Shown here in pieces: positions 1 to 64,000 of a DNA stretch of 64,000 nucleotides. Within the stretch, counting starts at the first letter, position 1; each line of letters begins with the position of its first letter. The stretch spans positions 6,518,412 through 6,582,411 of the forward strand of contig NZ_KB912942.1 of the NCBI RefSeq assembly GCF_000383915.1. The letters are read 5' to 3'. The translations under genes and the position numbers were made by a program. A model generated the notes under the pieces. It was not told where the DNA came from. It saw only the letters and a program-made list of their open reading frames with translations, and made no database searches. The DNA comes from Amycolatopsis benzoatilytica AK 16/65. GTDB taxonomy: Bacteria; Actinomycetota; Actinomycetes; Mycobacteriales; Pseudonocardiaceae.

Positions 1-1815
1 GAACAGAGTGCCGGCGTGGTCGTAGAACTCCTGTGCTGCACCGTGATCGCCGCGTTGACGGTGTGCGTTGGCCAAGGCGAGCGCCGTCCAGGCCCGCAGG
101 TGCGGTGCGTCGAGGTCCTCGTGCAGGTGCCAGGCGTTGGCCAGCAGTGTGGCGGCGTCATCGACATGCCCGATCTCGGCGCGGATCAGGCCGAGGTTCA
201 GCAGGCCCAGAGCGGTGCCGTGCCGGCTGCCGACTCTGCGGGCTGCGGCGAGGCCGTCGCTGGCGGCGGCGAGCCACTCGCAGCGCTTTCGGGTCATGTG
301 GTGATAGGGCAGCAGCATGGCGGGCAGCTGCCAGGAAAGGTCGCCTGCCGGGTCGGTGCGGGCCAGCCGCATGATGGCGGCGGCCTCGGCGTCCAGCCAG
401 GCGAGGGCTGCGTCGCAGTCGGCGAAGACGAGCGGGGTGATGTCGGCGGTCGTGACGTCCGTCAGCGCCGCGCCGGTCCAGTGCGGGGCGAGTGCGTCGG
501 TGGCGTGTTCGCCGGTTGCCGCGTACCAGCGGCGGAGCCGGTCGACGGCCTTGGCGATGTGGCCCGGCGGTTCGTCGAGGCTGGCGCGGCGGTGCGCGTA
601 GGCGCGCAGCAGGTCGTTCATCTGCAGTCGCCCGGGTCCGGCGCGCTCGATCAGGTGCGCGCCGCGCAGGGCGTGCAGGGCCGATTCCGCCTGCGGTGCG
701 GGTATTTCGGCGACGGCCGCGGCGGTGTCGACGGTGACGGTTGACAGCGGCACCGCGCCCAGGAGCCGGAACACGCGGGCGGCCTGCGGAGACAAAGACA
801 GGTACGACAGGTCCACGACGTCGTAGATGCTCGCGCACGGGTCGGGCGAGGCGAAGATGGCCAGCCGACTGTCGACCGGCTGCAGGCTGTCGGCGAGTCC
901 GTGCAGGCTCTGGCCGCGGTGCGCAACGTGCTCCGCGGCGATCAGGATCGCCATGGGCAGCCCTCCGGCGCGGCGGACGACGGTTTCGGCCGAGGCGAGG
1001 TCGACGTCGACGCGGGCGCGTCCGATCCTGCGGCGCAGCAGTTCCAGCGCGTCTGCCATGCCCAGCGGCGCAAGCTCAATGCCAAGGCCGCCGTGCTGGG
1101 CCAACAGCGTGCCCTGATGCTCTCGGCTGGTGACCATGGTGACGCTGCCGGGTCCCGGCAGCAGCGGCCTGACCTGGGCGTAGTCGACGGCGTTGTCGAG
1201 CACCACGATCGCCGGCCGCTCGGCCAGAAGCGAGCGGTAGTGCACGATCCGTTCGTCGATCGTCCCGTCCAGCACCCGGTCGGCCGCGCCGAGCGCGCGC
1301 AGGAATCCGTCGAGGACGCGTTCCGGCGGCGCCGGCGTCCCGGGCGCCAGGCCGCGCAGGTCCGCGAAGAGGCACCCGCCGGGGAACCGCGGCTGCGCAC
1401 GGGCCGCCCAGTGCACGGCCAGTTCGGTCTTGCCGATCCAGAAGCTGCCTTCGATCACGACGGTCAGCGCCGTGCCGGCATCCCTTGCGGCGGCGACGGC
1501 GGTGTCGATCTCGGCGAGTTCGGGCGCACGGCCGAGGAAGTCCGGGTTGGTGGGGGGCAGCTGTACCGGGCGCACGACCGGCTCGGCACAGTCCGTCTGC
1601 GCGGCGGCGATCCGGACGAGTTCCCCGTCGGCGGCGAGCTCGTCGTCGATGGCCTGCACGACTTGCGGCAGTAACGTGCGGTGGCCATGCAGGATCTTCG
1701 ACAGGTAGCTGGCGCTGTAGCCGATGCGGTCTGCGACGTCGCCGAGGCGAAGCCCTTGGGCAGTGCGCAGTCGCTCGAAGGCGAAGGCGAAGCTGTTGAG
1801 CGAACGGTCGGTCAT
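1..1815 (-). CDS. HTH (XRE-type) NB-ARC ATPase transcriptional regulator, 3'-truncated by the window edge
   Basis: The minus-strand frame from the ATG at 1815 stays open to base 1, giving at least 605 residues with the C-terminus outside the window. Residues about 8-60 form a lambda-repressor-like helix-turn-helix (LRLGDVADRIGYSASYLSK). An NB-ARC/STAND nucleotide-binding module follows, with a P-loop-like GSFWIGKT near residue 110 and a Walker B-like AIVVLDNAVD near 175. The rest is helical, of the kind seen in TPR sensor arms. By family it is a signal-responsive DNA-binding regulator resembling AfsR-type proteins without the SARP domain. The ligand and targets are unknown. The next genes are also on the minus strand but lie upstream, past a 167-bp gap that may hold its promoter. 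Confidence 0.85.
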   Translation of the reverse strand, partial: MTDRSLNSFAFAFERLRTAQGLRLGDVADRIGYSASYLSKILHGHRTLLPQVVQAIDDELAADGELVRIAAAQTDCAEPVVRPVQLPPTNPDFLGRAPELAEIDTAVAAARDAGTALTVVIEGSFWIGKTELAVHWAARAQPRFPGGCLFADLRGLAPGTPAPPERVLDGFLRALGAADRVLDGTIDERIVHYRSLLAERPAIVVLDNAVDYAQVRPLLPGPGSVTMVTSREHQGTLLAQHGGLGIELAPLGMADALELLRRRIGRARVDVDLASAETVVRRAGGLPMAILIAAEHVAHRGQSLHGLADSLQPVDSRLAIFASPDPCASIYDVVDLSYLSLSPQAARVFRLLGAVPLSTVTVDTAAAVAEIPAPQAESALHALRGAHLIERAGPGRLQMNDLLRAYAHRRASLDEPPGHIAKAVDRLRRWYAATGEHATDALAPHWTGAALTDVTTADITPLVFADCDAALAWLDAEAAAIMRLARTDPAGDLSWQLPAMLLPYHHMTRKRCEWLAAASDGLAAARRVGSRHGTALGLLNLGLIRAEIGHVDDAATLLANAWHLHEDLDAPHLRAWTALALANAHRQRGDHGAAQEFYDHAGTLF

Positions 1816-1982
1816 GTGTTGCCTCCCCAGCAACAAAGGCTCCGGGTGTCGTGGCGACACGGAGCTCCGGGCGGCCCGTGAAATGTCGGCCGCGGTGGCT
1901 CGTTCGAGTGCGGGTGCGGCACCGGGCCTGGTCGAGGCGGTCGCTGGGCGGCCGCCTCGACCGGCCGGCCGGTGTGCGCCGG

Positions 1983-2390
1983 TCAGGAGAGTTTTTCGAA
2001 GTCCTGCCAGAACAACGGCTGAGACCACGCCGCCAAGGTTCCGTGACGATGGACCAGCACGTCGCCGGCGAACAGCACCCGGCGAGGACCGTCGGGACGG
2101 GTTTGCAGGGACAGCACCGGCTCCTCCGCCGACGTGCCCAGCACGTCGAGCCGGATGTCCGGCGGCAAGTCCCCGCGCGAGATCATGCCTTCGGCCCAGG
2201 ACACCAGAGCCGCCGCACGGTCCCGGTCGTGCAGGACGCTCGCCCGGATCAGCTGCGGCCGCGTCTGGAAGATCTCCATCACCGGCTCCCGCCCGCCGCG
2301 CCGGGAGCCCCCTGCGCTGCCGCTCCCGGCGAACCCGAAAGGCTGGCTCTGGCGCGTCCGCTGGCGTGGATCGGCCTGCGGGCGGTTCAT
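1983..2390 (-). CDS. Hypothetical protein (135 aa), translationally coupled to the cupin gene
   Basis: The ATG at 2390 overlaps the TGA of the upstream cupin gene (ATGA, 2387-2390), which decides the start and implies coupled translation. An internal methionine at residue 38 (MEIFQTRPQ) is an alternative start, because the first 35 residues are low-complexity and Gly/Arg/Gln-rich. The body (about residues 38-135) looks like a compact alpha/beta domain with no transmembrane segment or signal peptide. I do not recognise the family. As partner of a two-domain cupin protein it may act on the same substrate or modulate that protein, but this rests on context only. Confidence 0.65.
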   Translation of the reverse strand: MNRPQADPRQRTRQSQPFGFAGSGSAGGSRRGGREPVMEIFQTRPQLIRASVLHDRDRAAALVSWAEGMISRGDLPPDIRLDVLGTSAEEPVLSLQTRPDGPRRVLFAGDVLVHRHGTLAAWSQPLFWQDFEKLS

Positions 2391-3367
2391 GCGGACAGGT
2401 CCGTCCACAGCAGACCCGTCGGAGGCGGCGGTTCTTCGTCGGCCCGTGCCTGGAATGCCTTGTACGCACGCCGGTCGAGATCGGGCATGTAGAACATGTC
2501 CCGGTCGAATCCCGCGTCGGTCGAGAACATCACGGCCGCCGAGGCGACCGACCCGAGGTTGGCGAGCGCGTAAGGGGTTCCCTCGCGGATCCACGCCGCG
2601 TGTCCCCGGCTCAAGGTCCGGACCGTGAAGCCGGTGCCCGGACTCGTGTACGCCAATCCGACCTTGCCGCCGAGCACCATGAGAATCCGTTGACTGGCCT
2701 CGTGACGGCGCACCGGCTGCACGCCGGTGCACGTCCGCTCCGCAATCTCGGCATCGGCACACGGCCCGAACACGGGGCTCAGCCGCACACGGCCTGCCGA
2801 CAGGCCCTCGACCGGAGCCACGCCGTTGTGCACGACCGGCACGACACCGCCGAGCAGGTCACGGTCCCGGTTGACGGGGACCCGCACGGGCCGGCTGCCC
2901 GCGCAGGCCGCGAACTCCCGCCGTGTCGAGGCCGGCGCACGGTCGAGTTCGTGCTGCAGGCCCGGCATCGGGACCACGTCGTCGTTGAAACGGGTTCCCT
3001 GCCGGATCAGGCGTGCTTCGACCGCAAGCAGATTCCTCTCGGACTGATTGCTCGCACCGTGGGCGACGCCGGCCGGGATGTAGACCATGGAGCGGGAGTC
3101 GTGGGCGAGCGGACGCATCCTCGGGCCGTGGTGGGTGGTGCCGCGGCCCTCGACGATGTAGATGATGGCCGGTGTCCGTGCGTGCTGGTGGGCGCGTGAG
3201 CGGTGCCCGCTGCCCATCGTGACGGTGGCGAGGCCGATCTTCGCCTCGGGTGCCGATTCGCCGTCGATGAGCGCGGCAAGAGGCTGGCCTTGAAGGCCGC
3301 GAACGACCTCGCGGTCGAACATGCTCGCCACCACGACGGGGTCGAAAGTCGTTGCGTTTCCGTGCAC
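2387..3367 (-). CDS. Two-domain cupin protein
   Basis: The 326-residue frame starts at the GTG at 3367, preceded by a purine-rich GAGAGGG about 7 bases upstream. The frame extends further upstream, but that part is arginine-rich and looks non-coding. Cupin 1 spans about residues 45-120, with metal-ligand-type histidines at 60 and 62 (HQH), the strand IIYIVEGRG, and PAGVAHG near 98-104. Cupin 2 (about 195-285) has the fold pattern ILMVLGGKVGLAY and WIREGTPYAL but lacks the usual histidine set, so it may be structural. Bicupins are typically metal-dependent dioxygenases, isomerases or small-molecule sensors, and the substrate cannot be inferred. It overlaps the downstream 135-aa gene by 4 bases. 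Confidence 0.8.
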   Translation of the reverse strand: MHGNATTFDPVVVASMFDREVVRGLQGQPLAALIDGESAPEAKIGLATVTMGSGHRSRAHQHARTPAIIYIVEGRGTTHHGPRMRPLAHDSRSMVYIPAGVAHGASNQSERNLLAVEARLIRQGTRFNDDVVPMPGLQHELDRAPASTRREFAACAGSRPVRVPVNRDRDLLGGVVPVVHNGVAPVEGLSAGRVRLSPVFGPCADAEIAERTCTGVQPVRRHEASQRILMVLGGKVGLAYTSPGTGFTVRTLSRGHAAWIREGTPYALANLGSVASAAVMFSTDAGFDRDMFYMPDLDRRAYKAFQARADEEPPPPTGLLWTDLSA

Positions 3368-3825
3368 AGTTCCGCCCTCTCGAAATCGTGATCGCCGGCG
3401 TCCGGCGATCCGCTTCGTCCCCTCCGGCCCGCGGCGCGGTCCGCGTTTGTCCCCTCGCGATCGCCGCGCCTCGCGCGGCCCTCCGGTGCGCGGTGCGCCT
3501 CGGCCCGCCGAGCACGGCGACGATCGCGAGCCCGCGAAGCCGGTGCTACAGCACCGTGCCGACGCGGATCGTGCCGAGCCGGTCGGACCGCTGACCGGAC
3601 GCTTTGCAGTCGTGCCGGTCTCAGCGATCACCCGTTCGGCATACATCGACTGTGACCGAGCATGATCATCACGACAATGGGCAACCCCCGTCGACACCCG
3701 TCAACCCCCCTCGCGACCCTGCTCAGCTGCGCACGAGCAGGGTCAGCAGAACGCTGAGGGATTGCTGTTGAACCGCCCGCGTGCAACCGAGGTGAACGGC
3801 GGGGCGGTTCTGGTGGTGCGGTCGG
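3368..3825. other. Intergenic region without a supported gene
   Basis: These 458 bases separate the cupin operon from the PadR-like gene. No reading frame has convincing protein character; the open frames are arginine/alanine-rich shadows of high GC content. The stretch holds a perfect hairpin at 3715-3744 (listed separately). The cupin promoter should lie near its left end, but I cannot point to convincing -10/-35 hexamers. Confidence 0.5.
3715..3744 (-). terminator. Perfect 10-bp stem-loop, probable terminator after the PadR-like gene
   Basis: GACCCTGCTC at 3715-3724 and GAGCAGGGTC at 3735-3744 are exact reverse complements separated by 10 bases. The hairpin lies about 80 bases past the PadR-like stop codon. 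No U-tract follows, as in the I-shaped terminators common in actinomycetes. Confidence 0.55.
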
Positions 3826-4068
3826 TTACGCGTCAGCGAGTGCGTCGCGGCCGTGCTCGGTGAGCATGTAGACGTGCGGCCGGTTCGGGTCGGTCTTGGG
3901 CCATTCGTCGTCGATCCATCCGCGCTGCCACATCTTCTCCAGCAGCGGGTACAGGCGTGCGTTGTGCATGCCGCCGGCATCGCGCAGGTCCCCAGCAGAG
4001 AAGCGCGCGCGTGGCCCCCCGCTGAGAAACACGGCCGCCAGCCTGTCCATCTCCCGGGCTGTCCGCAT
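3826..4068 (-). CDS. PadR-like winged-helix regulator (short)
   Basis: The 80-residue product shows the PadR/MarR winged-helix pattern: a GDLRDAGGMHNARLYPLLEKMWQRGWI helix pair (residues about 24-50) followed by the wing HVYMLTEHGRDALA. The ATG at 4068 is preceded by AGGGG about 9 bases upstream; a TTG two codons earlier is too close to that site. PadR proteins usually have an extra C-terminal dimerisation helix, which is absent here. It lies 156 bp downstream of the FAD oxidoreductase gene on the same strand and may control it. Confidence 0.72.
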   Translation of the reverse strand: MRTAREMDRLAAVFLSGGPRARFSAGDLRDAGGMHNARLYPLLEKMWQRGWIDDEWPKTDPNRPHVYMLTEHGRDALADA

Positions 4069-4224
4069 GACCAAGCGCCCCTACCGACGCGAAGAAGGTC
4101 TCGGTGTCGATTCGCTGGCAGATCGCGAAAACGGAGCAGGCCAGCTCGAGGTGAACGGCAACCCGCTTGCGAGGACGACCGGCTCCGGGAGAAGCGTCCG
4201 GCCGCGGGATTTGCTCGACAGCGA

Positions 4225-5667
4225 TCAGGCCGAAGGCACTCCGCAGGCGACGCGCGGGATCCCGAATCCCGGCGTCATGATGCCCGCGGGATCGAATGTC
4301 CGGATGGCCGCGACGACCTCCGGCCAGCTGTCGCCGTAGTGGGATTCCCAGCGGTGCCCGTGGGTGCCGATGGGGTAGACGGTTCCGCCCGCCGCTTCCA
4401 TGGCGTCGAGCCAGGAGGCGTTGCGGCGGAGGGTGCGGGCGACGTAGTCCTCGCCTGCGCCGATCGGCGCGGCGCGCAGGATGTCGACCAGCAGCGTCTG
4501 GTCTCCCGGCGGAAGCGCGAGACCCGGCGTCCGGTGGTGGGGCAGCCGCAGCCGCGGCCGGGCGAATGCGGCCGTGTCGTGGGGAAAGACGAGGGTGAAG
4601 GACATGCCTTCGGGATGCCAGTCGTCCGAGGTCATCTCGTCCAGGCGATCGGCGACGAGTTCCTCGGCCGACGGTCCGCGGACGAAGGCATCCGACCAGA
4701 TTTTGATCGTGTCTGCCCACCTGTGGTCCGCGATCCACCGGTCGATCACCGAGGTGAAGTGGGTGAGGTGGTCCAGCCACGGGACGCTGGGGCGCCCGGC
4801 AAGCGTTTGCCGCGGCGCAGGCCCGTCGACCGTGGCGACGATGCGGTCGACGCGCGCGGAGCGGTCCGCGCCGCCGGAGTGTTCGTAGGCGGCGAGGTAG
4901 AGGTCCAGCGTCATCGGTTCCCAGCCCTGCGGCGGCATGACCATCGCGAACACCTCGTCGAACTCGCCCGAGGCGGCGGCGGAGCGCAGTACGCCCAGAC
5001 CGGTTCGCAGGTCGGTGAACCGCCGGACATCGCGCCACACCCAGGGGTGCGCCGGTTCCACGGCGAGCCGGGCTTTCGTGATCACGCCCACCTGCCCCAG
5101 CCCGGCCAACGCCGACTCGAACAGCTGCGCCCGTTCCTCGCTCGAGCACCAGACCAAGTCTCCCGCCCCGGTGGCGACCTGCAGCGCGAGTACCGAGTCG
5201 ACCTGCGCGCCGGCCCGCGGAGCGTTGCTGATCCCGCCGACGCTCAGCGTCCCGCCGACGGTCAACCCCAAATAGCCCGGGTGCCCTCCGCTGAACCTGA
5301 GGCCCTGGGCGTGCAGGATCGCAACGAGCTCCGACCACAGGATGCCTGCCTCGACCTCGACCCACTGTCCGCCCGGGTCGCAGCGCAGGACCCGCTTCAG
5401 CCTGGTCATGTCGACCGCGACGCCGCCCTCGGCGAACCGCTGGCCGAATACCGTGTGCGCCGCACCCTGCGCCGCGACGGTAATCCCCTGCCCGGCGCAC
5501 CGGGCGATCACCCGCTGGATGTCGCCGGCGCTGCCCGGACGCAACACCGCCGACGGACGACCCGTGCGCATCCCGCCCAGGTCCGCGCCCGCCGCGCCGA
5601 GGACACCGGCGTCGGTCACCAAGGCGCCGTCCAAGCCCGGAACGAACAGCGGGCACGGAGCTGACAT
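4225..5667 (-). CDS. FAD-linked oxidoreductase, cytokinin-dehydrogenase-like (PCMH/VAO family)
   Basis: The protein has 480 residues. The ATG at 5667 follows a good CTGGAGACGTG ribosome-binding site. The N-terminal half is a PCMH-type FAD-binding domain: SAVLRPGSAGDIQRVIARC (about 39-57), AQGAAHTVFGQ with His71 where plant cytokinin dehydrogenases carry the covalent 8-alpha-histidyl flavin, and YLGLTVGGTLSVGGIS (about 132-147), which matches the cytokinin dehydrogenase pyrophosphate-binding loop closely. The C-terminal half ends in a substrate domain with WESHYGDSWPEV. The family oxidatively cleaves the N6 side chain of cytokinins; a bacterial homologue could act on isopentenyladenine-type or other amine substrates. 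No signal peptide is visible, so it is probably cytoplasmic. It is divergent from the LAL-like regulator gene. Confidence 0.85.
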   Translation of the reverse strand: MSAPCPLFVPGLDGALVTDAGVLGAAGADLGGMRTGRPSAVLRPGSAGDIQRVIARCAGQGITVAAQGAAHTVFGQRFAEGGVAVDMTRLKRVLRCDPGGQWVEVEAGILWSELVAILHAQGLRFSGGHPGYLGLTVGGTLSVGGISNAPRAGAQVDSVLALQVATGAGDLVWCSSEERAQLFESALAGLGQVGVITKARLAVEPAHPWVWRDVRRFTDLRTGLGVLRSAAASGEFDEVFAMVMPPQGWEPMTLDLYLAAYEHSGGADRSARVDRIVATVDGPAPRQTLAGRPSVPWLDHLTHFTSVIDRWIADHRWADTIKIWSDAFVRGPSAEELVADRLDEMTSDDWHPEGMSFTLVFPHDTAAFARPRLRLPHHRTPGLALPPGDQTLLVDILRAAPIGAGEDYVARTLRRNASWLDAMEAAGGTVYPIGTHGHRWESHYGDSWPEVVAAIRTFDPAGIMTPGFGIPRVACGVPSA

Positions 5668-6047
5668 CACGTCTCCAGTAATCGCGGCCGGCCGAAACCT
5701 CGTGTGCACTCTGCCCCGCCGCCTCGGCAGCGTGAAGGCGCAATCCCCCGCAGGTCCGAGCGCACCCCCGACAACACCCCCCTCACCGGCCGCCGCAGCG
5801 CCGCGACCCCCATCGCCACCCCCCTCGACTGCGGACCGTGCCGGCGCGTTCCGTGGCGGCGGACCGCACCCGTGCGGTATCGACATGCCGGGGAGGTCGC
5901 AACGGGTTCACCACATCCAGGCAATTCTTGTGACTAACTGTCACCAGCCGTGATCAATTGCCCTAGCATGGCCAGGCACGTCGCCGCCCGTGCTCGCGAG
6001 AAACGGACGGCTGCAGCAATTCCAGCGGAGGGGAGGCCGCCAGGACC
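5668..6047. other. Divergent intergenic region between oxidoreductase and LAL regulator
   Basis: These 380 bases separate divergent starts at 5667 and 6048. The left two thirds are proline/arginine-rich shadow frames with no gene character. The right third is less GC-rich and contains the inverted repeat at 5930-5944 and a possible -10 hexamer (tagcat, 5964-5969) for the plus-strand gene. Confidence 0.5.
5930..5944. promoter_or_regulatory. Inverted repeat GTGAC-N5-GTCAC in a divergent promoter region
   Basis: Bases 5930-5944 read GTGACTAACTGTCAC, a perfect dyad with a 5-base centre. It lies about 20 bases upstream of a plausible -10 element and in the gap shared by the divergent oxidoreductase and LAL regulator genes. 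It could bind the LAL protein, the PadR-like protein or another repressor. No function is shown by sequence alone. Confidence 0.4.
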
Positions 6048-8498
6048 ATGGCACAGCGGAACAAACGGCACCAGCCGATCGCAGGGCTGACCAGCCTCGT
6101 CGGCCGCGAGGCGGCACTGGACGAGCTGCGACGCCTGCTCGACCGCGACGGAGTCCGGCTGGTCACCCTCCACGGCGACGGCGGCGTCGGGAAGACACGC
6201 CTCGCGTCCGAGCTGTGCCGGACCATCGCCGGCCCGGACGGCCCCTGCCCGGGCGCGGGTTACGACGCGGCCGTCTTCGTGACGCTGCGAGGGCTGGTGG
6301 ACGCCGACGACACCGCGTCCGAGGAACGCCCCGACGACGACCAGCTGCGTCTCGAGCAGAGCATCTGCCAGGAAGTCGCCGCAGCGCTCGAATTGGACCT
6401 GCACCGGGCGTCGAACCAGTCGGTCGACGAGTTCCTCCAGGTCGTCGCCGACCACCTGAACGACGCCGGCCCGGGACGGTTCCTGCTCGTCCTCGACGAC
6501 TGCGAGCTCCTCCGCAACGAGGTGGCCGAGATCGTCGAGTTCCTGCTCGAACAGGTGCACACCCTGCAGGTCGTGACGACCAGCCGCAAGTCGCTGCCCG
6601 TGCACGGCGAACACCTCGTGCAGGTCAGGCCGCTTCAGATCCCCGCGCAAGGCGCGACCCGCGCCGCCGCAGCCGACACCGACGCGGTGCGCCTGTTCTG
6701 CGACCGCGCGGCGGCCGCGGGCAGCCCGGTCGGCGACTGGTCGGACTGGCCCTCGGTCGTGCGGCTGGTCCGCATGTCCGACGGCGTCCCGCTGGTTCTC
6801 GAACTGCTCGCCGCCCGGCTGCGCGGCGGAATGCGCAGCCCGACCGCCGTGCTGCACGCGTTGCAGGACGACGGCACGCTCGCGCTGAGCTACACCGACG
6901 GGCGACGCGCCCTGCCCCGCCAGATACCGCCCCATCACGCCATGCTCGCCGCCACCGTGGGCGTGTCCTGGAACGACTGCAACCCGCCCCAACAGCAGCT
7001 GTGGCGGCGCCTGAGCATCTTCTCCGGCGGCTTCACCCTCGACGCCGCCTGCTCGGTGTGCGCCGAGGACCCCGACGACCCGAGGTCCCGCAACGAGGTC
7101 GCCGAAGTCCTCGAAGAACTGGCCCTCGGCTCGATCGTCACACCGGTCGACGACGGCCGCTACACCCTGCGCCACTCCTGGATCCGCGAATACGGCGAAC
7201 GACGCCTCGCCGACAGCGACGACGAACCCGTTCTGCGCGAACGCCACTGCGCCTGGATCGCCAAACTCGTCCAGAACGCCGCTGAACACTGGTTCGGCCC
7301 AGGCGAACTCGGCTGCCTGGAACAGATCCACCAGCTGATGCCCAACATCGGAGAAGCGGTCCGGTGGTGCTGCGACACCGGCCAGATCCAGCGCGGCTAC
7401 CACCTGCTCAACAGCGCAGCGTCCGTGCGCGCCCACTACTTCTACGCCAGCGAAAACCGCATCGCCGGCCTGTACAACCACATCCTCGTCGCCGACACCG
7501 CAGCCCCGACCCTCGACCGGATCATCGCCCTGTCGCAACTGGGGTTCACCTCTGTCGTGACCGGCGACAAGGACTCCGCGCTCGCGCACCTGCACAACAT
7601 CGACGAGCTGACACCACTCGTCGCCGGTGCCGCCGACTCCCCCGAGGTCGCCCTGTTCCGCGGCACCTACGTCGTGCTCGCCGACCTCGACCCCGCAGGC
7701 CTGGACATGCTCACCCGCGCAGCCGACGAATTCCACAGGGCCGGCAAGGAAGGCGCCCGAGCCATGGCATTCCTGCTCCGGGCGCTCGGAGCAGGACTCC
7801 TTCCCGGACTGGACGACCTCGCCCAGGCATACGTCACGGAAGCCATCGAGCACGCCCAGGCCCATAAATCGCCATGGGCGCAGATGTGGACGCAATGGCT
7901 CCTCGCCCTGCCGGGCCTGCCCTCCCCGGCCGACATCCTCGCCGGCCTCCTGGAGCAAGTCCTCGGCGTCGGCGACGCCTGGCTGTCCGCCTGGTGCGTC
8001 TACCTGCAGGGCATCGTCAAAGCACGACTGGGCGACTACGTCACCGCCGCCACGCTGATCGCTGCCGCGTTCAGCGTGCAGCAACGCCACGGCGTCACCT
8101 TCAGCGGCCTCGTGCTCCTGAAAGAGCGCCAGGACGAAGCCATCGACAACATCAAGGCGAACATCGGAGCGACTGCATTCGACCGGCTCTACAAGGAGGG
8201 CCGCCGACTCTCGACGTCGGACATCTACAAGCTGGCCATGGGCCCCGACGGGTCGACCGAAGTCCTTACACCGCAACATCTCCGAATGATCAGCCTCGTC
8301 GCCGCCAACAAGACGAACCGAGAGATCGCAACCGAACTCAACACCACCGAGACCGCAGTGTCACAAGCGCTGACCCGAGCCCGCAAAAAGATCGGCCTCC
8401 CCGGACGAGGACGCAACGACCGCCCCGGCCTCGCCAAGTGGTTCACCGCCAACTACCCCGACGGCGTACCTGGACACACCCAACCCTATCGCGGATAA
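6048..8498 (+). CDS. LAL-like STAND ATPase regulator with C-terminal LuxR-type HTH
   Basis: The protein has 816 residues; the ATG at 6048 lies downstream of a purine-rich GGAGGGGAGG stretch. Residues about 20-330 are an NB-ARC-type ATPase with P-loop GDGGVGKT (43-50), Walker B-like LLVLDDCEL (about 146-154) and VVTTSRKSLP (sensor). The middle is helical and TPR-like. The C-terminus (about 735-785) carries a LuxR/sigma4-type helix-turn-helix, with NKTNREIATELNTTETAVSQ as the recognition unit. It is expected to be a cytoplasmic activator switched by nucleotide and an unknown ligand. It has the same general class as the partial regulator at the window start, but with HTH at the opposite end. The adjacent oxidoreductase gene is divergent and a plausible target. 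Confidence 0.85.
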   Translation: MAQRNKRHQPIAGLTSLVGREAALDELRRLLDRDGVRLVTLHGDGGVGKTRLASELCRTIAGPDGPCPGAGYDAAVFVTLRGLVDADDTASEERPDDDQLRLEQSICQEVAAALELDLHRASNQSVDEFLQVVADHLNDAGPGRFLLVLDDCELLRNEVAEIVEFLLEQVHTLQVVTTSRKSLPVHGEHLVQVRPLQIPAQGATRAAAADTDAVRLFCDRAAAAGSPVGDWSDWPSVVRLVRMSDGVPLVLELLAARLRGGMRSPTAVLHALQDDGTLALSYTDGRRALPRQIPPHHAMLAATVGVSWNDCNPPQQQLWRRLSIFSGGFTLDAACSVCAEDPDDPRSRNEVAEVLEELALGSIVTPVDDGRYTLRHSWIREYGERRLADSDDEPVLRERHCAWIAKLVQNAAEHWFGPGELGCLEQIHQLMPNIGEAVRWCCDTGQIQRGYHLLNSAASVRAHYFYASENRIAGLYNHILVADTAAPTLDRIIALSQLGFTSVVTGDKDSALAHLHNIDELTPLVAGAADSPEVALFRGTYVVLADLDPAGLDMLTRAADEFHRAGKEGARAMAFLLRALGAGLLPGLDDLAQAYVTEAIEHAQAHKSPWAQMWTQWLLALPGLPSPADILAGLLEQVLGVGDAWLSAWCVYLQGIVKARLGDYVTAATLIAAAFSVQQRHGVTFSGLVLLKERQDEAIDNIKANIGATAFDRLYKEGRRLSTSDIYKLAMGPDGSTEVLTPQHLRMISLVAANKTNREIATELNTTETAVSQALTRARKKIGLPGRGRNDRPGLAKWFTANYPDGVPGHTQPYRG

Positions 8499-8530
8499 AC
8501 GACGCGGGTCACTGAAGACCAGGCCACCGT

Positions 8531-8806
8531 TTACGCATCCTGCAGGGCAAGCACATATGGCCGGACCCGGTTGCACCCGGACGATCCGACATCCCGCCAC
8601 CCCGGCGAATCGATGCGGACCGCCCTTGCCCGCTCGACACGCCGCACGATCGCATACGCGCGATGCTCAGGCTCAGGATTCGCAGGCCCATGCGCGCACC
8701 GACGATCCCACCAATCCCACAGGTGATACAGCGCAACAGTCATCAGCGGAACAAGACAGAAACTGCCCGCCACGATCATGGGCATCACGTCCAGTGAACG
8801 AAACAT
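8531..8806 (-). CDS. Small membrane protein (91 aa)
   Basis: The ATG at 8806 sits behind GGGGAGTGAGAGC, which favours it over an upstream start eight codons earlier. Residues about 5-27 (VMPMIVAGSFCLVPLMTVAL) form one hydrophobic membrane span, followed by an aromatic YHLWDWWDRR and a basic cytoplasmic tail. I do not recognise the family. It converges with the LAL regulator 32 bases away. Base composition upstream is clearly less GC-rich than the surroundings. Confidence 0.55.
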   Translation of the reverse strand: MFRSLDVMPMIVAGSFCLVPLMTVALYHLWDWWDRRCAHGPANPEPEHRAYAIVRRVERARAVRIDSPGWRDVGSSGCNRVRPYVLALQDA

Positions 8807-9379
8807 GCTCTCACTCCCCGAAAAAACCATACCTCGATAACGGCGCCAGAATTTCAGCCTCTGACACCCCTTTCAGCAAAAGCAATAATTCAACTGACAG
8901 AAATCAGATTAAATCCGCCCACGCGCCCCAACCAAGCCATTACAACGAGGCTCTTTCTGAGCATCCTGTTTTCCACCCGGAATGAGCCGCGCGCAACGCG
9001 ACCGTCGTTGCTCAACGCGTGCCGACAGCGAGACGGCGCAACAGCCACACGTCCCCCCGCACGGCAGTCCGCGCCCAAGATCAGAGACACCCCGCTAGCG
9101 ACCCAACACGGTGAACACCCGGCCGTCTTCACCAGAGGTGCCCTGATCGGCCCCTGGACGCCACTCTCCCCAATGACGCCCCAGCCCTGCCGAACACCAC
9201 CAGGGTGCACCGATAGAAGCAACCACACCGACTGCCCTCGCGACCGGCCTCGTGGGCGACCCGACACGGCCGCGCCTGCCCCTGCAGGCCGCACGACCGC
9301 CGGCGACCGGCCCCTACCGGGTCGCGCCGGACGGCCTTCGCTAAACTCACAATCGTGGGTCAGCTTCTGGGTGACCCAC
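8807..9379. other. Intergenic region upstream of tRNA-Lys, no supported gene
   Basis: These 573 bases begin with an unusually AT-rich stretch (about 8820-8960) and then return to high GC. No frame on either strand looks like a conserved protein. The tRNA promoter should lie in the last 60 bases, but I see no clear hexamers. Confidence 0.5.
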
Positions 9380-9452
9380 GGGCCGCTAGCTCAGTTGGCA
9401 GAGCAGAGGACTTTTAATCCTTGGGTCCAGGGTTCGAGCCCCTGGCGGCCCA
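9380..9452 (+). tRNA. tRNA-Lys (anticodon TTT)
   Basis: The 7-bp acceptor stem pairs GGGCCGC (9380-9386) with GCGGCCC (9445-9451), with A9452 as discriminator. The D-arm has TAGCTCAGTTGGCAGAGCA. The anticodon loop CTTTTAA gives TTT. The T-arm pairs CAGGG with CCCTG around TTCGAGC. CCA is not encoded. The 3' half is duplicated at 57609-57651, so this gene is the attachment target for the element(s) to its right and keeps a complete sequence after integration. Confidence 0.97.
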
Positions 9453-9453
9453 C
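9411..9453 (+). repeat. Left attachment-site repeat (attL-like), 3' half of tRNA-Lys
   Basis: This 43-base segment covers the anticodon loop and stem 3' side, variable loop, T-arm, acceptor 3' strand and discriminator, plus one flanking base. It is identical to 57609-57651; identity stops at 9454 (tacata versus cgattt). Such tRNA 3'-end identity blocks are the usual product of site-specific integration. Confidence 0.9.
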
Positions 9454-9854
9454 TACATATGCCCAGGTCAGAGGCGATTCTTCCCGGGCTTGTCACTCGG
9501 AGACGTTCGGAGACAACGGGCGAGTTCATGAGCAACGGAGCCCAATCGGAGACACGCTGAGCGTCTCCGAGCCCTGCCTTCCACCGTTCCGCCCTGGGTT
9601 GCCGGACATCGAACGCCCGGAGGCTTCGCCGTCGTGGCCGCACCGCGGAAGTAACCCGGAGGTTGCGGATGTGAGCGAAGCAGACCGGAGCCGACGAGGC
9701 GACACGCCGGGCACGACCTCAGCAAAGGCGGCCGGGGCCGCAGGTCGCCTATTGACCGGACCGGCCCCGCACCGCGTCGCCGACCCCGGGGACAACCGGT
9801 AACGCAACCGTGCGACCCCGACACTGGCCGGGATGCCCGATCCAGCGTCGCCCA
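9454..9854. other. Non-coding region with repeated CGGAGAC motif just inside the left att site
   Basis: No convincing gene is present. CGGAGAC occurs directly at about 9499 and 9509 and again within TCGGAGAC (9546-9553), which pairs with GTCTCCGA (9563-9570) as a perfect 8-bp inverted repeat with a 9-base spacer. The position beside the attachment site suggests recombinase or directionality-factor binding, or replication/transfer control. This is inference only. Confidence 0.45.
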
Positions 9855-10035
9855 TCAGTATTTCCAGCTCAACCCGATGCCGCGGTACTGCTCGACCGGG
9901 ATCGGCTCGGCGCCGTCGCGCATCCGGTCGGCGTAGAGCATTCCGTGCAAGTGGTCGACCTCGTGGGCGACGAGGCGGGCGGCCGCGCTCGAACACGGTG
10001 ATCTTCGCCTGCCCGTCGATGCCGGCGTGCAGGCA
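9855..10035 (-). pseudogene. def: Peptide deformylase C-terminal remnant
   Basis: Reading the minus strand gives AGIDGQAKITVFERG, then after a frame change VAHEVDHLHGMLYADRMRDG and a normal-looking ending LSWKY before a TGA at 9855-9857. HEVDH is the catalytic and metal-binding HExDH motif of peptide deformylase. The N-terminal two thirds, including the GxGLAAxQ and EGCLS motifs, are missing, and the remainder has a frameshift near 9975. The active enzyme must be encoded elsewhere. This is a decayed accessory copy. Confidence 0.75.
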
Positions 10036-10063
10036 CGGTCGGCAGCTTGGGCACCCCATCCGT

Positions 10064-10430
10064 TTACGCTGCGCGTCCGTTTCGGGCGGTTACGTGCTCG
10101 GCGGGCGTCGCTGCATCAGGGTTGAACCACACCGGCAGAACCCGGATGCAACTGCCGAACGTGAACATCCGCAGCGCGTTTTCCGGCGCCTGCAAGCTCA
10201 TCCGCTGCGTGCGTCCGACCGAGACGATTTCGGCGCGGTCGCCGAAGGCCGTGCCCCCGCGACGATCTGGCCGTCGACGCGTTCGCCGTACTCCTGGACT
10301 CCGGCGAACAGCCGGGGCGCTTCGCCGGCGACCATCGCGTCCAAGATCGCCGCGAACTCCGGTTTGCCACACAGCGGCGGCAGCTCAGCGGGATCGGGCA
10401 CGAACGCATCCAGAGGACGCGCCTGTTTTC
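10064..10430 (-). pseudogene. Frameshifted conserved hypothetical protein remnant
   Basis: Two minus-strand frames join into one plausible protein. The first contains LDAFVPDPAELPPLCGKPEF and APRLFAGVQEYGERVDGQI. After a shift near 10250-10260 the second gives FGDRAEIVSVGRTQRMSLQA and MFTFGSCIRVLPVWFNPDAA, ending near 10064. The combination resembles a short actinomycete hypothetical protein that I cannot name with certainty. A single indel separates the halves, so it is a pseudogene unless the indel is a sequence error. Confidence 0.5.
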
Positions 10431-10857
10431 GCCGGTGGTCGAGCTGGTGGGGTTGCGGGGTGAGTCTGAGCGCTGTTGTCGTCGGGGTTGCCTCAATCCG
10501 TCGGGTTTCCCAGTCTTGGGGTGGCTGGCGGTTCGCCGTCGACGCGTCCGATGACCTGCGTAGGCGACCGGCCTGCAACGGTTTCCAGGACAGCTACCTC
10601 GCCGGGCGGGAAGACCAGCGCCACCCGGTCATCGTCGGTGAGCGACGATGCAGCAAGACTCGCCCGGGCGGGCACGGTCGGTGTCACCCGTCGGCGATCC
10701 CGGCCTGCACATACGCCCTCGCGCACGGCACCACCGGAAAACCGCTGGCCAGAGCCGCTCTAGCCCGCTAGCGCGACTTCTGTGATCTCCGCCCATGTCG
10801 GAACTCCGTGCGATACTCTGACGTCGAAGTGATGACGGGTTGTGAGGGGAGCATCAC
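10431..10857. other. Intergenic region with a possible coding remnant
   Basis: A minus-strand frame around 10500-10690 contains LTDDDRVALVFPPGEVAVLETV, which has protein-like composition but no clear start or family; it may be another decayed gene. The right end (10760-10857) should carry the promoter of the WXG100/PPE-like cluster; GATACT at 10812-10817 is a possible -10 hexamer. Confidence 0.35.
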
Positions 10858-11340
10858 ATGGTGACATCAGACGGGGACTCGCCGCCGGGTGAGGGTTCGC
10901 CGCTGTTCGGAGCTGCCGAGCAGGCGACAGCGGGGGAGCATCCGGCGAGTGGCTCAACAGGCGACACAGCGGCCCACGCCACGATGAAAGCGGCAGGAGC
11001 CGGCGGGTATCGGTTCGACCCCGACGCTCACGCTGCATTGATCACCAAATGGGAGAATCTGCTCCACGAGCTCGCTCAGGATCAAAGGGTGCAGCAGCAG
11101 GCATTCGCTGCCGTCGTGCCGCCATCGCCCGACACTCCGGCGTTACGCGGCGTCAGCAAGGTCCAGGACTCGCTGGCGAAGATGATCGATCACAATCAGC
11201 AAATGCAGCAGTATGCGGCCGCATATATCACACAGCTTCAAAAGGCGAACGGCACCTACGTTCAACACGATTCCGAAACCGCGGGCCTCTTCGGAAAGCT
11301 TGCCAACGACCAGGCCGATAGCGGCGGATTGTTTCAATAG
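10858..11340 (+). CDS. WXG100/PE-like secretion-associated protein (160 aa)
   Basis: The ATG at 10858 follows GAGGGGA about 8 bases upstream. The first 45 residues are disordered (Gly/Ser/Pro/Ala-rich). Residues about 48-135 are two long amphipathic helices (FDPDAHAALITKWENLLHEL and KVQDSLAKMIDHNQQMQQYA) as in type VII secretion substrates of the PE/WXG100 superfamily, though no WXG motif is present. It opens a plus-strand cluster with a lipoprotein, a PPE-like protein and an EspG-like protein, the usual context of ESX-associated accessory loci in Pseudonocardiaceae. Confidence 0.65.
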   Translation: MVTSDGDSPPGEGSPLFGAAEQATAGEHPASGSTGDTAAHATMKAAGAGGYRFDPDAHAALITKWENLLHELAQDQRVQQQAFAAVVPPSPDTPALRGVSKVQDSLAKMIDHNQQMQQYAAAYITQLQKANGTYVQHDSETAGLFGKLANDQADSGGLFQ

Positions 11341-11348
11341 GAAATACC

Positions 11349-11969
11349 GTGAAGCGAAACGATATTCTTCTTGCAATGGCTAGCGCGGCTTGCGTCGGGG
11401 TGATGCTCATCGGCGGATGCTCCGGCGCGACCCCGGGGACGGCAAGCCCTGCGCCCTCCGCCAACGGGCAGAGTCAGCAGTCACTGCCGCCCGCGACCTC
11501 TGCGGTCCAGGTTCCTCCAGTGCCTTCCCAGCTGAAGGTGGACAAGTTTCTCGCCGATCCGTGCAGCATGCTGACGGCCCAGCAGCTGTCGACGCTGAAA
11601 CTCAGCAAACCGGAACGGGACTCGAATTCGACCGGAATCAGCTGTGCGTGGCAGTTCGGCGACGGATACACCAACCTGAGCGCATCGTTCCTCACCAGCG
11701 TTCCCAACGGCCTGACGAACGCCTACAGCCAGAAGGCCGCCGGCTACTACGCGAGCGGGTACTTCGAGCCCACCTCGATCAACGGCTTTCCGGCAGTACT
11801 CGCCGACTCACGCGATCGCCGGGACCAGGGTCACATCAGCATGCTCCTCGGCCTTTCCGACAAAACTGAAATGCTGATCCTGATCCAGGCGTCGCCAGGG
11901 ACCAACGTCAAAGCCGGCGCGACCAACTTCGCGAAGGCTATCGTGTCGACGATCCAGGGGGCGCAGTAG
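11349..11969 (+). CDS. DUF3558-like lipoprotein
   Basis: The 206-residue product begins at GTG 11349, 8 bases past the previous stop. A signal peptide (AMASAACVGVMLIGG) leads to a lipobox GGCSG with the lipidated cysteine near residue 25. A Ser/Pro/Gln-rich linker follows, then a DUF3558-type domain from about residue 65, marked by DPCSMLTAQQL and GISCAWQFGDGY with two cysteines that could form a disulfide. DUF3558 lipoproteins are frequent neighbours of type VII-like loci. It is expected on the outer face of the cytoplasmic membrane; its function is unknown. Confidence 0.75.
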   Translation: MKRNDILLAMASAACVGVMLIGGCSGATPGTASPAPSANGQSQQSLPPATSAVQVPPVPSQLKVDKFLADPCSMLTAQQLSTLKLSKPERDSNSTGISCAWQFGDGYTNLSASFLTSVPNGLTNAYSQKAAGYYASGYFEPTSINGFPAVLADSRDRRDQGHISMLLGLSDKTEMLILIQASPGTNVKAGATNFAKAIVSTIQGAQ

Positions 11970-11970
11970 C

Positions 11971-13254
11971 GTGGCGGGTCAGGTGATGTCGGGTCAGGAT
12001 ATTTACGACAACTTTGCCAACGCCGTCGGTCCGAGCGGATTGACGCAGTCGGCGGACCACATCAACGCGATTCAAAGCCGGTACCACGACCGTGCAGCGC
12101 AGATCAAGGAGCTCGCTGCCGAGATGGAAGAGGGCTGGAGCGGCGATGCTGCCGGGGCAGCGACGCGAGGCGCAGGTCCGCTCGAGGCCGAGCACACGTA
12201 CGCGGCAGAAGCGATGTCCGCGGCTCAAGCTGGCCTGACCACTCAAGCGGAGGCATGGCACTCCACCAAGTCCAGGGTTCAGCCGGTTCCGCCTGTTGCG
12301 CCGGCTCCCGCGTCGATGCCGGCGCTTCTCGGCGACACGATCAACGCCGAGATCGAAAGCCAGACGCAGAAGAGCAACAGCGTTGCGACCGCAAACGTGG
12401 AAGCGATGAAACGCTGGTCCGTCGCATCGGACGAGACTGGTCGGTTCATGCCCACCAGTTACGGCCAGATCGACGCGAACGCGATGAACATCAGTGCCCC
12501 ATCGGCGTCGGGGCCTGGAGCTCCGGGTCCCGTTGGGCCCGCTGGCGGCTCCGGCGGACCTGTTCCGGCAGAGCACCGGCCCGGCCTCAGCTCCTCTTCG
12601 CCCGAACTCCGTAATGCAGGCGGCTACACGCCGCCGACTGGGGCCGGGGCCGCAGGGCCGGCGCACAGGGGCTCGGTCCCCCCGGGCGCGACCTCGAGCG
12701 GCCAAGACCAGTCAACGGTGCCGAACAGCTATGTCACGCCAAGCGCGCAGCCGGAACTCGGCCATCAGGCCACGGCGGGAACGCCGGGAATGTACCGGCC
12801 GGGTCTGCTCGATCCCGGACCGCCCGGAAACGGCAGTTCGAGCGGCGATTCATGGCACTCAGGAGGGTTGGCCGTCGGCGGCGGCCCGGTCGGAGGAGCT
12901 AGCGGCGGTGGCTCGACTGGCTCCGGTTCAGGCTCAGTAGGCGGTCGGGCTGGCAGCGAGAACAGCCTGGGCGGCGGCCGTGGAAGCGGAACCGGTGTCG
13001 CGGAGGGAGCTGCGACCCGCAGCGGCGCGTCGAGCTCGGCGGCCGGGCGTCCGGGCAGCCCGGGCGTCGGCGGGATGGGCGCGGGTGCCGGCAAGAAGAG
13101 CGGAGGCGCGGACGAGGAGCACGAGCGGAAATTCGTCCTCTCCGACGACGAGGCTTTCCTCGCCACGGAGGACGGGCAACGGCTGATCGATCCGCAAACC
13201 GGGATGGCCGCGAGTCCGCCGGTGATCGGCGAGGCCCCCAAGAAGCGGGTGTAG
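11971..13254 (+). CDS. PPE-like / WXG100-superfamily protein with Gly/Ser/Pro-rich tail
   Basis: The 427-residue frame starts at GTG 11971, one base after the lipoprotein stop; the ATG at 11986 (MSGQDIYDN) is an alternative. Residues about 1-170 are helical with EGWSGDAAGAATRG at the turn, corresponding to the WxG-type hairpin of PPE proteins. Residues about 175-395 are a low-complexity Gly/Ser/Pro region. A short ordered C-terminus (ERKFVLSDDEAFLATEDGQRL) follows. It is probably a type VII secretion substrate or partner of the upstream PE-like protein and is followed directly by an EspG-like chaperone gene. Confidence 0.7.
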   Translation: MAGQVMSGQDIYDNFANAVGPSGLTQSADHINAIQSRYHDRAAQIKELAAEMEEGWSGDAAGAATRGAGPLEAEHTYAAEAMSAAQAGLTTQAEAWHSTKSRVQPVPPVAPAPASMPALLGDTINAEIESQTQKSNSVATANVEAMKRWSVASDETGRFMPTSYGQIDANAMNISAPSASGPGAPGPVGPAGGSGGPVPAEHRPGLSSSSPELRNAGGYTPPTGAGAAGPAHRGSVPPGATSSGQDQSTVPNSYVTPSAQPELGHQATAGTPGMYRPGLLDPGPPGNGSSSGDSWHSGGLAVGGGPVGGASGGGSTGSGSGSVGGRAGSENSLGGGRGSGTGVAEGAATRSGASSSAAGRPGSPGVGGMGAGAGKKSGGADEEHERKFVLSDDEAFLATEDGQRLIDPQTGMAASPPVIGEAPKKRV

Positions 13255-13259
13255 CGCCG

Positions 13260-14000
13260 ATGTGGTTTCCCGAGCCCGTCGGCTTCGCCGCCGCGGATCT
13301 CTCAGCCCTGGTGAGCGATGTGACCGGTGCCGATCTGCACGTCTCGTTGGCCCCGCAAGCCGAGTGGTACGACGCACAGGCGCAGGCTGACGCGGACAAA
13401 CGGCTCGCCGAGCTGCGGAGTCGCTACGGCGGAGCTGCCCGCAACGTCGACGATCCGGAGCTGGCCGACCTGGCCACCTTGCTCAGCCGGCCGGCACGCG
13501 CATGCTACGGCTGGTTCAGCGACAACGATCGACAACTCGCGGCGTTGGCAGCCGAATCGCACTGGTTTGGGCTAATCGCGGTCCGCGACGGCGGCGACAT
13601 CTTCGTGCGGACGTTCCGGCGGCAACGGTTGAGCGCAGTTTTGGCGGACGTTTTGCCGCACGACCATGCGCGCGCCAATGCCCAGCCGGTAACCGTCCTG
13701 CGCAGCGAGCTGCGCCAGGCCCGCGATACCGGCGACGCAGCCAACAGTGCAGTAAGGAAAGCAGAACGGATCATCTCCCACCCTCCTCTGATCAGTGCCG
13801 AGCTGTATACAGAGAACCGCGGCCGAAACGGTCGTCGCCGCTGCGAGTTCCCGTTGCGCGTCTACGACACCGATGCGGGTCGCTGGACTCTGAAGATCAG
13901 CAAACACTACGACGATCAGCGCTGGGACATCACGCCCGCGACCACGTCAAGCGTCGCCGACCTTCTCGACGCGTCGTTCCCTGACGACAGGACTCAATGA
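13260..14000 (+). CDS. EspG-family ESX secretion-associated protein
   Basis: The 246-residue protein shows the overall pattern of EspG-type chaperones: an N-terminal MWFPEPVGFAAADLSALV, a central strand set with HWFGLIAVRDGGDIFVRTFR, and a C-terminal TTSSVADLLDASFPD. EspG proteins bind PE/PPE heterodimers in the cytosol and keep them soluble for export. The gene follows the PPE-like gene by 5 bases and overlaps the next gene by 4 (ATGA), supporting one operon. Confidence 0.75.
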   Translation: MWFPEPVGFAAADLSALVSDVTGADLHVSLAPQAEWYDAQAQADADKRLAELRSRYGGAARNVDDPELADLATLLSRPARACYGWFSDNDRQLAALAAESHWFGLIAVRDGGDIFVRTFRRQRLSAVLADVLPHDHARANAQPVTVLRSELRQARDTGDAANSAVRKAERIISHPPLISAELYTENRGRNGRRRCEFPLRVYDTDAGRWTLKISKHYDDQRWDITPATTSSVADLLDASFPDDRTQ

Positions 14001-14452
14001 TGACCGTGGACATATTCAAGATGCTCGGCATCAGCGACGGAAGCGAGGTCGCCGCCAGCCGGCGACGTCTCGTCGAACTCGATGCCGAGCTCGCCGAGCT
14101 GCGTTTCCGCGGTGTCTCCAGGGACAACTCCGTTACTGCCATCGTGGACGGTCGAGGCGCGATCGTCGAGATCGTCGTTCGCGACGCAGCGCTCCGCTCA
14201 GCGCACCCGGAACTCGTCGGCCCTGCAGTGGTCGAGGCCGTCAACCAGGCGCGGGCAGGGGCCGGGCAACGGGCGAACGCCGCGGTCCAGGAAGTTCTCC
14301 ACCCCGGCTCGACTGCACCAGCAGCGACGGCACCCGTCAATGTTTCGCAACGGCCCAGTGTCGCGACGCAGGAGCCTGGCCCGGCCCGAACGTCACGCGG
14401 CCAGAGCGACGACGATGATTTCGGCGACTACGACTTTCTGGCATTGGAGTGA
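13997..14452 (+). CDS. YbaB/EbfC-like protein (151 aa)
   Basis: The gene overlaps the espG-like gene (ATGA at 13997-14000). Residues about 15-100 show the YbaB arrangement: an N-terminal helix (VELDAELAELRFRGVSRD), strands NSVTAIVDGRGAIVEIVVRD and a second helix (VEAVNQARAGAGQRANAAVQ). The acidic tail (SDDDDFGDYDFLALE) is unstructured. YbaB proteins are small nucleoid-associated dimers. In actinomycetes diverged copies sit in type VII-type clusters, where their role is unknown. A second YbaB-like gene follows, so the pair may heterodimerise. Confidence 0.6.
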   Translation: MMTVDIFKMLGISDGSEVAASRRRLVELDAELAELRFRGVSRDNSVTAIVDGRGAIVEIVVRDAALRSAHPELVGPAVVEAVNQARAGAGQRANAAVQEVLHPGSTAPAATAPVNVSQRPSVATQEPGPARTSRGQSDDDDFGDYDFLALE

Positions 14453-14458
14453 CGACTG

Positions 14459-14785
14459 GTGTCGATCTACGACAAACTCTACAACCAGGTCAAGGAAATC
14501 GAAGCACGGCTGCACCGAACGGAAGCGGCGGCGGCCCAGGCGGCCAACACTCCCGTCGACCGCCGAATTCCGGGAGGCACCGGTGCCGTCACGGTTTCGG
14601 GAACGGGAACGCTCATCTCGGTGACGATCGACCCTCACAACCTGACCTCGACCAACGGCCGCGCGCTCGGCGCCCAGATCGCGCAGACGATCCGCGACGC
14701 AGAGAGCCAGGCACGCACGCAGCGACAACACATTTTGCAGAGCGCATCCGCTACAGGCGGATCAGCCCACAGGGGGAACGCATGA
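14459..14785 (+). CDS. YbaB/EbfC-like protein (108 aa)
   Basis: The GTG at 14459 lies 6 bases after the previous stop. The product begins with a helix (YDKLYNQVKEIEARLHRTEA), then strands around GTGAVTVSGTGTLISVTID and a C-terminal helix (LGAQIAQTIRDAESQARTQRQ), the standard YbaB fold order. It is shorter than its neighbour and without the acidic tail. It overlaps the next gene by ATGA at 14782-14785. Confidence 0.6.
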   Translation: MSIYDKLYNQVKEIEARLHRTEAAAAQAANTPVDRRIPGGTGAVTVSGTGTLISVTIDPHNLTSTNGRALGAQIAQTIRDAESQARTQRQHILQSASATGGSAHRGNA

Positions 14786-15150
14786 GCGGCAAAGCGTACG
14801 AAGTTGTTCCGCAATCGCTTCGAGCGACGCAGGACTCTTACCGCAAGGCAGCGGAAGGGCTCGCCTACCTCGCCGCAGCGCAAATCCCCATGTACGCAAT
14901 TCCGCCCATGGGCCTCGGACTGTTGGGCCGCGAGTCAGGAATCGAAGCCGACTACAACGGAGCTATCCAGCAAATCGAAATGAAAGTCGCTGACAGCTGT
15001 CGGAGCATTACGTACGCCGCCGATAATCTTGACACTGCCGCGAAGGCCTACGAAGCGCAAGACGAAGAGTACTACAAGAAGTTCGGCTGGCTAGACCGGC
15101 AAGGGCAGGACGGCGGCGTATTCGAGCCGGATTCGAGCGGGGGACACTGA
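14782..15150 (+). CDS. WXG100-like/ESX-1-type target protein (122 aa)
   Basis: The gene is coupled to its neighbours on both sides (ATGA at 14782-14785 and TGATG at 15148-15152). The helical hairpin consists of VVPQSLRATQDSYRKAAEGL and IEMKVADSCRSITYAADNLD, ending in YEAQDEEYYKKFGW, which resembles the C-terminal YxxxD/E secretion signal of type VII substrates. No canonical WXG is present. It is probably secreted or a partner of the following protein. Confidence 0.6.
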   Translation: MSGKAYEVVPQSLRATQDSYRKAAEGLAYLAAAQIPMYAIPPMGLGLLGRESGIEADYNGAIQQIEMKVADSCRSITYAADNLDTAAKAYEAQDEEYYKKFGWLDRQGQDGGVFEPDSSGGH

Positions 15151-15926
15151 TGACACGACCGCGGCACGGATCAATCTCCGACCCGACGGACCCAGGACTG
15201 CCTCCGTCTCTGAATCCTTTTCCGAACGACCCGCCCGAACCTCCGAAACCGCCGTCCGCTCGACCTCCTATCCCGTACCCTACCGAGGCCGACCAAAAAA
15301 TCAGGGAAGTGGCGGAGAAGGTCGGGTTCCCGGACGCACTTCAAGTACTCGACAAGGTGAAGAATTACCTGTTCGGAGACGCAGATAAAGTTGAGACACT
15401 AGCTCAGGCTTGGGCGGAAAATATCGTCATAAGCGAAGCCCGGGGCACCATTTCTCAGGCCACGCACAGCCTTCAGGGCTACTGGTCCGGGCCCGCATTC
15501 GATCAGTTCTCGGCTTATAATTCTGACGTAATATCCGCGCTTGACGCCGACCAGGCCACCGTGGCCGGGCTGGGTAATGCACTTGCCAATTGCGTTACTA
15601 TCGTGTACGACACATATGGCGCGGCCCTGAGATTCATCGGAGAAACAGCAGCCTCTCTCGCCGGCCTGATCTTGGATCTCGCAGCAATACCCGTGCCAGT
15701 AGTGGGAGAAGTTACCGTCGTCAACAGCATCGATGACGCCAAGAGCATCTTGACGGATTTTATTCGAAACGTCACAAACCTGCTCGCCGATGCGCTCCAC
15801 CTGATTGGGCAATACAAGTCCGCATCGATCTCGTTCATCTCCATGGGGGCAAACTTCAAAGTTGTCAGCCTTCCGCCGGAGCAGATCGGCACGACAGGAA
15901 GCTGGCACGTGAAACCCTACAGCTAG
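15150..15926 (+). CDS. WXG100-family protein with Pro-rich N-terminus (258 aa)
   Basis: The first 50 residues are proline-rich. Residues about 75-160 are helical with GYWSGPAFDQFSAYNSDVIS, a WxG turn typical of WXG100/LXG-type proteins. Residues about 150-205 include hydrophobic stretches (FIGETAASLAGLILDLAAIP), possibly membrane-active. No toxin catalytic motif is visible. It ends the plus-strand cluster. The 3' half is less GC-rich than the preceding genes, suggesting different ancestry. Confidence 0.6.
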   Translation: MTRPRHGSISDPTDPGLPPSLNPFPNDPPEPPKPPSARPPIPYPTEADQKIREVAEKVGFPDALQVLDKVKNYLFGDADKVETLAQAWAENIVISEARGTISQATHSLQGYWSGPAFDQFSAYNSDVISALDADQATVAGLGNALANCVTIVYDTYGAALRFIGETAASLAGLILDLAAIPVPVVGEVTVVNSIDDAKSILTDFIRNVTNLLADALHLIGQYKSASISFISMGANFKVVSLPPEQIGTTGSWHVKPYS

Positions 15927-15945
15927 AACCGTCGAGGTATTACTT

Positions 15946-16010
15946 GCAGGAGAACGGGCATTGGCTGCTATCCGAGTAGGCGGCAAGGTTCAAAACGCCC
16001 GTTCCCCTGC
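15946..16010. terminator. Long imperfect hairpin between convergent genes
   Basis: GCAGG-A-GAACGGGC (15946-15959) pairs with GCCCGTTC-C-CCTGC (15997-16010), 13 pairs with one mismatch around a 37-base loop. It lies between convergent stops at 15926 and 16020 and may terminate both transcripts. The long loop is unusual for a terminator. Confidence 0.4.
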
Positions 16011-16019
16011 GAGACTTCT

Positions 16020-16426
16020 TCAAGAACTCAGCGGCTTGTCATCTGCAACGTTTTCACAATCAGAGCATTTTTCATGCGCGGAGATCTTCCCCTCCTCGTC
16101 TCGTCCGTAGAACGGGTACACAACCGCGCCGCAGCTTGCACCGAATCCCATCCCATTCCGCCGAATGGGCATGACGGCGCGGTGAGCTCGACGGTTGAAG
16201 CCCGATGCGGAACCGCCAATTTCAAGCATCCATCCCTGCCAGGGATATTTGATCGGATGGCGTGATCCTTAAGCCGCGTCCCCATCGAGAGCAGCAGGTT
16301 CGCTAGATCGCATTCAATCCATGACGAGGCTTTCCCAGTCGATTCCTTTACGTAGCGTTCGAGTTCTCCGCTCAAGCGATGGGCCGCAGTCACGATTTCG
16401 GATATGCATTGCTCATCGCTATCCAT
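16020..16426 (-). pseudogene. Small protein gene frameshifted at a 5-bp tandem duplication
   Basis: The ATG at 16426 has a strong AAGGAGGATAA ribosome-binding site. The first frame (MDSDEQCISEIVTAAHRL, then KDHAIRSNIPGRDG) runs well to CPFGGMG. There the minus strand reads ATGGGATGGG (plus-strand CCCATCCCAT, 16147-16156). Removing one ATGGG restores a continuous protein of about 133 residues ending CGAVVYPFYGRDEEGKISAH and KPLSS at a TGA at 16020-16022. Without the shift the frame runs into arginine-rich sequence. I do not recognise the family. The gene is notably less GC-rich than its surroundings. Confidence 0.55.
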
Positions 16427-16612
16427 TTATCCTCCTTCTTAAAATTGTCATCGTTGGACCCGAATTTCTGCTTCCTCGGCGGAGCGCGCCGGCGCGGAGT
16501 CGCGACCGCCTGGTCGGCACTTACGACGACGACTGTCAGAGCACTGGAGCCGTGTACCTGCTGGCCATATCTGGACGGGCGCGGTCTTGCCGTGCAGAAC
16601 GGTGGCCGGGAG
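16427..16612. other. Short intergenic gap between two decayed minus-strand genes
   Basis: These 186 bases lie between the stop of the XRE/DUF5753 remnant and the strong ribosome-binding site of the frameshifted 16020-16426 gene. They presumably hold the latter's promoter. No hexamer pair is convincing. Confidence 0.4.
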
Positions 16613-17511
16613 TCAGATGAGCGGGTCGTGCTTGTCGGCGAAGGTCCGCAGGGCTCTGGTGGATTCCTTCGGGGACAGCGCAATCCGGGCGAGTTCGGAC
16701 ATCGTTCGCAGGTAGTGGTCGGCTTGGTCGTGGACGAACGGGCCGGCCGTGAGGTGGTTGATGTAGACGACCGATTTGGCTGGGGCGTCGGCGAGCGATT
16801 TGTGCAGCTGGTAGAAGGTCCACGGGCTGGCCAGGCCAGGGTTGGTGCTGATGCCGAACGGCGCGACCCGCACGGTGATCTTGTTTGAGAGTTCGTTGAG
16901 CTTGGCCAGATGGCGGAGCTGGTTGCCCATGGTCTCGGCCGATGCGGCGACTTTGGTGAGGACGTTTTCGCCGATGTAGGCGGCAATCGGTATGGAGTGC
17001 GGGCCGCTGTGATCTGGTCGCGGAACCGGCGCAGCCCGACCAGTTCGGCGGCCTTCGTGCGGTCGTGGCCAAGCCCCATGAGGACTTCGTGCGCGTACTC
17101 GGGTTGCTGCAGAAGATCGGGGACCTGCAGCGGCTCCCAGGTGGTCGCGCAGATGGCCGATGCTTCGACACCGATCAGGGTCGCGAGGTGGCGGGGCGTC
17201 GCCTGATCGCCGGTGAGGACGACGGTCGGCGTGACGGCGCGCGCGAGGTCCAGGATGCGGTGCTTGTCCTCGCCGGTGACGCCGAGCGCGCCGAGGATCG
17301 CGGCGACGTCCTCCAGACCGGGCGTCCGCTCGCCGCGTTCCCAGTTCGACACCAGCGCCGAGTTGGTGTCGATCGATCCGGCGCCCCAGCTCGCGGACGC
17401 CGAACCCCTGGGCCAACCGCGCGGCACGCAGGCACGCACCGAGGACGGTGGCTCGCGGCTGTTGCTGGAGATGCTGGTACTTGAACGGTTTCTTGTCCAC
17501 TTCTCGTCTCA
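16613..17511 (-). pseudogene. XRE-family regulator with DUF5753 domain, two frameshifts
   Basis: The start at ATG 17511 gives MRREVDKKPFKYQHL, then ATVLGACLRAARLAQGFGVR (XRE helix-turn-helix). At 17371-17378 the strand carries GATCGATC; dropping one GATC links VRELGRRID to TNSALVSNWERGERTPGLED in the next frame, completing the HTH. The second frame continues through EPLQVPDLLQQPEYAHEVLM to about 16990, where the first frame resumes as AAYIGENVLTKVAASAETMG and NKITVRVAPFG (DUF5753) to the TGA at 16613. Intact members pair with a DUF397 protein in actinomycete development; no DUF397 gene is seen here. Two compensating shifts argue for decay. Confidence 0.75.
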
Positions 17512-17903
17512 TCGTCAGGCGATGCTGGAACCCTGCCGCCGTGTCGAGGAACCTCTCAGCGGCAGGGAGATCAGGCAGTGCAGTGCGAGCCGCCGCCTCG
17601 GCGCACCTCGGCCCCGGCAGCCAGCAGCACGCGCCGTACTGCAAGACGGCCGGGGCAGCGGCCAGACAAGCCAGGCCCGCCGACTCCGGGGACGACTCTG
17701 GCTCACATCGGGGGAGCAGGAGGACGTGGACCAGGTCCCGCACGCGCGCTGCAGAGCCCTGCCGTCGGCTGCGGTGTCCTTGCCGAGGGCGCGGTGAGGG
17801 GTTTTCTTCGCGCGGTGTCCGCCATGTCTGTGTGACCCTCGCTGTCATTGCAGCTCCCTGAGCGGCCGTTCCGGCTGTCCGTCTCCCGTGCCAGGGGGCG
17901 TGT
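17512..17903. other. Intergenic region without a supported gene
   Basis: About 390 bases lie between the XRE/DUF5753 remnant and the 88-aa gene. All frames are arginine/alanine-rich without recognisable motifs. The promoter of the regulator remnant is expected near 17520-17600, but I see no convincing elements. Confidence 0.4.
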
Positions 17904-18170
17904 TCATGACGCGTCCAGCCCGGTGCAGGGCGGGCACCACTCCGCATCGACGAATCCGGTCAGGTCGATCTCGCCGCGTTCGTGCCGCTCGGGGTACGTC
18001 TCGTCGACCGAGCACCACGGGATCAGCCACCGCACCGACGGGTCGGCCAGCTCCCGCTTCCAATAGCGGTGTGCCGTCTGCCGGTTCGCCGCCGTCGGGT
18101 CGCTATGCACCCGCAACGCCAGCTCCGAGGTGCGCAACCAATGACGCCGCACCCACGTCCGCATCACCAC
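17904..18170 (-). CDS. Small hypothetical protein (88 aa)
   Basis: GTG at 18170 lies 7 bases after a GGAGGGGG ribosome-binding site; ATG at 18164 is the alternative. The product is rich in Trp and His (RTWVRRHWLRTSELALRVH, HRYWKRELADPSVRWLIPWC) and ends with FVDAEWCPPCTGLD, whose CPPC could bind metal or act in redox chemistry. I do not recognise the family. Confidence 0.5.
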   Translation of the reverse strand: MVMRTWVRRHWLRTSELALRVHSDPTAANRQTAHRYWKRELADPSVRWLIPWCSVDETYPERHERGEIDLTGFVDAEWCPPCTGLDAS

Positions 18171-18408
18171 GTCTGTTCCCCCTCCACGCCGATCCGGCAG
18201 CTGACAGCTGTATCCCCGAGGCCAAATGTGAGCTCTGCGCTGGCGTGACACTCCGTCCGACGGCAGAAGACCGAATGCACGCCAACCCAGCCGTCGAGAA
18301 GCCCTCCTCCGGCACCGGACATCCGACTCGCGCGAGCACAGCGCAATCGCGTGGCCGGTCCCGGCCGTTGCCCGGCTGCGTTCGGCGCGAGACACTCAAT
18401 GGACGACA

Positions 18409-19257
18409 TCACCTTTTCCGGGCGACGCCGCCGGCCAGGATCCGCCGCGCCACCGTGGGAGGCGACAGGCCTGGGCCGTCCGGCCACCAGTCGTTGATCG
18501 TGACGACCTCGCCCGGCGTCCCCGGCCGAGGCGGAAGCAGCTCCGTCTCGTGGAACAACTCCGCGATCTCCTCGCGCGTCAGGGACGCGACGTCCTTCAT
18601 CGGCCCCTTGTGGATCGCGTCGAGCAGCTTCTTGACGGCGTGGTCTTCAGGCGATTCGTCCGCTGCGTCGAGCACGAACGAGACCGCGAGAAACGAACCG
18701 GGCGCGAGCCGGTCCACGAACGCTCGCGTCACCTTCGCCGGCAATCCCCGATCGCCGCTGTGGTGGTGAAGTGCTGCGAAGAACAGCACCGCGATCGGCC
18801 GGCTCCAGTCGAGATGCCCCAGCACCGTCGGGTCGTCCAGGACGCTCGCCGGGTCGAAGAAGTCGGCTTCGACGATTTCGGTGTACTCGTTGTGGTCCAG
18901 CAGGGCCCGGCCGTGGCTTGCCACCACCGGGTCGTAGTCGACGTAGATGACCTTCGCCGCCGGGTTCGCCCGCTGCGCGATCTGGTGCACGTTCTCCGTC
19001 GTCGGCAGACCCGAGCCGCAGTCGAGGAACTGGGTGACACCCTCCTCCTGCGCGAGGAAACGACAGACCCGGCTCACGAACTGCCGGTTCTCCATCGCGG
19101 CCTGCGCGATCTCCGGCACCACCGCAGCCAGCTCCCGCGCAACCTGCCGGTCGACCGCATAATGATCCTTCCCGCCCAGCAAGCAGTCGTAGAGACGCGC
19201 CACACTCGACTTCGTCGGGTCGACCCCGGGCGGCGGGTCGTTGCGTGCGTCGAACAC
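18409..19257 (-). CDS. SAM-dependent methyltransferase, DUF574/Methyltransf_19 type
   Basis: GTG at 19257 follows AGGAGG by 8 bases, which sets the start over longer options. The 282-residue protein begins with the family signature SSVARLYDCLLGGKDHYAVDR (residues about 16-35). The SAM-binding region has QFLDCGSGLPTTENVHQIA (motif I, GSG-x-P) and VIYVDYDPVVASHGRALL (motif II). AVLFFAALHHH and LAPGSFLAVSFV (post-I and III) follow. These actinobacterial enzymes are abundant and often next to XRE regulators; their substrates are largely unknown. The promoter region is shared with the divergent XRE gene. Confidence 0.85.
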   Translation of the reverse strand: MFDARNDPPPGVDPTKSSVARLYDCLLGGKDHYAVDRQVARELAAVVPEIAQAAMENRQFVSRVCRFLAQEEGVTQFLDCGSGLPTTENVHQIAQRANPAAKVIYVDYDPVVASHGRALLDHNEYTEIVEADFFDPASVLDDPTVLGHLDWSRPIAVLFFAALHHHSGDRGLPAKVTRAFVDRLAPGSFLAVSFVLDAADESPEDHAVKKLLDAIHKGPMKDVASLTREEIAELFHETELLPPRPGTPGEVVTINDWWPDGPGLSPPTVARRILAGGVARKR

Positions 19258-19558
19258 GACGCGCACCTCCTGCACCTTGATTCCGATACGCCGCGCCGAA
19301 AAGATCGGCGGTGTGCGGCCCCCTGCAGGGGCCGGCACGGCGACTCGCGGCAGCTACGGCACCACTGACTCAGCACGGGATCGAGCCCGGTGCCGAGAGG
19401 GCGTCGCGATCTTCATGCCCCCGGAGCGCGTTGCCTGCGATGTCTGCCACCAGCTGACTACATGCGGCTACGATGACGTAAGGGGTCAAATTTCCGGCCA
19501 GCGATTTGACCCCCGAGATTTGACCTCACGGTGGGACCACACTCGTCAGGAGCCCCAG
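19258..19558. other. Divergent promoter region of methyltransferase and XRE regulator
   Basis: These 301 bases separate GTG starts at 19257 (minus) and 19559 (plus). The plus-side half contains the palindromic operator at 19482-19513 and a further half-site. The remainder shows no gene. Confidence 0.6.
19482..19527. promoter_or_regulatory. Perfect 10-bp palindromic operator plus third half-site
   Basis: GGGGTCAAAT (19482-19491) and ATTTGACCCC (19504-19513) are perfect inverted repeats with a 12-base spacer. A third half-site, ATTTGACC within GAGATTTGACCTC (19515-19527), lies 14 bases after the second. The group ends 31 bases before the XRE start. It is the most likely autoregulatory site of that protein and could co-regulate the divergent methyltransferase. 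Confidence 0.65.
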
Positions 19559-20899
19559 GTGCCCAACGACAGGACGGCCCAGGAGGCATCTCTGGGTGCC
19601 CAGCTCGCGCGGGAAATCCGCGCGAGCAGAAGGCGGGCCGGGTTGAGCCAGCGCCAGCTGGCCGCTCGCATCGGCTACACCAGCCAGTACGTGTCCCTCG
19701 CGGAACGCATCGGCGGCAACCTTCCCTCAGCGGTCCTGGTGGCGACGTTGGACAGTGCCCTCGACGCCGACGGCCGGCTCGTCGCACTGCACGCGCGAGC
19801 ACGCGCCGGCCAGAAAGACTTGCGTCAGAAGCCGGCGAACGGAATGGCAAAGCAGGCACGCCGGACCCAGCATCCGGCGACTGCATCGGCCGCCGAGCGC
19901 AACCGGGCGCACGACGCGACAGCCGTCGCCATCGACGGTCAGATCCCGGCCTTGCGTCGCGTGCTCGACACTCATGACCTCCCAGAAGACGGGCCGGTAC
20001 GCCCCATCGCAGAGCTGCGTCCGGTCGTGGCCGCGGTTGTCGTGAAGCGACTTCGCTCGGACTACCGCGAACTGTCCGTCGAGGTGCCCCTGCTCCTGCC
20101 CGAGCTTCACCGGGCGTTCCTGGCGTGCGCACCACCGGAGAAACCGGAATTCGCGCGGATGCTGGTCCAGGTCTACCGCGCGGCCGACGCTGTCGCGGAC
20201 AAGTACGGCTACTACGACCTCTCCGCGCGCATCATCGACCTGCTGGTACGGCGAGCAGCCGACACGGGAGACGAACTGGTCGAAGGCACCGGCTCCTACG
20301 TTCGCGGCGAAACGTTTTTCGCCTCCGAGGATCTCGACGCCGGCCGTCGGATGCTCGAACGCGCGGCCGACCGCATCCGCATCACGGACTCCGAAACCGC
20401 AGCAGCAACATACGGAACCCTGCACATGCGCGCGGCCGTCATGGCGGGCCGCGCCGGGAACTCCCTGCGCGCACGCGACCACATCGACGAAGCCCAGCGC
20501 GCTGCGCAGCTCGTCGACGAAGGAATCCACCTGGGCACCGCGTTCGGTACAGCGTCGGTGCGCATTCACCGCGTGTCGCTCGCCGTCGAACTCGGCGACG
20601 TCGGCTCCGCGCTTCGCCTGACCGCAGGCTGGCGCCCGCCGATCAGCCTGCCCGCCGAGCGACGCTCGCACCTCTACGTCGAACTCGGACGCGCACATCA
20701 CCTCGCCGGCCAGCGCGACAAGACAGTCGCAGCGATGCACACCGCTCTGCGCATCGCGCCGGAACACGTTCGCGCGAACCCTCAAGTCGGCGAGATCGTG
20801 GACCACCTGCGCATGGACACTGCAGGCACGCCGAGCGTCGCGATGCAGGTCCTCGACCGCGCGGTGTTCTCGCCAACAGCCAGGGAACGAATCTCCTGA
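19559..20899 (+). CDS. XRE-family regulator with C-terminal TPR-like domain
   Basis: GTG at 19559 follows CAGGAG by 6 bases. The 446-residue protein has an N-terminal HTH (about 15-70: REIRASRRRAGLSQRQLAAR, IGYTSQYVSLAE) and a long helical C-terminal region (about 150-440) with repeated helix pairs such as RRMLERAADRIRITDSETAA and DHIDEAQRAAQLVDEG, as in tetratricopeptide-containing regulators. It likely senses a ligand or peptide. It ends 10 bases from the convergent HAD hydrolase gene. Confidence 0.8.
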   Translation: MPNDRTAQEASLGAQLAREIRASRRRAGLSQRQLAARIGYTSQYVSLAERIGGNLPSAVLVATLDSALDADGRLVALHARARAGQKDLRQKPANGMAKQARRTQHPATASAAERNRAHDATAVAIDGQIPALRRVLDTHDLPEDGPVRPIAELRPVVAAVVVKRLRSDYRELSVEVPLLLPELHRAFLACAPPEKPEFARMLVQVYRAADAVADKYGYYDLSARIIDLLVRRAADTGDELVEGTGSYVRGETFFASEDLDAGRRMLERAADRIRITDSETAAATYGTLHMRAAVMAGRAGNSLRARDHIDEAQRAAQLVDEGIHLGTAFGTASVRIHRVSLAVELGDVGSALRLTAGWRPPISLPAERRSHLYVELGRAHHLAGQRDKTVAAMHTALRIAPEHVRANPQVGEIVDHLRMDTAGTPSVAMQVLDRAVFSPTARERIS

Positions 20900-20909
20900 C
20901 CAGACAGGA

Positions 20910-21557
20910 CTACTGCCCCTCGGCAACCAGTCCGACGAGGTCGGTCAGGTTGTCGACGGCCCAGGCGGCGTTCTCGGCGACAACCGGGTCCTCCGCCCAC
21001 AAGTAACCCCACGGCCCGCGCCGGATCAGCACCGGCCGCAGCCCCGACGCGCGCGCAGGGACGATGTCGTTGTCGCGATGGTCGCCGACGTAGAGAATCT
21101 CGCCCGGCAAGCCGGGCGCGAATTCGATCACCTTCGAGAAGAATTCCCGGTCCGGCTTGGCGACGTTCCATTCGCCCGACGTCGCGATGGCGTCCACCGG
21201 GAGGTCCAGGTCACGCAGCAGGCGAGCCGCTTTTGCGGTCTGATTCCCGGCGATACCCACCCAGACCCCGGCGCGCCGGAGAGCATCCAACGCCGGCCGG
21301 ACATCGGGATACAGGTCCGACTCGTCGATCTGTTCGCCGACGCCGGCTTCCTCTCGCCGCCGTCGCTCGGCTTCCAGGTCGAACCCGGGACGAAACACCT
21401 GGAACGTCTCCGCGTTGTTCCGACCCGCCGCGGTGACCGCACCCAGAACCGCGGAAAAGGTGTGCCGGGGGACACCGATCCAATCGGCCCAGGCACCGAA
21501 CTCACGCGAGTCGTCGAGCAAGGTCTCACCGACGTCGAACACCACCGAACGAATCAC
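20910..21557 (-). CDS. HAD-superfamily hydrolase
   Basis: The 215-residue protein has all four HAD motifs: VVFDVGETLLD (residues about 5-15; the second Asp of DxD is replaced by Gly), VGIAGNQT (II), a Lys in WNVAKPDREFF (III) and ILYVGDHRDNDI (IV). The cap domain lies in residues about 17-95. The DxG variant of motif I occurs in some HADs with weak or altered phosphatase activity. The substrate is unknown. The start at 21557 is the only good in-frame ATG. Confidence 0.8.
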   Translation of the reverse strand: MIRSVVFDVGETLLDDSREFGAWADWIGVPRHTFSAVLGAVTAAGRNNAETFQVFRPGFDLEAERRRREEAGVGEQIDESDLYPDVRPALDALRRAGVWVGIAGNQTAKAARLLRDLDLPVDAIATSGEWNVAKPDREFFSKVIEFAPGLPGEILYVGDHRDNDIVPARASGLRPVLIRRGPWGYLWAEDPVVAENAAWAVDNLTDLVGLVAEGQ

Positions 21558-21887
21558 GCCGCTCCCGACCTCGCTTCACCGTCCGCAGGGAGAATAGTGG
21601 ACCGGTCAAGGTCCCGTGGACGCCCTGCAATTCTTTCAGCGCAGGGGAAGGACGTCAGCGCGACGGACGAGGGCCGGGCGGCGCGTTCGCCGACGCCGGA
21701 GCCGGCTCGGCCCGCGGCCGGCTCGAGGTTCATGCCCCCCGGCTCACCGCTGTGTCGCGGAAGTTCTCGTTGGGTCAGGGGCCCGATGCGGTACAGCTCC
21801 TCAGATTCGTGCGTGTCAACGCCGCTCGAAAACTGACCCCCTGGTTCCGGATGAAACCTGACCCCCGCCCTGGTTAATGGATCTTGC

Positions 21888-22691
21888 TTAGTCGTTGGTC
21901 TTGGCTGCGGGGACGCGGCCCAGGTCGCGGTCTTTGAGTCGGTAGCTGTCTCCCTTCATCGAGATCACCTCGGCGTGGTGGACAAGACGGTCGATCATGG
22001 CCGCGGCGACAACATCGTCGCCGAAGACTTCGCCCCACCGGCCGAACGGCTTGTTTGAGGTGACGATCAACGAGGCCCGCTCGTAACGGGAGGAGACCAG
22101 CTGGAAGAACAGGTTGGCCGCCTCGGACTCGAACGGGATATAGCCGACCTCGTCCACGATCAACAACGGGATCCGGCCCAGCTTGACCAACTCGGCCTGC
22201 AACCGACCAGCATGATGCGCGTCAGCCAGACGAGCGACCCACTCGGCCGCGGTGGCGAACGCGACCCGATGCCCAGCTTGGCAAGCGCGAATGCCCAGCC
22301 CGATGGACAGGTGCGTCTTGCCGGTCCCGGGCGGGCCGAGGAATACGACATTCTCCCTGCCGGTCACGAAATCCAGCGTCCCGAGATGTGTGATCGTGTC
22401 CCGCTTCAGCGAGCGTTGATGGTCAAAATCGAACTCCTCCAACGATTTCCGGGACGGGAACCGGGCCGCGCGGATCCGTCCCTCACCGCCATGGGACTCA
22501 CGAGCGGAGACCTCGCGCTGCAAACACGCGGCCAGGAACTCTTCATGCGACCACGATTCGGTCCGGGCTCGCTCGGCCAGACGCGCCACCGCCCCGGCCA
22601 GGGTCGGTGCCTTCAATGCCCGAGCCAGATACGCGATTTCGCTGGTCACATCCCGGCTGGTCCGGGCGCTGGTGGACTTGACCGCCATCAC
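21888..22691 (-). CDS. istB: IS21-family transposition helper ATPase IstB
   Basis: The 267-residue AAA+ protein has Walker A GPPGTGKTHLSIGLG (about 118-132), Walker B LLIVDEVGYIPFE and sensor IVTSNKPFGRWGEVFGD. It follows istA with the ATGA overlap typical of the family. IstB binds target DNA and stimulates IstA-mediated insertion. It appears intact. Confidence 0.92.
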   Translation of the reverse strand: MMAVKSTSARTSRDVTSEIAYLARALKAPTLAGAVARLAERARTESWSHEEFLAACLQREVSARESHGGEGRIRAARFPSRKSLEEFDFDHQRSLKRDTITHLGTLDFVTGRENVVFLGPPGTGKTHLSIGLGIRACQAGHRVAFATAAEWVARLADAHHAGRLQAELVKLGRIPLLIVDEVGYIPFESEAANLFFQLVSSRYERASLIVTSNKPFGRWGEVFGDDVVAAAMIDRLVHHAEVISMKGDSYRLKDRDLGRVPAAKTND

Positions 22692-23947
22692 GCCACCTCC
22701 CCGTCCTCGGCAACGTCAACGGCGCTGGTTTCAGCGTCGAGGTTGAGCAGCCGGTCGTAATCGGCCAGGTCACGATGCTCGACCAAGGTCTCCGCCGGAC
22801 GAGGGCTCGTCTGCTGACGTGCCTGCCGGGCGGCAGCGGCTGCCCGAGCATGCTCGGGATCAGTGATGCTCTGGTGATCGGCCCAGCAGCGCGCATGGCA
22901 GGCCACGACCTGCCCGCCGCAGCTCACCCGCACCAGGTCCAGGTCCGCGGCGACCTCGACGCGCCGGCCGACCGCGACCGGATGGACGGAGTAGTCGTTG
23001 GAGTCCAACCGCACGTAGTGATCCCGGGGCAGCCGGGTCGCCAGCCGCCATCCCGCGATCGGGGCGACGGGCGGCAGCTCCAGCATCCCGGCCCGGTCCG
23101 CCTCCCACCGATCCACCGGCCGACAGCCCAGCCGGCGATGCTGGCGCTGGTTGGCCCGCACCAGCCACTGCTCAAGCTGGAGGTTGAACTCCGCTGGCGA
23201 ACCGAACCGGCGACCGGGCAGAAACGAGGTCTCCAGATAGCCGTTGGCCCGCTCGACCAGGCCCTTGGCTTCCGGATCACCGGGCCGACACTGGATCACG
23301 CTGATGCCCAGCGTTCCCCGGAAGGCGTTCATCGACTCGGTCAGCACCGGTTTGCCACCCCGCCACTGACCGACCGCAGATTCGTTGTCCCACACCAGCT
23401 TTCGCGGCACTCGCCCCAGGCCGGAGATCAATGCCCAGTGTCCTGCCAGCAGATCCGGAGCTTGCCGGGACGGGATCATCCGCGCGGTCATGACCCGCGA
23501 ATAGCCGCAGACCACGACCAGCACCGGCGGGCGTCCCACCTGCCCGAACCCGAGCGGCACGTCGACCGGCGGGAACCACAGGTCACATTGGGCCAGCTCG
23601 CCGGGCTGATACTCGGTCCGGGACGCCGGGTCCGGCGGCTGGAACAGCGGCCGGAGTTGGTGGATGCGGTCGAACAGCACGGTCTTGCCGCGCGTCCACC
23701 CGATCCGCTCCATGATCACGGTCGAGGGCATGGTCGGGAATTCCGCGAGCAACGCCCGGACCTGCGGTTCGACCGCGTCCACGATCGATCCCTTCCTCGC
23801 CCGTTCATACCGTGGTGGTTCGTGCAGGCTCAGCGCCCGCCGGACCGTGTTCTTCGAGATCGCCAACCGGCGAGCGATGGTCTTGATGCCCATGCCCTCG
23901 GCTCGATGCAGTCGGCGGATCTCCGCCCAGTCCTCCACGCTCAGCAC
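22688..23947 (-). CDS. istA: IS21-family transposase IstA
   Basis: The 419-residue protein starts with an HTH (LHRAEGMGIKTIARRLAISK). The DDE core has Asp in QCDLWFPP, Asp in LVWDNESAV and Glu in AKGLVERANGYLE. A C-terminal SH3-like domain (YVRLDSNDYSVHPVAVGRR) follows. It overlaps istB by 4 bases. It appears full length. Confidence 0.92.
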   Translation of the reverse strand: MLSVEDWAEIRRLHRAEGMGIKTIARRLAISKNTVRRALSLHEPPRYERARKGSIVDAVEPQVRALLAEFPTMPSTVIMERIGWTRGKTVLFDRIHQLRPLFQPPDPASRTEYQPGELAQCDLWFPPVDVPLGFGQVGRPPVLVVVCGYSRVMTARMIPSRQAPDLLAGHWALISGLGRVPRKLVWDNESAVGQWRGGKPVLTESMNAFRGTLGISVIQCRPGDPEAKGLVERANGYLETSFLPGRRFGSPAEFNLQLEQWLVRANQRQHRRLGCRPVDRWEADRAGMLELPPVAPIAGWRLATRLPRDHYVRLDSNDYSVHPVAVGRRVEVAADLDLVRVSCGGQVVACHARCWADHQSITDPEHARAAAAARQARQQTSPRPAETLVEHRDLADYDRLLNLDAETSAVDVAEDGEVA

Positions 23948-24198
23948 CTCCTGATGATCAGGAGGGGGTCAGATTTCCGCCGGTCAGACGGGGTCAGTTT
24001 TCACCCGGCGGCGACAGTGCGCGCCGACTTCGGACGGGAAGTCCGATGGAACGAGCAGCTGTGTGCGTGCGAGGGGCGCGTTCCAGCGCACGGCGAACGA
24101 GGCGAACAGGCGGATAGACGCCTGGTTACTTGGGGTGATCGTCGTTTCCAGGTAGCGCACGCCGTCACCGAGGAAGGCCCGCCCGCGGCCGTGGGTGA

Positions 24199-24292
24199 CG
24201 GCTGTGCGTCACGCATCGCGCCAAAGCACCGGCTCGTGCAAGGTCCTTCGCGATGGCCTGTGCAGCAGTGGTCCTCAGCAGAGCAGGACGCC
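24199..24292. repeat. Imperfect direct repeat, copy 1
   Basis: This segment and 25091-25186 share long runs such as TGTGCGTCACGCATCGCGCC, AAGGTCCTTCGCGA and GGTCCTCAG-AGAGCAGGACG, with scattered mismatches and small indels. The second copy covers the 3' end and terminator region of the secreted serine protease. The first copy still encodes AGVLLC-stop in the equivalent frame, so it is probably the tail of a lost protease paralogue. Confidence 0.75.
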
Positions 24293-24361
24293 AGCGTTGA
24301 AGTCCTGGACGACGCACAGGAAACCGGCATCAACTTCGCTGCGGCGACCTAGTCCTGACGA

Positions 24362-24829
24362 CTAGTAGCTGAAGGACAGGATGGCATGCGGAGAGCAGAT
24401 GTCGGTGGTGAGGTCGATGTCCTCGCACACCTTGATATCTGCGCGCACCTGGGTGGCGGCGGCGTCGAGGCGCGCAGACAAGGAGTCGCCCACGGGCTTG
24501 AAACGGGAGGACCGGGCGCTCTGGACTGTCTTGCCGAGCACCCATCGCCACTTGCCGTCGACATCCTCCTTCCAGAAGGAGAACGCTGCCTCCACGTAAA
24601 TCGGGTTTCCGTCGTTGCGCATGTCGACCCAGTTTGCGCCGACCGTCGCGTACACCCCGCCGTTGTTGGCGAAGTCGCCATATCCAGCACCTACCTTGTC
24701 GCCGCGGTCCACGACGTAAACCGTTCCCCAGTGCTGACCTGCCGCATTTGCTTCCGGCGCCAGCAATGATGCAGCGACCAACGCCGCCGTGGTGGCAGCC
24801 ACCGTGCCGGACAGACTGATTCGAGACAT
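24362..24829 (-). CDS. Secreted small protein of unknown function (155 aa)
   Basis: ATG at 24829 follows GGGGAGGGGATTTCTG. A Sec signal peptide spans residues 1-29 (LSGTVAATTAALVAASLLA) with an AxA cleavage site (ANA). The mature part of about 126 residues has two cysteines (VCEDIDLTTDICSPH) near the C-terminus. VDMRNDGNPIYVEAAFSFW and WRWVLGKTVQS suggest a beta-rich fold. I do not recognise it. It lies downstream of the secreted protease on the same strand, and both precede copies of the same repeat. Confidence 0.7.
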   Translation of the reverse strand: MSRISLSGTVAATTAALVAASLLAPEANAAGQHWGTVYVVDRGDKVGAGYGDFANNGGVYATVGANWVDMRNDGNPIYVEAAFSFWKEDVDGKWRWVLGKTVQSARSSRFKPVGDSLSARLDAAATQVRADIKVCEDIDLTTDICSPHAILSFSY

Positions 24830-25170
24830 CAGAAATCCCCTCCCCCGGAGTTTCCCCAACGACGTGAAGGTAACGGCCGCAGTCAGCCTCGTCAACTGAT
24901 GTGAACCCGACCGACTGAACTCATTCACCACAGTTGATGCCGTGACGACGATGCAGCCGCAGGCCGCTTTCCCGCCCCTTCCGCGGCGAGCCGAGGCAGA
25001 GGACGCTGTCGGAGTGGCCAGTGCCAGGCCGCGGCGCCGGCGGTGCGCGCACTGTCGGCAGCCGCTTCCACCCGACGCGAATCCGCGCCGTGACGCCTGT
25101 GCGTCACGCATCGCGCCAAGGGCCCCGGCTCGCGAAAGGTCCTTCGCGAGGCTCCGTGCAGCAGCGGTCC
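24830..25170. other. Intergenic region between two secreted-protein genes
   Basis: These 341 bases contain repeat copy 2 (25091-25186, overlapping the protease 3' end) with two hairpins: TGACGC-CTGT-GCGTCA (25091-25106) and CTCGCGAA-N6-TTCGCGAG (25129-25150). The remainder upstream of 24829 must hold the promoter of the small secreted protein. No gene is supported. Confidence 0.5.
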
Positions 25171-25186
25171 TCAGTAGAGCAGGACG
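25091..25186. repeat. Imperfect direct repeat, copy 2 (protease 3' end)
   Basis: This copy overlaps the last codons of the serine protease gene (ASVLLY-stop) and its downstream hairpins. It matches 24199-24292 over about 90 bases. The pair flanks the 155-aa secreted protein gene, so unequal recombination between copies could delete or duplicate that gene. Confidence 0.75.
25129..25150 (-). terminator. Perfect 8-bp hairpin after the serine protease gene
   Basis: CTCGCGAA (25129-25136) pairs perfectly with TTCGCGAG (25143-25150) across a 6-base loop, 20 bases beyond the protease stop. A second hairpin (25091-25106) follows. There is no U-tract. In repeat copy 1 the first hairpin is degenerate. 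Confidence 0.55.
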
Positions 25187-26349
25187 GATGCCCCCAGTGC
25201 TGCGCTGATGTCGAATACCGACGTGCAGTAGGTGGTCTGGCCGACGTCCGCGGCCGGGCCGACGATCTCGCCACGGGCCATCGCGGTGTAGGGCTGGTCC
25301 TTGCCCGAGGAAAAGCACGGACCGCCGGAGTCGCCGGGGGCTACGCCGCCCGAGGTCACCTTGATCGCGGTGAGACCCTTGGTGCATCCGTCGGGGTAGC
25401 AGTGGGTCACGTTGACCGCGGTGACGGTCCCGCGGGTCTCGCCTCCGTTCTTGCCGCTGAGGACGATCGGGCTGCCGATGTAGGCGTCGTTCTCGTCGAT
25501 CGCGCCGACCACTGGCCAACTGACGTCGGTGAAGCGCCCGCCCACCCAGATGCGCGCCCCGAAGGTCGCCGACGACGGTGGTGTGATGAGCTCGGCGTCA
25601 GTCGGGCCGTTGCTGGCGAAGGCGCGATGGGTGACGGTGCCGATCGCCGCGGTCGCGTTGTAGACCGCGGTTCCGCGAGCCCAGCAGTGCCCCGCAGTGC
25701 TCTCCACGATCTGTCCCGTGGACCAGAGTTTGAAGGCGTAACCCGAGGTGCAGCCGTATTCGGTACCGGGCTGCGACGCCGCGTTGTTGATGGCCAAGCC
25801 GCCGTAGTACGGGCTGTTGTCGTCCTGCCTGTTCGCCACCGTGCGGGGCTGCAGCTTGCTCGCCGCAACCACTTCGACCGCGTCGCCGTACCTGGCCCCC
25901 AACGCGGCGGCCACCGTGGCGGTGCTGTCGGCCAGGACTGACACGACAGCTTTGTTGGCGGTCACGTTCACATAGGCGCTCTCCAGCTTGCCCGGTCCGA
26001 CAAGATGCTCGACGAGCGCCGGGGCTTCGGCGACGACGCCGTCCAGCGCTCGCCGGGCGTGGCGGACGCGCTCGAACCGGATTCCCGCTTGCGGGGCCGC
26101 CTGGTCGGCGCCCACGACCTGGACGACCAACTGCCCGTCTTCGGTCCAACGAGCGCCGCCGTAGCGGCTTGAGCCGAAGGATCCGGCCAGCTCCTGGACT
26201 CGGGCCGCCATCTCCTGCACTCGGACATCGCCGTGGCCGCGCAACCACCGCATCGTGTCGGCACCGGCGGGCTCGGGAGCCGCTGCGGCCGTGGCGGCCG
26301 TCGGCAACAGGAGCAGGACCGCCAGCGCGGCGCACAACGTTGACTTCAT
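25171..26349 (-). CDS. Secreted S1-family serine protease with propeptide (streptogrisin/alpha-lytic-like)
   Basis: The 392-residue precursor has a signal peptide (residues 1-23), a propeptide of about 150 residues, and a chymotrypsin-fold protease from about residue 177. The catalytic triad is visible: His221 in ESTAGHCW, Asp251 in PTDAELI and Ser341 in APGDSGGPC. Cysteines at 200/222 and 317/322 suggest disulfides. Such proteases are exported by Sec, and the pro-region assists folding before autocleavage. It is intact. It lies in a patch with several pseudogenes. Confidence 0.92.
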   Translation of the reverse strand: MKSTLCAALAVLLLLPTAATAAAAPEPAGADTMRWLRGHGDVRVQEMAARVQELAGSFGSSRYGGARWTEDGQLVVQVVGADQAAPQAGIRFERVRHARRALDGVVAEAPALVEHLVGPGKLESAYVNVTANKAVVSVLADSTATVAAALGARYGDAVEVVAASKLQPRTVANRQDDNSPYYGGLAINNAASQPGTEYGCTSGYAFKLWSTGQIVESTAGHCWARGTAVYNATAAIGTVTHRAFASNGPTDAELITPPSSATFGARIWVGGRFTDVSWPVVGAIDENDAYIGSPIVLSGKNGGETRGTVTAVNVTHCYPDGCTKGLTAIKVTSGGVAPGDSGGPCFSSGKDQPYTAMARGEIVGPAADVGQTTYCTSVFDISAALGASVLLY

Positions 26350-26559
26350 GGATCCCCCTGGGTGCGTTCACCAAGCGACCGGCGTTGGTGGGCTCCCAGG
26401 ACTGTAGGGGTCCTTGGCCGATGCCAGGCCCGGAACCTTCGCAGCCCACCCAGACGGAGCAGTAGCCGACAAACCGGACAAGACTGGCCGCGGCGCTGCA
26501 GGTCGAAACCTGCCATTGACATCCATGGCCCGTGATCTCGTTATGCGTTCGGTCGACAG
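26350..26559. other. Upstream region of the serine protease gene
   Basis: About 210 bases with no gene; the promoter of the minus-strand protease must lie here. Together with the pseudogene at 26560-26877 it makes up a 615-bp stretch without an intact gene. Confidence 0.4.
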
Positions 26560-26877
26560 CGGTGACTGGTGGCAGACTTGGCCGGCTGGAGTTGGTTTCG
26601 TCGCATGTCCATCGCGCTGCTGACCGAGGCAGGATGGATCGGACCCGCACCAGAATCGTCACGACGGTGCACCAGCTACAAGTCGTGGACTACGACATTC
26701 CCGAAACCAAGCATGACTTCATGCGTGGACGTCATCGTCACGCCGGACGAAGTCATCTACTGCAAGCCACACCACCGACCAACAGGCATCGTGTGGGAGC
26801 GCCTCACCAGCAACAGAATCCGAAGCCATCCCCGTGCCATCCGCACTTGCCAAAGGAAAAGCGTCGCGCCTCAGCTG
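26560..26877 (+). pseudogene. 5-formyltetrahydrofolate cyclo-ligase-like remnant with several frameshifts
   Basis: Three plus-strand frames link in order: SIALLTEAGWIGP (about 26610-26645), then RTRIVTTVHQLQVVDYDIPE and TKHDF (about 26645-26720), then VDVIVTPDEVIYCKPHHRPT and GIVWERLTSN (about 26725-26820), then EAIPVPSALAKGKASRLS and a TGA at 26875-26877. The chain reads like the C-terminal half of a 5-formyl-THF cyclo-ligase-family protein. At least three shifts separate the pieces and no good start remains, so it is decayed. The N-terminal ATP-binding part is not recognisable. Confidence 0.6.
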
Positions 26878-26964
26878 AACCGTACGTCCCCGGCCGACTG
26901 GCACTGCTGGCAAGCCGGCCCTTCGCCGAGGCGACGGGCAAGTGCTCGGCGAGTCCGGGCGATG

Positions 26965-27372
26965 TCACGGGCCGAGCAGCTCCTTCAGGTCGTCGGGGAA
27001 GCCGAACTGGCCCTTCGCCCGGTCGCCCGGCATCCACCCGTGCATGTCCGCGCTGGTCCTGTCCGCGCCGCGGCCGAGCAGCAGCTTGATCATCGCGCCG
27101 TCGGGGCTCCGCCGCCACCGGTTGACCGCGAGATGCAGCGGCGTGATCTCGCGGTCCGCTCGCGCCTCGATGTCCGCGCCCGCGTCCAGCAACACCTCGG
27201 CAGCAGCCAACGCTCCGTTGTCGACGGCGAAGAACAGCGGCGTCCACCGCGCGCGCCGCTCCGCGAGATCGACGAGCACTCCCGCGTCCAGCCGTCGGCG
27301 AACCGCGTCGGCGTCGTTGTCCTTTGCCGCGTAATGCAGTTCGTCGCGCCCTTCGCGATCCAGCTCGCCCAT
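26965..27372 (-). CDS. Ankyrin-repeat protein (135 aa)
   Basis: Three to four ankyrin repeats cover nearly the whole protein: DELHYAAKDNDADAVRRRLD, TPLFFAVDNGALAAAEVLLD and TPLHLAVNRWRRSPDGAMIK. The ending HGWMPGDRAKGQFGFPDDL caps the array. It has no signal peptide or catalytic domain, so a cytoplasmic protein-binding role is likely. ATG 27372 is the only good start. Confidence 0.82.
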   Translation of the reverse strand: MGELDREGRDELHYAAKDNDADAVRRRLDAGVLVDLAERRARWTPLFFAVDNGALAAAEVLLDAGADIEARADREITPLHLAVNRWRRSPDGAMIKLLLGRGADRTSADMHGWMPGDRAKGQFGFPDDLKELLGP

Positions 27373-27475
27373 GGCGTGGTCCTCCCTCGCATCCGACCGT
27401 ACGTCATGATCACGACGGCAAGTCGGGCTGCAACGGTGCAGCTCGCTCCCGGGCGGTTGTCGTCCCCGGTCGCTC

Positions 27476-27745
27476 TCAGTCGTCGGCGAGGTCTTCGGAC
27501 GGCCAGCAGGCGAGGAACGCGCCGAGTGCGTTGTCGGTCAGCTTTCCCTGTTCGGTCGGTTCGTGTCCCGGGCCGAAGTGTTCGGTGAACGCGTCGCCCA
27601 AGACGTCGATCACCGCCTCCTGCTGGTCGAGGGTAGGTTTCTCCCGCGTCTGCAATGCCTTCAGCAATTCAAGGTCGCGTCCGGCCAGCAGACTGGTCAC
27701 GATCGGCCGGAACTCGTCGGGGACGCTGTCGATCACCGCGCTCAT
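27476..27745 (-). CDS. Small hypothetical protein (89 aa)
   Basis: ATG at 27745 has an excellent AGGAGG site 5-6 bases upstream; the frame extends further upstream but without gene character. The product is acidic and helical (DEFRPIVTSLLAGRDLELLK, QQEAVIDVLGDAFTEHFGPG). I do not recognise the family. It may share a transcript with the frameshifted gene just upstream. Confidence 0.65.
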   Translation of the reverse strand: MSAVIDSVPDEFRPIVTSLLAGRDLELLKALQTREKPTLDQQEAVIDVLGDAFTEHFGPGHEPTEQGKLTDNALGAFLACWPSEDLADD

Positions 27746-27827
27746 CCGTGCCTCCTGCCCGCTCGCCCACGCACCACTTCGGGCACCACCGCGCTTGCGC
27801 AAACCTGCGCGGCTGATCCACGCGTAG

Positions 27828-28227
27828 TCATTTCCGCGGTGCCACAGGACCGCGGTCATCGGGGAGTCCCGCCTTGCGGCGGAGGACGCCCTGGGCGCGC
27901 CCGAGCGCCGCGGCGTCGTCGATTTCGCCGGCCTGGGCCGCCGCGCACTGGGAAGCTAGCCGGGGACGGACTCCACTGCGGCCGGTCGGCCCCACGGCCG
28001 TTCCACACCACGGCCGGCGGCGCACCAGGATCGGCCAGTTCGACGATCGCGAGCTGCGTCTTGCCGCGGACGACGGCGATCTCGCCGGAGTGCTGTTTCA
28101 GAGATTCGGCGACGCGGTACTCCTGGCCGCTGGCGGGCCCGCTCGGGATCGCGGCGTGCCGTTTCGGGCCGTCGCGTTTGAAGAGCCGGACCAGGCCCCA
28201 GACCATGGCGAACGGCCAGGTCGGCAT
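27828..28227 (-). pseudogene. Small hypothetical protein, probably frameshifted
   Basis: The frame from 28227 gives MVWGLVRLFKRDGPKRHAA, SLKQHSGEIAVVRGKTQLA and PPAVVWNGRGADRPQW, with good protein character, but then turns arginine-rich. A neighbouring frame resumes at about 27955 with LASQCAAAQAGEIDDAAALG and ends at 27828. One indel near 27955-27970 would join them into about 130 residues. If the shift is real, the gene is broken; if not, the product ends at 27856. No good ribosome-binding site is visible. Confidence 0.45.
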
Positions 28228-28440
28228 AGTTGTCGCAGCGCACCTCCGCGGAGCGAGCGTCTGGCCGGGACGGGAGGTGCCACTCGTTCCAGGCGATGAG
28301 GCCGTCGCCGAACTGGCACGCGGGTGCTCACAGGCAGCGGCGGGACCGCGCCCTCACCTTGATGTCCATACAGTAACGCCCTGGCGACCACCACGATGAG
28401 GTACACCGACGGCCAGGTTTGATGAACGGAACGGCACAGC

Positions 28441-29455
28441 ATGGGTGACGATACACAGCTGACTGAATTCCTCGAGCGGGCAGCCAAGCAAGCGCATGGT
28501 TCACCTCCTTCGCTGACAGTCAGGGAACTCCTCGCGTACTGGGGTGCCAAGCGCCGAGGGATCTGGGTGGTTGATCGCGTACGACGGGACCTCGAAGAAT
28601 ACAAAACTGACCACTGACCCTGACTTCACCAGCGCGTGGATCGATTCGACGATCATTCTCCTTCGTCAGACAGCACTCATGCGTTCCCCCGACTCCGCGA
28701 CCGAGATCGCCGAAGAGGCGGACCTCGCCTTGCCCGACGTGGAGATGCGGGTCGGCCAAGTTCGATCGGCGAACGTCGACGTCGTCAGCGTGTCCCGCGA
28801 CGACAGCCTCGAGAAGGCCCGGACGCTCATGATGCGACACGACTTCTCTCAACTTGCTGTCATGTCCGGCAAGCGTGACCTGCTCGGTGCCGTGACATGG
28901 GAATCCATCGTCGACGCATTGCTCCGCAGTCCGGAGGCGACGGTGCGAGACGCGATGCGCTCCGCCGAAGTCGTGCCTGTCGAAGACAACCTCCTCGGCC
29001 GCGTGCAGCTGATCATGGATAAGGGGTTCGTCTTTGTGCGAGCCAAAGACCGGACCATCCAAGGAATCGTCACCACGACAGATCTGAGCCAACAGTTCGC
29101 CGATCTCGCCACCCCCTACTTCATCCTCGGAGAGATTGAGCAGCGCCTGCGCCGGAAGATCGACGATAAGTTCAGCAGCGAGGAGATCGCGTCTACCAAG
29201 GACCAGAACGACGCCGACCGCGAGATAAAGTCTGCAGCCGACTTGACACTAGGAGAATGTGCGCGTCTTCTCGAAGCACCCGCCAATTGGGAACGAATCG
29301 ACTGGAGAATAACTCGTTCCATCTTCATCGAACTCCTGCACAAGATACGGCAAGTGCGTAACGAGGTCATGCATTTCAGCCCCGACCCCTTGGAACCCGC
29401 GCAACTCGCCGATCTGGAGGACCTCGTCCGCTGGCTCCGGAAGCTAGAGCCGTGA
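28441..29455 (+). pseudogene. CBS-domain protein with a +1 frameshift at AAAA
   Basis: The ATG at 28441 opens a frame with LTVRELLAYWGAKRRGIWVV and RRDLEEYK, then stops at 28615-28617. In the next frame LTTDPDFTSAWIDSTIILL continues seamlessly from the AAAA at 28603-28606: skipping one A gives EEYK-LTTDPDF and a protein of about 337 residues. It carries tandem CBS domains (VDVVSVSRDDSLEKARTLMM and VVPVEDNLLGRVQLIMDKGF) and a C-terminal helical domain ending at 29455. CBS pairs bind adenine nucleotides. The short N-terminal domain resembles a winged helix. The shift could be a mutation, a sequence error or slippage; AAAA is short for programmed slippage. Confidence 0.7.
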
Positions 29456-29850
29456 CAGTGAGGGCACACGGGCTCGAGTCCCCTTTATTGCCGCCCCTCC
29501 TTGTTCGAGCCGTTCTTGCCAGACGGCGTCATCGCGACGCATCTCAACTCGGCGACGAGGTATTCGAGGACGACGACGCCGGCATCCGCGCGGCGACCCG
29601 CGAGCCTGGATGGACACAACCCTTTCCTGGGTTGCTGCTCGACCATAACGATCGCCGCCTCAACGTGACCACCGCCACGAATGCGGGGCATGCTGGCTGC
29701 CCTTCGGCAGACTTCGTGCGCCCCACCAGGCCTTGGCCACGTTGTGCGCCGGACGGCCCTTGCCTGCCGAGGCTCTTGCCACCACCGCGGATAAGCAGCC
29801 TCGAAATGAACACGGTGACTGCAATCTGAACCAGCTCGCTGGTGCGCCGG
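29456..29850. other. Intergenic region between CBS gene and mcrC, no firm gene
   Basis: About 395 bases separate convergent genes. A minus-strand frame at 29485-29691 (HVEAAIVMVEQQPRKGLCPS, DAGVVVLEYLVAELRC) has mild protein character but no family, start or ribosome-binding site. I treat it as a possible remnant. No terminator hairpin stands out. Confidence 0.4.
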
Positions 29851-31182
29851 TCAACTGACGCCTCCGGGCGGATAACCGTTGCGATCAAATTCGAGCGTGT
29901 CCGCGTTCCTGGCCATAAGGAGTCCGGCTAGATCGGTTATGCAAGAGCTTTCGGCGATGGAAAGCTGCGTGAAGCACATGACTCGGTTTTGTGGTGCCAG
30001 CCATGGGTTGCGCTGTTGGATAGCCGGTGGCGGCTGGCGGTCCAGGGCGGGGTAGGCGAGAGCGCCGAATTCTGCGTTGTGTGCGGCGAGGTAGGCGTTG
30101 AGCTGGTAGAGGTCTTCCCGATCAACCCCGCGACGGTCGTTGAGGGGCTTGTATTTGGCGTCAATGATTGCCGTTGGCTCCTCTGGAGCGCCGATGAGGA
30201 TGTCGGGGTAGAGACGGCCGAGCACCGCTGCGGGATGCCGAGCTGATCGCAGCAGCGGTGTCGGGACGTGGTGCTGGGTGCCGTGTGTGACGGGAAGCGT
30301 GGTTGCGCGGCGGGTGCAGTGGAGGAGGAACAGCTCCCACAGTTCGGCGACGTCGATGAGCAGGCCGTGTGTGCGTTCGTCGGTGGGTGACGCGTCCGGC
30401 GCGGTGTGCTGCACGATCTGCCAGGACAGGTCGGCCACGCGTTTGTAGGGCAACGTGATCGGGGTGTAGCGGACGCTGGCCAGGTCGCGGCGGCTCGGGA
30501 GGCGGGGGCGTCCGCCGACTGCCGTTCGCAGGCGCGGCACTATTTCGTCGACTCGGTCTCCCCGCCAGCCGGGCCGGTGGCGCAAGAGGGTGTCGAGTAC
30601 CTGGTCGGCGGCGACGATGACCTGGCTGACGGGGTTCCCGAGCAGCTTCGCTCGCTCGACCGAGGCCACGAAGGGGCTGCGGGCTGCGCGGAGCGCGACC
30701 GTTCCGGGCAGGTCGAGGCGTCCGCGTACCGCGGCGCCGACATGACGTTGGTGGGTCCGGAAGCTGGGCATGCCGTGGCGGGCGGCTGCGGTGAGCGCGG
30801 TGCGCCACAGCGCCGCTGTCAGCTCGGCGATGAGAGTGGAGCTGCCGCGTGCCTCGGCGGCTCGGGGGATGGTGTGCAGGTTGAGGGCGGCGCTGGCCCA
30901 GGCGGCGATGGTGTCGATGCCGAGCCGTGGCCGGATCTCCAGGATCCGGCCGTCGCGGCGGAGTTCTCCGACGTAACGGCCGGCGCGCCAGCTGCCGTCG
31001 AGTTGTCGCTCGAGGATGGGCTGCGGGTCTGCCGACGCGCAGGAGGGGGCAAGGTTCAGGGTGAACTGGTCGGGCCGGGTTTCGGCGGCCAGCAGGGTGA
31101 GCCATTGGTCTTCGTCCGGGGTGAAGGCCCGGTCGCGCTCGACGGGGCCGGCCAGGTCGGCGAAGACGATGCGCTCGTTCAT
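29851..31182 (-). CDS. mcrC: McrC-like nuclease subunit of a type IV (McrBC) restriction system
   Basis: The 443-residue protein overlaps mcrB by ATGA (31179-31182), the standard arrangement. The N-terminal half is the McrC binding domain (ILEIRPRLGIDTIAAWASAA). The C-terminal half has a PD-(D/E)XK nuclease core: LYPDILIGAPEEPTAIIDAK with the catalytic D and DAK, then YQLNAYLAAHNAEFGALAYP. McrC couples to the McrB motor and cleaves DNA containing modified cytosine. It is the last gene of the six-gene minus-strand run. Confidence 0.88.
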   Translation of the reverse strand: MNERIVFADLAGPVERDRAFTPDEDQWLTLLAAETRPDQFTLNLAPSCASADPQPILERQLDGSWRAGRYVGELRRDGRILEIRPRLGIDTIAAWASAALNLHTIPRAAEARGSSTLIAELTAALWRTALTAAARHGMPSFRTHQRHVGAAVRGRLDLPGTVALRAARSPFVASVERAKLLGNPVSQVIVAADQVLDTLLRHRPGWRGDRVDEIVPRLRTAVGGRPRLPSRRDLASVRYTPITLPYKRVADLSWQIVQHTAPDASPTDERTHGLLIDVAELWELFLLHCTRRATTLPVTHGTQHHVPTPLLRSARHPAAVLGRLYPDILIGAPEEPTAIIDAKYKPLNDRRGVDREDLYQLNAYLAAHNAEFGALAYPALDRQPPPAIQQRNPWLAPQNRVMCFTQLSIAESSCITDLAGLLMARNADTLEFDRNGYPPGGVS

Positions 31183-33011
31183 TGTCCGAGGAAGGCGCGG
31201 CGGAGGTGGTCCATCTGTTCGTCGCGGTCGTCGACGCCGGCGAGGTATTGCTCCAGCAGCGGTTTGAGCGAGCGGTTCCACAGATCGAGCAGCGGCGGCT
31301 GCGGCTGGTCGCGGGGCTGGCTCCACAAGTATCCGCCGTTGGCGGGGCGGTTCTTGCGCGTGCTCAGCCAAGTGCCGAGGAAGAAGACGATGTCCGCGAA
31401 ATAGGTGTGTCCGACGTGGTAGGCCCGGCCCAGCGCCGCTGATTCGGAGATCGCGGTGTTGAGCTGCTCGGCGTGGTCGGCGAAACGCGAGATCTGTTCG
31501 GCCGCATAGTCGTATGTGGTGCCGCGGACAGCGTCCGCCCAGCGATCCTGGATGATCTCCAGCAGCGTTTCGCGCTCGAACGGGCACTCGCGCCACAAGA
31601 ACCTGCGGCGCAACGCGAAGTCCAGCGTCTCCACCGACTGGTCGATCTCGTTCATCGTGCCGATCAGGTAGAGGTCCTTCGGCAGCTCGAGGGTCGCGGG
31701 CGGCTCGTCCGGGTTGATGCCGGGCAGCGTGACCGCGCGACCGCGCTGCCCGGCCTCGAGCAGGCTGAACGCCTCGCCGAACATCGCGCTCAGGTCGGTT
31801 CTGTTGATCTCGTCCAGCACCAGCACGACCGGCAACGCCGCGAGCCCCTCGGGCAGTCCCTGGCCGTGGTAGCGGTCGACGACGGCGGGCAGAAGCCCCG
31901 GGTGGTAGCGGGTGCGGTCGCCGTCGAGGCGCAGTCCGCGAATGAACTCCGGATAGCCGTACCCGGGATGCAGCTGCACCCAGAAGATGTTGGCCGCCAC
32001 AGTGGTCTCGACCAGAGCGGTGCGCTCGACGAAGTTCTTGAAGCCCCAGCGGTTCAGCGCCGCGCGGCGGATGATCGTCTCCGCGAGCCCCCGGGCCTGG
32101 TACGTCTTGCTGGTGCCCGGCGGCCCGTACAGCACAATCTGCTTCTTCCACTCCAGGGCCTCCAGATCCCCCGTCCCCTCCCCCGAGTCCCCGGCGCTCT
32201 CCCACGCGACGCGCAACGGCGGGTGGTAGAAGTCGATCGCCCGCCCCGGTGCATTGCCCTCCGGCATCAGCGTCGTCAGCTTGCCCCGGATCGCAAGCAA
32301 CCGCTCGTCGACGTCCAGACCGGGAGTCTCGGCCAAGTCGCCGAATGCCGCCGCGATCTCGCGCTTGTGCCGGCCCGAGGAGATGCGTTCGAAGGTCTGC
32401 GGATGCAGCAGGTGGAGCACGATGTGCCGCATCTCCCGCAGCGGCTTGTCCGTCTTGTCGGCGAAGTCGCGCAGCGCCCAGGCGTCCTTCAGGAGGACGG
32501 CGCGCTCGTCCGGGTCCAGCTGTTTGAGCCGCAGACAGAAGTCGATGAGATAGCCGACCTGAAGGTCCCGCCTCGTGTTGAAACCGACACCAGGATGGCC
32601 AATGCCTTGCCGCATCGCCCGCAACGGCACCGACTCCGGATCCAACGTCACCGTCGTGCCGGCCACCGTGCCGTTGAGGACATCAAGCTTGCCGCGGTAC
32701 GTCACCGAGCCGACGAACAGGAAGTGCACCAGCAGAACTTCGGCGGCCAACAGCACCAACTCCGGACTACCGTGTTCGAGCTGGATCGCCCACTTCCCGG
32801 CAAAAGTGCCGCCACCCTCACCGCTGACGAGCGGATTGCCGTTGAACCGCCGGTCGAGATCGCGAAGAAGATCGACCGTCCAAACGCCGTCACGCGACGG
32901 ATCCGTCAACGACCTGTCCTCGATCAGGCTGTGCTCGACCCACAGCCGAGCTGTTTCGTCCACCAGGTCTCGAGGTTGTTCGGAGAAACGTGCCACTGGG
33001 TCGACGTCCAA
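31179..33011 (-). CDS. mcrB: McrB-like AAA+ GTPase/ATPase motor
   Basis: The protein has up to 610 residues. The only upstream option before an in-frame stop is the TTG at 33011, with no strong ribosome-binding site, so the true start may be slightly internal. The N-terminal about 290 residues are a specificity domain of unknown ligand. The AAA+ core has Walker A LYGPPGTSKTYQ (about 301-312), Walker B VVLVLDEINRTDLS and the McrB signature LIGTMNEIDQSVETLDFALR. A 196-bp gap separates it from the helicase gene, so it may have its own promoter. With mcrC it should restrict modified DNA. Confidence 0.88.
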   Translation of the reverse strand: MDVDPVARFSEQPRDLVDETARLWVEHSLIEDRSLTDPSRDGVWTVDLLRDLDRRFNGNPLVSGEGGGTFAGKWAIQLEHGSPELVLLAAEVLLVHFLFVGSVTYRGKLDVLNGTVAGTTVTLDPESVPLRAMRQGIGHPGVGFNTRRDLQVGYLIDFCLRLKQLDPDERAVLLKDAWALRDFADKTDKPLREMRHIVLHLLHPQTFERISSGRHKREIAAAFGDLAETPGLDVDERLLAIRGKLTTLMPEGNAPGRAIDFYHPPLRVAWESAGDSGEGTGDLEALEWKKQIVLYGPPGTSKTYQARGLAETIIRRAALNRWGFKNFVERTALVETTVAANIFWVQLHPGYGYPEFIRGLRLDGDRTRYHPGLLPAVVDRYHGQGLPEGLAALPVVLVLDEINRTDLSAMFGEAFSLLEAGQRGRAVTLPGINPDEPPATLELPKDLYLIGTMNEIDQSVETLDFALRRRFLWRECPFERETLLEIIQDRWADAVRGTTYDYAAEQISRFADHAEQLNTAISESAALGRAYHVGHTYFADIVFFLGTWLSTRKNRPANGGYLWSQPRDQPQPPLLDLWNRSLKPLLEQYLAGVDDRDEQMDHLRRAFLGQ

Positions 33012-33207
33012 TCCGTGATGGGCCGTTGCCGCCGGTCACTGTACGAGACTCGTCGCCGCGACGGCAGATGCTGCGCGACGAGCCGATCTTGCTGAGATTT
33101 GGTGCTGCCACGCCACAGCTGCAGGCGGCCGTCCCGAACGGCACCACGCGTCCATCAGTACGGATCTCATTCATCAAGATCCGATCGCGGCAGCCGATTG
33201 CTGGCGA

Positions 33208-34554
33208 TCATGCCGCTACGCGGTGGCGTGCGAGCGTGGCCATCATGACTTGGTTGGCTTCCCAGCCGTCGGGGAATTTGGCGGGCACCGACAGGTGCAC
33301 GGGGTCGCTCGACGGGTGGCTGTCCAGGAGATCGGTGATTCCTTCGCGGGCGACGACGATGCACGACTGCCGGTGACGGGACGCCAGCACGCACAGCCGT
33401 CCGGTCTCCAGATGGAAGGCAGTGGCATCTCGGCGCCCGGACAGCGGATGCACGACGATCACGACCTCGAACTCCCGGCCCTGCAGTCGGTTGGCCGTGT
33501 CGACCGCGACTCCCGTGGCGTTCGGCCGGCCGCTGCGCGCCAGCGCGATCCGGACGAGGTCGGCCTGGTCGCGGTGGGCGACGCCGATCGCGATGTCGCG
33601 CGGTTCCAGAACTCGCCCATCGGCGTGGCGTTCGCAGGTGCCCACCGCTCCGCGGTCGAGGAGGCGGACGGCGAGGTCGGCAGCGGTCTGGATCGTCTCG
33701 CTGTCGGTGCGGGGCACGTGACGCCGCGGCAATTCGTGCAGTGCCCAGCCGGTGGTGAAGGCCATCGTCAAGGTCTCGTCCAAGGCGGAGTTGCCGAGAC
33801 TTCTCGTGCGGAACTCCAGAGAACGTGCGCCTTCTGCGGTGCCAGCGGTGAATCCGGTGAACGGGTAGAACGCCCGGGAGACGGTGGGAGCGGCGGTCGC
33901 CGGAAGGCGCCACGACACGGGCAGCCGGTGCACGGGAGTGTCCGGGTTGTGCTCCAGCATGACGGTGACGCCGTTTTGGGTCGGGTCGTGGGGAAGGCCG
34001 ACCCATCGCTCGGTGCCGACGATGGTGAACGGGTCCAGCTGCCCCGGGTCGCCCACGAACAAGCCGCGGTCGAACCGCTCGACGATCTGCAGCAGCATGT
34101 CCGATCGCATCTGGTACGACTCGTCGAGGATCGCCCATCCGAACGCGGTGTCGCGGACGGTGGCCCATTTGGCGGAGGTTCCGACGATGATCCCGCAGTG
34201 GGCGAGGTCCGTGGCGCGGTTGGCGACGGTTGTGTTCGCGAGGGCATCGACGGCCGGCGGTGCGCTGTAGGAGGAGGCGCTCAGTCGGCCGATCGTGGTG
34301 TCCGGATGTGCAGCGGCGAGTCGTACGAGCAGGTCGTCGACTTGGTTGTTGGTCTGGGCGATGATGATCGGCCGCTCGCCGCCGTCGAGGAGGTCTCCGG
34401 CGGCGCGGACGACCAAGGTGCTCTTGCCCGCGCCGGGAGGCGAGTCGACGACCACCGCCCGGTGGTCGGTCCGTGCGAGGTCGGCCAGGATCGCGTTGAC
34501 GGCCGTCTCGGCCGCCGATGCCGGGTCGGGCCCGGCGGTGCTGTCAGTTGTCAT
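33208..34554 (-). CDS. SF1 helicase, Upf1/AAA_12-like
   Basis: The 448-residue protein starts at ATG 34554, overlapping the upstream gene by 11 bases. Motifs are in order: I VVDSPPGAGKST, Ia IIAQTNNQVDDLLVRL, II GWAILDESYQM, III FVGDPGQLDPF, IV LPVSWRLPATAAP, V TANRLQGREFEVVIVV and VI LCVLASRHRQ. It is compact, without the large 1B/2B insertions of UvrD. DNA unwinding or remodelling is expected. It is in a tight operon with a Cas4-like nuclease and two unknown proteins. Confidence 0.85.
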   Translation of the reverse strand: MTTDSTAGPDPASAAETAVNAILADLARTDHRAVVVDSPPGAGKSTLVVRAAGDLLDGGERPIIIAQTNNQVDDLLVRLAAAHPDTTIGRLSASSYSAPPAVDALANTTVANRATDLAHCGIIVGTSAKWATVRDTAFGWAILDESYQMRSDMLLQIVERFDRGLFVGDPGQLDPFTIVGTERWVGLPHDPTQNGVTVMLEHNPDTPVHRLPVSWRLPATAAPTVSRAFYPFTGFTAGTAEGARSLEFRTRSLGNSALDETLTMAFTTGWALHELPRRHVPRTDSETIQTAADLAVRLLDRGAVGTCERHADGRVLEPRDIAIGVAHRDQADLVRIALARSGRPNATGVAVDTANRLQGREFEVVIVVHPLSGRRDATAFHLETGRLCVLASRHRQSCIVVAREGITDLLDSHPSSDPVHLSVPAKFPDGWEANQVMMATLARHRVAA

Positions 34555-36076
34555 CGCCCCACTCCTCGGCAGCGGCTTCAGCGGCGGATGCGGGATCCGC
34601 GGATTCTGCGTCTTCCGCGTCGCCGGCGTGTGTCCACGGGATGCTGCTCGTGTCCGGGAAGACGGGTGTCGGGCGCCAGCCGGGGTCGGGCAGGTAGGCG
34701 ACGCTGTCGCCCACGGCGGGCACGGTTCCCGGCTTCGGGACGCGGGCACGGCCCATGCCGCCGGTGACCTCCACCGTGACCAGGCTCGCCTCGCCGTCGC
34801 GGACGGTGGAGACGATCACGGCTTTGTGTCCGGGCGGCATCGAGGGGCTGATCAGCGTGAGGTCGTCGGCCAGCCGGACAGGGTCCGGGGTGCGGACTGT
34901 AACGCGCGGCCGCGGGACACGCCGGTTCGCTTGGGTAGTGACGACCCTGTCGGGCTCGGCTTCCACGACGACTCCGGCGAACGCCTCGCCGAGGCTGCGC
35001 AGGTCGGCCAGGACGTAGGGATCGTCGAAGGCCGTGTCCGCTTCGAAGTCGGCGAGCGCGCGCTCCAGCCGGTTCAGCCGCCGCGCAGCCCCGATCGCGC
35101 CGTCCCGTTTCGGCTGCGGCCGGGCCTCGGCGGAATCCTGGTAGTCGGAGTAGTCGGTGAACAGGCCGCAGTCGCGGTCGAAACGCGCTGCGGCGCGCGG
35201 CGCTTCGGGCACGCCGCGCAGCAGCGCAATCGCCGTCCACATCAGACGCCAGGTCGGCTTGAGCTGGTCGCCGACCAGGTCGCGCAGGTGGGTGCGGGCG
35301 TCGGCCAAGGCCTGCTCGTCACCGGCAGTGCGCGCAGCATCGAACTTCTTGATTGCCGGCGCGAGGTAGGTGTTGTCGAACTCCGGAGACGTCGCAGGCC
35401 CGGCAGGCGGGCACAGGACGGGATTCTCCGCATTGGCCATGGCTTGGTGGACGGACTGCCCGTGCGGGGGCTCGATCCAGGCCATCAGCGAAGCAAGGTT
35501 TTGGTCCTCCAGCGCGCTTTGGCCGGTGGCCCAGTGCTCGCTGAGCAGGCCCGTGACGGGCAGCAGCATCGAGGTGCCCGCCTGCTCGGCGGTGTCGACC
35601 AGGAAAGTCAGCCATTTCCCGAGTTCGGGGACGACGGCGGGCACCGGGTACGGGCCGGTCGCACTGCGGAACCGGCACATCCGGCCCAAGTCGCGCAGCG
35701 CCTTGATCCCGCCCGGGTTGGGGACCAGGATCTGCGGGGCGGCGCTGTACCGGGAACGCCGTTCCTCGCCCCGGGAGGGGATGTCGACACGGTCCTGGCG
35801 GCAGGAGTCGATGTAGTGCATCACGATCCGGCCGAGTTCTGCGGCGAACGCGAACCGCTGGTCCCGGTTGCGCGGCTGGCCGACGACCAGCAGGGTCGGC
35901 GATCTCCTGGCGTCGCCGACCAGCGCCGCCAGCGGGGCGCCCGCCTCGCCGGCCATGGTCAGCGGCACCATCACCAGCGGCCGGTCGGACAGGCGCCGGT
36001 GCCGGAAGCGGGTCAGCTCCCTGGCCTCCATCGCTTCCATCGCCTCCAGGTGCGCCAGCGCCGACACCCGGCTCAT
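34544..36076 (-). CDS. Unknown 510-aa protein of the helicase/nuclease operon
   Basis: The gene starts at ATG 36076 in an ATGA overlap with the nuclease gene and overlaps the helicase by 11 bases, so it is tightly coupled on both sides. The N-terminal part (MVPLTMAGEAGAPLAALVGD, SPTLLVVGQPRNRDQRFAFA) alternates strands and helices. The middle is helical. Residues about 390-470 look like small beta domains (LISPSMPPGHKAVIVSTVRD, ASLVTVEVTGG). An acidic Ala/Glu/Asp-rich tail follows. No ATPase or nuclease motif is visible. I do not recognise the family. It may recognise or bridge the DNA substrate for its partners. Confidence 0.75.
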   Translation of the reverse strand: MSRVSALAHLEAMEAMEARELTRFRHRRLSDRPLVMVPLTMAGEAGAPLAALVGDARRSPTLLVVGQPRNRDQRFAFAAELGRIVMHYIDSCRQDRVDIPSRGEERRSRYSAAPQILVPNPGGIKALRDLGRMCRFRSATGPYPVPAVVPELGKWLTFLVDTAEQAGTSMLLPVTGLLSEHWATGQSALEDQNLASLMAWIEPPHGQSVHQAMANAENPVLCPPAGPATSPEFDNTYLAPAIKKFDAARTAGDEQALADARTHLRDLVGDQLKPTWRLMWTAIALLRGVPEAPRAAARFDRDCGLFTDYSDYQDSAEARPQPKRDGAIGAARRLNRLERALADFEADTAFDDPYVLADLRSLGEAFAGVVVEAEPDRVVTTQANRRVPRPRVTVRTPDPVRLADDLTLISPSMPPGHKAVIVSTVRDGEASLVTVEVTGGMGRARVPKPGTVPAVGDSVAYLPDPGWRPTPVFPDTSSIPWTHAGDAEDAESADPASAAEAAAEEWGDDN

Positions 36077-37224
36077 CGGGTCTCTCCTGCCGTGGGGGCG
36101 GAGGCGGTCAGTTCGGCCCGGAGCCGGGCGGCGTGGCGCAACGCCGCGGCCATCTCGATCTGGTCGTCGTTGGGCGTCAGCGTCCCGCGGGCGAGGCCGA
36201 GGGCCATGGTGGCGGTGTCGATGCCGCCGAGGTGCTCGCGCACCGCCGGCCCGAGCACGTCCAGCGATCGGTCGTCCCGGGCGCGCGAGCGGCAGTAGAA
36301 CGCCATCTCGCAGTGGTTGAGGCAGTCCGGGAAGTAGGTTGCCGGCACCTGGTCGAGCGCGTCGGCCAGCTCCTGCGCCGGGCGCGGACGTCCGGCGGCA
36401 TCGTCGGCGAGGTCGAACGTCAGGTCGTCGGGCAGGAGCTCGAGCAGGTCGCCGATGCGCTCGATCCGGTCCAGCTGCCGGGTCAGAGTGGCGACCTGCT
36501 TGCGCGCGTCGACGAAGGCCCCGGTCGGCCGGTTGGTGAAGTCCTTGGGCGCCACCAGCACGATCGTCTCGGATACCGCATCGGGTCCGATGCCGTCGTC
36601 GGCGAGCATGGCTCGCAGCGCGATGATGTAGGCGCACGCCTGGGTCGTGGCGGACCGCACCTGCGCCGGATCGGCTTGCCCGTCGATGATCGGGAAGCTC
36701 TTGATCTCCACGATGTGGAAACGGTCGCCGATGCGGAAGGCCACGAGATCGGGTTCGAGGAACACCGGCAGCCCGCCGACGACCAGCCGCAGCATCGGGT
36801 GGTCGTAGAGGGTGTCGCTCCCGCGGCCTCGCGCGGCGGCGGTCAGCAGTTGTGCGGTGCGCGTGTGGCGGGTTTCCGACCGGCCGTCGCCCCCGACGTC
36901 GTTGAGGTCCTGATAGCCGACTTCGGGCAGGGTGAGCCGAAGGGTCTCCCGGAGGACGCGCAGCAGTTCGGCGCAGCCGTTGGCTTTGACCATGGCCTCG
37001 AAGGCGTTGCCGCGGGCGATCGCGAAGGAAGACTGGCCGAACGGGGCGGGGTATCCGGCGTGAGCGGCGATCGCGGATTTGTCGGCGCCGCTCGCGTCCA
37101 GCACGGCCCGCAGCGCGCAACGGGGGTTGTTCTCCAGCGCCGCCAGCGTTCGCGCGTTGTGGTTGACGCGGGGTGTGGCGGGGCCGCGCAGCGCGTCCAG
37201 GCGCCGTTCAGGGGCTGCTTTCAC
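36073..37224 (-). CDS. Cas4/AddB-like PD-(D/E)XK nuclease with a probable Fe-S cluster
   Basis: The 383-residue protein starts at GTG 37224. It has the RecB-family signature GNAFEAMV (about 71-78) and a nuclease core EPDLVAFRIGDRFHIVEIKS containing the catalytic Asp and E-x-K. Later motifs include QACAYIIALRAML. Cys36 (ENNPRCALRA) together with Cys301, 305 and 311 (CLNHCEMAFYC) reproduces the split four-cysteine iron-sulfur staple of Cas4 and AddB. It should resect or trim DNA ends. It is second in the operon and overlaps the 510-aa gene by 4 bases. Confidence 0.78.
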   Translation of the reverse strand: MKAAPERRLDALRGPATPRVNHNARTLAALENNPRCALRAVLDASGADKSAIAAHAGYPAPFGQSSFAIARGNAFEAMVKANGCAELLRVLRETLRLTLPEVGYQDLNDVGGDGRSETRHTRTAQLLTAAARGRGSDTLYDHPMLRLVVGGLPVFLEPDLVAFRIGDRFHIVEIKSFPIIDGQADPAQVRSATTQACAYIIALRAMLADDGIGPDAVSETIVLVAPKDFTNRPTGAFVDARKQVATLTRQLDRIERIGDLLELLPDDLTFDLADDAAGRPRPAQELADALDQVPATYFPDCLNHCEMAFYCRSRARDDRSLDVLGPAVREHLGGIDTATMALGLARGTLTPNDDQIEMAAALRHAARLRAELTASAPTAGETR

Positions 37225-37273
37225 GGTGTTGGGTTCCTTGTGGTGGTGCGACGGGATGTCGTGCGGCGTGGGT

Positions 37274-38128
37274 TCAAGCTTCGGCCTGCCGGCGTCGGAC
37301 GTCCTGCAGCGACGCGCCGAACAGTTGCTGGTCGTCGGTGAGCTGCTTGCGGGCGCGGCGCGCGGATTCGGCTCGGGTAGCGCGGTCGCTGTCGGCGTGC
37401 ACGTCCAGCTCGGCGCGGGCCGCGAGGATGACCTGGTTCGGGTCTGGCGTGCCGCTGCCCGCGGCCCGGTCCGTGCTCGTGGCGCCGGGGATGTTCACGG
37501 CGAAGCGCCACAGCAGTCGCATCGCCGCCGGGCCGGGCTCGGCCCCGGATGCTCCGGACGCGGCGATCACGGCCTCGGCGATGCGGATGGCCCTGGCGAG
37601 GAAGTCGACCCGAGGCGACAACGGGCCGATGATCCGCTGTTCCAAGACCCAGGTGCTGATCGTGACGAGCGCCCGGGCCGGGGACAGCAAGTCGTGGGTC
37701 AGGGCAGGACACAGGTAGTAGGGCCGGGCGCCCGGTGCGCTGCGGTAGGAGCGCTCCTCGTCCCGGCGCAGGCTCGACAGCTTGGACGCAGACAGCTCTC
37801 CCGGGAAGAACGCTTCGTGGACGCCGACGATGAGTTTGGGCGCGGCGGGGGTTTGAAGAAGCATCAATGCCCGATGGACGTGCTCGCGCGCCGGCAGCAT
37901 CGCCCCCGGCGCGGCCCGCGGGTGCACCAGCGCATCCGCAGGCTCGACGGTCGTCGGCGCCGCGGGCGGGGCATCGGTGTCGACCAGGGCGTCCCAGGCC
38001 CGTTCGGCACGGCGGAGCTGCGCCCGCAATTCGCCGGCTCGCTCGGCGTCGCCGCCGACGGCTGCATCGCGGATCGCGCGCCGCAGCTCGGCGATGCTCT
38101 TCTCCAGCACGTCCAGCGGATCGCTCAT
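37274..38128 (-). CDS. Unknown 284-aa protein opening the helicase/nuclease operon
   Basis: ATG 38128 lies 7 bases after GGTAGGG, better placed than a GTG two codons upstream. An N-terminal coiled coil (LEKSIAELRRAIRDAAVGGD, AERAGELRAQLRRAERAWDA) is followed by a helical domain (APKLIVGVHEAFFPGELSAS, RALVTISTWVLEQRIIGPLS) and a charged C-terminal helix. There are no catalytic motifs. I do not recognise the family. As first gene behind the repeated operator it could regulate the divergent units or recruit SbcCD. Confidence 0.7.
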   Translation of the reverse strand: MSDPLDVLEKSIAELRRAIRDAAVGGDAERAGELRAQLRRAERAWDALVDTDAPPAAPTTVEPADALVHPRAAPGAMLPAREHVHRALMLLQTPAAPKLIVGVHEAFFPGELSASKLSSLRRDEERSYRSAPGARPYYLCPALTHDLLSPARALVTISTWVLEQRIIGPLSPRVDFLARAIRIAEAVIAASGASGAEPGPAAMRLLWRFAVNIPGATSTDRAAGSGTPDPNQVILAARAELDVHADSDRATRAESARRARKQLTDDQQLFGASLQDVRRRQAEA

Positions 38129-38146
38129 GAACACACCCTACCAGAG

Positions 38147-38176
38147 TTCCAGAAGATTCCAGACTTTTCCTGAAAG
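38147..38176. promoter_or_regulatory. Three phased 10-bp TTCC repeats in the divergent sbcDC promoter region
   Basis: TTCCAGAAGA (38147-38156), TTCCAGACTT (38157-38166) and TTCCTGAAAG (38167-38176) follow each other without gaps, exactly one helical turn apart. They lie in the 129-bp gap between starts at 38128 (minus) and 38258 (plus), where they could control both the six-gene minus-strand run and sbcDC. The binding protein is unknown. Confidence 0.6.
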
Positions 38177-38257
38177 ATCGTGTACGGTGGTCGGCACCAC
38201 CCCTCTCCGATGCGGCCTCGTTCGCCCCGACGCCGCCACTCCGCTGGGAGGCATCCC

Positions 38258-39574
38258 ATGACGGGACGCGTGTTCCACACCTCAGACTGGCACCTCGGCC
38301 GGCAGATCGGCCGACACCGCCGCGACGCCGAGTTCGACGCGGTCCTGACCGAAATCGTCGAGATCGCCGCGGACTTCTCCCCCGACCTGATCGTGCACAG
38401 CGGCGACCTGTTCGACGGGCGCCCGACCCTGGACGACGTGCGCCGCGCAGCCGCCGCGCTGCGCCGCCTCGGGGAGATCGCTCCGGTGGTCGTCGTCGCC
38501 GGGAATCACGACACCGCCTACGTCCTGGGGTTCTTGGACTACTTCCTCACCGACATGGGACATCGGTCCGGCGACCAGGCCCGGGTGCGCTTCGCCACCG
38601 ACGCCCGCCCCGATCGGCTCCTGGTCGACGAGTATCCCGCCGACGACGGCAATCTGACCCTGCGCATCGGCGCGCTCCCGTACCTGCACCCCAACCGCTT
38701 CGCCTACGACTTCGCCGACCCCGCCGCGGCGACCGCCAGCTACGCCGAGCGGATCCGCGCCGTCCAGGCCGACGTCTACCGCCGGCTCACCGCCGACCGC
38801 GGCCGACGCGACCTCCTGGTTTTCGCCGCACACCTGTTCGTCGAAGGCGCCACCCCCTCCTACTCCGAACGACCGGTCTCCATCGCCTCCGACTACGCCG
38901 CTGCTGCCGCCGACCTCCCAGGCGTCGACTACGGCGCCCTCGGCCACATCCACAAACCCCAGCCCGTCGACCGTGCAGGCTTCCCCGCGCGCTACGCAGG
39001 CAGCCCGCTGCAGCTCGACTTCGGCGAAACGCGCGACACCAAGAGCGTTGTGCTCGCCGAGATCGCACCGGGCGAACCACCGCGAATCGAGCTCGCACCG
39101 CTGACCTCCGGCCGCCAGCTGATCAACCTGACCGGGACGCTGGACGAGATCGCGCAGCGCGCCGACCGCGTCGGCGACGCATGGGTGAAAGCAGTGGTGA
39201 CCGTCGACAGTCCCACACAGATGCTGTCGGAGACGCTGGCCGCGATGCTGCCGCAGGCGACCGTCGTCAGCATCGAGGAACGCCGCCCCGGAGCGGAGAA
39301 ACTGGTCCTCGACCGCGAAACCTCCGCCACCGAACTGCCCACTGTCGAACAACTCCTGCACGAGTACCTAGCCGGACGGGGCGTCGCCGGGCCGGCGCTC
39401 GACCACGTCATGTCCACCCTCGCGGACGTGCAGGCCGAGCCAGATCCCGACGATCCTGCCCCCTGTTGCGAGGAGAAACTGTTGAGCGCCGCCATCGTCG
39501 GAGAAGGATTCGACAGCGTCGACCGCGCCGGCCTGCTCATCGACGCACGGGCCCACCAGGAGGAGGCGCGATGA
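38258..39574 (+). CDS. sbcD: SbcD-like (Mre11-family) exonuclease subunit
   Basis: ATG 38258 follows TGGGAGG by 6 bases. The 438-residue protein has all Mre11 phosphoesterase motifs: FHTSDWHLGRQ (Asp10, His12), IVHSGDLFDGRPT, VVVAGNHDTAYVLG, and later FAAHLFVEGA and DYGALGHIHKPQ. A C-terminal capping domain follows. With SbcC it forms an ATP-dependent end-processing nuclease that removes protein-blocked or hairpin ends. It overlaps sbcC by ATGA. Linkage to a helicase/nuclease operon suggests an accessory defence copy, not the housekeeping pair. Confidence 0.9.
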   Translation: MTGRVFHTSDWHLGRQIGRHRRDAEFDAVLTEIVEIAADFSPDLIVHSGDLFDGRPTLDDVRRAAAALRRLGEIAPVVVVAGNHDTAYVLGFLDYFLTDMGHRSGDQARVRFATDARPDRLLVDEYPADDGNLTLRIGALPYLHPNRFAYDFADPAAATASYAERIRAVQADVYRRLTADRGRRDLLVFAAHLFVEGATPSYSERPVSIASDYAAAAADLPGVDYGALGHIHKPQPVDRAGFPARYAGSPLQLDFGETRDTKSVVLAEIAPGEPPRIELAPLTSGRQLINLTGTLDEIAQRADRVGDAWVKAVVTVDSPTQMLSETLAAMLPQATVVSIEERRPGAEKLVLDRETSATELPTVEQLLHEYLAGRGVAGPALDHVMSTLADVQAEPDPDDPAPCCEEKLLSAAIVGEGFDSVDRAGLLIDARAHQEEAR

Positions 39575-42500
39575 AACCCGTCGAACTGTCCTTGACCGGC
39601 TTCCGCAGCTATCCGAACCCGGTGACTGTCGACTTCACCGGCAAGAGCCTCGCCGCTGTCCTCGGCGACACCGGAGCCGGCAAGAGCAGCCTGCTGGAGG
39701 CCATCAGCTTCGCGCTGTTCCGGAAAAGCTCGTGGGGAGGCAACGAAACCCGCCAGCTCATCGCCGACACCGCCGACGCCATGAGCGTCACGCTCACCTT
39801 CCAGCACGACGGATCCCGCTGGCGCGTGGACCGGACCATGCACGCCACCAACCCCAACGCCGGACGCCACCACCTGGTCAACCTCGACACCGGCCAGGAA
39901 TACGACGGCGCCGGCCCCGTCGACGCCCGCATCAAAGCCGTGCTGCAGATGGGTTACGACACCTTCCTGCGTGTCGGGCTCCTGCCCCAGGGCAAATTCG
40001 ACCAGCTCCTCACCGCGCCGCCGAGGGAAAGGACCACGCGGCTGCGGGAACTGTTCGGAGCCGACGCCCTCAACACCGTCCAACAGAGCGCCGCACGCCG
40101 TTGCCTCAGCCTCACCGACCTGCTCAAGGGCGCGGAGATCAAGCGCGCTGCCATGCCGGGCAATCCGGCACAGGCCGCCGCAGCAGCCGATGCCGCCGCT
40201 CAGACCGCCGAAGCCGACGCCCGTCGTCTGGACGACGCCCTCACTGGGATGACCGCGCTGCAGAAGCAGGCAACCGGCGCCGCCACCGCCGCGAACACCG
40301 TCGACCGCGCCGCCCGGGCCCTGGCCGACCAGGCCGTTCCCGACGCCGAGTCCGTCCTCGACGGGCTCGAGCCCGTCATCGCAGGCATAGCCGCACGCCG
40401 TGAATCCCTGGACCTCCGCGCCTACGAAGCCGCGAAACGGAACCGCGAGCTCACCGAAAAGATCGACGACCTCGATGCCCGAGGCGAAGGCCGGGACGCG
40501 CTCATCAAGGCAGCTGCGATCATGGAAAACCTCGCCGCTCGCGCGGAGGAACACCGGGCCGAGCGCGACCGGCTCGCCGCCGTCGACGAACAACTCGCAC
40601 GCGACGCCGAATCCATTGCGACCACCGAGAGGCAGCTGGCAAAGCGCGCCGAGCAGGCCGAACCCCTCGCCGAGGCCGCCCGCACCGCCACCACGCTGAG
40701 CCGGCAGATACGCATCCAAGGCGACCGCGCACGCTCCCGCGTCTCCGCGGCGACTCTCGCCGCCCAGCAGGTCGCCATCGCGGCCCGAGCCGCCACCACT
40801 GCCCGAGGCAACGTCGAAGCCGCTCTAGCAGCCCTCACGGCAAGCAAAAACGAGAACACCGGTGCGGAAGAGGCCGTCACCGCCGCCGAACACCACCTCG
40901 AGGCGGTCCAGCTGCGCAACCAGGCGGCCAGCATCGCCAGCGACGTGCACCCCGGCGACGACTGCCCCGTCTGCCGGCGGCAGCTGCCCGCCGACTTCGA
41001 GCCCGAAGCCGCAAGCGAAGCCGCCCTCGACACCGCGAAAACCCAGCTCCGCAATGCAAAGGCCAAACAGAAGACGGCTGCGCGCAAGCTCGCGGACGCC
41101 GAATCAGCCCTCGCCGCCGACGAAACCGCGGTGTCTACCAGCGGCACAGAGCACGAGAAGAGTCAGCGGGCCGCGCAGCGCGCCACCGAGGAAGCCGCAC
41201 AGATTCTTGCCGACTTTGCTTCCCTGGCCGCCGAAGCCGGGAACGCCTTCGACTCCGGCGTCGCGCGCGCGACCCTGACCGGGGCGACCGCAGCGCTCAC
41301 CACGCACCCGGACACCAGCGCTCCCACTCCTGAATCCCTCACCGAGCCCGTCATCACCGCCCTCGCCGCAGCCGAAGAAGCCGCAGCCGACCGCGCCGAG
41401 CAGCTGCGCGAATCCGCCATCCGTCACACCGCCGCCATCGACGCCGACCGCGTTGCACTGAACAAACAGAAAACCGTCCACCACAACGCGGTCAATGACG
41501 CTCAGGCAGCCTCGACACGACAGAAGCGCGCCGCAAGCCGCATGGCCCGCGAGATGCGCGCACTGCCCGACCGGATCCAGACACTCCTGCCAGGTGACGC
41601 AGTCGACGTCACCGCAGCCGACGCCGACGCCGCACATAAGACGATCGCCGCTCTGCAGACCGCGGTCCAGCGCCTGCTCGACGAGAGGGACGAGACGAAG
41701 ACTGACGCGGCCGCGGTTCTCGCCGAGCAGCGCGCCCTGGACACGGAGGCCCGGACCGCCGCGGACGAACCCCTCAATACGCTGCGCACACGCCTGAATG
41801 CCTGTGCGAACGCCGCCAACCAGGCCGTTACGCACCTCCCTGGCACCAGTCGGGACCGAGTGCCTGTCGCTGTGGCGGAGACCGACGTCACTGAGCTCCG
41901 GGTGTTCGCGAAGACGCTGGCGACCGCTGTTGCGGCTATGGGCAGCGAGCTGGCCGAAACCCACGCTGCACACCTGGCCCAGGCACACGACGCGGAAACA
42001 CGACTCCGCGAGCTGGCCGCGGAGCTGGCCGACGTCGACGGCTTTGCTCCTGCCGACGACCTGACGGACCCGCAACTGCTGCACCCGCTCGTCGCAGCCC
42101 TGGCGACAGCCACCAAGGAGGCCGAGGTCCAGCGCGCCGCGCAGAACGCGGCGCAACACCACATCAAACCGGCCGCAGACCTGGACTTCGCTATTTCCGC
42201 CGGTCAAGCACGCCTGAACGCACTCAGCGTCCTGCGGACCGAACTCGTCGACGCCAAGTTCCTGCGCCACCTCACCGCGTTGAACACGCGAACGTTGCTG
42301 GGCATCGCAAGCAACAATCTTGGGCTGCTGACCGACCAAAGATTCGGCTTCAGCGACGGCTTCGAGATCGTCAGCCGCGGCTCCGGCGTCGCCCACACCC
42401 CCAACCGGCTCTCCGGCGGCGAGAAGTTCCTGGCTTCCCTCGCTCTCGCCCTGGCCTTGGCGGAACTGCACTCGCACAGCGGTCCTCGCCTCGGCTCACT

Positions 42501-42753
42501 GTTCCTCGACGAGGGCTTCGCCGCCCTCGACACGACGGCGCTGCAATCCGCCCTGGAAGTGCTCCGCACCCAAGCTGGAGGCGACCGCCTCGTCGTAGTG
42601 ATCAGCCATCTCCATGCCGTCGCCGAGGCAGTCGACGACGTGCTGTGGGTCGAGCGCGGCCCCGCCGGCTCCTTGGCGCGCTGGATGACGCCGCCCGAAC
42701 GAGACCGACTCGTCCAGGCCGACGTGGCGAGCGGCCTGCAGACCCTGGCGTAA
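39571..42753 (+). CDS. sbcC: SbcC-like (Rad50-family) SMC ATPase subunit
   Basis: The 1060-residue protein starts in the ATGA overlap at 39571, with AGGAGG just upstream. It has Walker A VLGDTGAGKSSLLEA (about 30-44), a Q-loop region VGLLPQGKFDQLL, a long coiled coil with a zinc hook CPVC (in GDDCPVCRRQLP, about residue 465), signature LSGGEKFLASLALALA, and Walker B LGSLFLDEGFAALD. It is complete for the family. It tethers DNA ends and gates SbcD nuclease. Confidence 0.9.
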   Translation: MKPVELSLTGFRSYPNPVTVDFTGKSLAAVLGDTGAGKSSLLEAISFALFRKSSWGGNETRQLIADTADAMSVTLTFQHDGSRWRVDRTMHATNPNAGRHHLVNLDTGQEYDGAGPVDARIKAVLQMGYDTFLRVGLLPQGKFDQLLTAPPRERTTRLRELFGADALNTVQQSAARRCLSLTDLLKGAEIKRAAMPGNPAQAAAAADAAAQTAEADARRLDDALTGMTALQKQATGAATAANTVDRAARALADQAVPDAESVLDGLEPVIAGIAARRESLDLRAYEAAKRNRELTEKIDDLDARGEGRDALIKAAAIMENLAARAEEHRAERDRLAAVDEQLARDAESIATTERQLAKRAEQAEPLAEAARTATTLSRQIRIQGDRARSRVSAATLAAQQVAIAARAATTARGNVEAALAALTASKNENTGAEEAVTAAEHHLEAVQLRNQAASIASDVHPGDDCPVCRRQLPADFEPEAASEAALDTAKTQLRNAKAKQKTAARKLADAESALAADETAVSTSGTEHEKSQRAAQRATEEAAQILADFASLAAEAGNAFDSGVARATLTGATAALTTHPDTSAPTPESLTEPVITALAAAEEAAADRAEQLRESAIRHTAAIDADRVALNKQKTVHHNAVNDAQAASTRQKRAASRMAREMRALPDRIQTLLPGDAVDVTAADADAAHKTIAALQTAVQRLLDERDETKTDAAAVLAEQRALDTEARTAADEPLNTLRTRLNACANAANQAVTHLPGTSRDRVPVAVAETDVTELRVFAKTLATAVAAMGSELAETHAAHLAQAHDAETRLRELAAELADVDGFAPADDLTDPQLLHPLVAALATATKEAEVQRAAQNAAQHHIKPAADLDFAISAGQARLNALSVLRTELVDAKFLRHLTALNTRTLLGIASNNLGLLTDQRFGFSDGFEIVSRGSGVAHTPNRLSGGEKFLASLALALALAELHSHSGPRLGSLFLDEGFAALDTTALQSALEVLRTQAGGDRLVVVISHLHAVAEAVDDVLWVERGPAGSLARWMTPPERDRLVQADVASGLQTLA

Positions 42754-43156
42754 CGACGGCGACCGTTCATCCGAATGAGGTGTCTAGACGTGCGCAGCGA
42801 GCCTGGCTGGATCTTGGCGGGTGGAGGCAACAGGATTGTTGAACAACCCAGCGCCGGAGGCTCGAAGCGGGCGCAGTGGTCAGGGCAGGGCAGTAGCACG
42901 GCCCGCGTCCGGCATACTCGGCACTGGTTGCGGTCCGCGTCACGCGTACGCCGCATGCGAGGTCAGGCCATTGCACTGCTCGGGTGCGGCGCATCGAGGG
43001 CGAGATCAACTCGCGGCAGTCGGTCGTCTGCCCAGACGAGAAGTCCGAGATGCGGTTGTTGCTGCGCACCGGCCGTGGCCAGGTCAAGCAGGATCTCCCC
43101 GGTAAGCTGACGGCCCTAACGTGCCCGTGACTGCTAATCGGCTGGAGGTTTCCGTC
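42754..43156. other. Intergenic region upstream of the BREX operon with a short ORF
   Basis: About 400 bases separate sbcC from the BREX operon. A short palindrome TTGTT-G-AACAA lies at 42836-42846. A 48-codon plus-strand frame at 42984-43130 (starting VRRIEGEINSRQSVVC, then MRLLLRTGRGQVKQDLPG) has protein-like composition but no ribosome-binding site. It could be a remnant or an untested small gene. The BREX promoter should lie here. Confidence 0.4.
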
Positions 43157-43393
43157 GTGCCTGACCGCTGGCTGCCTGCCGATAACACACAACTCACTCC
43201 GGCATTACGAAAGACCAGGTTTACGCGTGGATCGAGGAGCAGAGCTAGCGAGGTCGATGAGTGGTTCGCGAACCAGGCGGCGTGGCTTCGTCGGATGAAG
43301 GAGCCTCTCACGGTGATCAGTGAACCGCCTGCCGAGGCGATCACCGGACGCCAACTTTCCGACTCTCCCAGCACCGAGACGCTCGCTCTATGA
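43157..43393 (+). CDS. Small protein (78 aa) coupled to brxA
   Basis: GTG at 43157 follows GGAGG by exactly 8 bases, and the stop overlaps the brxA start (ATGA at 43390-43393), so the gene is firmly part of the BREX operon. The product is basic and helical in the middle (LTPALRKTRFTRGSRSRASE, VDEWFANQAAWLRRMKEPL) with a flexible C-terminus. It is not one of the six canonical BREX components and I do not recognise it. It could be a regulator or an accessory factor such as an inhibitor or DNA-binding partner. Confidence 0.65.
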   Translation: MPDRWLPADNTQLTPALRKTRFTRGSRSRASEVDEWFANQAAWLRRMKEPLTVISEPPAEAITGRQLSDSPSTETLAL

Positions 43394-44019
43394 GCGCCCC
43401 GCTGTCGGCCGTCCGGCCGTATGAATTGTCGTTCACTGCTGGCGCCCTCTTGTCCCGCGAGAGTGCGCTGCTCGCGGCCGTATACCTCAAGCAACCGGAC
43501 TGGCACCGGGTCCGCGAGCATGCGATGGGACACAACCTGCTCCAGGCGCGGACCGGCAGCACCGGAGTGCGGCTGGTTCGCGAGACCGTGAAGCGGCTCT
43601 CCACGCTCTCCGACCACGAAGTCAAGCTCCTGACCGAGGCGACAGCCTCGGAGCGCGGACACCTCATGTGGGCCGCTGCTTGCCGCCGCTACGAGCTCAT
43701 CGGCGAGTTTGCCGAGGAGGTCTTGCGAGAGCGCTTCCTGCTCCTGGCCTCGACGCTGGAACACCAGGACTTCGACAGCTTCGTCCGGACCAAGGCGCTG
43801 TGGCATGACGAGCTGGCCGAGATCAAGAATTCGACGATGCAGAAGCTGAGGTCAAACGTGTTCAAGATGCTCCGGGAGGCCGAGCTGCTGTCGGATGCTG
43901 GGCTAATCAGGCCGGCTGTGCTGTCCAAGCAAGTCGTTTCCGCCCTCAACGACCACAGGCCGAGCGATTTGAGGTTCTTCCCGACACGGCAGACAGCAGT
44001 GCAGGGGGGTGCGCGGTGA
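43390..44019 (+). CDS. brxA: BREX type I protein BrxA (DUF1819)
   Basis: The 209-residue protein matches the DUF1819 family in length and pattern: YELSFTAGALLSRESALLAA at the start, then LLTEATASERGHLMWAAACR and RSNVFKMLREAELLSD. BrxA is a small helical DNA-binding protein of type I BREX. It is coupled upstream to the 78-aa gene and downstream to brxB (GTGA overlap). Confidence 0.92.
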   Translation: MSAPLSAVRPYELSFTAGALLSRESALLAAVYLKQPDWHRVREHAMGHNLLQARTGSTGVRLVRETVKRLSTLSDHEVKLLTEATASERGHLMWAAACRRYELIGEFAEEVLRERFLLLASTLEHQDFDSFVRTKALWHDELAEIKNSTMQKLRSNVFKMLREAELLSDAGLIRPAVLSKQVVSALNDHRPSDLRFFPTRQTAVQGGAR

Positions 44020-44615
44020 TCCCGAAGACTCTGCCGCAGCAGGAAGACCACCTGTTCGCGGTCCTCAGCGGCAAGCGGTTCCTGCAGATGGAGGGCCTGA
44101 GCAACGAAGTCCCGTTCTTCATCTACCCATACCCGCCGGAGGACGCGCTCGCTGTCGCGGCAGCTAAGAAGCGGATCAAGAACCGTCTGTCCAACGCCGG
44201 GATCCGGGTCTTCGAGGTCAACCTCTATGACCTGTCGGTTGATCTGCTCAAGGAGCGGGGCGACTGGGACGAAGTGCTCGAAGTTGAGCCATCCCTGGAC
44301 AAGTCAGAGTTCACGGAGATGCTGCAATCGATGCTCAACCCTCAACTGTGCCTGGCCCCGGCTATCCGGGAGCGCCTCGCGCAGGTCGAGTTCGAGATCT
44401 TCTTCCTCACCGGGATCGGTGAGGTCTTCCCGTACATCCGCTCGCACAACATGCTGAACAATCTGCAGTCAGTGGTCAAGGACAAGCCGATGCTCATGTT
44501 CTTCCCCGGCCGCTACGACCAGTCGGCCACCTTGGGCTCATCGCTCGTGCTGTTCGGTCGGCTCAAGGACGACCAGTATTACCGAGCCAAGGATATCCGG
44601 GAACAGGAGGCGTGA
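44016..44615 (+). CDS. brxB: BREX type I protein BrxB (DUF1788)
   Basis: The 199-residue protein starts at GTG 44016 within the brxA stop. DUF1788 features include VPFFIYPYPPEDALAVAAAK, VNLYDLSVDLLKERG and the ending MLMFFPGRYDQSATLGSSL. BrxB is essential for BREX modification and defence in studied systems and is thought to scaffold the complex. Length is normal. Confidence 0.92.
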   Translation: MIPKTLPQQEDHLFAVLSGKRFLQMEGLSNEVPFFIYPYPPEDALAVAAAKKRIKNRLSNAGIRVFEVNLYDLSVDLLKERGDWDEVLEVEPSLDKSEFTEMLQSMLNPQLCLAPAIRERLAQVEFEIFFLTGIGEVFPYIRSHNMLNNLQSVVKDKPMLMFFPGRYDQSATLGSSLVLFGRLKDDQYYRAKDIREQEA

Positions 44616-44620
44616 GCTCG

Positions 44621-47600
44621 ATGCAGCTCGACCAGATCTTCGCCAAGGACATTCAGCGTCCGATCGAAGGCGTCATCAAGGCAGATGACGTCGCGCACCT
44701 GGGGACAGAGGTCGACGAGTACGTCCTGACCAACGAGGCCGCGAAGGGCATGGAGATCCTGCTCGAGGAGTACACGAGCTACACCAACGCCAACGGCGTG
44801 TGGATCTCTGGCTTCTTCGGAGCTGGTAAGTCGCACATGCTCAAGATGCTTGCCCACCTGCTGGGTGACGTCGGAGGCCAGGACTACCCGCGCCAGAACG
44901 TCTCCGACAGCTTCCGCGCCAAGACCCCGGACGCCTTCCTACCCGGACTGCTCAACAAGGCGGACCGCATCCCTGCTAAGAGCCTGTTGTTCAACATCGA
45001 CCAGAAGGCCACCCTCATTACCAAGGACCAGACCGACGCCTTACTCAAGGTGTTCGTCAAGGTCTTCGACGACTCGCGTGGCTACTTTGGCGACCAGGGC
45101 CACGTCGCTCGATTTGAACGCCAGATGGATGACGAAGGACAATTGGAGGCGTTCAAGGGCGCTTTCAAAAGCATCTCGGGTCGAGACTGGACCGAACGTC
45201 GACCAAGCTTCGGGCTTCCCACGGTTCGCAAGCAGGTCAATGAGGCATATGCAAAGGTAACTGGTATTGCCCTCTCAAGTGCTTCGGACATCCTTGCGAC
45301 CTACCAGGCGACGTACTCAGTGTCGATCGAGGACTTCGCCGACGAGGTCAAGGCATGGCTGGACAAGCAGGGCGACCCGGCGTTCCGGCTGAACTTCTTC
45401 GTCGACGAGGTCGGCCAGTTCATCGGCTCGGACACCAAACTGATGCTCAACCTGCAGACCATCGCCGAGTCGCTCAACACCAAATGCTCTGGCCGGGCGT
45501 GGGTGTTCGTGACCTCGCAGGAGGACATGGAAAAGGTCATCGGCGACCGCACCCGCCAGCAGGGCAACGACTTCTCCAAGATCCAGGCCCGATTCAAGAC
45601 TCGCCTCAAGCTCACCAGCGCCGACGTCGAGGAGGTCATCCGCAAGCGTCTGCTCGAAAAGAACGACGCCGGCGTGGCCGCGCTGAGCACGATCCACGCC
45701 GCCCAGCACGCCAACTTCAAGACGCTGTTCGACTTCGTCGACGGGGCCAAGACCTACCGCAACTACGCTGACGAGGCCCACTTCGTCGGGACCTACCCAT
45801 TCGTCAGCTACCAGTTCCCGCTGTTCCAGGCCGCGATCGAGGGTATCTCCGACCACAACGTTTTCGAGGGGCGCAACAGTTCGGTGGGCGAGCGCTCGAT
45901 GCTCGGCGTCGTCCAGCAGGTCGCCAAGGACATCGGCAATGTCGAGGTCGGCCAGCTCGCCACGTTCGACAGCATGTTCGCCGGTATCCGCGCCTCGCTG
46001 AAGTCTGCCGCCCAGCGTTCGATCGACGTCGCCGAGCGCAACCTCGACAACCCGCTGGCCATCCGTCTGCTCAAGGCACTGTTCCTGGTCAAGTACGTCG
46101 AGAGCTTCCAAGCGACCCCGCGTAACCTCACGGTGCTGGTCTACGACCGTTTCGGCCTCGACCTTCCCGCGCTCTCGGAGCAGGTCAAGGAAGCGCTGAC
46201 CATGCTGGAGACGCAGACCTACATTCAACGCAACGGCAACACCTACGAGTATCTGACCAACGAAGAACAGGTCATCGCGGAAGAGATCAAGAACGTCGAC
46301 ATCGACGCCTCCGAGATCAGCGGGAGACTGTTCAAGATCCTCTCGGGCGACGTCATCAAGACGAACAAGATCCGCTACGCCAAGAACGGCCAGGACTTCC
46401 CGTTCGGCTTCAAGCTCGACGACCAGGTCCATGGCCCGCAGCGCGAACTGGCGGTCCACTTCATCTCGCCGGAGTACCCGTACTCACCCGACGAGATCCG
46501 CATGCACAGCGCGGGCAAGGACGAGCTGCGCGTCATCCTCGAACCGGACGCCCGGCTGCTGGCGGATCTGCGGCTGTTGATCAGGACCGAGAAGTACATC
46601 AAGCGCAAACAGAGCACCTCGATCTCGGCCATTGAGGGCCAGATCCTGCAGACCAAGGGTGCGCAGAACATCGACCGCGAGAAGGAACTCATCGAGCGGG
46701 CGAAGGTCTCTGTGGGCAAGTCCACGCTGGTCATCAACGCCGCCGACGTCACCTCAAACTCCCAAGACGCGCTCGTTCGGGTGACCGACGGCTTCCAAGA
46801 CCTCATCAGCCGCACCTACACCCAGCTCAAGCTGCTTGGCGGTGCGACCTACAGCGAGCAGCAGGTCGCCTCGGCTGTCAAGTCCGACAGCGGGCTGTTC
46901 GATGCCGAAACCGCCAGCAGCCTGTACGAGCCGGCGGAGGAGGTGCTGTCGTTCGTTCTCCGCAAGGAGACACTCGGCGAGCAGGTCACGATGAAGACTA
47001 TCGTCGACGGCTTCACGACCAAGCCCTACGGCTGGGACCTGGCCTCGATCGAGGTCCTGGTCGCCTACCTGATCGGCACATCCAAGGTCACGCTTACGGT
47101 CGACGGCAACCTCCTCAAGCGTTCCGAGGTCGCGACGGTACTGCGCAACACTCAGAAGCACGCCCACGCCGTGGTGTCTCCCCAAAGAACTTTCAACGAG
47201 CGCAAGGTCGCCGCTTTCCGCAAGTTCTGCACCGACTTCTTTGACGAGGGCAACACCCCCAAGGACCCGCTGGAACTCGCCCGCCACGGGGCCGACAGGC
47301 TGCAGGCCAAGCGCGACGAGCTCAACGCGACCGTCACAGGTTCGAAGTACCCGTTCGTGGCTCAGCTCTCGACTCCGATCGCGCTGCTTGACGAGGTGGT
47401 CGGCAAACCCGACGACTGGTACCTGACTGACTTCAACCTTGGCGACGACTTGCTCGACGCCAAGGAAAGCACGATCGACCAGATCCAGGCATTCCTCAGC
47501 GGTGGCCAGAAGACCATCTATGACCAGGCGGCCGACCTGCTGGCCACCCACAGCAGCAACCTCGGTTATCTGCCCTCTGGGAGTGACGCGACGGTGCGCG

Positions 47601-48115
47601 CCGCCCTGGACGACCCGGACGCCTTCCGCGGCAACAAAATGGCCCAGCTCAAGCAGGCCACCGACCAGTTGCGTGCTCAGATCGACGGAGTCGTCACCGG
47701 CAACCGCGCGGATGTCACCGAGGCGATCGAGGGACGCAAGGCTGAGATCGAAGGAAGTGCTTTCTACGCCAAAGCAACCGCGGACGCCCAGGATAGCGTG
47801 CTGCGTCAAGTCGAACAGACTATCTCCGTCGTCCGTACCCAGAACCAGGTCGCCCTCATCCGCCAGACCGGCACGAGTTTCGAGGAGACGGTCTACCCAG
47901 GTCTGGTCGACCAGTTGGCTGCCGCTCAGCAGGCAAACGGCAAAGGTGACGGTGATGCGCCACCGCCGCCAAAGCAGACCGTGTCGGTCAAGACCATCAC
48001 GGCCACCGGCGTCTCGGGTGTGTTGGAAACAGAAGAGGACGTCGACCGCTACCTCGGCGCTCTGCGCACGGCACTCGTCCTGGCCCTGAACGATGGAAAG
48101 CGAATCTCTCTCTGA
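44621..48115 (+). CDS. brxC: BREX ATPase BrxC
   Basis: ATG 44621 has CAGGAGG at 10 bases. A GTG at 44612 in the brxB stop is possible but too close to that site. The 1164-residue protein begins MQLDQIFAKDIQRPIEGVIK, typical of BrxC. The P-loop is GFFGAGKSHMLKMLAHLL (about residue 70). The long helical regions match the family's usual length near 1200. BrxC is a STAND/AAA-type ATPase that assembles on DNA with PglX and BrxB. The TGATG junction with pglX indicates coupling. Confidence 0.92.
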   Translation: MQLDQIFAKDIQRPIEGVIKADDVAHLGTEVDEYVLTNEAAKGMEILLEEYTSYTNANGVWISGFFGAGKSHMLKMLAHLLGDVGGQDYPRQNVSDSFRAKTPDAFLPGLLNKADRIPAKSLLFNIDQKATLITKDQTDALLKVFVKVFDDSRGYFGDQGHVARFERQMDDEGQLEAFKGAFKSISGRDWTERRPSFGLPTVRKQVNEAYAKVTGIALSSASDILATYQATYSVSIEDFADEVKAWLDKQGDPAFRLNFFVDEVGQFIGSDTKLMLNLQTIAESLNTKCSGRAWVFVTSQEDMEKVIGDRTRQQGNDFSKIQARFKTRLKLTSADVEEVIRKRLLEKNDAGVAALSTIHAAQHANFKTLFDFVDGAKTYRNYADEAHFVGTYPFVSYQFPLFQAAIEGISDHNVFEGRNSSVGERSMLGVVQQVAKDIGNVEVGQLATFDSMFAGIRASLKSAAQRSIDVAERNLDNPLAIRLLKALFLVKYVESFQATPRNLTVLVYDRFGLDLPALSEQVKEALTMLETQTYIQRNGNTYEYLTNEEQVIAEEIKNVDIDASEISGRLFKILSGDVIKTNKIRYAKNGQDFPFGFKLDDQVHGPQRELAVHFISPEYPYSPDEIRMHSAGKDELRVILEPDARLLADLRLLIRTEKYIKRKQSTSISAIEGQILQTKGAQNIDREKELIERAKVSVGKSTLVINAADVTSNSQDALVRVTDGFQDLISRTYTQLKLLGGATYSEQQVASAVKSDSGLFDAETASSLYEPAEEVLSFVLRKETLGEQVTMKTIVDGFTTKPYGWDLASIEVLVAYLIGTSKVTLTVDGNLLKRSEVATVLRNTQKHAHAVVSPQRTFNERKVAAFRKFCTDFFDEGNTPKDPLELARHGADRLQAKRDELNATVTGSKYPFVAQLSTPIALLDEVVGKPDDWYLTDFNLGDDLLDAKESTIDQIQAFLSGGQKTIYDQAADLLATHSSNLGYLPSGSDATVRAALDDPDAFRGNKMAQLKQATDQLRAQIDGVVTGNRADVTEAIEGRKAEIEGSAFYAKATADAQDSVLRQVEQTISVVRTQNQVALIRQTGTSFEETVYPGLVDQLAAAQQANGKGDGDAPPPPKQTVSVKTITATGVSGVLETEEDVDRYLGALRTALVLALNDGKRISL

Positions 48116-51100
48116 TGGAAACCGCGCCGCTGAAGTCGTTCGCTACCTGGGCGCGTACGACGCTGATCCGTGAGGTGACTGCAAGGGTCGCCGTTGTACT
48201 TGCCCAAGCCTCGTCCGAGCGGGTGGAGCAGCCCAGGGCCGTCGAGGCCCTGGAGAAGGCCGTCAGCGCGTCCGGTGGGGGCGACAAGGGCAAGGCAGCG
48301 GTCACCGACCGGGTCGCCTACACGTGGTTCAACCGGATCATCGCCCTGCGGTTCATGGACGCCAACGGTTACACCGGCATCGGCGTTGTCTCACCACAGC
48401 CCGGCGTTGAGACCGGTCAACCCGAGATTCTGGCCGAAGCCAAGCGCGGCAACATCGAGGCTGCGGTGGTCGGCACCAAGACCCGCGACACGGTCACGGC
48501 TCTGCTAAACGGCACCCGCCGAAGCGACGACGCCCAGGGCGAGGCATACGCCCTGTTGCTCGCGGACTACTGCCGCTACTGGAACCGCGCAATGCCGTTC
48601 ATGTTCGAGCGGGAGGGCGACTTCACCGAGTTGCTCATCCCGGCCAACCTGTTGGCCGACGGCTCAGTGGCGAGCCGCGCCGCTAAGGAGCTCACGAAGG
48701 ACGTGTGCCAGGACGTCGAGGTCATCGGCTGGCTGTACCAGTTCTACATCTCGGAGCGCAAAGACGAGGTCTTCGCCGGCTTCAAGAAGAACAAGAAGGC
48801 TGGCGCCGACGAGATCCCCGCAGCCACACAGCTCTTCACACCGCACTGGATCGTCCGCTACCTCGTCGAAAACTCCCTTGGCCGTCTCTGGATGCTCAAC
48901 CGCCCGTCTTCCGGGCTGGTCAACCAGATGGCCTACTACATCGCTCCGGTCGATGAGGAGACCGACTTCCTCAAGATCGCCAGCCCCGAGGAGCTCACGG
49001 TCGTCGATCCGGCCTGTGGCTCCGGACACATGCTGACGTACGCTTTCGACCTCCTGTACGCCATCTATGAGGAAGAGGGCTACGCCCCGGCGGAGATCCC
49101 CAGCCTAATCCTGACCACCAACCTCTACGGGGTCGAGATCGACCCCCGAGCTGGTGCACTTGCAGCTTTCGCCCTGACTATGAAGGCCCGCGCCAAGCAG
49201 CGTACGTTCTTCAACAAACAGATCGAGCCCAACGTCTGCGTCCTCGATCCGATCCGTTTCACGCCTGACGAGGTCGACCTCCTACTTACGCCCGACGGTG
49301 ACCAGCAGGCAGAAACGGCCTTCTGGAACCAATTCGCGCAAGCCGACAACGTCGGCTCGCTTATCCGACCCAACGAACCGCTAATCGGGCACCTCCGTAT
49401 GCACTTGGGCGAGCACGTGGGCGGCCGCGGTGAGCTGCTGGCTCAGGACGTGATTGAGCGTGCTTACCGAGTGATCCACCAAGCGGACGTTCTGCTTACC
49501 CGTTACACCGTAGCTGTTGCGAACCCGCCCTATTTGGGAGGCCGGAGCATGGGAGTGTCGCTGGCTGCATTCGCAAAGGACTGGTTTTTTGACTCAAAGA
49601 GCGACTTGTTCGCGATGTTCATTGAACGTAACGCTTCCCTGGTTGTTCCGGGCGGGTACGTCGGCATGATCACCATGCAGTCGTGGATGTTCTTGCGGTC
49701 ATACGAAGTATTGCGAAGGAATATCCTCAAAAACCAGGCGATCCTGACTATGGCGCACCTCGGGTCGGGCGCATTCGACACAATCGCCGGCGAGGTTGTT
49801 TCGACCACTGCATTCGTCTTTGTCAACGCCCCCGACCCGCAACATCGTGGTTTGTACTTTAGGTTGATCGAGGAACGGGGCGAGGCCGCAAAGGGCAAGG
49901 CGTTGCTCGAACGAAGGGCTACAAGCGAGGCGTACGCGGCTTCGGCGGCGGACTTTGAGCGCGTCCCGGGTGAGCCGATCGCTTATTGGCTCTCGCCACA
50001 GATGCTCACCGCGTTCCAACTCGGGCACGCGCTCGAGGAGATTGGTGCTCCACGCCAGGGTATGGCGACGTCAGACAATGGTCGCTTCACCCGCCGATGG
50101 TTTGAAGTCCCATTCGATCGGCTTGGCATAGGCATGACGCGCGATGAAGCGAGGTCAAGCGGACGTCGGTGGTTTCCGTATAACAAAGGCGGTGAGTACA
50201 GGAAGTGGTACGGAAACCAGGACGTGGTTGTCGACTGGGAGCACGACGGACGCGAGGTGCTTGGATATGCAGCCTCAAAGTACGGAAGTCCGACACGCAC
50301 GATTAAGAACATTAAGCACTACTTCGAACCGTCGATATCGTGGTCGAAAGTCGGCGCCGGAATCCCTACGTTCAGGTACTTCCCGCAAGGCTTCGTCTTT
50401 GACGTTGCGGGCACGTCGATATTCGCCCCAGAGGCGACGTTGTTGGAGTTGGCTGCATTCTGTAATTCGTCCGTCGCTCACGCAATGCTGCAGGCAACGT
50501 CACCGACGCTAAACTTCGAAGTTGGCACTTTGGCCCGGCTTCCGGTGACCAAGCTCCCCGATAGTGTTATAGACGCAGTCCGCAATCTAATCGAAATTCA
50601 TCGCCTTGATTGGAACAGGTTCGAGACGTCGTGGGATTTCCAAACCTTGGACACGATCACTTTTGGCGCACAGCGTGTCTCGGAAGCATTTATGCGATTC
50701 TTCGAGGCGGCCAACATGGATGCAGTCCATGCACGTGATCTGGAGATCGACCTGAACGTTGAGGTCGCGAAAGCTTACGGGCTCGAGTCAGAGATCGATT
50801 CTGATGTTCCACTGATGCGTATCACCCTGATCGCAAATCCGGCGTTTCGGTACGGTCAGCGATCTCTTGAGGAGCATGTTGACCGCTTCAATGCAGACTG
50901 CGCTGAAGATCTGATCTCGTATGCAGTTGGCTGCATGTTTGGACGTTACAGCCTCGATGAGCCGGGTCTCATCCTGGCCGGTCAGGGGTCGACGGTTCAG
51001 GACTACCTGGCAAAGGTGTCAAATCCGACCTTCGCGCCGGACGAGGACAACGTCATTCCTGTCGTTGATGGCGACTGGTTCGAAGACGACATCGTTGCAC

Positions 51101-51627
51101 GTTTCCGCGCCTTCCTCCGAGTGGCCTTCGGAGAGCAGCACTTCGAAGAGAACCTGCGATTCGTGACCAAGTCGCTCGGCGTCAAGGATATCCGCGACTA
51201 TTTCGTGAAGTCCTTCTATAAGGACCACGTTCAGCGATACAAGAAGCGCCCGATCTACTGGCTGTTCTCCAGCCCCAAGGGCTCGTTCAATGCCCTGATC
51301 TACATGCATCGCTACACGCCGTCCACGGTCTCGACGGTACTCAACGAGTACCTGCGCGAGTTCCGCGCCAAGCTGACCGCCAGCCTGCCGCAACAGGAGC
51401 GCCTGGCCGCTGGTAGCGGTCCACCGCGTCAGCAGGCGGCTGCCCAGAAGGAGGCTGACCGGTTGCGCAAGGTGCTGCTGGAGCTTGAGGAGTACGAGCA
51501 CGATGTGCTGTACCCACTGGCGTCCCGCCAGCTGACTATCGACCTGGACGATGGCGTGAAGGCGAATTACCCGAAGTTCGGTGCAGCCCTGAAGAAGATC
51601 CCCGGGCTAGGGGGCGGCGATGAGTGA
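48115..51627 (+). CDS. pglX: BREX adenine-specific DNA methyltransferase PglX
   Basis: The 1170-residue N6-adenine methyltransferase has motif I VVDPACGSGHMLTYAFDLL (about 300-318) and motif IV ANPPYLGGRSMGVS (about 465-478). The later part holds the target-recognition domain and a C-terminal helical region. PglX methylates the asymmetric BREX site on host DNA and takes part in phage exclusion. The first 450 residues are GC-rich like neighbouring genes, whereas the stretch 49500-51000 is visibly less GC-rich, consistent with swapping of the specificity part. It overlaps pglZ by 8 bases. Confidence 0.93.
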   Translation: METAPLKSFATWARTTLIREVTARVAVVLAQASSERVEQPRAVEALEKAVSASGGGDKGKAAVTDRVAYTWFNRIIALRFMDANGYTGIGVVSPQPGVETGQPEILAEAKRGNIEAAVVGTKTRDTVTALLNGTRRSDDAQGEAYALLLADYCRYWNRAMPFMFEREGDFTELLIPANLLADGSVASRAAKELTKDVCQDVEVIGWLYQFYISERKDEVFAGFKKNKKAGADEIPAATQLFTPHWIVRYLVENSLGRLWMLNRPSSGLVNQMAYYIAPVDEETDFLKIASPEELTVVDPACGSGHMLTYAFDLLYAIYEEEGYAPAEIPSLILTTNLYGVEIDPRAGALAAFALTMKARAKQRTFFNKQIEPNVCVLDPIRFTPDEVDLLLTPDGDQQAETAFWNQFAQADNVGSLIRPNEPLIGHLRMHLGEHVGGRGELLAQDVIERAYRVIHQADVLLTRYTVAVANPPYLGGRSMGVSLAAFAKDWFFDSKSDLFAMFIERNASLVVPGGYVGMITMQSWMFLRSYEVLRRNILKNQAILTMAHLGSGAFDTIAGEVVSTTAFVFVNAPDPQHRGLYFRLIEERGEAAKGKALLERRATSEAYAASAADFERVPGEPIAYWLSPQMLTAFQLGHALEEIGAPRQGMATSDNGRFTRRWFEVPFDRLGIGMTRDEARSSGRRWFPYNKGGEYRKWYGNQDVVVDWEHDGREVLGYAASKYGSPTRTIKNIKHYFEPSISWSKVGAGIPTFRYFPQGFVFDVAGTSIFAPEATLLELAAFCNSSVAHAMLQATSPTLNFEVGTLARLPVTKLPDSVIDAVRNLIEIHRLDWNRFETSWDFQTLDTITFGAQRVSEAFMRFFEAANMDAVHARDLEIDLNVEVAKAYGLESEIDSDVPLMRITLIANPAFRYGQRSLEEHVDRFNADCAEDLISYAVGCMFGRYSLDEPGLILAGQGSTVQDYLAKVSNPTFAPDEDNVIPVVDGDWFEDDIVARFRAFLRVAFGEQHFEENLRFVTKSLGVKDIRDYFVKSFYKDHVQRYKKRPIYWLFSSPKGSFNALIYMHRYTPSTVSTVLNEYLREFRAKLTASLPQQERLAAGSGPPRQQAAAQKEADRLRKVLLELEEYEHDVLYPLASRQLTIDLDDGVKANYPKFGAALKKIPGLGGGDE

Positions 51628-54127
51628 GTCCGCCACGGTCCGACCGCACCTGCTGCGTTGGTTCGATCGCCACCGGGTCGTCTTCTGGCACGACGCGGAA
51701 GGCCGGTACGCCGCGGACATCGACAGCTTCGACCTGCCTGGCATCCAGACCATCCGCGTCGCCAACGACGAGTTCGCCATCAAGAACCGGTTGCTGCGCG
51801 ACGAGCCGGAGGGCAAGTTCCTGGTCTACCGCTCGGGTCGAGCACCTGATGGCATCGGGAACTGGCTGCTCGATCTTGAGCTGGCCTATGGGGTGTTCAC
51901 GGCTGACCGTACCGCGCTGGTCGCCCAGGATCTCGGCCTCACAGGCAAGGACATCGTCGAAGTCGTCCAGGCGTATGAGAAGTTCTTCAACGCCACGAAG
52001 CGCGTCCAGAGCCTCAAAGCACTCCTCAACCCCGAGGACGACGCAACCGATCTGCGCGCCAAGATGACCGCCGTAGTGCTGGGCCTTAAGGACTCGCACA
52101 GTCTGCTGGAGATCACGCGCACCCTCCTGACCGAGAACGCGAAGGGCCAGCACGCCAAGTACGACGCTCTCGTCGACTTCGGCCTAGACGACTTTTACTG
52201 GCAGGGTGTGGCCCGCATCTACGGCTACGAGTCGGCGTCGCCGAGCATCGATGACCTGGTGCTGTGGATCTTCGGCAGAGCCATCGAGGGTTTTAAGTCG
52301 GAGCGCCCGGGCGGTCTGCAGAACATCCAGCTCGACTTCGCCAGTCTGCGCAACGATCGACGCAGTCAGGCGGCAATGGCGACGCTCGCCAGGCGGGCGG
52401 CAGGCGACCTTGACTACACGTCACAGATCGAGGATGCAAGCTTCCGCGATCTGGTGGACAGAGTCCCGGACGACGTGTTCGAGGAGGCGGACCAGAAGAT
52501 CATCAGTGACCTAGCGCGGGCGGTAGCCGAGCAGACCGTCACTCCGCGCGAGGTGGCCGAGGTAGTCCGCCAGCGACAGAGCAGCGTCTGGGCCGACGGT
52601 TACAAGCAGCTCTACACGGCCGTCGCCAGTGCATCGGAGCTGCTGGGCGAGCTGGCTTCGCTGAATCTCGGCATACAGTCGTTCGACGACGGGCTGGAGC
52701 GGTACCGGCGTGAGTTGTTCCGCATCGACCAGCTGTACCGCAAGTTCGTCTACGCTGCGCGCACGGCGGAGTACCCGAAGCCTCTGGAGGCGCTTCGCGA
52801 GCTGGTCGAGAAGCGTTACACCAACAAGTACGTCTATGAGCTGGGCAACGCCTGGCAGCAGCGGGTGGACCAGGTTGAGACGTGGCGTTCGATTGCCCTG
52901 AATTCGCAGACGGCATTCTACGCCCGCTACGTCGAGCCGCTGGTGCGCGACGGCGACAAGAAGGCCGTAGTTATCATCTCCGACGCGCTGCGCTACGAGG
53001 TGGCCCACGAGCTTCGCTCGCTCATCCGAAAGGAGGACCGCTTCGAAGCCGACTTGGAGGCCGTGCTCGGGGTGCTGCCCAGCTATACCCAGCTCGGCAT
53101 GGCGGCGCTGCTTCCGCACTCCACTCTCAAACACTCGGCGGACGCCAAGACGGTGCTTGTGGACGACCAGCCGACGAACAACACCGCCTTCCGCAGCAAG
53201 ATCCTGGAGGGCGTGGGCGGGTCGGCGATCCAGGCCGAGGACTTCAAGGCCCTGAACGCTGAGGAGCGGCGCGAGCTGTATAAGTCCAACCGGGTCTTGT
53301 ACGTCTACCACAACCGAATCGACGCCACGGGGGATAAGCCAGGCACTGAACGGCAGGTCTTCGAAGCGGTCGATGACACCCTGCGTGACATCGTTGACCT
53401 GGTGAAGAAGCTGGCGAGCGCCAACGCCACCAACATCTTCATCACCGCCGACCATGGCTTCCTGTTCCAGGACGAGGCACTGCCCGACACATTCTTCCTG
53501 TCGGCCCAGCCGCAGGGCGACGGCATCAAGGTCGTCAACCGGCGCTTCGTGCTGGGCAACGGGCTCAAGCGCGATAACGCCTTCGCCACCTTCGAGGCCG
53601 CCCAGCTCGGGCTGGAGAGCGACCTGGAAATCCAGATCCCCAAGTCGCTCCACCGTCTGCGGCTGCCCGGTGGCGGTTCACGATTCGTGCATGGCGGGGC
53701 GACGTTGCAGGAGATCGTCGTGCCGGTGCTGGCGGTCAATAAGAAGCGCAAGGGCGACACCAGGCTGGTCAACGTCGAGGTCTGGCCCGAGTCCGACAAG
53801 ATCACAACCGGACAGGTCGTCGTCCGGCTCTTCCAGACCGAGCCGGTCAGCGAGAAGGTCCAGGCCCGCACGCTCCGTGCAGGGCTCTATGTCGGTGAGA
53901 CCCTCATCTCGAACGTCGCAGACCTGACGTTCGACCAGACGTCCTCCGACAAGCGCGATCGCTACCAGAGCGCTCATATGCTGCTCAGCCAAGACGCCAA
54001 CGACTACAACAACCGGGCCGTCGAGTTCCGCCTGGAGGAGCGCATACCCAACACCAACCAGTGGCGGGTCTTCGCCAAGGCGGTCTACACGTTGAAGCGT
54101 TCGTTCGCGTCGGACTTCGACTTCTGA
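51620..54127 (+). CDS. pglZ: BREX alkaline-phosphatase-superfamily protein PglZ
   Basis: The 835-residue protein begins inside the pglX stop region. The PglZ core has VVIISDALRYEVAHELRSLI (metal-binding Asp) and FITADHGFLFQDEALPD (Asp-His), the two hallmark motifs. The C-terminal beta domain includes RFVHGGATLQEIVVPVLAV. PglZ binds PglX and has nuclease or phosphodiesterase activity in studied homologues. It is full length. Confidence 0.93.
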   Translation: MSESATVRPHLLRWFDRHRVVFWHDAEGRYAADIDSFDLPGIQTIRVANDEFAIKNRLLRDEPEGKFLVYRSGRAPDGIGNWLLDLELAYGVFTADRTALVAQDLGLTGKDIVEVVQAYEKFFNATKRVQSLKALLNPEDDATDLRAKMTAVVLGLKDSHSLLEITRTLLTENAKGQHAKYDALVDFGLDDFYWQGVARIYGYESASPSIDDLVLWIFGRAIEGFKSERPGGLQNIQLDFASLRNDRRSQAAMATLARRAAGDLDYTSQIEDASFRDLVDRVPDDVFEEADQKIISDLARAVAEQTVTPREVAEVVRQRQSSVWADGYKQLYTAVASASELLGELASLNLGIQSFDDGLERYRRELFRIDQLYRKFVYAARTAEYPKPLEALRELVEKRYTNKYVYELGNAWQQRVDQVETWRSIALNSQTAFYARYVEPLVRDGDKKAVVIISDALRYEVAHELRSLIRKEDRFEADLEAVLGVLPSYTQLGMAALLPHSTLKHSADAKTVLVDDQPTNNTAFRSKILEGVGGSAIQAEDFKALNAEERRELYKSNRVLYVYHNRIDATGDKPGTERQVFEAVDDTLRDIVDLVKKLASANATNIFITADHGFLFQDEALPDTFFLSAQPQGDGIKVVNRRFVLGNGLKRDNAFATFEAAQLGLESDLEIQIPKSLHRLRLPGGGSRFVHGGATLQEIVVPVLAVNKKRKGDTRLVNVEVWPESDKITTGQVVVRLFQTEPVSEKVQARTLRAGLYVGETLISNVADLTFDQTSSDKRDRYQSAHMLLSQDANDYNNRAVEFRLEERIPNTNQWRVFAKAVYTLKRSFASDFDF

Positions 54128-54141
54128 GGAGGGAAGCTGGG

Positions 54142-56250
54142 ATGAGCGAGACGGAGAACGAGACACCGGAGCCGACTGTGCCACAGCAGAGTGATCTCGA
54201 CTTCAAGATCAACCTGCTCTTCCCCGGGGTGGTCGTCCGCAAGGACCTGGTGAAGGCCGTCCAGGGCAACGCCATCGTGCCGTCATACGTCCTGGAGTAC
54301 CTGCTCGGGCAGTACGCCGCCTCCGACGACGAAGCCACCATCCAGGCCGGCATCGACACCGTCCGCAAAATCCTGGCCGAGCACTACGTGCACCGCAGCG
54401 AATCCGAGTTGGTCAAGTCGACGATCAAGGAGCGTGGCCGGCACCGGATCATCGACAAGGTCACCGTCACCCTCAACGACAAGGCCGACGTCTACGAGGC
54501 CGAGTTCGCCAACCTCGGCATCAAAGGCGTGATCGTCGACTCGCCGGTCGTCAAAGCCCACCCCAAGCTGCTGGTCGGCGGCGTGTGGTGCATCTGCGAC
54601 ATCGAGTACTTCCATAGCGATGAGCACTGGGACGTTCCCTGGAACCTTGGCTCGATCAAGCCCATCCAGCTGTCCAAGTTCGACGTCGACCAGTACCTCG
54701 AAGCCCGCCGCGGATTCAACACCGAAGAGTGGATCGACTTGCTGATGCAGTCCATCGGCTTCAACCCCGAGGTCTTCAGCAGACGAGGGAAGTTCTTCCA
54801 GCTCGTGCGCCTCATCCCGTTCGTCGAGCGCAACTACAATCTCGTCGAGCTAGGCCCCAAGGGCACCGGAAAGTCCCACATCTTCTCGGAGTTCTCACCC
54901 CACGGGATGCTGATCTCCGGTGGCGAAGTCACCGTCCCCAAGCTCTTCGTCAACAACTCCAACGGACGCATCGGCCTGGTCGGCTACTGGGACGTCGTCG
55001 CCTTCGACGAGTTCGCCGGCAAGAAGAAGCGCACCGACAAGTCGCTCGTCGACATCATGAAGAACTACATGGCCAACAAGTCATTCTCGCGTGGTGTCGA
55101 GACGCTTGGCGCTGAGGCCTCGATGGTCTTCGTTGGGAACACCTCGCACACCGTGCCGTACATGCTCAAGAACTCCGACCTGTTCGACGAGCTGCCCGAC
55201 GCCTACCACGACCCGGCCTACCTCGACCGCTTGCACCACTACATACCCGGTTGGGAAGTGGACATCATCCGTGGCGAGATGTTCTCTGACGGCTACGGGT
55301 TCGTCGTCGACTACATCGCCGAAGTCCTCAAGTCGATGCGCTCGCAGGACTACTCCGACCGCTACCAGCAGCACTACACGCTGTCGCCCGACATCTCGAC
55401 GCGCGATCGCGACGGCATCCACAAGACGTTCTCCGGCTTGATGAAGATCCTCTATCCGGGCGGCGAGGCCGCCCGCAAGGAAATCGAGGAGATCCTTCGG
55501 TTCGCCATAGAGGGACGTAAGCGCGTCAAAGACCAGATCCTGCGCATCGACTCGACCATGGCCGAGGTGAAGTTCGGTTACTTCGACAAGGAAGGCACCT
55601 GGTACGCCGTCGGCACGCTCGAGGAGGACCAGTACCCCACGTACTACCACCGGGTCCGCACGGGCACTGAGCCAGATGAGGCACCGGCAAACGCAGATCC
55701 GCTGGTAGCCGGCGCGGCGTCCGCGGAACTGTTCCAGGGACATCGGGAGTACCAAGAAGGTCAGCGTGGCGTCTCGTATGACGAGTTGGTCGTCCCGTAC
55801 TTGCAGGGCGCCTCGCAGATCACGATCGTCGACCCCTACGTGCGCATGTTTCACCAGGCCAGGAACCTGATGGAGCTCACCGAGGCGATCGCACGCGGCA
55901 AGGATCCTGCCGACGAGGTTGCGCTCAAGCTCATCACAGTCGAGAACCAGGACGGTCCGGAGAAGCTGCAGAAGCAGTACGAGTACCTCGTACAGATCAA
56001 GCAGAGCGCGGCCGTGCTCGGCATCGTCTTCGACGTCGAGTTCGCTGAGCCCCAGTCGATCCACGACCGCTCGATCAGCACCGACACCGGCTGGAGGATC
56101 CTGCTCGGGCGCGGCCTCGACATCTTCCAGCGCATGAGTGACAGCCCGTTCGACCTCGCCACGAGGTACCAGAAGTACCGCGGGCTCAAGGCCTTCGGCA
56201 TCACGTATCTTCGAGAACCTTGCGGAACGGAACAGGGCAACGGCAGCTGA
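54142..56250 (+). CDS. brxL: BREX type I Lon-like AAA+ protein BrxL
   Basis: ATG 54142 follows GAGGAGGG by about 8 bases, 14 bases after pglZ. The 702-residue protein has Walker A ELGPKGTGKSHIFSEFSP (about 236-253) and Walker B GYWDVVAFDEFAGKKK. MVFVGNTSHTVPYML follows, and the C-terminal Lon-like domain ends in WRILLGRGLDIFQRMSDSPF. BrxL forms DNA-translocating ring assemblies in type I BREX. Its presence completes the canonical six-gene set in canonical order. Confidence 0.93.
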   Translation: MSETENETPEPTVPQQSDLDFKINLLFPGVVVRKDLVKAVQGNAIVPSYVLEYLLGQYAASDDEATIQAGIDTVRKILAEHYVHRSESELVKSTIKERGRHRIIDKVTVTLNDKADVYEAEFANLGIKGVIVDSPVVKAHPKLLVGGVWCICDIEYFHSDEHWDVPWNLGSIKPIQLSKFDVDQYLEARRGFNTEEWIDLLMQSIGFNPEVFSRRGKFFQLVRLIPFVERNYNLVELGPKGTGKSHIFSEFSPHGMLISGGEVTVPKLFVNNSNGRIGLVGYWDVVAFDEFAGKKKRTDKSLVDIMKNYMANKSFSRGVETLGAEASMVFVGNTSHTVPYMLKNSDLFDELPDAYHDPAYLDRLHHYIPGWEVDIIRGEMFSDGYGFVVDYIAEVLKSMRSQDYSDRYQQHYTLSPDISTRDRDGIHKTFSGLMKILYPGGEAARKEIEEILRFAIEGRKRVKDQILRIDSTMAEVKFGYFDKEGTWYAVGTLEEDQYPTYYHRVRTGTEPDEAPANADPLVAGAASAELFQGHREYQEGQRGVSYDELVVPYLQGASQITIVDPYVRMFHQARNLMELTEAIARGKDPADEVALKLITVENQDGPEKLQKQYEYLVQIKQSAAVLGIVFDVEFAEPQSIHDRSISTDTGWRILLGRGLDIFQRMSDSPFDLATRYQKYRGLKAFGITYLREPCGTEQGNGS

Positions 56251-56289
56251 TCAGTGTCCGGTCAAGCGGCTGAAGTTCGTCCGCCACTG

Positions 56290-56500
56290 GATGCGTGCGT
56301 CAGCAAATGGCTCGCAACGGCCGTCTGGGCTGCACTGCGGCCAGTTCGTGTACCGGCCGCGCCGGCTTGGTAGCTGGCGATTAGTTCCTGGACCTGGTCG
56401 GCGTCGAACTGGCGTGCCCGCCGTGGTTTGCGGCGCTCGATGGGCGGTGGAGTCGGCTCGGTGGGCCGGGCAGCTTCGGCAACAGTGTCTCCAGGGGCGT
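56290..56500 (-). pseudogene. Degenerate helix-turn-helix (resolvase-like) remnant
   Basis: On the minus strand PIERRKPRRARQFDADQVQE and LIASYQAGA is followed, only after a small frame shift, by VHELAA, which is the start of a resolvase/Hin-type HTH. The rest of that HTH is lost. The piece has no start codon because it follows the stop of the neighbouring gene. The whole 250-bp gap after brxL otherwise contains nothing. Confidence 0.45.
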
Positions 56501-57073
56501 CTAATCGTCCTGGTCACGCGTGCGGCAACTTTCTTGCTCGAACGGTGGCAGCCAAACACGCATGCCCAACGTCCGGAAACGCCGCGAGTCGGACCGGATC
56601 GTCAGCCAGTTGGCGCGCGTGAACTCGATCTTGCGTTCCTGATCCGGGTGGCGCTTGCCGAGAGCTGCTGCGATTGGGGCGAGGTTCATCGGGAACGCGA
56701 GCACGCCGACGACGGTGAACGCCTCGACGAGTACGAGCACGTACCAGTCCACGTCGTCGATGCGGCGAACGCGGTGCTCGTTGACCCAGACCGCGCTGCC
56801 CGGCGCGTTGGCCAGGTACTTCACCTGCGCCTTCACGCCGTCCGGTAGTTCGACATCCCAAGCCTTCTGCACGCGGTTGACGGCAAGCTTGCCACCCATC
56901 AGCGCTGCAACCAGATGCTCGGCCACTTCGGCAAGTGGGTCACGATTCGAGGAGTGGCCAAGTACGGCCAACAGACGCTCGCGGGCTTGGCGGTACTCGT
57001 CCAGGGCGTTCACCAGGGTGCGAACCCGGACGGAATCGGCGGACGAGGGTGATCCGTTCTCGTCGCTGGTCAC
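56501..57073 (-). CDS. Hypothetical protein, possible PD-(D/E)XK-like fold (190 aa)
   Basis: GTG 57073 follows AAGGAGG by 9 bases. Residues about 20-60 are helical (VRTLVNALDEYRQARERLLA). KAWDVELPDGVKAQVKYLA (about 85-103) resembles the E-x-K half of a PD-(D/E)XK core, followed by strands DWYVLVLVEAFTVVGVLAF and a wing ANWLTIRSDSRRF. A restriction-type role is possible but unproven. It lies convergent with the BREX operon inside the right att repeat and is divergent from the HTH-like gene at 57161. Confidence 0.55.
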   Translation of the reverse strand: MTSDENGSPSSADSVRVRTLVNALDEYRQARERLLAVLGHSSNRDPLAEVAEHLVAALMGGKLAVNRVQKAWDVELPDGVKAQVKYLANAPGSAVWVNEHRVRRIDDVDWYVLVLVEAFTVVGVLAFPMNLAPIAAALGKRHPDQERKIEFTRANWLTIRSDSRRFRTLGMRVWLPPFEQESCRTRDQDD

Positions 57074-57160
57074 GGACAACCGCCTCCTTGGCGTCACTCT
57101 GAACTGTCGCTGGTCAGGCGTACGATGCTGCCACCCGGAGCGATGAGGGAGGACCTTCGT

Positions 57161-57466
57161 TTGGACAGTACGAGTGAACCGCTGACCACTGAGCAGCAGC
57201 TCGTGCTCCAGGCCATCTACGACTGGTTCCGGCAGCCCGGCAGGTGGCCGCCTTTCGTCACGGTCGACCGACCTATACGCCACACCCACGGCCTCGATAC
57301 CCGGTCGGTGATCCAGTCATTGTCAGACTCGCTGATCGTCAAGCCGCGGCCTGCAACCTGGTACGCAGCCGATGATGACGCCCACCAACGTTCGGCACCG
57401 CGGCTTCGAACCCCCGCGCGAACGAGGCAAAAACCCCAGGTCAACCCGTGTCGCAGGCCCGCTTGA
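57161..57466 (+). CDS. Winged-helix-like protein, probably 3'-truncated near the att site
   Basis: TTG 57161 follows GGGAGG by 8 bases. The N-terminal 65 residues (LTTEQQLVLQAIYDWFRQPG, WPPFVTVDRPI, THGLDTRSVIQSLSDSLIVK) look like the start of a larger actinomycete protein with an HTH-like head. Past about residue 70 the sequence becomes arginine/proline-rich and stops at 57466. The att repeat lies 140 bases further, so I infer that the original 3' part was lost by recombination there. Confidence 0.5.
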   Translation: MDSTSEPLTTEQQLVLQAIYDWFRQPGRWPPFVTVDRPIRHTHGLDTRSVIQSLSDSLIVKPRPATWYAADDDAHQRSAPRLRTPARTRQKPQVNPCRRPA

Positions 57467-57488
57467 GCACAGCAGGAAGACCGGAGAC

Positions 57489-59243
57489 CTAACGGAGCCC
57501 AGACTTGCTGTCAGCAACCGCGAACATGATCTTGAAATCGGCAAAACCGCAGCTAGACGCCCTGCGATTGAAACCTGTTTCAAGATCACCGCGATCGAAC
57601 CCACTGGCTTTTAATCCTTGGGTCCAGGGTTCGAGCCCCTGGCGGCCCACCGATTTAGTCATTGTGCGAACCACTCCGTTCGGGGCCGTTTCCGCTGGTA
57701 GGGCGGTGGCGGTCCCGCCGTTGTTGCGGGGTTGGGGGATGCGGAAGACCGGGATGAGCCGGTCGGGGCCGGTGATGGTGACCTTGGCGACCAGGGCTTC
57801 GACGAGTGCCTTGATCTGGTTGTGGGTGCCGCTGGGGATGATCTCGGCGATGTGATCGGCCACCGCCACGAGGGTAGCGGGCTCCGGGGCGCTGGGTTCG
57901 TCGTCGAGCGCGAGGGTGAGTTCGTCGCGGCGAACACGGAGCTGCTTGGTCTTGGCGCGTAGTTCGGTGAGCCGGTCGGCGACGAGTTCTTCGTCCATGG
58001 TGCCGCGCTCGAACGCGGTCAGGTACCGGTCGATGGCCAGCCCGGTCTTGGTGATCTCGTTCTCGACCGTGGCGAGTTCGGCGTGTCGGTCGGCGTGCGC
58101 CGCCTGGTGCTGTTTCTGTTCGTGGGCGATGGCATCGGCGATGAGGTCGTGGCGGGTGCGGTAGAAACCGGCCAGCGCGTCCAGGACCGCCGCGTCCACG
58201 GCGTCGGCGTTGAGCCGCGACATGTCGCACTTGCTGGCGTCGTAGCGGGCAAGGTTCCAGCACGTGTAGTAGCGGTAGGTCTTGTTGCGGCCGGTGGCGC
58301 GGGTGCCGATCATGGCCTTGCCGCACTTCGGGCAGCGCAGGCGGCCGGTGAGCACGTAGTCGGAGCCGGACGCGGCGCGGTGGGCGTGGGACTCGCCACG
58401 GGCGTCGAGGATGGCTTGGGCCTGCTCCCACCGTGTGAGGTCGATGATGGGTGCGTGGGTGTCGGTCACGGTGGTCTCCCGGAACGTCAGTTCGCCGAGG
58501 TAGACGCGGTTGTTCAGGGCGCGGATGACTTGGTAGCCGGACCACTTGCCGCCGGAGCTGGTGCGGTGCCCGCGGTCGTTGAGGACTTTGGCGATGGCGC
58601 GGGACCCGAGCCGGTCCTTGGTGTACAGGTCGAAGATCAACCTGACGATCACCGCCTCGTGCTCGTCCACGACGAGGGTGTGGGTGGTCTTGTCGACCTG
58701 GTAGCCGAAGGGGCGTTTGCCGCCCTTCCACTTTCCCTTGGCGTGCTTGCGTTCCATCCCGGCGATGACCCGGTCGATGATGGTGTCGCGTTCGAACTGG
58801 GCGAACATGCCGAGCATCTGCACCAACATCCGACCCATCGGGGTCGAAGTGTCGAACGGCTCGGTGGCGCTGCGGAACACGACTCCGGCGGAGTCGAGTT
58901 CGTCGAGCAGCATCACCATGTCCCGCAGGTTGCGGGAGAACCGGTCGACCCGGTAGACGAGCAGCACGTCGATCAACCCGGCGCGGGCGGCGGCGAGCGC
59001 GCGTTGCAGCCCGTCGCGTTCGGTGGTGGCGCCGGAGGCGTCGTCGGGGAACCGCGCGACGAGCCGCCAGCCGGGCTGGGAGCCGATGTAGGCGTCCAGG
59101 CGGGTGTCCTGGGCTTCGATGGAGTAGGGCTGGTGCTCGTCGTCGGTGGAGCGCCGCACGTAGATCCCCACCCGCACATCGTCGCCGAGCGTGTTGGTCA
59201 TCGCGGCCTTCTTGGTGCGCTGCGCGGTCGTCGATCGCGCCAT
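57489..59243 (-). CDS. Large serine recombinase (integrase) whose C-terminus runs through the att repeat
   Basis: The 584-residue protein has an N-terminal resolvase domain with the nucleophile in VGIYVRRSTDD (Ser32) and DVLLVYRVDRFSRNLRDMV. A recombinase domain (GKRPFGYQVDKTTHTLVVDE) follows, then a zinc ribbon (RCPKCGKAM, YYTCWN) and a coiled coil (HADRHAELATVENEITKTGL). The last 53 residues are encoded by the 43-bp att repeat (VGRQGLEPWTQGLKA) and DNA beyond it, so the tail and stop depend on what is joined at the site. Serine integrases usually need only a short common core; a 43-bp tRNA identity is more typical of tyrosine integrases, so its link to this repeat needs proof. Confidence 0.85.
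   Translation of the reverse strand: MARSTTAQRTKKAAMTNTLGDDVRVGIYVRRSTDDEHQPYSIEAQDTRLDAYIGSQPGWRLVARFPDDASGATTERDGLQRALAAARAGLIDVLLVYRVDRFSRNLRDMVMLLDELDSAGVVFRSATEPFDTSTPMGRMLVQMLGMFAQFERDTIIDRVIAGMERKHAKGKWKGGKRPFGYQVDKTTHTLVVDEHEAVIVRLIFDLYTKDRLGSRAIAKVLNDRGHRTSSGGKWSGYQVIRALNNRVYLGELTFRETTVTDTHAPIIDLTRWEQAQAILDARGESHAHRAASGSDYVLTGRLRCPKCGKAMIGTRATGRNKTYRYYTCWNLARYDASKCDMSRLNADAVDAAVLDALAGFYRTRHDLIADAIAHEQKQHQAAHADRHAELATVENEITKTGLAIDRYLTAFERGTMDEELVADRLTELRAKTKQLRVRRDELTLALDDEPSAPEPATLVAVADHIAEIIPSGTHNQIKALVEALVAKVTITGPDRLIPVFRIPQPRNNGGTATALPAETAPNGVVRTMTKSVGRQGLEPWTQGLKASGFDRGDLETGFNRRASSCGFADFKIMFAVADSKSGLR
57527..57588. repeat. Inverted CTTGAAA repeats beside the right att site
   Basis: TGATCTTGAAA (57527-57537) and TTTCAAGATCA (57578-57588) are perfect 11-bp inverted repeats. 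Inside the right arm TTGAAAC-CT-GTTTCAA (57568-57583) is itself a palindrome. The set ends 21 bases from the att core. It may bind a recombinase or directionality factor, or form a transcript hairpin at the integrase 3' end. Confidence 0.55.
57609..57651 (+). repeat. Right attachment-site repeat, partial tRNA-Lys copy
   Basis: This segment is identical to 9411-9453. It lacks the tRNA 5' half and cannot be a functional tRNA. It overlaps the 3' part of the serine recombinase reading frame. Confidence 0.92.
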
Positions 59244-59428
59244 TATTCCGACCCCCTTGGTCCGGTATCTCCGCGTCCCCTGTAGTAGCCGTTTCTCGGC
59301 TGCTACAGGGCGACTACGCGGCTACTAGATCACTACCAATTTCGACTTAAAACCGCAGCTCACAGGCGGTGCGCCGTGCTTCCATTATCGCTCATCAAGC
59401 ACGGCAAGGGAAGCGGAACAGCACCGTT

Positions 59429-59677
59429 CTACGCGGCCTTTTCTTTGCCCTCCTTGGGGTTTTCCTGTTTAGCGCTCCACTCGGCGATGAGCGTGGCCAG
59501 GGTGGTGACGGCGAGGTCGTACTGTTGGGCGGTCATCGGTTCGGTGTCGATCCGCTCCACGCGCCAGGTGTCCTGTGTGGCTGATCGCGTGGAGCGGAAC
59601 GGAAGCACGACGGCGTCGTCGCCGCCGTTGTCGTGTTCGTTGTCGTGTTCGGTGTGGTCGGGTGTGTGCTGGGGCAT
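59429..59677 (-). CDS. Small element protein (82 aa)
   Basis: ATG 59677 follows GAGGTGCACC. The N-terminus is acidic and His-rich (TPDHTEHDNEHDNGGDD), followed by VVLPFRSTRSATQDTWRVER and a helix (MTAQQYDLAVTTLATLIAEW) with a lysine-rich end. It lies upstream of the serine recombinase on the same strand. Such small ORFs are common next to integrase genes; the function is unknown. A directionality role is conceivable. Confidence 0.6.
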   Translation of the reverse strand: MPQHTPDHTEHDNEHDNGGDDAVVLPFRSTRSATQDTWRVERIDTEPMTAQQYDLAVTTLATLIAEWSAKQENPKEGKEKAA

Positions 59678-60284
59678 GGTGCACCTCGATTGCCCGCGAG
59701 CCCGTTCCGGGCGGAGGTCGCAGGCGGCTGTCAGCGGTCACTGGGCAACCGTCGATCAGCAGGACCCGCCGGCCCTCTGGTCACCAGCACCCCGGAAGCC
59801 TCCACACAGGAGAATTCGTGATGGGGGTGATGGCCGCGCCGCTACACGCGATTCAAGAACCGGCTCGGTCTGAACTGCTCCAACCATTGTGCCGCTTCGA
59901 CTCCCCGACTGCCGTAGCACCCACCGGGGCCAGCGATCACCGGTCGACTGAACCCTCCCACTGTCCACCCGAGACATTCGCCGAGACTTACGCCGAGACC
60001 GCGAGACACGGTGCGAGACTTCGTGTCTCGCCGGTCTCGCCGTGGTCTCGGTGTCTCGTCTCGACCTGTCTCCGTGACTCGGCGCGGTCTCGCCAGGTAC
60101 GGGACCACGATTGGACAGCTCGACGTACAACGGGTTCAGATTTCCCTGCTGCGCAAAGACGACGGGCCAAGGCCAGCGAACCGGTGCGGCCGTCGTCGCT
60201 GTCTTTCCTGCGGATCAGGTCATCGTCGGTCGCCTCCTCCGGGCAGGCGGAAGCGTGTGGGAACCCCTTGTGGGGACAGGGGAT
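59678..60284. other. Non-coding region with iteron-like array
   Basis: About 600 bases downstream of the replication-relaxation gene hold no convincing gene. The stretch contains the GAGAC/GTCTC array at 59971-60091, listed separately. Given its neighbours it may be an origin or transfer site. Confidence 0.5.
59971..60091. repeat. Array of twelve GAGAC/GTCTC half-sites (iteron-like)
   Basis: GAGAC occurs at 59971, 59983, 59995, 60003 and 60015; the first three and the last two are 12 bases apart. The reverse complement GTCTC then occurs at 60025, 60034, 60045, 60053, 60058, 60068 and 60087. Five direct copies face seven inverted copies around a centre near 60022, within 121 bases. Most copies are preceded or followed by C/G (CGAGAC). 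This pattern suggests cooperative protein binding, as at replication origins or partition/transfer loci. Confidence 0.7.
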
Positions 60285-61676
60285 TCAGGCGGCCCAGCGT
60301 GTCCGCCGTGGCCGCTGCGGGTCCGGCCGCGCCGGGGCTACGGGCGCGCGGTCTACGTCGTCATCGTCTGCGTCGTCGTAGAGCGTCACGTCGTCGAGGT
60401 CGTCATCGTCGTCCGCATAGCCCGCTGGGTCGGCTGGTTCGGACTGAGCTGTGTGGATGCGGCGCGACATCTCGCGGTCGTTCGGGTCGAATGCCGCCTC
60501 GTTGAGCGGCTGGTCGGTGGTCGAGGCGCTGTGTTCGACGGAGGGGCCGCGTTGGGGCAGTTCGGCCAATCGGTACCGGCGCGGCACGCTGTCACCGCTC
60601 TGCGGCGTCCACAGGCCCCAGATCGGCGCTGCCGGGCCATCCGCGTGACCGTAGGCACCGTGAGGGTCGCGGGCCGCGGTGGCGATCACGAAACCAGGGG
60701 CGTGCCCGGCGAGGGCGCGGCGCAGCGCCGTGCGCAGGGCGATCTCCCGCCGGGTGGAGTGCACCGAGAACAGCAGGACGCCGAAGGCGTCGGTCGGGAA
60801 GGCGCCGTAGTCGTCGAGCTTGCCCGTGACCTTTGCCAGGGACTCGGTGCCGGTGTCGTGTTCGAGGAAGAACCGCACCGTCCGGCCGTGCTCTTCCCAG
60901 CAGCCGTAGCCGTCCGGACGTAGCCGGGTTTCCCGGCCGCCGCCCAGGTACTTCCAGAAGAACTCCGTGCAGCGGTGCTCGGACCACCACTGCGTCAGCC
61001 CGCTCACCTCACCCTCGCGGCCCGCCTCGCGTAGCCGGGCGGGGTTGCGGTGCGCGGCCAGGGCGCAGAAGAAGTCGTTCACGCCGAGCTGGTGATCCAG
61101 CTTCGGCCACAGCGCCAGCCGGTCCAGGCTCTCGGCGTACGCCTTCGGCGCGGGCGGGCGCTCCGCCCGCTGCGCCGCGATCAGCCGTGCGCCGAGGTAG
61201 CCCAGCGCGTAGCGCGTCTGGCTCGTCCCGCCGCGCAGGTAGGACTCGCGGAACGCGAACACCACGCCCAGCTCGCGCAGGTGCCGCAGCCGGTCCTGCG
61301 CGCGCCGCACCGACAGGAACTCGATGGCGGCGATCTGGTTGGTGGTCAGCACCTTGTGCTCGGCCAGCAGGGCCAGCAGGCGTCGGTCCCGGTCGACCAG
61401 GCGGAACCACAACGCCGCATCCGGTTCCCCGGCCCGCCGGCCGCCGCGCCCCGCGCGCCCCCGATGTGTGGATGGGTGAGGATCACTCCTCAGTCGGCCT
61501 TCCGCCTGTTCCCGTCGATACCACTGCTGACCAGCGGGTTTAGTGGCAGCGGCCTCGGCGTTTTGGTCGGCGGATTCAGAACGCCGAGGCTGCGCTGACC
61601 CAGACGCGGAACGAGACGCCAACCCATCCGCACCCATCACGCCACGGTCCCCAGCACGGTTAGTACCGTCCACCAT
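60285..61676 (-). CDS. Replication-relaxation family protein
   Basis: ATG 61676 follows GGAAGGTGG by 8 bases, giving 463 residues. After a disordered basic N-terminus (about 1-90) there is a winged helix (RLLALLAEHKVLTTNQIAAI, VRRAQDRLRHLRELGVV). The family core follows: KLDHQLGVNDFFCALAAHR, LRPDGYGCWEEHGRTVRFFL and EHDTGTESLAKVTGKLDDY. The tail is acidic (YADDDDDLDDVTLYDDADDD). Members occur on actinomycete plasmids and integrative elements and are thought to act in replication or relaxation. It is flanked by operator-like repeats upstream and the GAGAC array downstream. Confidence 0.82.
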   Translation of the reverse strand: MVDGTNRAGDRGVMGADGLASRSASGSAQPRRSESADQNAEAAATKPAGQQWYRREQAEGRLRSDPHPSTHRGRAGRGGRRAGEPDAALWFRLVDRDRRLLALLAEHKVLTTNQIAAIEFLSVRRAQDRLRHLRELGVVFAFRESYLRGGTSQTRYALGYLGARLIAAQRAERPPAPKAYAESLDRLALWPKLDHQLGVNDFFCALAAHRNPARLREAGREGEVSGLTQWWSEHRCTEFFWKYLGGGRETRLRPDGYGCWEEHGRTVRFFLEHDTGTESLAKVTGKLDDYGAFPTDAFGVLLFSVHSTRREIALRTALRRALAGHAPGFVIATAARDPHGAYGHADGPAAPIWGLWTPQSGDSVPRRYRLAELPQRGPSVEHSASTTDQPLNEAAFDPNDREMSRRIHTAQSEPADPAGYADDDDDLDDVTLYDDADDDDVDRAPVAPARPDPQRPRRTRWAA

Positions 61677-61990
61677 GATCACCACCACCTTCCGGCCAGA
61701 GCAGCCGAGAGATCCCCGGCACCCCTGAACTCCGGATTTCGGCCCCAAAATCCTGGTCCGTTACCCAAACGTGACCGAAAATCGGAATATCGTGACTGTG
61801 GTGTGATGCTGCCGTGACCGGCCCGTTGTAATCGCTGGCGTGGTCGCCGTCGGCGAGTGGTGACCATGATCGGCTGTCCCTTCCAGTGTGCCGGAAACCC
61901 CTGCACTACTGAAGGCCGATTTTCGGGCCGATTTTGGACACCAACGTGGCCGAATGAGACCAGGCTGTTACCCGACCCGCCGCCGCAGTT
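61677..61990. other. Upstream region of the replication-relaxation gene
   Basis: These 314 bases contain no gene. They carry the CCGATTTTCGG-type repeats (next entry) and are less GC-rich than the surroundings, as expected for a promoter/operator region. Confidence 0.5.
61775..61937. promoter_or_regulatory. Operator-like CCGATTTTCGG repeats
   Basis: CCGAAAATCGG (61775-61785) and its exact reverse complement CCGATTTTCGG (61916-61926) face each other 130 bases apart; a third near-copy CCGATTTTGG (61928-61937) follows. Each is a short dyad. A related CCGGATTTCGG lies near 61733. They fit binding sites of an element-encoded repressor controlling the replication-relaxation gene and its divergent or upstream neighbour. 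Confidence 0.55.
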
Positions 61991-62493
61991 TCATCGTTGA
62001 TCGCGCTTCGTGAGCCGGTCCGCCCCGGGCCAGGCCGATTGCGTGACGAGGTCGCGAACGACTTGGGGAGGGCGAGTTGTGGTGTGAACCGCGTTGTCCA
62101 GTGCTTCCGTGAACGACTTCCAGGCGACTGGTGTGCTGTCCCCGAGGAGCGGGAGCGCCTTGTCGGCTGCCTCGTCGGGCAGGATGCCCACCAACGGTGA
62201 CGCGGCGACACACCAGAGGTTTGCCGCGAGGCGCGGTGCGGACGCGGCGAGTGAGAAACGTCCCGACCACGCGCCGGCGAAGGAAGCGTCCAGGCGTATC
62301 CACCGTGGCGCGGATGCGGCGGCGCCGTCGTCACCGGCCGGTCCCCTGCTGCTGACGGTCCACGTGAGGGTGGCGGTTGTGTGCTTGGCCAGCCAGACGC
62401 CGCCACGTTCCTGGAGGAGGTGGACCAGGCGTCCGATCGTGTCGCCCACGGTGACCTTGCTCCAGCGCACGGCGGCCACGGTGAGGATGATGG
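61991..62493 (-). pseudogene. Gene truncated at its 5' end by an IS21-type element
   Basis: The minus-strand frame from the insertion-sequence boundary at about 62493 to 61991 encodes IILTVAAVRWSKVTVGDTIG, RLVHLLQERGGVWLAKHTTA and WIRLDASFAGAWSGRFSLAA. VVRDLVTQSAWPGADRLTKR lies near the end. Upstream of 62493 the frame continues only through terminal repeats of the insertion sequence. I do not recognise the family; its position next to the replication-relaxation gene suggests an element maintenance or transfer function. Confidence 0.55.
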
Positions 62494-64000
62494 TGCTCTC
62501 TGAATAGGGCCAGTCCTGCTCTCTGAAATTCCCCAGCTGGGGTGTCCTGTCGGCGCGTCGTTTGCGCTGGTCAGCGGCCTCGGGGTGACGGTTTCGGTGT
62601 TGATCACCGTGATCGTGACCGGAGGCGTGGATGCTCACTCTGGAGGAAGACGTGGAGGCGCAGGCGCTGCGTGCTCAAGGCTGGTCGGTCTCGGCGATCG
62701 CGCGACATCTCGGACGCGACCGCAAGACGATCCGCCGCTACCTGGCCGGCGAGGTGGTGCCGGGCAAGCGACGGCCAGCGGGGCCGGACCCGTTCGAGCC
62801 GTTCCTCGGCTACTGCCGCGCCCGGCTGGCCGACGACCCGCACTTGTGGGCGGCGACGCTGCTGGACGAGGTCACCGAGCTCGGCTACCAAGGCGGCTAC
62901 TCGACGTTCACCCGGGCGCTGCGCCGCTATCAGCTGCGCCCGCACTGCGAGCCTTGCCAGGTGTCCCGCGGCCGGGACGTCGCGATCATCACCCACCCGC
63001 CGGGCGAGGAAACCCAGTGGGACTGGCTCGAGCTGCCGGACCCACCGGCGAGCTGGGGCGCCGGGAAGCAGGCACATCTGCTGGTCGGCGCGCTGGCGCA
63101 CTCGAGCAAGTGGCGCGGCGTCCTGGCCGATGCCGAGGACTTCCCGCACCTGGTCGAGGCCCTCGACGCGGTGGTCCGGCGCCTGGGCGGGGTGACCCAG
63201 GTCTGGCGCTTCGACCGGATGGCCACGGTCTGCCACCCCGCCTCAGGCCGGATCACGCCCGCATTTTCCCAGGTCGCGAAGCATTACGGGGTCCGGTCGG
63301 TGACGTGTCCGCCGCGGCGCGGGAACCGCAAGGGTGTGGTCGAGAAGGCCAACCACTCGGCCGCGCAACGCTGGTGGCGCACCCTCGGCGATGACGTCAC
63401 GATCGCCGAGGCGCAGGCCGGGCTGGATCGTCTCGCGGCCAAGCTCGATAGCCGCCGCCGGGTCCTCGACGGTGAGCGCACCACGGTCGCCGGCCTGGCC
63501 GCGGCCGAGCGGCTGCACGCCCTGCCGCTGGTCGCGTTCCCGGCCGAGTTCGACCTCGGCCGGATCGTCACGCCGCAGGCGCTGGTTTCCTTTCGCGGCA
63601 ACTCCTATTCCGTCCCGCCCGGGCTGGGCGGCGCGCAGGTTCAGGTCCGTCACCGGCTCGGCGCGGACGTGCTGCGGATCGTCACCGAGGGCGGCGCGAC
63701 GGTCGCGGTCCACCACCGCGCCCCGGACGGGGCCGGCCGGGTCGTCCGCGACGACGGGCACGTGATCGCGCTCGAACACGCCGCGATGGGCGCGTTCAGC
63801 ACCGATCGGCCCTGCACCCACAAGACGCGCCGGCCGCCGTCGGCGGCGGCGTTGGCCGAAGCAGCACGACTGCGCGGCCTGCCCGCGACGGGGCCCGCGG
63901 CCCACGTCGTGATCGACCTGGCCACCTACGCCGCCACCGCGGCGAAGCTGGGCAGCGCACCCACCTATGAGTCCAAGGAGGACTGATCACTTGTCCGGAA
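62494..64000. mobile_element. Second IS21-type element, right end outside the window
   Basis: The left end has two tandem copies of TGCTCTCTGAA (62494-62504 and 62517-62527), the multiple-terminal-repeat layout of IS21. The istA-like gene at 62631-63986 follows. istB is expected just beyond 64000. Terminal repeats and protein differ clearly from the element at 21828-24002, so it is a distinct IS. Confidence 0.75.
62631..63986 (+). CDS. istA: IS21-family transposase (IstA-like)
   Basis: The 451-residue protein has an N-terminal HTH (LRAQGWSVSAIARHLGRDRK), DDE residues in TQWDWLELP, VWRFDRMATV and GVVEKANHS, and a C-terminal beta domain (LVSFRGNSYSVPPGLGGAQV). The stop at 63984-63986 is 14 bases from the window end, with the helper gene presumably following. 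It appears intact. Confidence 0.88.
   Translation: MLTLEEDVEAQALRAQGWSVSAIARHLGRDRKTIRRYLAGEVVPGKRRPAGPDPFEPFLGYCRARLADDPHLWAATLLDEVTELGYQGGYSTFTRALRRYQLRPHCEPCQVSRGRDVAIITHPPGEETQWDWLELPDPPASWGAGKQAHLLVGALAHSSKWRGVLADAEDFPHLVEALDAVVRRLGGVTQVWRFDRMATVCHPASGRITPAFSQVAKHYGVRSVTCPPRRGNRKGVVEKANHSAAQRWWRTLGDDVTIAEAQAGLDRLAAKLDSRRRVLDGERTTVAGLAAAERLHALPLVAFPAEFDLGRIVTPQALVSFRGNSYSVPPGLGGAQVQVRHRLGADVLRIVTEGGATVAVHHRAPDGAGRVVRDDGHVIALEHAAMGAFSTDRPCTHKTRRPPSAAALAEAARLRGLPATGPAAHVVIDLATYAATAAKLGSAPTYESKED

Follow-up and report, generated by a model that had tools for sequence, protein, structure and literature searches.

The window, that is, the whole 64,000-nucleotide stretch that was analysed (6518412-6582411 of the 8.70-Mb single-contig genome of Amycolatopsis benzoatilytica AK 16/65), contains six genes on the minus strand that diverge from an sbcD-sbcC pair on the plus strand. 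A preliminary description, made from the letters alone, proposed that all eight act as one machine that recognizes and degrades DNA ends. We found the eight open reading frames at the coordinates and on the strands that it gave, with the 129-bp divergent gap between them. Below, u284 denotes the 284-aa protein, nuc the Fe-S nuclease, u510 the 510-aa protein and hel the helicase. In positions of the window, the features are:

29851-31182, minus strand: mcrC, nuclease subunit (Pfam McrC PF10117, E 8.8e-27); a neighbour, outside the core
31179-~33011, minus strand: mcrB, AAA+ subunit (Pfam AAA_5, 4e-13); a neighbour, outside the core
33208-34554, minus strand: hel, SF1B (Upf1/DNA2-like) helicase with RecA1 and RecA2 only (Pfam AAA_12/AAA_11, 2e-8/1e-7)
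34544-36076, minus strand: u510, with a predicted exonuclease-like N-terminus and a barrel/stalk C-terminus (fold model)
36073-37224, minus strand: nuc, Fe-S ('iron-staple') RecB-family nuclease (motifs)
37274-38128, minus strand: u284, all-helical orphan, candidate adaptor (30-row alignment, weak AF2 model)
38129-38257, no strand: divergent control region with a conserved TACCAG..TCCAGA..TCCAGA element
38258-39574, plus strand: sbcD, Mre11-type nuclease (Pfam Metallophos and SbcD_C; NCBIfam TIGR00619 above cut-off)
39571-42753, plus strand: sbcC, Rad50-type ATPase (Pfam SMC_N and SbcC_Walker_B; motifs)
43390-56250, plus strand: complete, type-1-like BREX (PADLOC BrxA 1.6e-72, BrxB 9.3e-66); a neighbour

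The gene arrangement itself hints at a division. The expectation that most junctions overlap by 4-11 bases held for four of the six (nuc/u510, mcrB/mcrC and sbcD/sbcC by 4 bp each, u510/hel by 11 bp) and failed for the other two, where gaps separate u284 from nuc (49 bp) and hel from mcrB (196 bp). The latter gap, measured to an ambiguous mcrB start (TTG at 33011 or GTG at 32996), already sets mcrBC apart from the rest. Since the database holds at least 860 homologues of u510 at E <= 1e-3 and at least 1355 of nuc, these genes are not chance open reading frames. The eight genes are real, yet they form two units: a six-gene core, in which u284, nuc, u510 and hel diverge from sbcDC, and a separate mcrBC pair.

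Among the database homologues of u510 that were listed, the closest named ones are from Amycolatopsis. In a separate scan of named bacterial genomes with a u510 alignment, 543 relatives were found, of which we retained the best 80. Genes in the relatives' loci were called by a simple script, and these loci were searched by tblastn with all window proteins. The u284-nuc-u510-hel set was found repeatedly outside the window genome, and, as the preliminary description had anticipated for a true module, it recurs with sbcDC beside defence genes, in these cases without mcrBC. In the u510 tree, one side of a branch with an SH-aLRT of 100, which we call clade A, holds the close relatives. Among its loci L004-L022, the set diverges from sbcDC in 18 of 19, the exception being L016, in which u284 and sbcDC were undetected. 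Our counts below use 26 clade-A loci, which exclude the window, L013 (the same strain as L012), two clade-A-like fragments in G011, and L184, L185 and L186, which branch elsewhere; L006 and G1015, L010 and G960, L015 and G921, and L017 and G045 were treated as identical and counted once each. All six core genes were detected in 24 of the 26, with L016 and G851 (without sbcC) as the remainder, and in L097 sbcC and sbcD look broken.

Of the eight genes, mcrB and mcrC have the features of McrBC, an McrB AAA+ subunit and an McrC nuclease subunit, and both score under the NCBIfam equivalog cut-offs. They lie beside the core only in the window: tblastn found neither at the other loci searched, which mostly extend about 10 kb on each side of u510. 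Further defence genes surround the core in this strain. The BREX genes stand in the order brxA, brxB, brxC, pglX, pglZ, brxL, as in type 1, co-directional with sbcC and 636 bp downstream of it. Left of the module, a CBS-domain protein scores above the cut-off of the NCBIfam model for DS-11, an anti-phage protein that is described in a passage of PMC13092281.

The recurrent partner of the core is Wadjet. Using PADLOC on flanking proteins, Pfam, and tblastn with the Jet proteins so identified, we found Wadjet next to 24 of the 26 clade-A loci, as follows:

type I (13 loci): L005, L008, L009, L011, L012, L015, L016, L018, L020, L021, G031, L097, L098
type II (5 loci): L004, L006, L017, G862, G851
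type III (6 loci): L007, L010, L014, L022, G263, G913

Of these 24 Wadjets, 23 are co-directional with the gene at the module's edge and begin 3-225 bp from it (measured between aligned ends), 15 of them after hel and eight after sbcC; the L007 Wadjet has the reverse orientation and a distance of 1146 bp. Each of the two loci without Wadjet is informative. L019 retains residues 1-133 of the nuclease, without its active site, and u510 from residue 90 on; in G918, the contig runs out where sbcC ends, and the slot downstream is therefore not visible there. The PADLOC flank scans used E <= 1e-10 (two scans, 1e-5), and that of the accessory loci covered 94 of 130 proteins chosen from 353 non-module open reading frames, with 25 of 142 families listed.

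More distant relatives behave differently. In the 61 loci L023-L083, which carry the four genes, sometimes with a co-directional sbcDC, or, in many Micromonospora, nuc and u510 only, tblastn gave Jet matches in two, L043 and weakly L059. A PADLOC scan of the called proteins that immediately flank such loci (115 of 116 proteins; 25 of 81 families listed) added one JetA2, and as its locus is unnamed in the output, we give the Jet count as at most 3 of 61. Among the families listed, mad2- and mad3-like proteins are the commonest near these distant loci (14 and 11), and there are single cases of other systems. The comparison of 24/26 with at most 3/61 yields a Fisher p of 5e-16, a value that ignores relatedness. 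Jet matches also occur at L184 and L186.

The linkage between module and Wadjet is thus strong, and close relatives of the module in other actinomycetes usually adjoin Wadjet. In a Streptomyces-like genus, only 7 of 199 genomes had a type-I JetA above its family cut-off, which makes coincidence an implausible account of the adjacency. On one quick u510 tree, parsimony requires about nine changes of Wadjet type, compared with a mean of 9.9 for shuffled labels, of which 306 of 1000 sets were as low as nine. The type changes are therefore no fewer than for random labels, which means that the partner's type has been exchanged while the pairing has been kept.

In the window itself, tblastn with type I-II queries and type III JetA/JetC found no Jet genes. 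The window genome does have a type-I Wadjet about 98 kb downstream of hel, in the same orientation (hel stop at C1:6551619, JetA start at C1:6453555), with a weak match for JetD and, for JetB, no more than an open reading frame of the right size. In the u510 tree, the window groups with G031, G263 and L019, and in G031 a type-I Wadjet follows 76 bp after hel. The two loci share 84% identity in hel, 82% in u510, 84% in nuc, 78% in u284, 74-77% in sbcD and 59% in sbcC, and the distant Wadjet is similarly close to that of G031 (JetA 84% and JetC 80% identical). In the window, the two slots are taken by mcrBC, behind hel, and BREX, behind sbcC. Homology with G031 ends at the hel stop codon and at the JetA start, so Wadjet was likely separated from the module later in this genome. 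An attempt to place the junction of an insertion that would part hel from the distant JetA was rejected: the short spacer is unconserved, and no junction can be drawn.

What might such a module do next to a DNA-cutting system? Three of its proteins look like a nuclease-helicase of the DNA2/Bad type that has been divided into subunits. In nuc, 90 of 91 aligned rows have the expected residue at each of 11 iron-staple and RecB positions (C36, EPD157-159, E173/K175, Q195/Y199 and C301/C305/C311 here). By motif, nuc accordingly has what characterizes the DNA2/Bad nuclease, namely RecB motifs and four Fe-S cysteines that span the domain, and from the conserved cysteines it looks like a protein with an Fe-S cluster. 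A PDB sequence search with the nuc profile was discarded, as it returned only designed repeats and noise. The hel protein starts at RecA1, with PPGAGKST at residue 39, and its key motif positions are conserved in 70-71 of 71 rows. Its AAA_11/AAA_12 domains, its PDB sequence matches (SMUBP-2 at 5e-6, DNA2 at 0.01) and an hhalign probability of 99.6% to the C-terminus of the fused TIGR03491 proteins identify it as an SF1B motor of the Upf1/DNA2 group.

In the predicted model of u510, the N-terminus has the exonuclease-like fold of family-B polymerases, and the C-terminal barrel and stalk resemble the 1B/stalk of Sen1, senataxin and IGHMBP2. On this model, u510 may supply a split helicase with its 1B/stalk part and also have an exonuclease-like fold. 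The preliminary description had proposed both proteins of unrecognized family as specificity factors; for u510 the predicted fold points to the helicase part instead, which leaves u284 as the only candidate adaptor in the module. The domain order of DNA2 is colinear with the gene order nuc-u510-hel. DNA2 and Bad are single polypeptides, and here there are three overlapping genes, so we say that the trio would work like DNA2, not that it is DNA2. We also considered that the trio is a split TM0106/TIGR03491 enzyme by descent. With hhalign, nuc and u510 reach a probability of 0.1% against the fused proteins, and NCBIfam gives no match; hel is the only one with a profile match, and we retained the functional analogy alone.

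The module's sbcDC is an extra Mre11-Rad50 pair, its sbcD being one of three SbcD matches in the window genome: sbcD has the nuclease motifs of a metallophosphoesterase, and sbcC has Walker A, a CPVC zinc hook, the signature and Walker B, as expected of a Rad50-type ATPase. The u284 protein has an N-terminal helical pair (residues 4-50) and, at about residues 97-145, a possible winged-helix region; its 30-row alignment contains 51 invariant columns. A fold search with its weak AF2 model (pLDDT 69.6, pTM 0.55) was set aside, since the matches resemble helical-bundle background. The phased repeats that had been noted in the divergent gap survive in part: a repeat finder reported no direct repeat of at least 8 bases there, and short CCAGA/CCTGA units spaced by 8-10 bases are visible by eye. 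Across 26 aligned intergenic regions, including that of the window, TACCAG is present in 24, and the TCCAGA-like unit after it is conserved, which fits a conserved divergent control region.

A further branch of the u510 family is a core locus. Homologues of u510 occur in 187 of the 199 genomes of the Streptomyces-like genus, and the nine core loci of this genus that were compared are syntenic and contain nuc and hel; u284 and sbcDC were undetected at these nine, and none of 89 chosen flanking proteins matched any PADLOC family at 1e-10. Elsewhere, u510 matches are sparser: 12 of 297 genomes of the window's family, 76 of 393 of its class, and, among 149 genomes drawn from across the phylum, five, all within the class. 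The window genome also holds a distant paralogue (L003), whose u510 is 46% identical. The six-gene module is mobile. Two Streptomyces plasmids carry it, with annotated Wadjet genes directly after, and two of the accessory copies are close to the ends of their contigs, at 7 and 15 kb. A phage origin was also considered and rejected, as phage records contained no u510 relative and none was confirmed in viral contigs.

Given that close relatives usually adjoin Wadjet, the module probably processes DNA that such neighbouring defences cut, and it is these neighbours that suggest a defence role for it at all. With moderate confidence, we read the core as a private DNA-end processor, made up of SbcCD and a three-subunit DNA2-like enzyme with u284 as a possible adaptor, that accompanies a DNA-cutting defence, normally Wadjet. 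A broader statement, which we offer more tentatively, is that Wadjet plasmid immunity may have a second stage in many actinomycetes, a dedicated counterpart of the eukaryotic MRN-DNA2 resection machine, with a three-part DNA2, that would take over the ends left by Wadjet and is freely swapped among types I, II and III. In such a pathway, Wadjet would cut a circular plasmid, as published for Wadjet elsewhere; SbcCD would take hold of the ends and open them; and the split DNA2 would load, track along the exposed strand and cut it, so that the DNA is resected or destroyed ahead of resealing by end joining. The enzymatic activities, the formation of a complex and a dependence of Wadjet on the module are putative parts of this scheme. 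McrBC makes double-strand cuts. As it occupies the slot in the window strain, where Wadjet is 98 kb off, McrBC may also feed the module there, a speculative extension from one case.

Other functions would also account for part of these observations. The module could serve self-protection, by resecting ends for recombination and so repairing the host's own chromosome where Wadjet or McrBC has broken it. AddAB- and DNA2-type machines resect double-strand breaks, according to passages of PMC7430649, and the near-universal trio of the same family in the Streptomyces-like genus suggests repair. Yet of the seven genomes with a type-I JetA among the 199, six have no clade-A module, and in these the core trio could make such repairs without one; we regard self-protection as unlikely. 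Ranking below it, and in our view doubtful, is an independent anti-phage or anti-plasmid system that shares islands with Wadjet but is not functionally coupled to it. Such a system would be at home beside the BREX, McrBC and DS-11 genes of the window, and the distant modules adjoin Hma-like, RM-like, mad2/mad3-like, DpdF-like and other defence proteins. A system that simply lived in defence islands would be expected to have varied neighbours in clade A too, however, and there Wadjet is present in 24 of 26 loci, 23 times co-directionally at one of two fixed slots, even as three types are exchanged.

It is improbable that the module is an accessory copy of a housekeeping repair enzyme, found near Wadjet only because both ride linear plasmids and chromosome arms. 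The abundance of the u510 family in Streptomyces-like genomes, its nuc and hel companions at the nine syntenic loci compared, and the two copies close to contig ends would fit this origin, but the accessory copies carry u284 and sbcDC, which were undetected at the nine core loci, and the constancy of Wadjet's slot and orientation points to joint expression. Most improbable of all is the single eight-gene machine of the preliminary description, with McrBC as a modified-DNA motor. In its favour, the next gene after hel in the window is mcrB, in the same orientation; the 196-bp gap, the lack of mcrBC at the other loci searched, and a slot that is usually Wadjet's stand against it, and as a general system it is largely refuted. 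We thus retain the processor of DNA ends produced by a neighbouring cutter, normally Wadjet, as our preferred reading.

Wadjet cleaves circular DNA, and the passages of PMC10586767 and PMC12904381 that describe this do not say what becomes of the DNA once it is cut. A partner specialized in processing the ends would, if our reading is true, explain how a topology-sensing cutter is lethal for its target. Streptomyces reportedly has end joining (PMC5124664), which might reseal a single cut. If true, the module would also provide a split, experimentally tractable bacterial DNA2-Mre11-Rad50 system. The unnamed nuc-u510-hel trio in nearly all sampled Streptomyces-like genomes points, separately, to an unstudied and probably repair-related enzyme.

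The preliminary description knew of no named system with this composition, and our searches agree. No PADLOC family matched u284, nuc or u510 at E <= 0.01, no NCBIfam model matched any of them, and Pfam gave no match for nuc and sub-threshold matches only for u510 and u284. A search of open-access literature found no description of the module or of its Wadjet link. The nearest likeness is to DNA2 and Bad, which share with the module an Fe-S iron-staple RecB-family nuclease, with four cysteines, and an SF1B helicase; passages of PMC7430649 describe Bad as a Geobacillus stearothermophilus helicase-nuclease that is sporadic in bacteria and lies beside a methyltransferase. The module differs in its three genes, its own SbcCD and u284, and its link to Wadjet. 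The fused TIGR03491 (TM0106-family) RecB/RNase_H_2/helicase proteins, two matches to which occur in the window genome, have the same order of activities, with a Cas4-like nuclease, an exonuclease-like fold and an SF1B motor, but u510 does not evidently have the exonuclease D-x-E motif that inspection by eye shows in the fused protein, and nuc and u510 lack a profile match to the fused proteins. With Mre11-Rad50/SbcCD the module's pair has the main motifs in common, including the zinc hook, whereas its divergence from DNA2-like genes sets it apart from the usual SbcCD. Hachiman, Gabija and Mokosh likewise pair a helicase with a nuclease, and hel has weak domain-level PADLOC similarity to MkoA/MkoC; these systems differ from the module in nucleases, gene sets and neighbours. 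Wadjet (JetABCD) is adjacent and co-directional in 23 of the 26 clade-A relatives, but the module contains none of JetA-JetD, and is thus a neighbour of Wadjet and not Wadjet. As a whole, the six genes resemble the Mre11-Rad50 and DNA2 proteins that trim DNA ends in humans and other eukaryotes, with DNA2 in separate subunits: the parts are of known kinds, and the split, the combination and the link to Wadjet appear to be new.

A trio of genes, namely nuc (Fe-S nuclease), u510 and hel (SF1B helicase), occupies a conserved chromosomal site at nine syntenic core loci (L171-L178 and L183) of the Streptomyces-like genus of G671, and u510 homologues are present in 187 of 199 sampled genomes of this genus. 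The core trio goes by no name in the family libraries searched; it probably represents a repair enzyme that is core to Streptomyces but has so far gone unstudied.

Relatives of the module also lie outside clade A, the group closest to the window's module. Two such loci, L184 and L186, branch off at a distance but share the divergent arrangement of six genes seen in the window, and restriction-modification-like proteins of 749/970 aa adjoin hel there. With tblastn, type I JetA-D matches were found at L184 and a type III JetC match at the edge of L186. At L185, a relative of u284-nuc-u510-hel stands beside HmaA-like and PprPDDEXK-like defence proteins, and tblastn did not find sbcDC at this locus.

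For the more distant loci L023-L083, we scanned the nearest called protein on each side of the module (n = 115, E <= 1e-10) with PADLOC models. Among the matches listed, mad3 was matched by 14 and mad2 by 11 of these 115 neighbours, while models for DpdF, BrxH, SngC, PsyrT, type IV RM and type I RM accounted for one or two cases each. The mad3 matches may reflect generic SMC/SbcC similarity. These neighbours may represent a second partnership of the module. Some Micromonospora loci, L026 and L029 among them, have nuc-u510 with no hel or u284 recognisable nearby by tblastn.

The window's island, judged by eye, carries several mobile-element genes; a candidate defence gene in the window and an integrase-like ORF outside it were also noted:

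Window 28544-29455, plus strand: match above cut-off to NCBIfam NF053863, CBS-domain anti-phage protein DS-11 (CBS plus HEPN)
Window 21888-23947: IS21-like gene pair, left side (by eye)
Window 57489-59243: large serine recombinase, right side (by eye)
Window 62631-63986: IS21-like transposase, right side (by eye)
L241 (the same genome's type-I Wadjet locus) 11763-13280, minus strand: 505-aa ORF, site-specific integrase-like by eye, directly upstream of type-I jetA

The L241 ORF could be part of whatever parted Wadjet from the module. In one plasmid-borne clade-A copy (L097, plasmid NZ_CP027023), the sbcC/sbcD stretch (208-2251) is annotated as several short ORFs, and this copy therefore looks broken.

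The window's genome also holds a distant second version of the module, L003 (G000:C1:6976000-6995900), in which u284 and sbcDC are co-directional, whereas those of the window's module are divergent.
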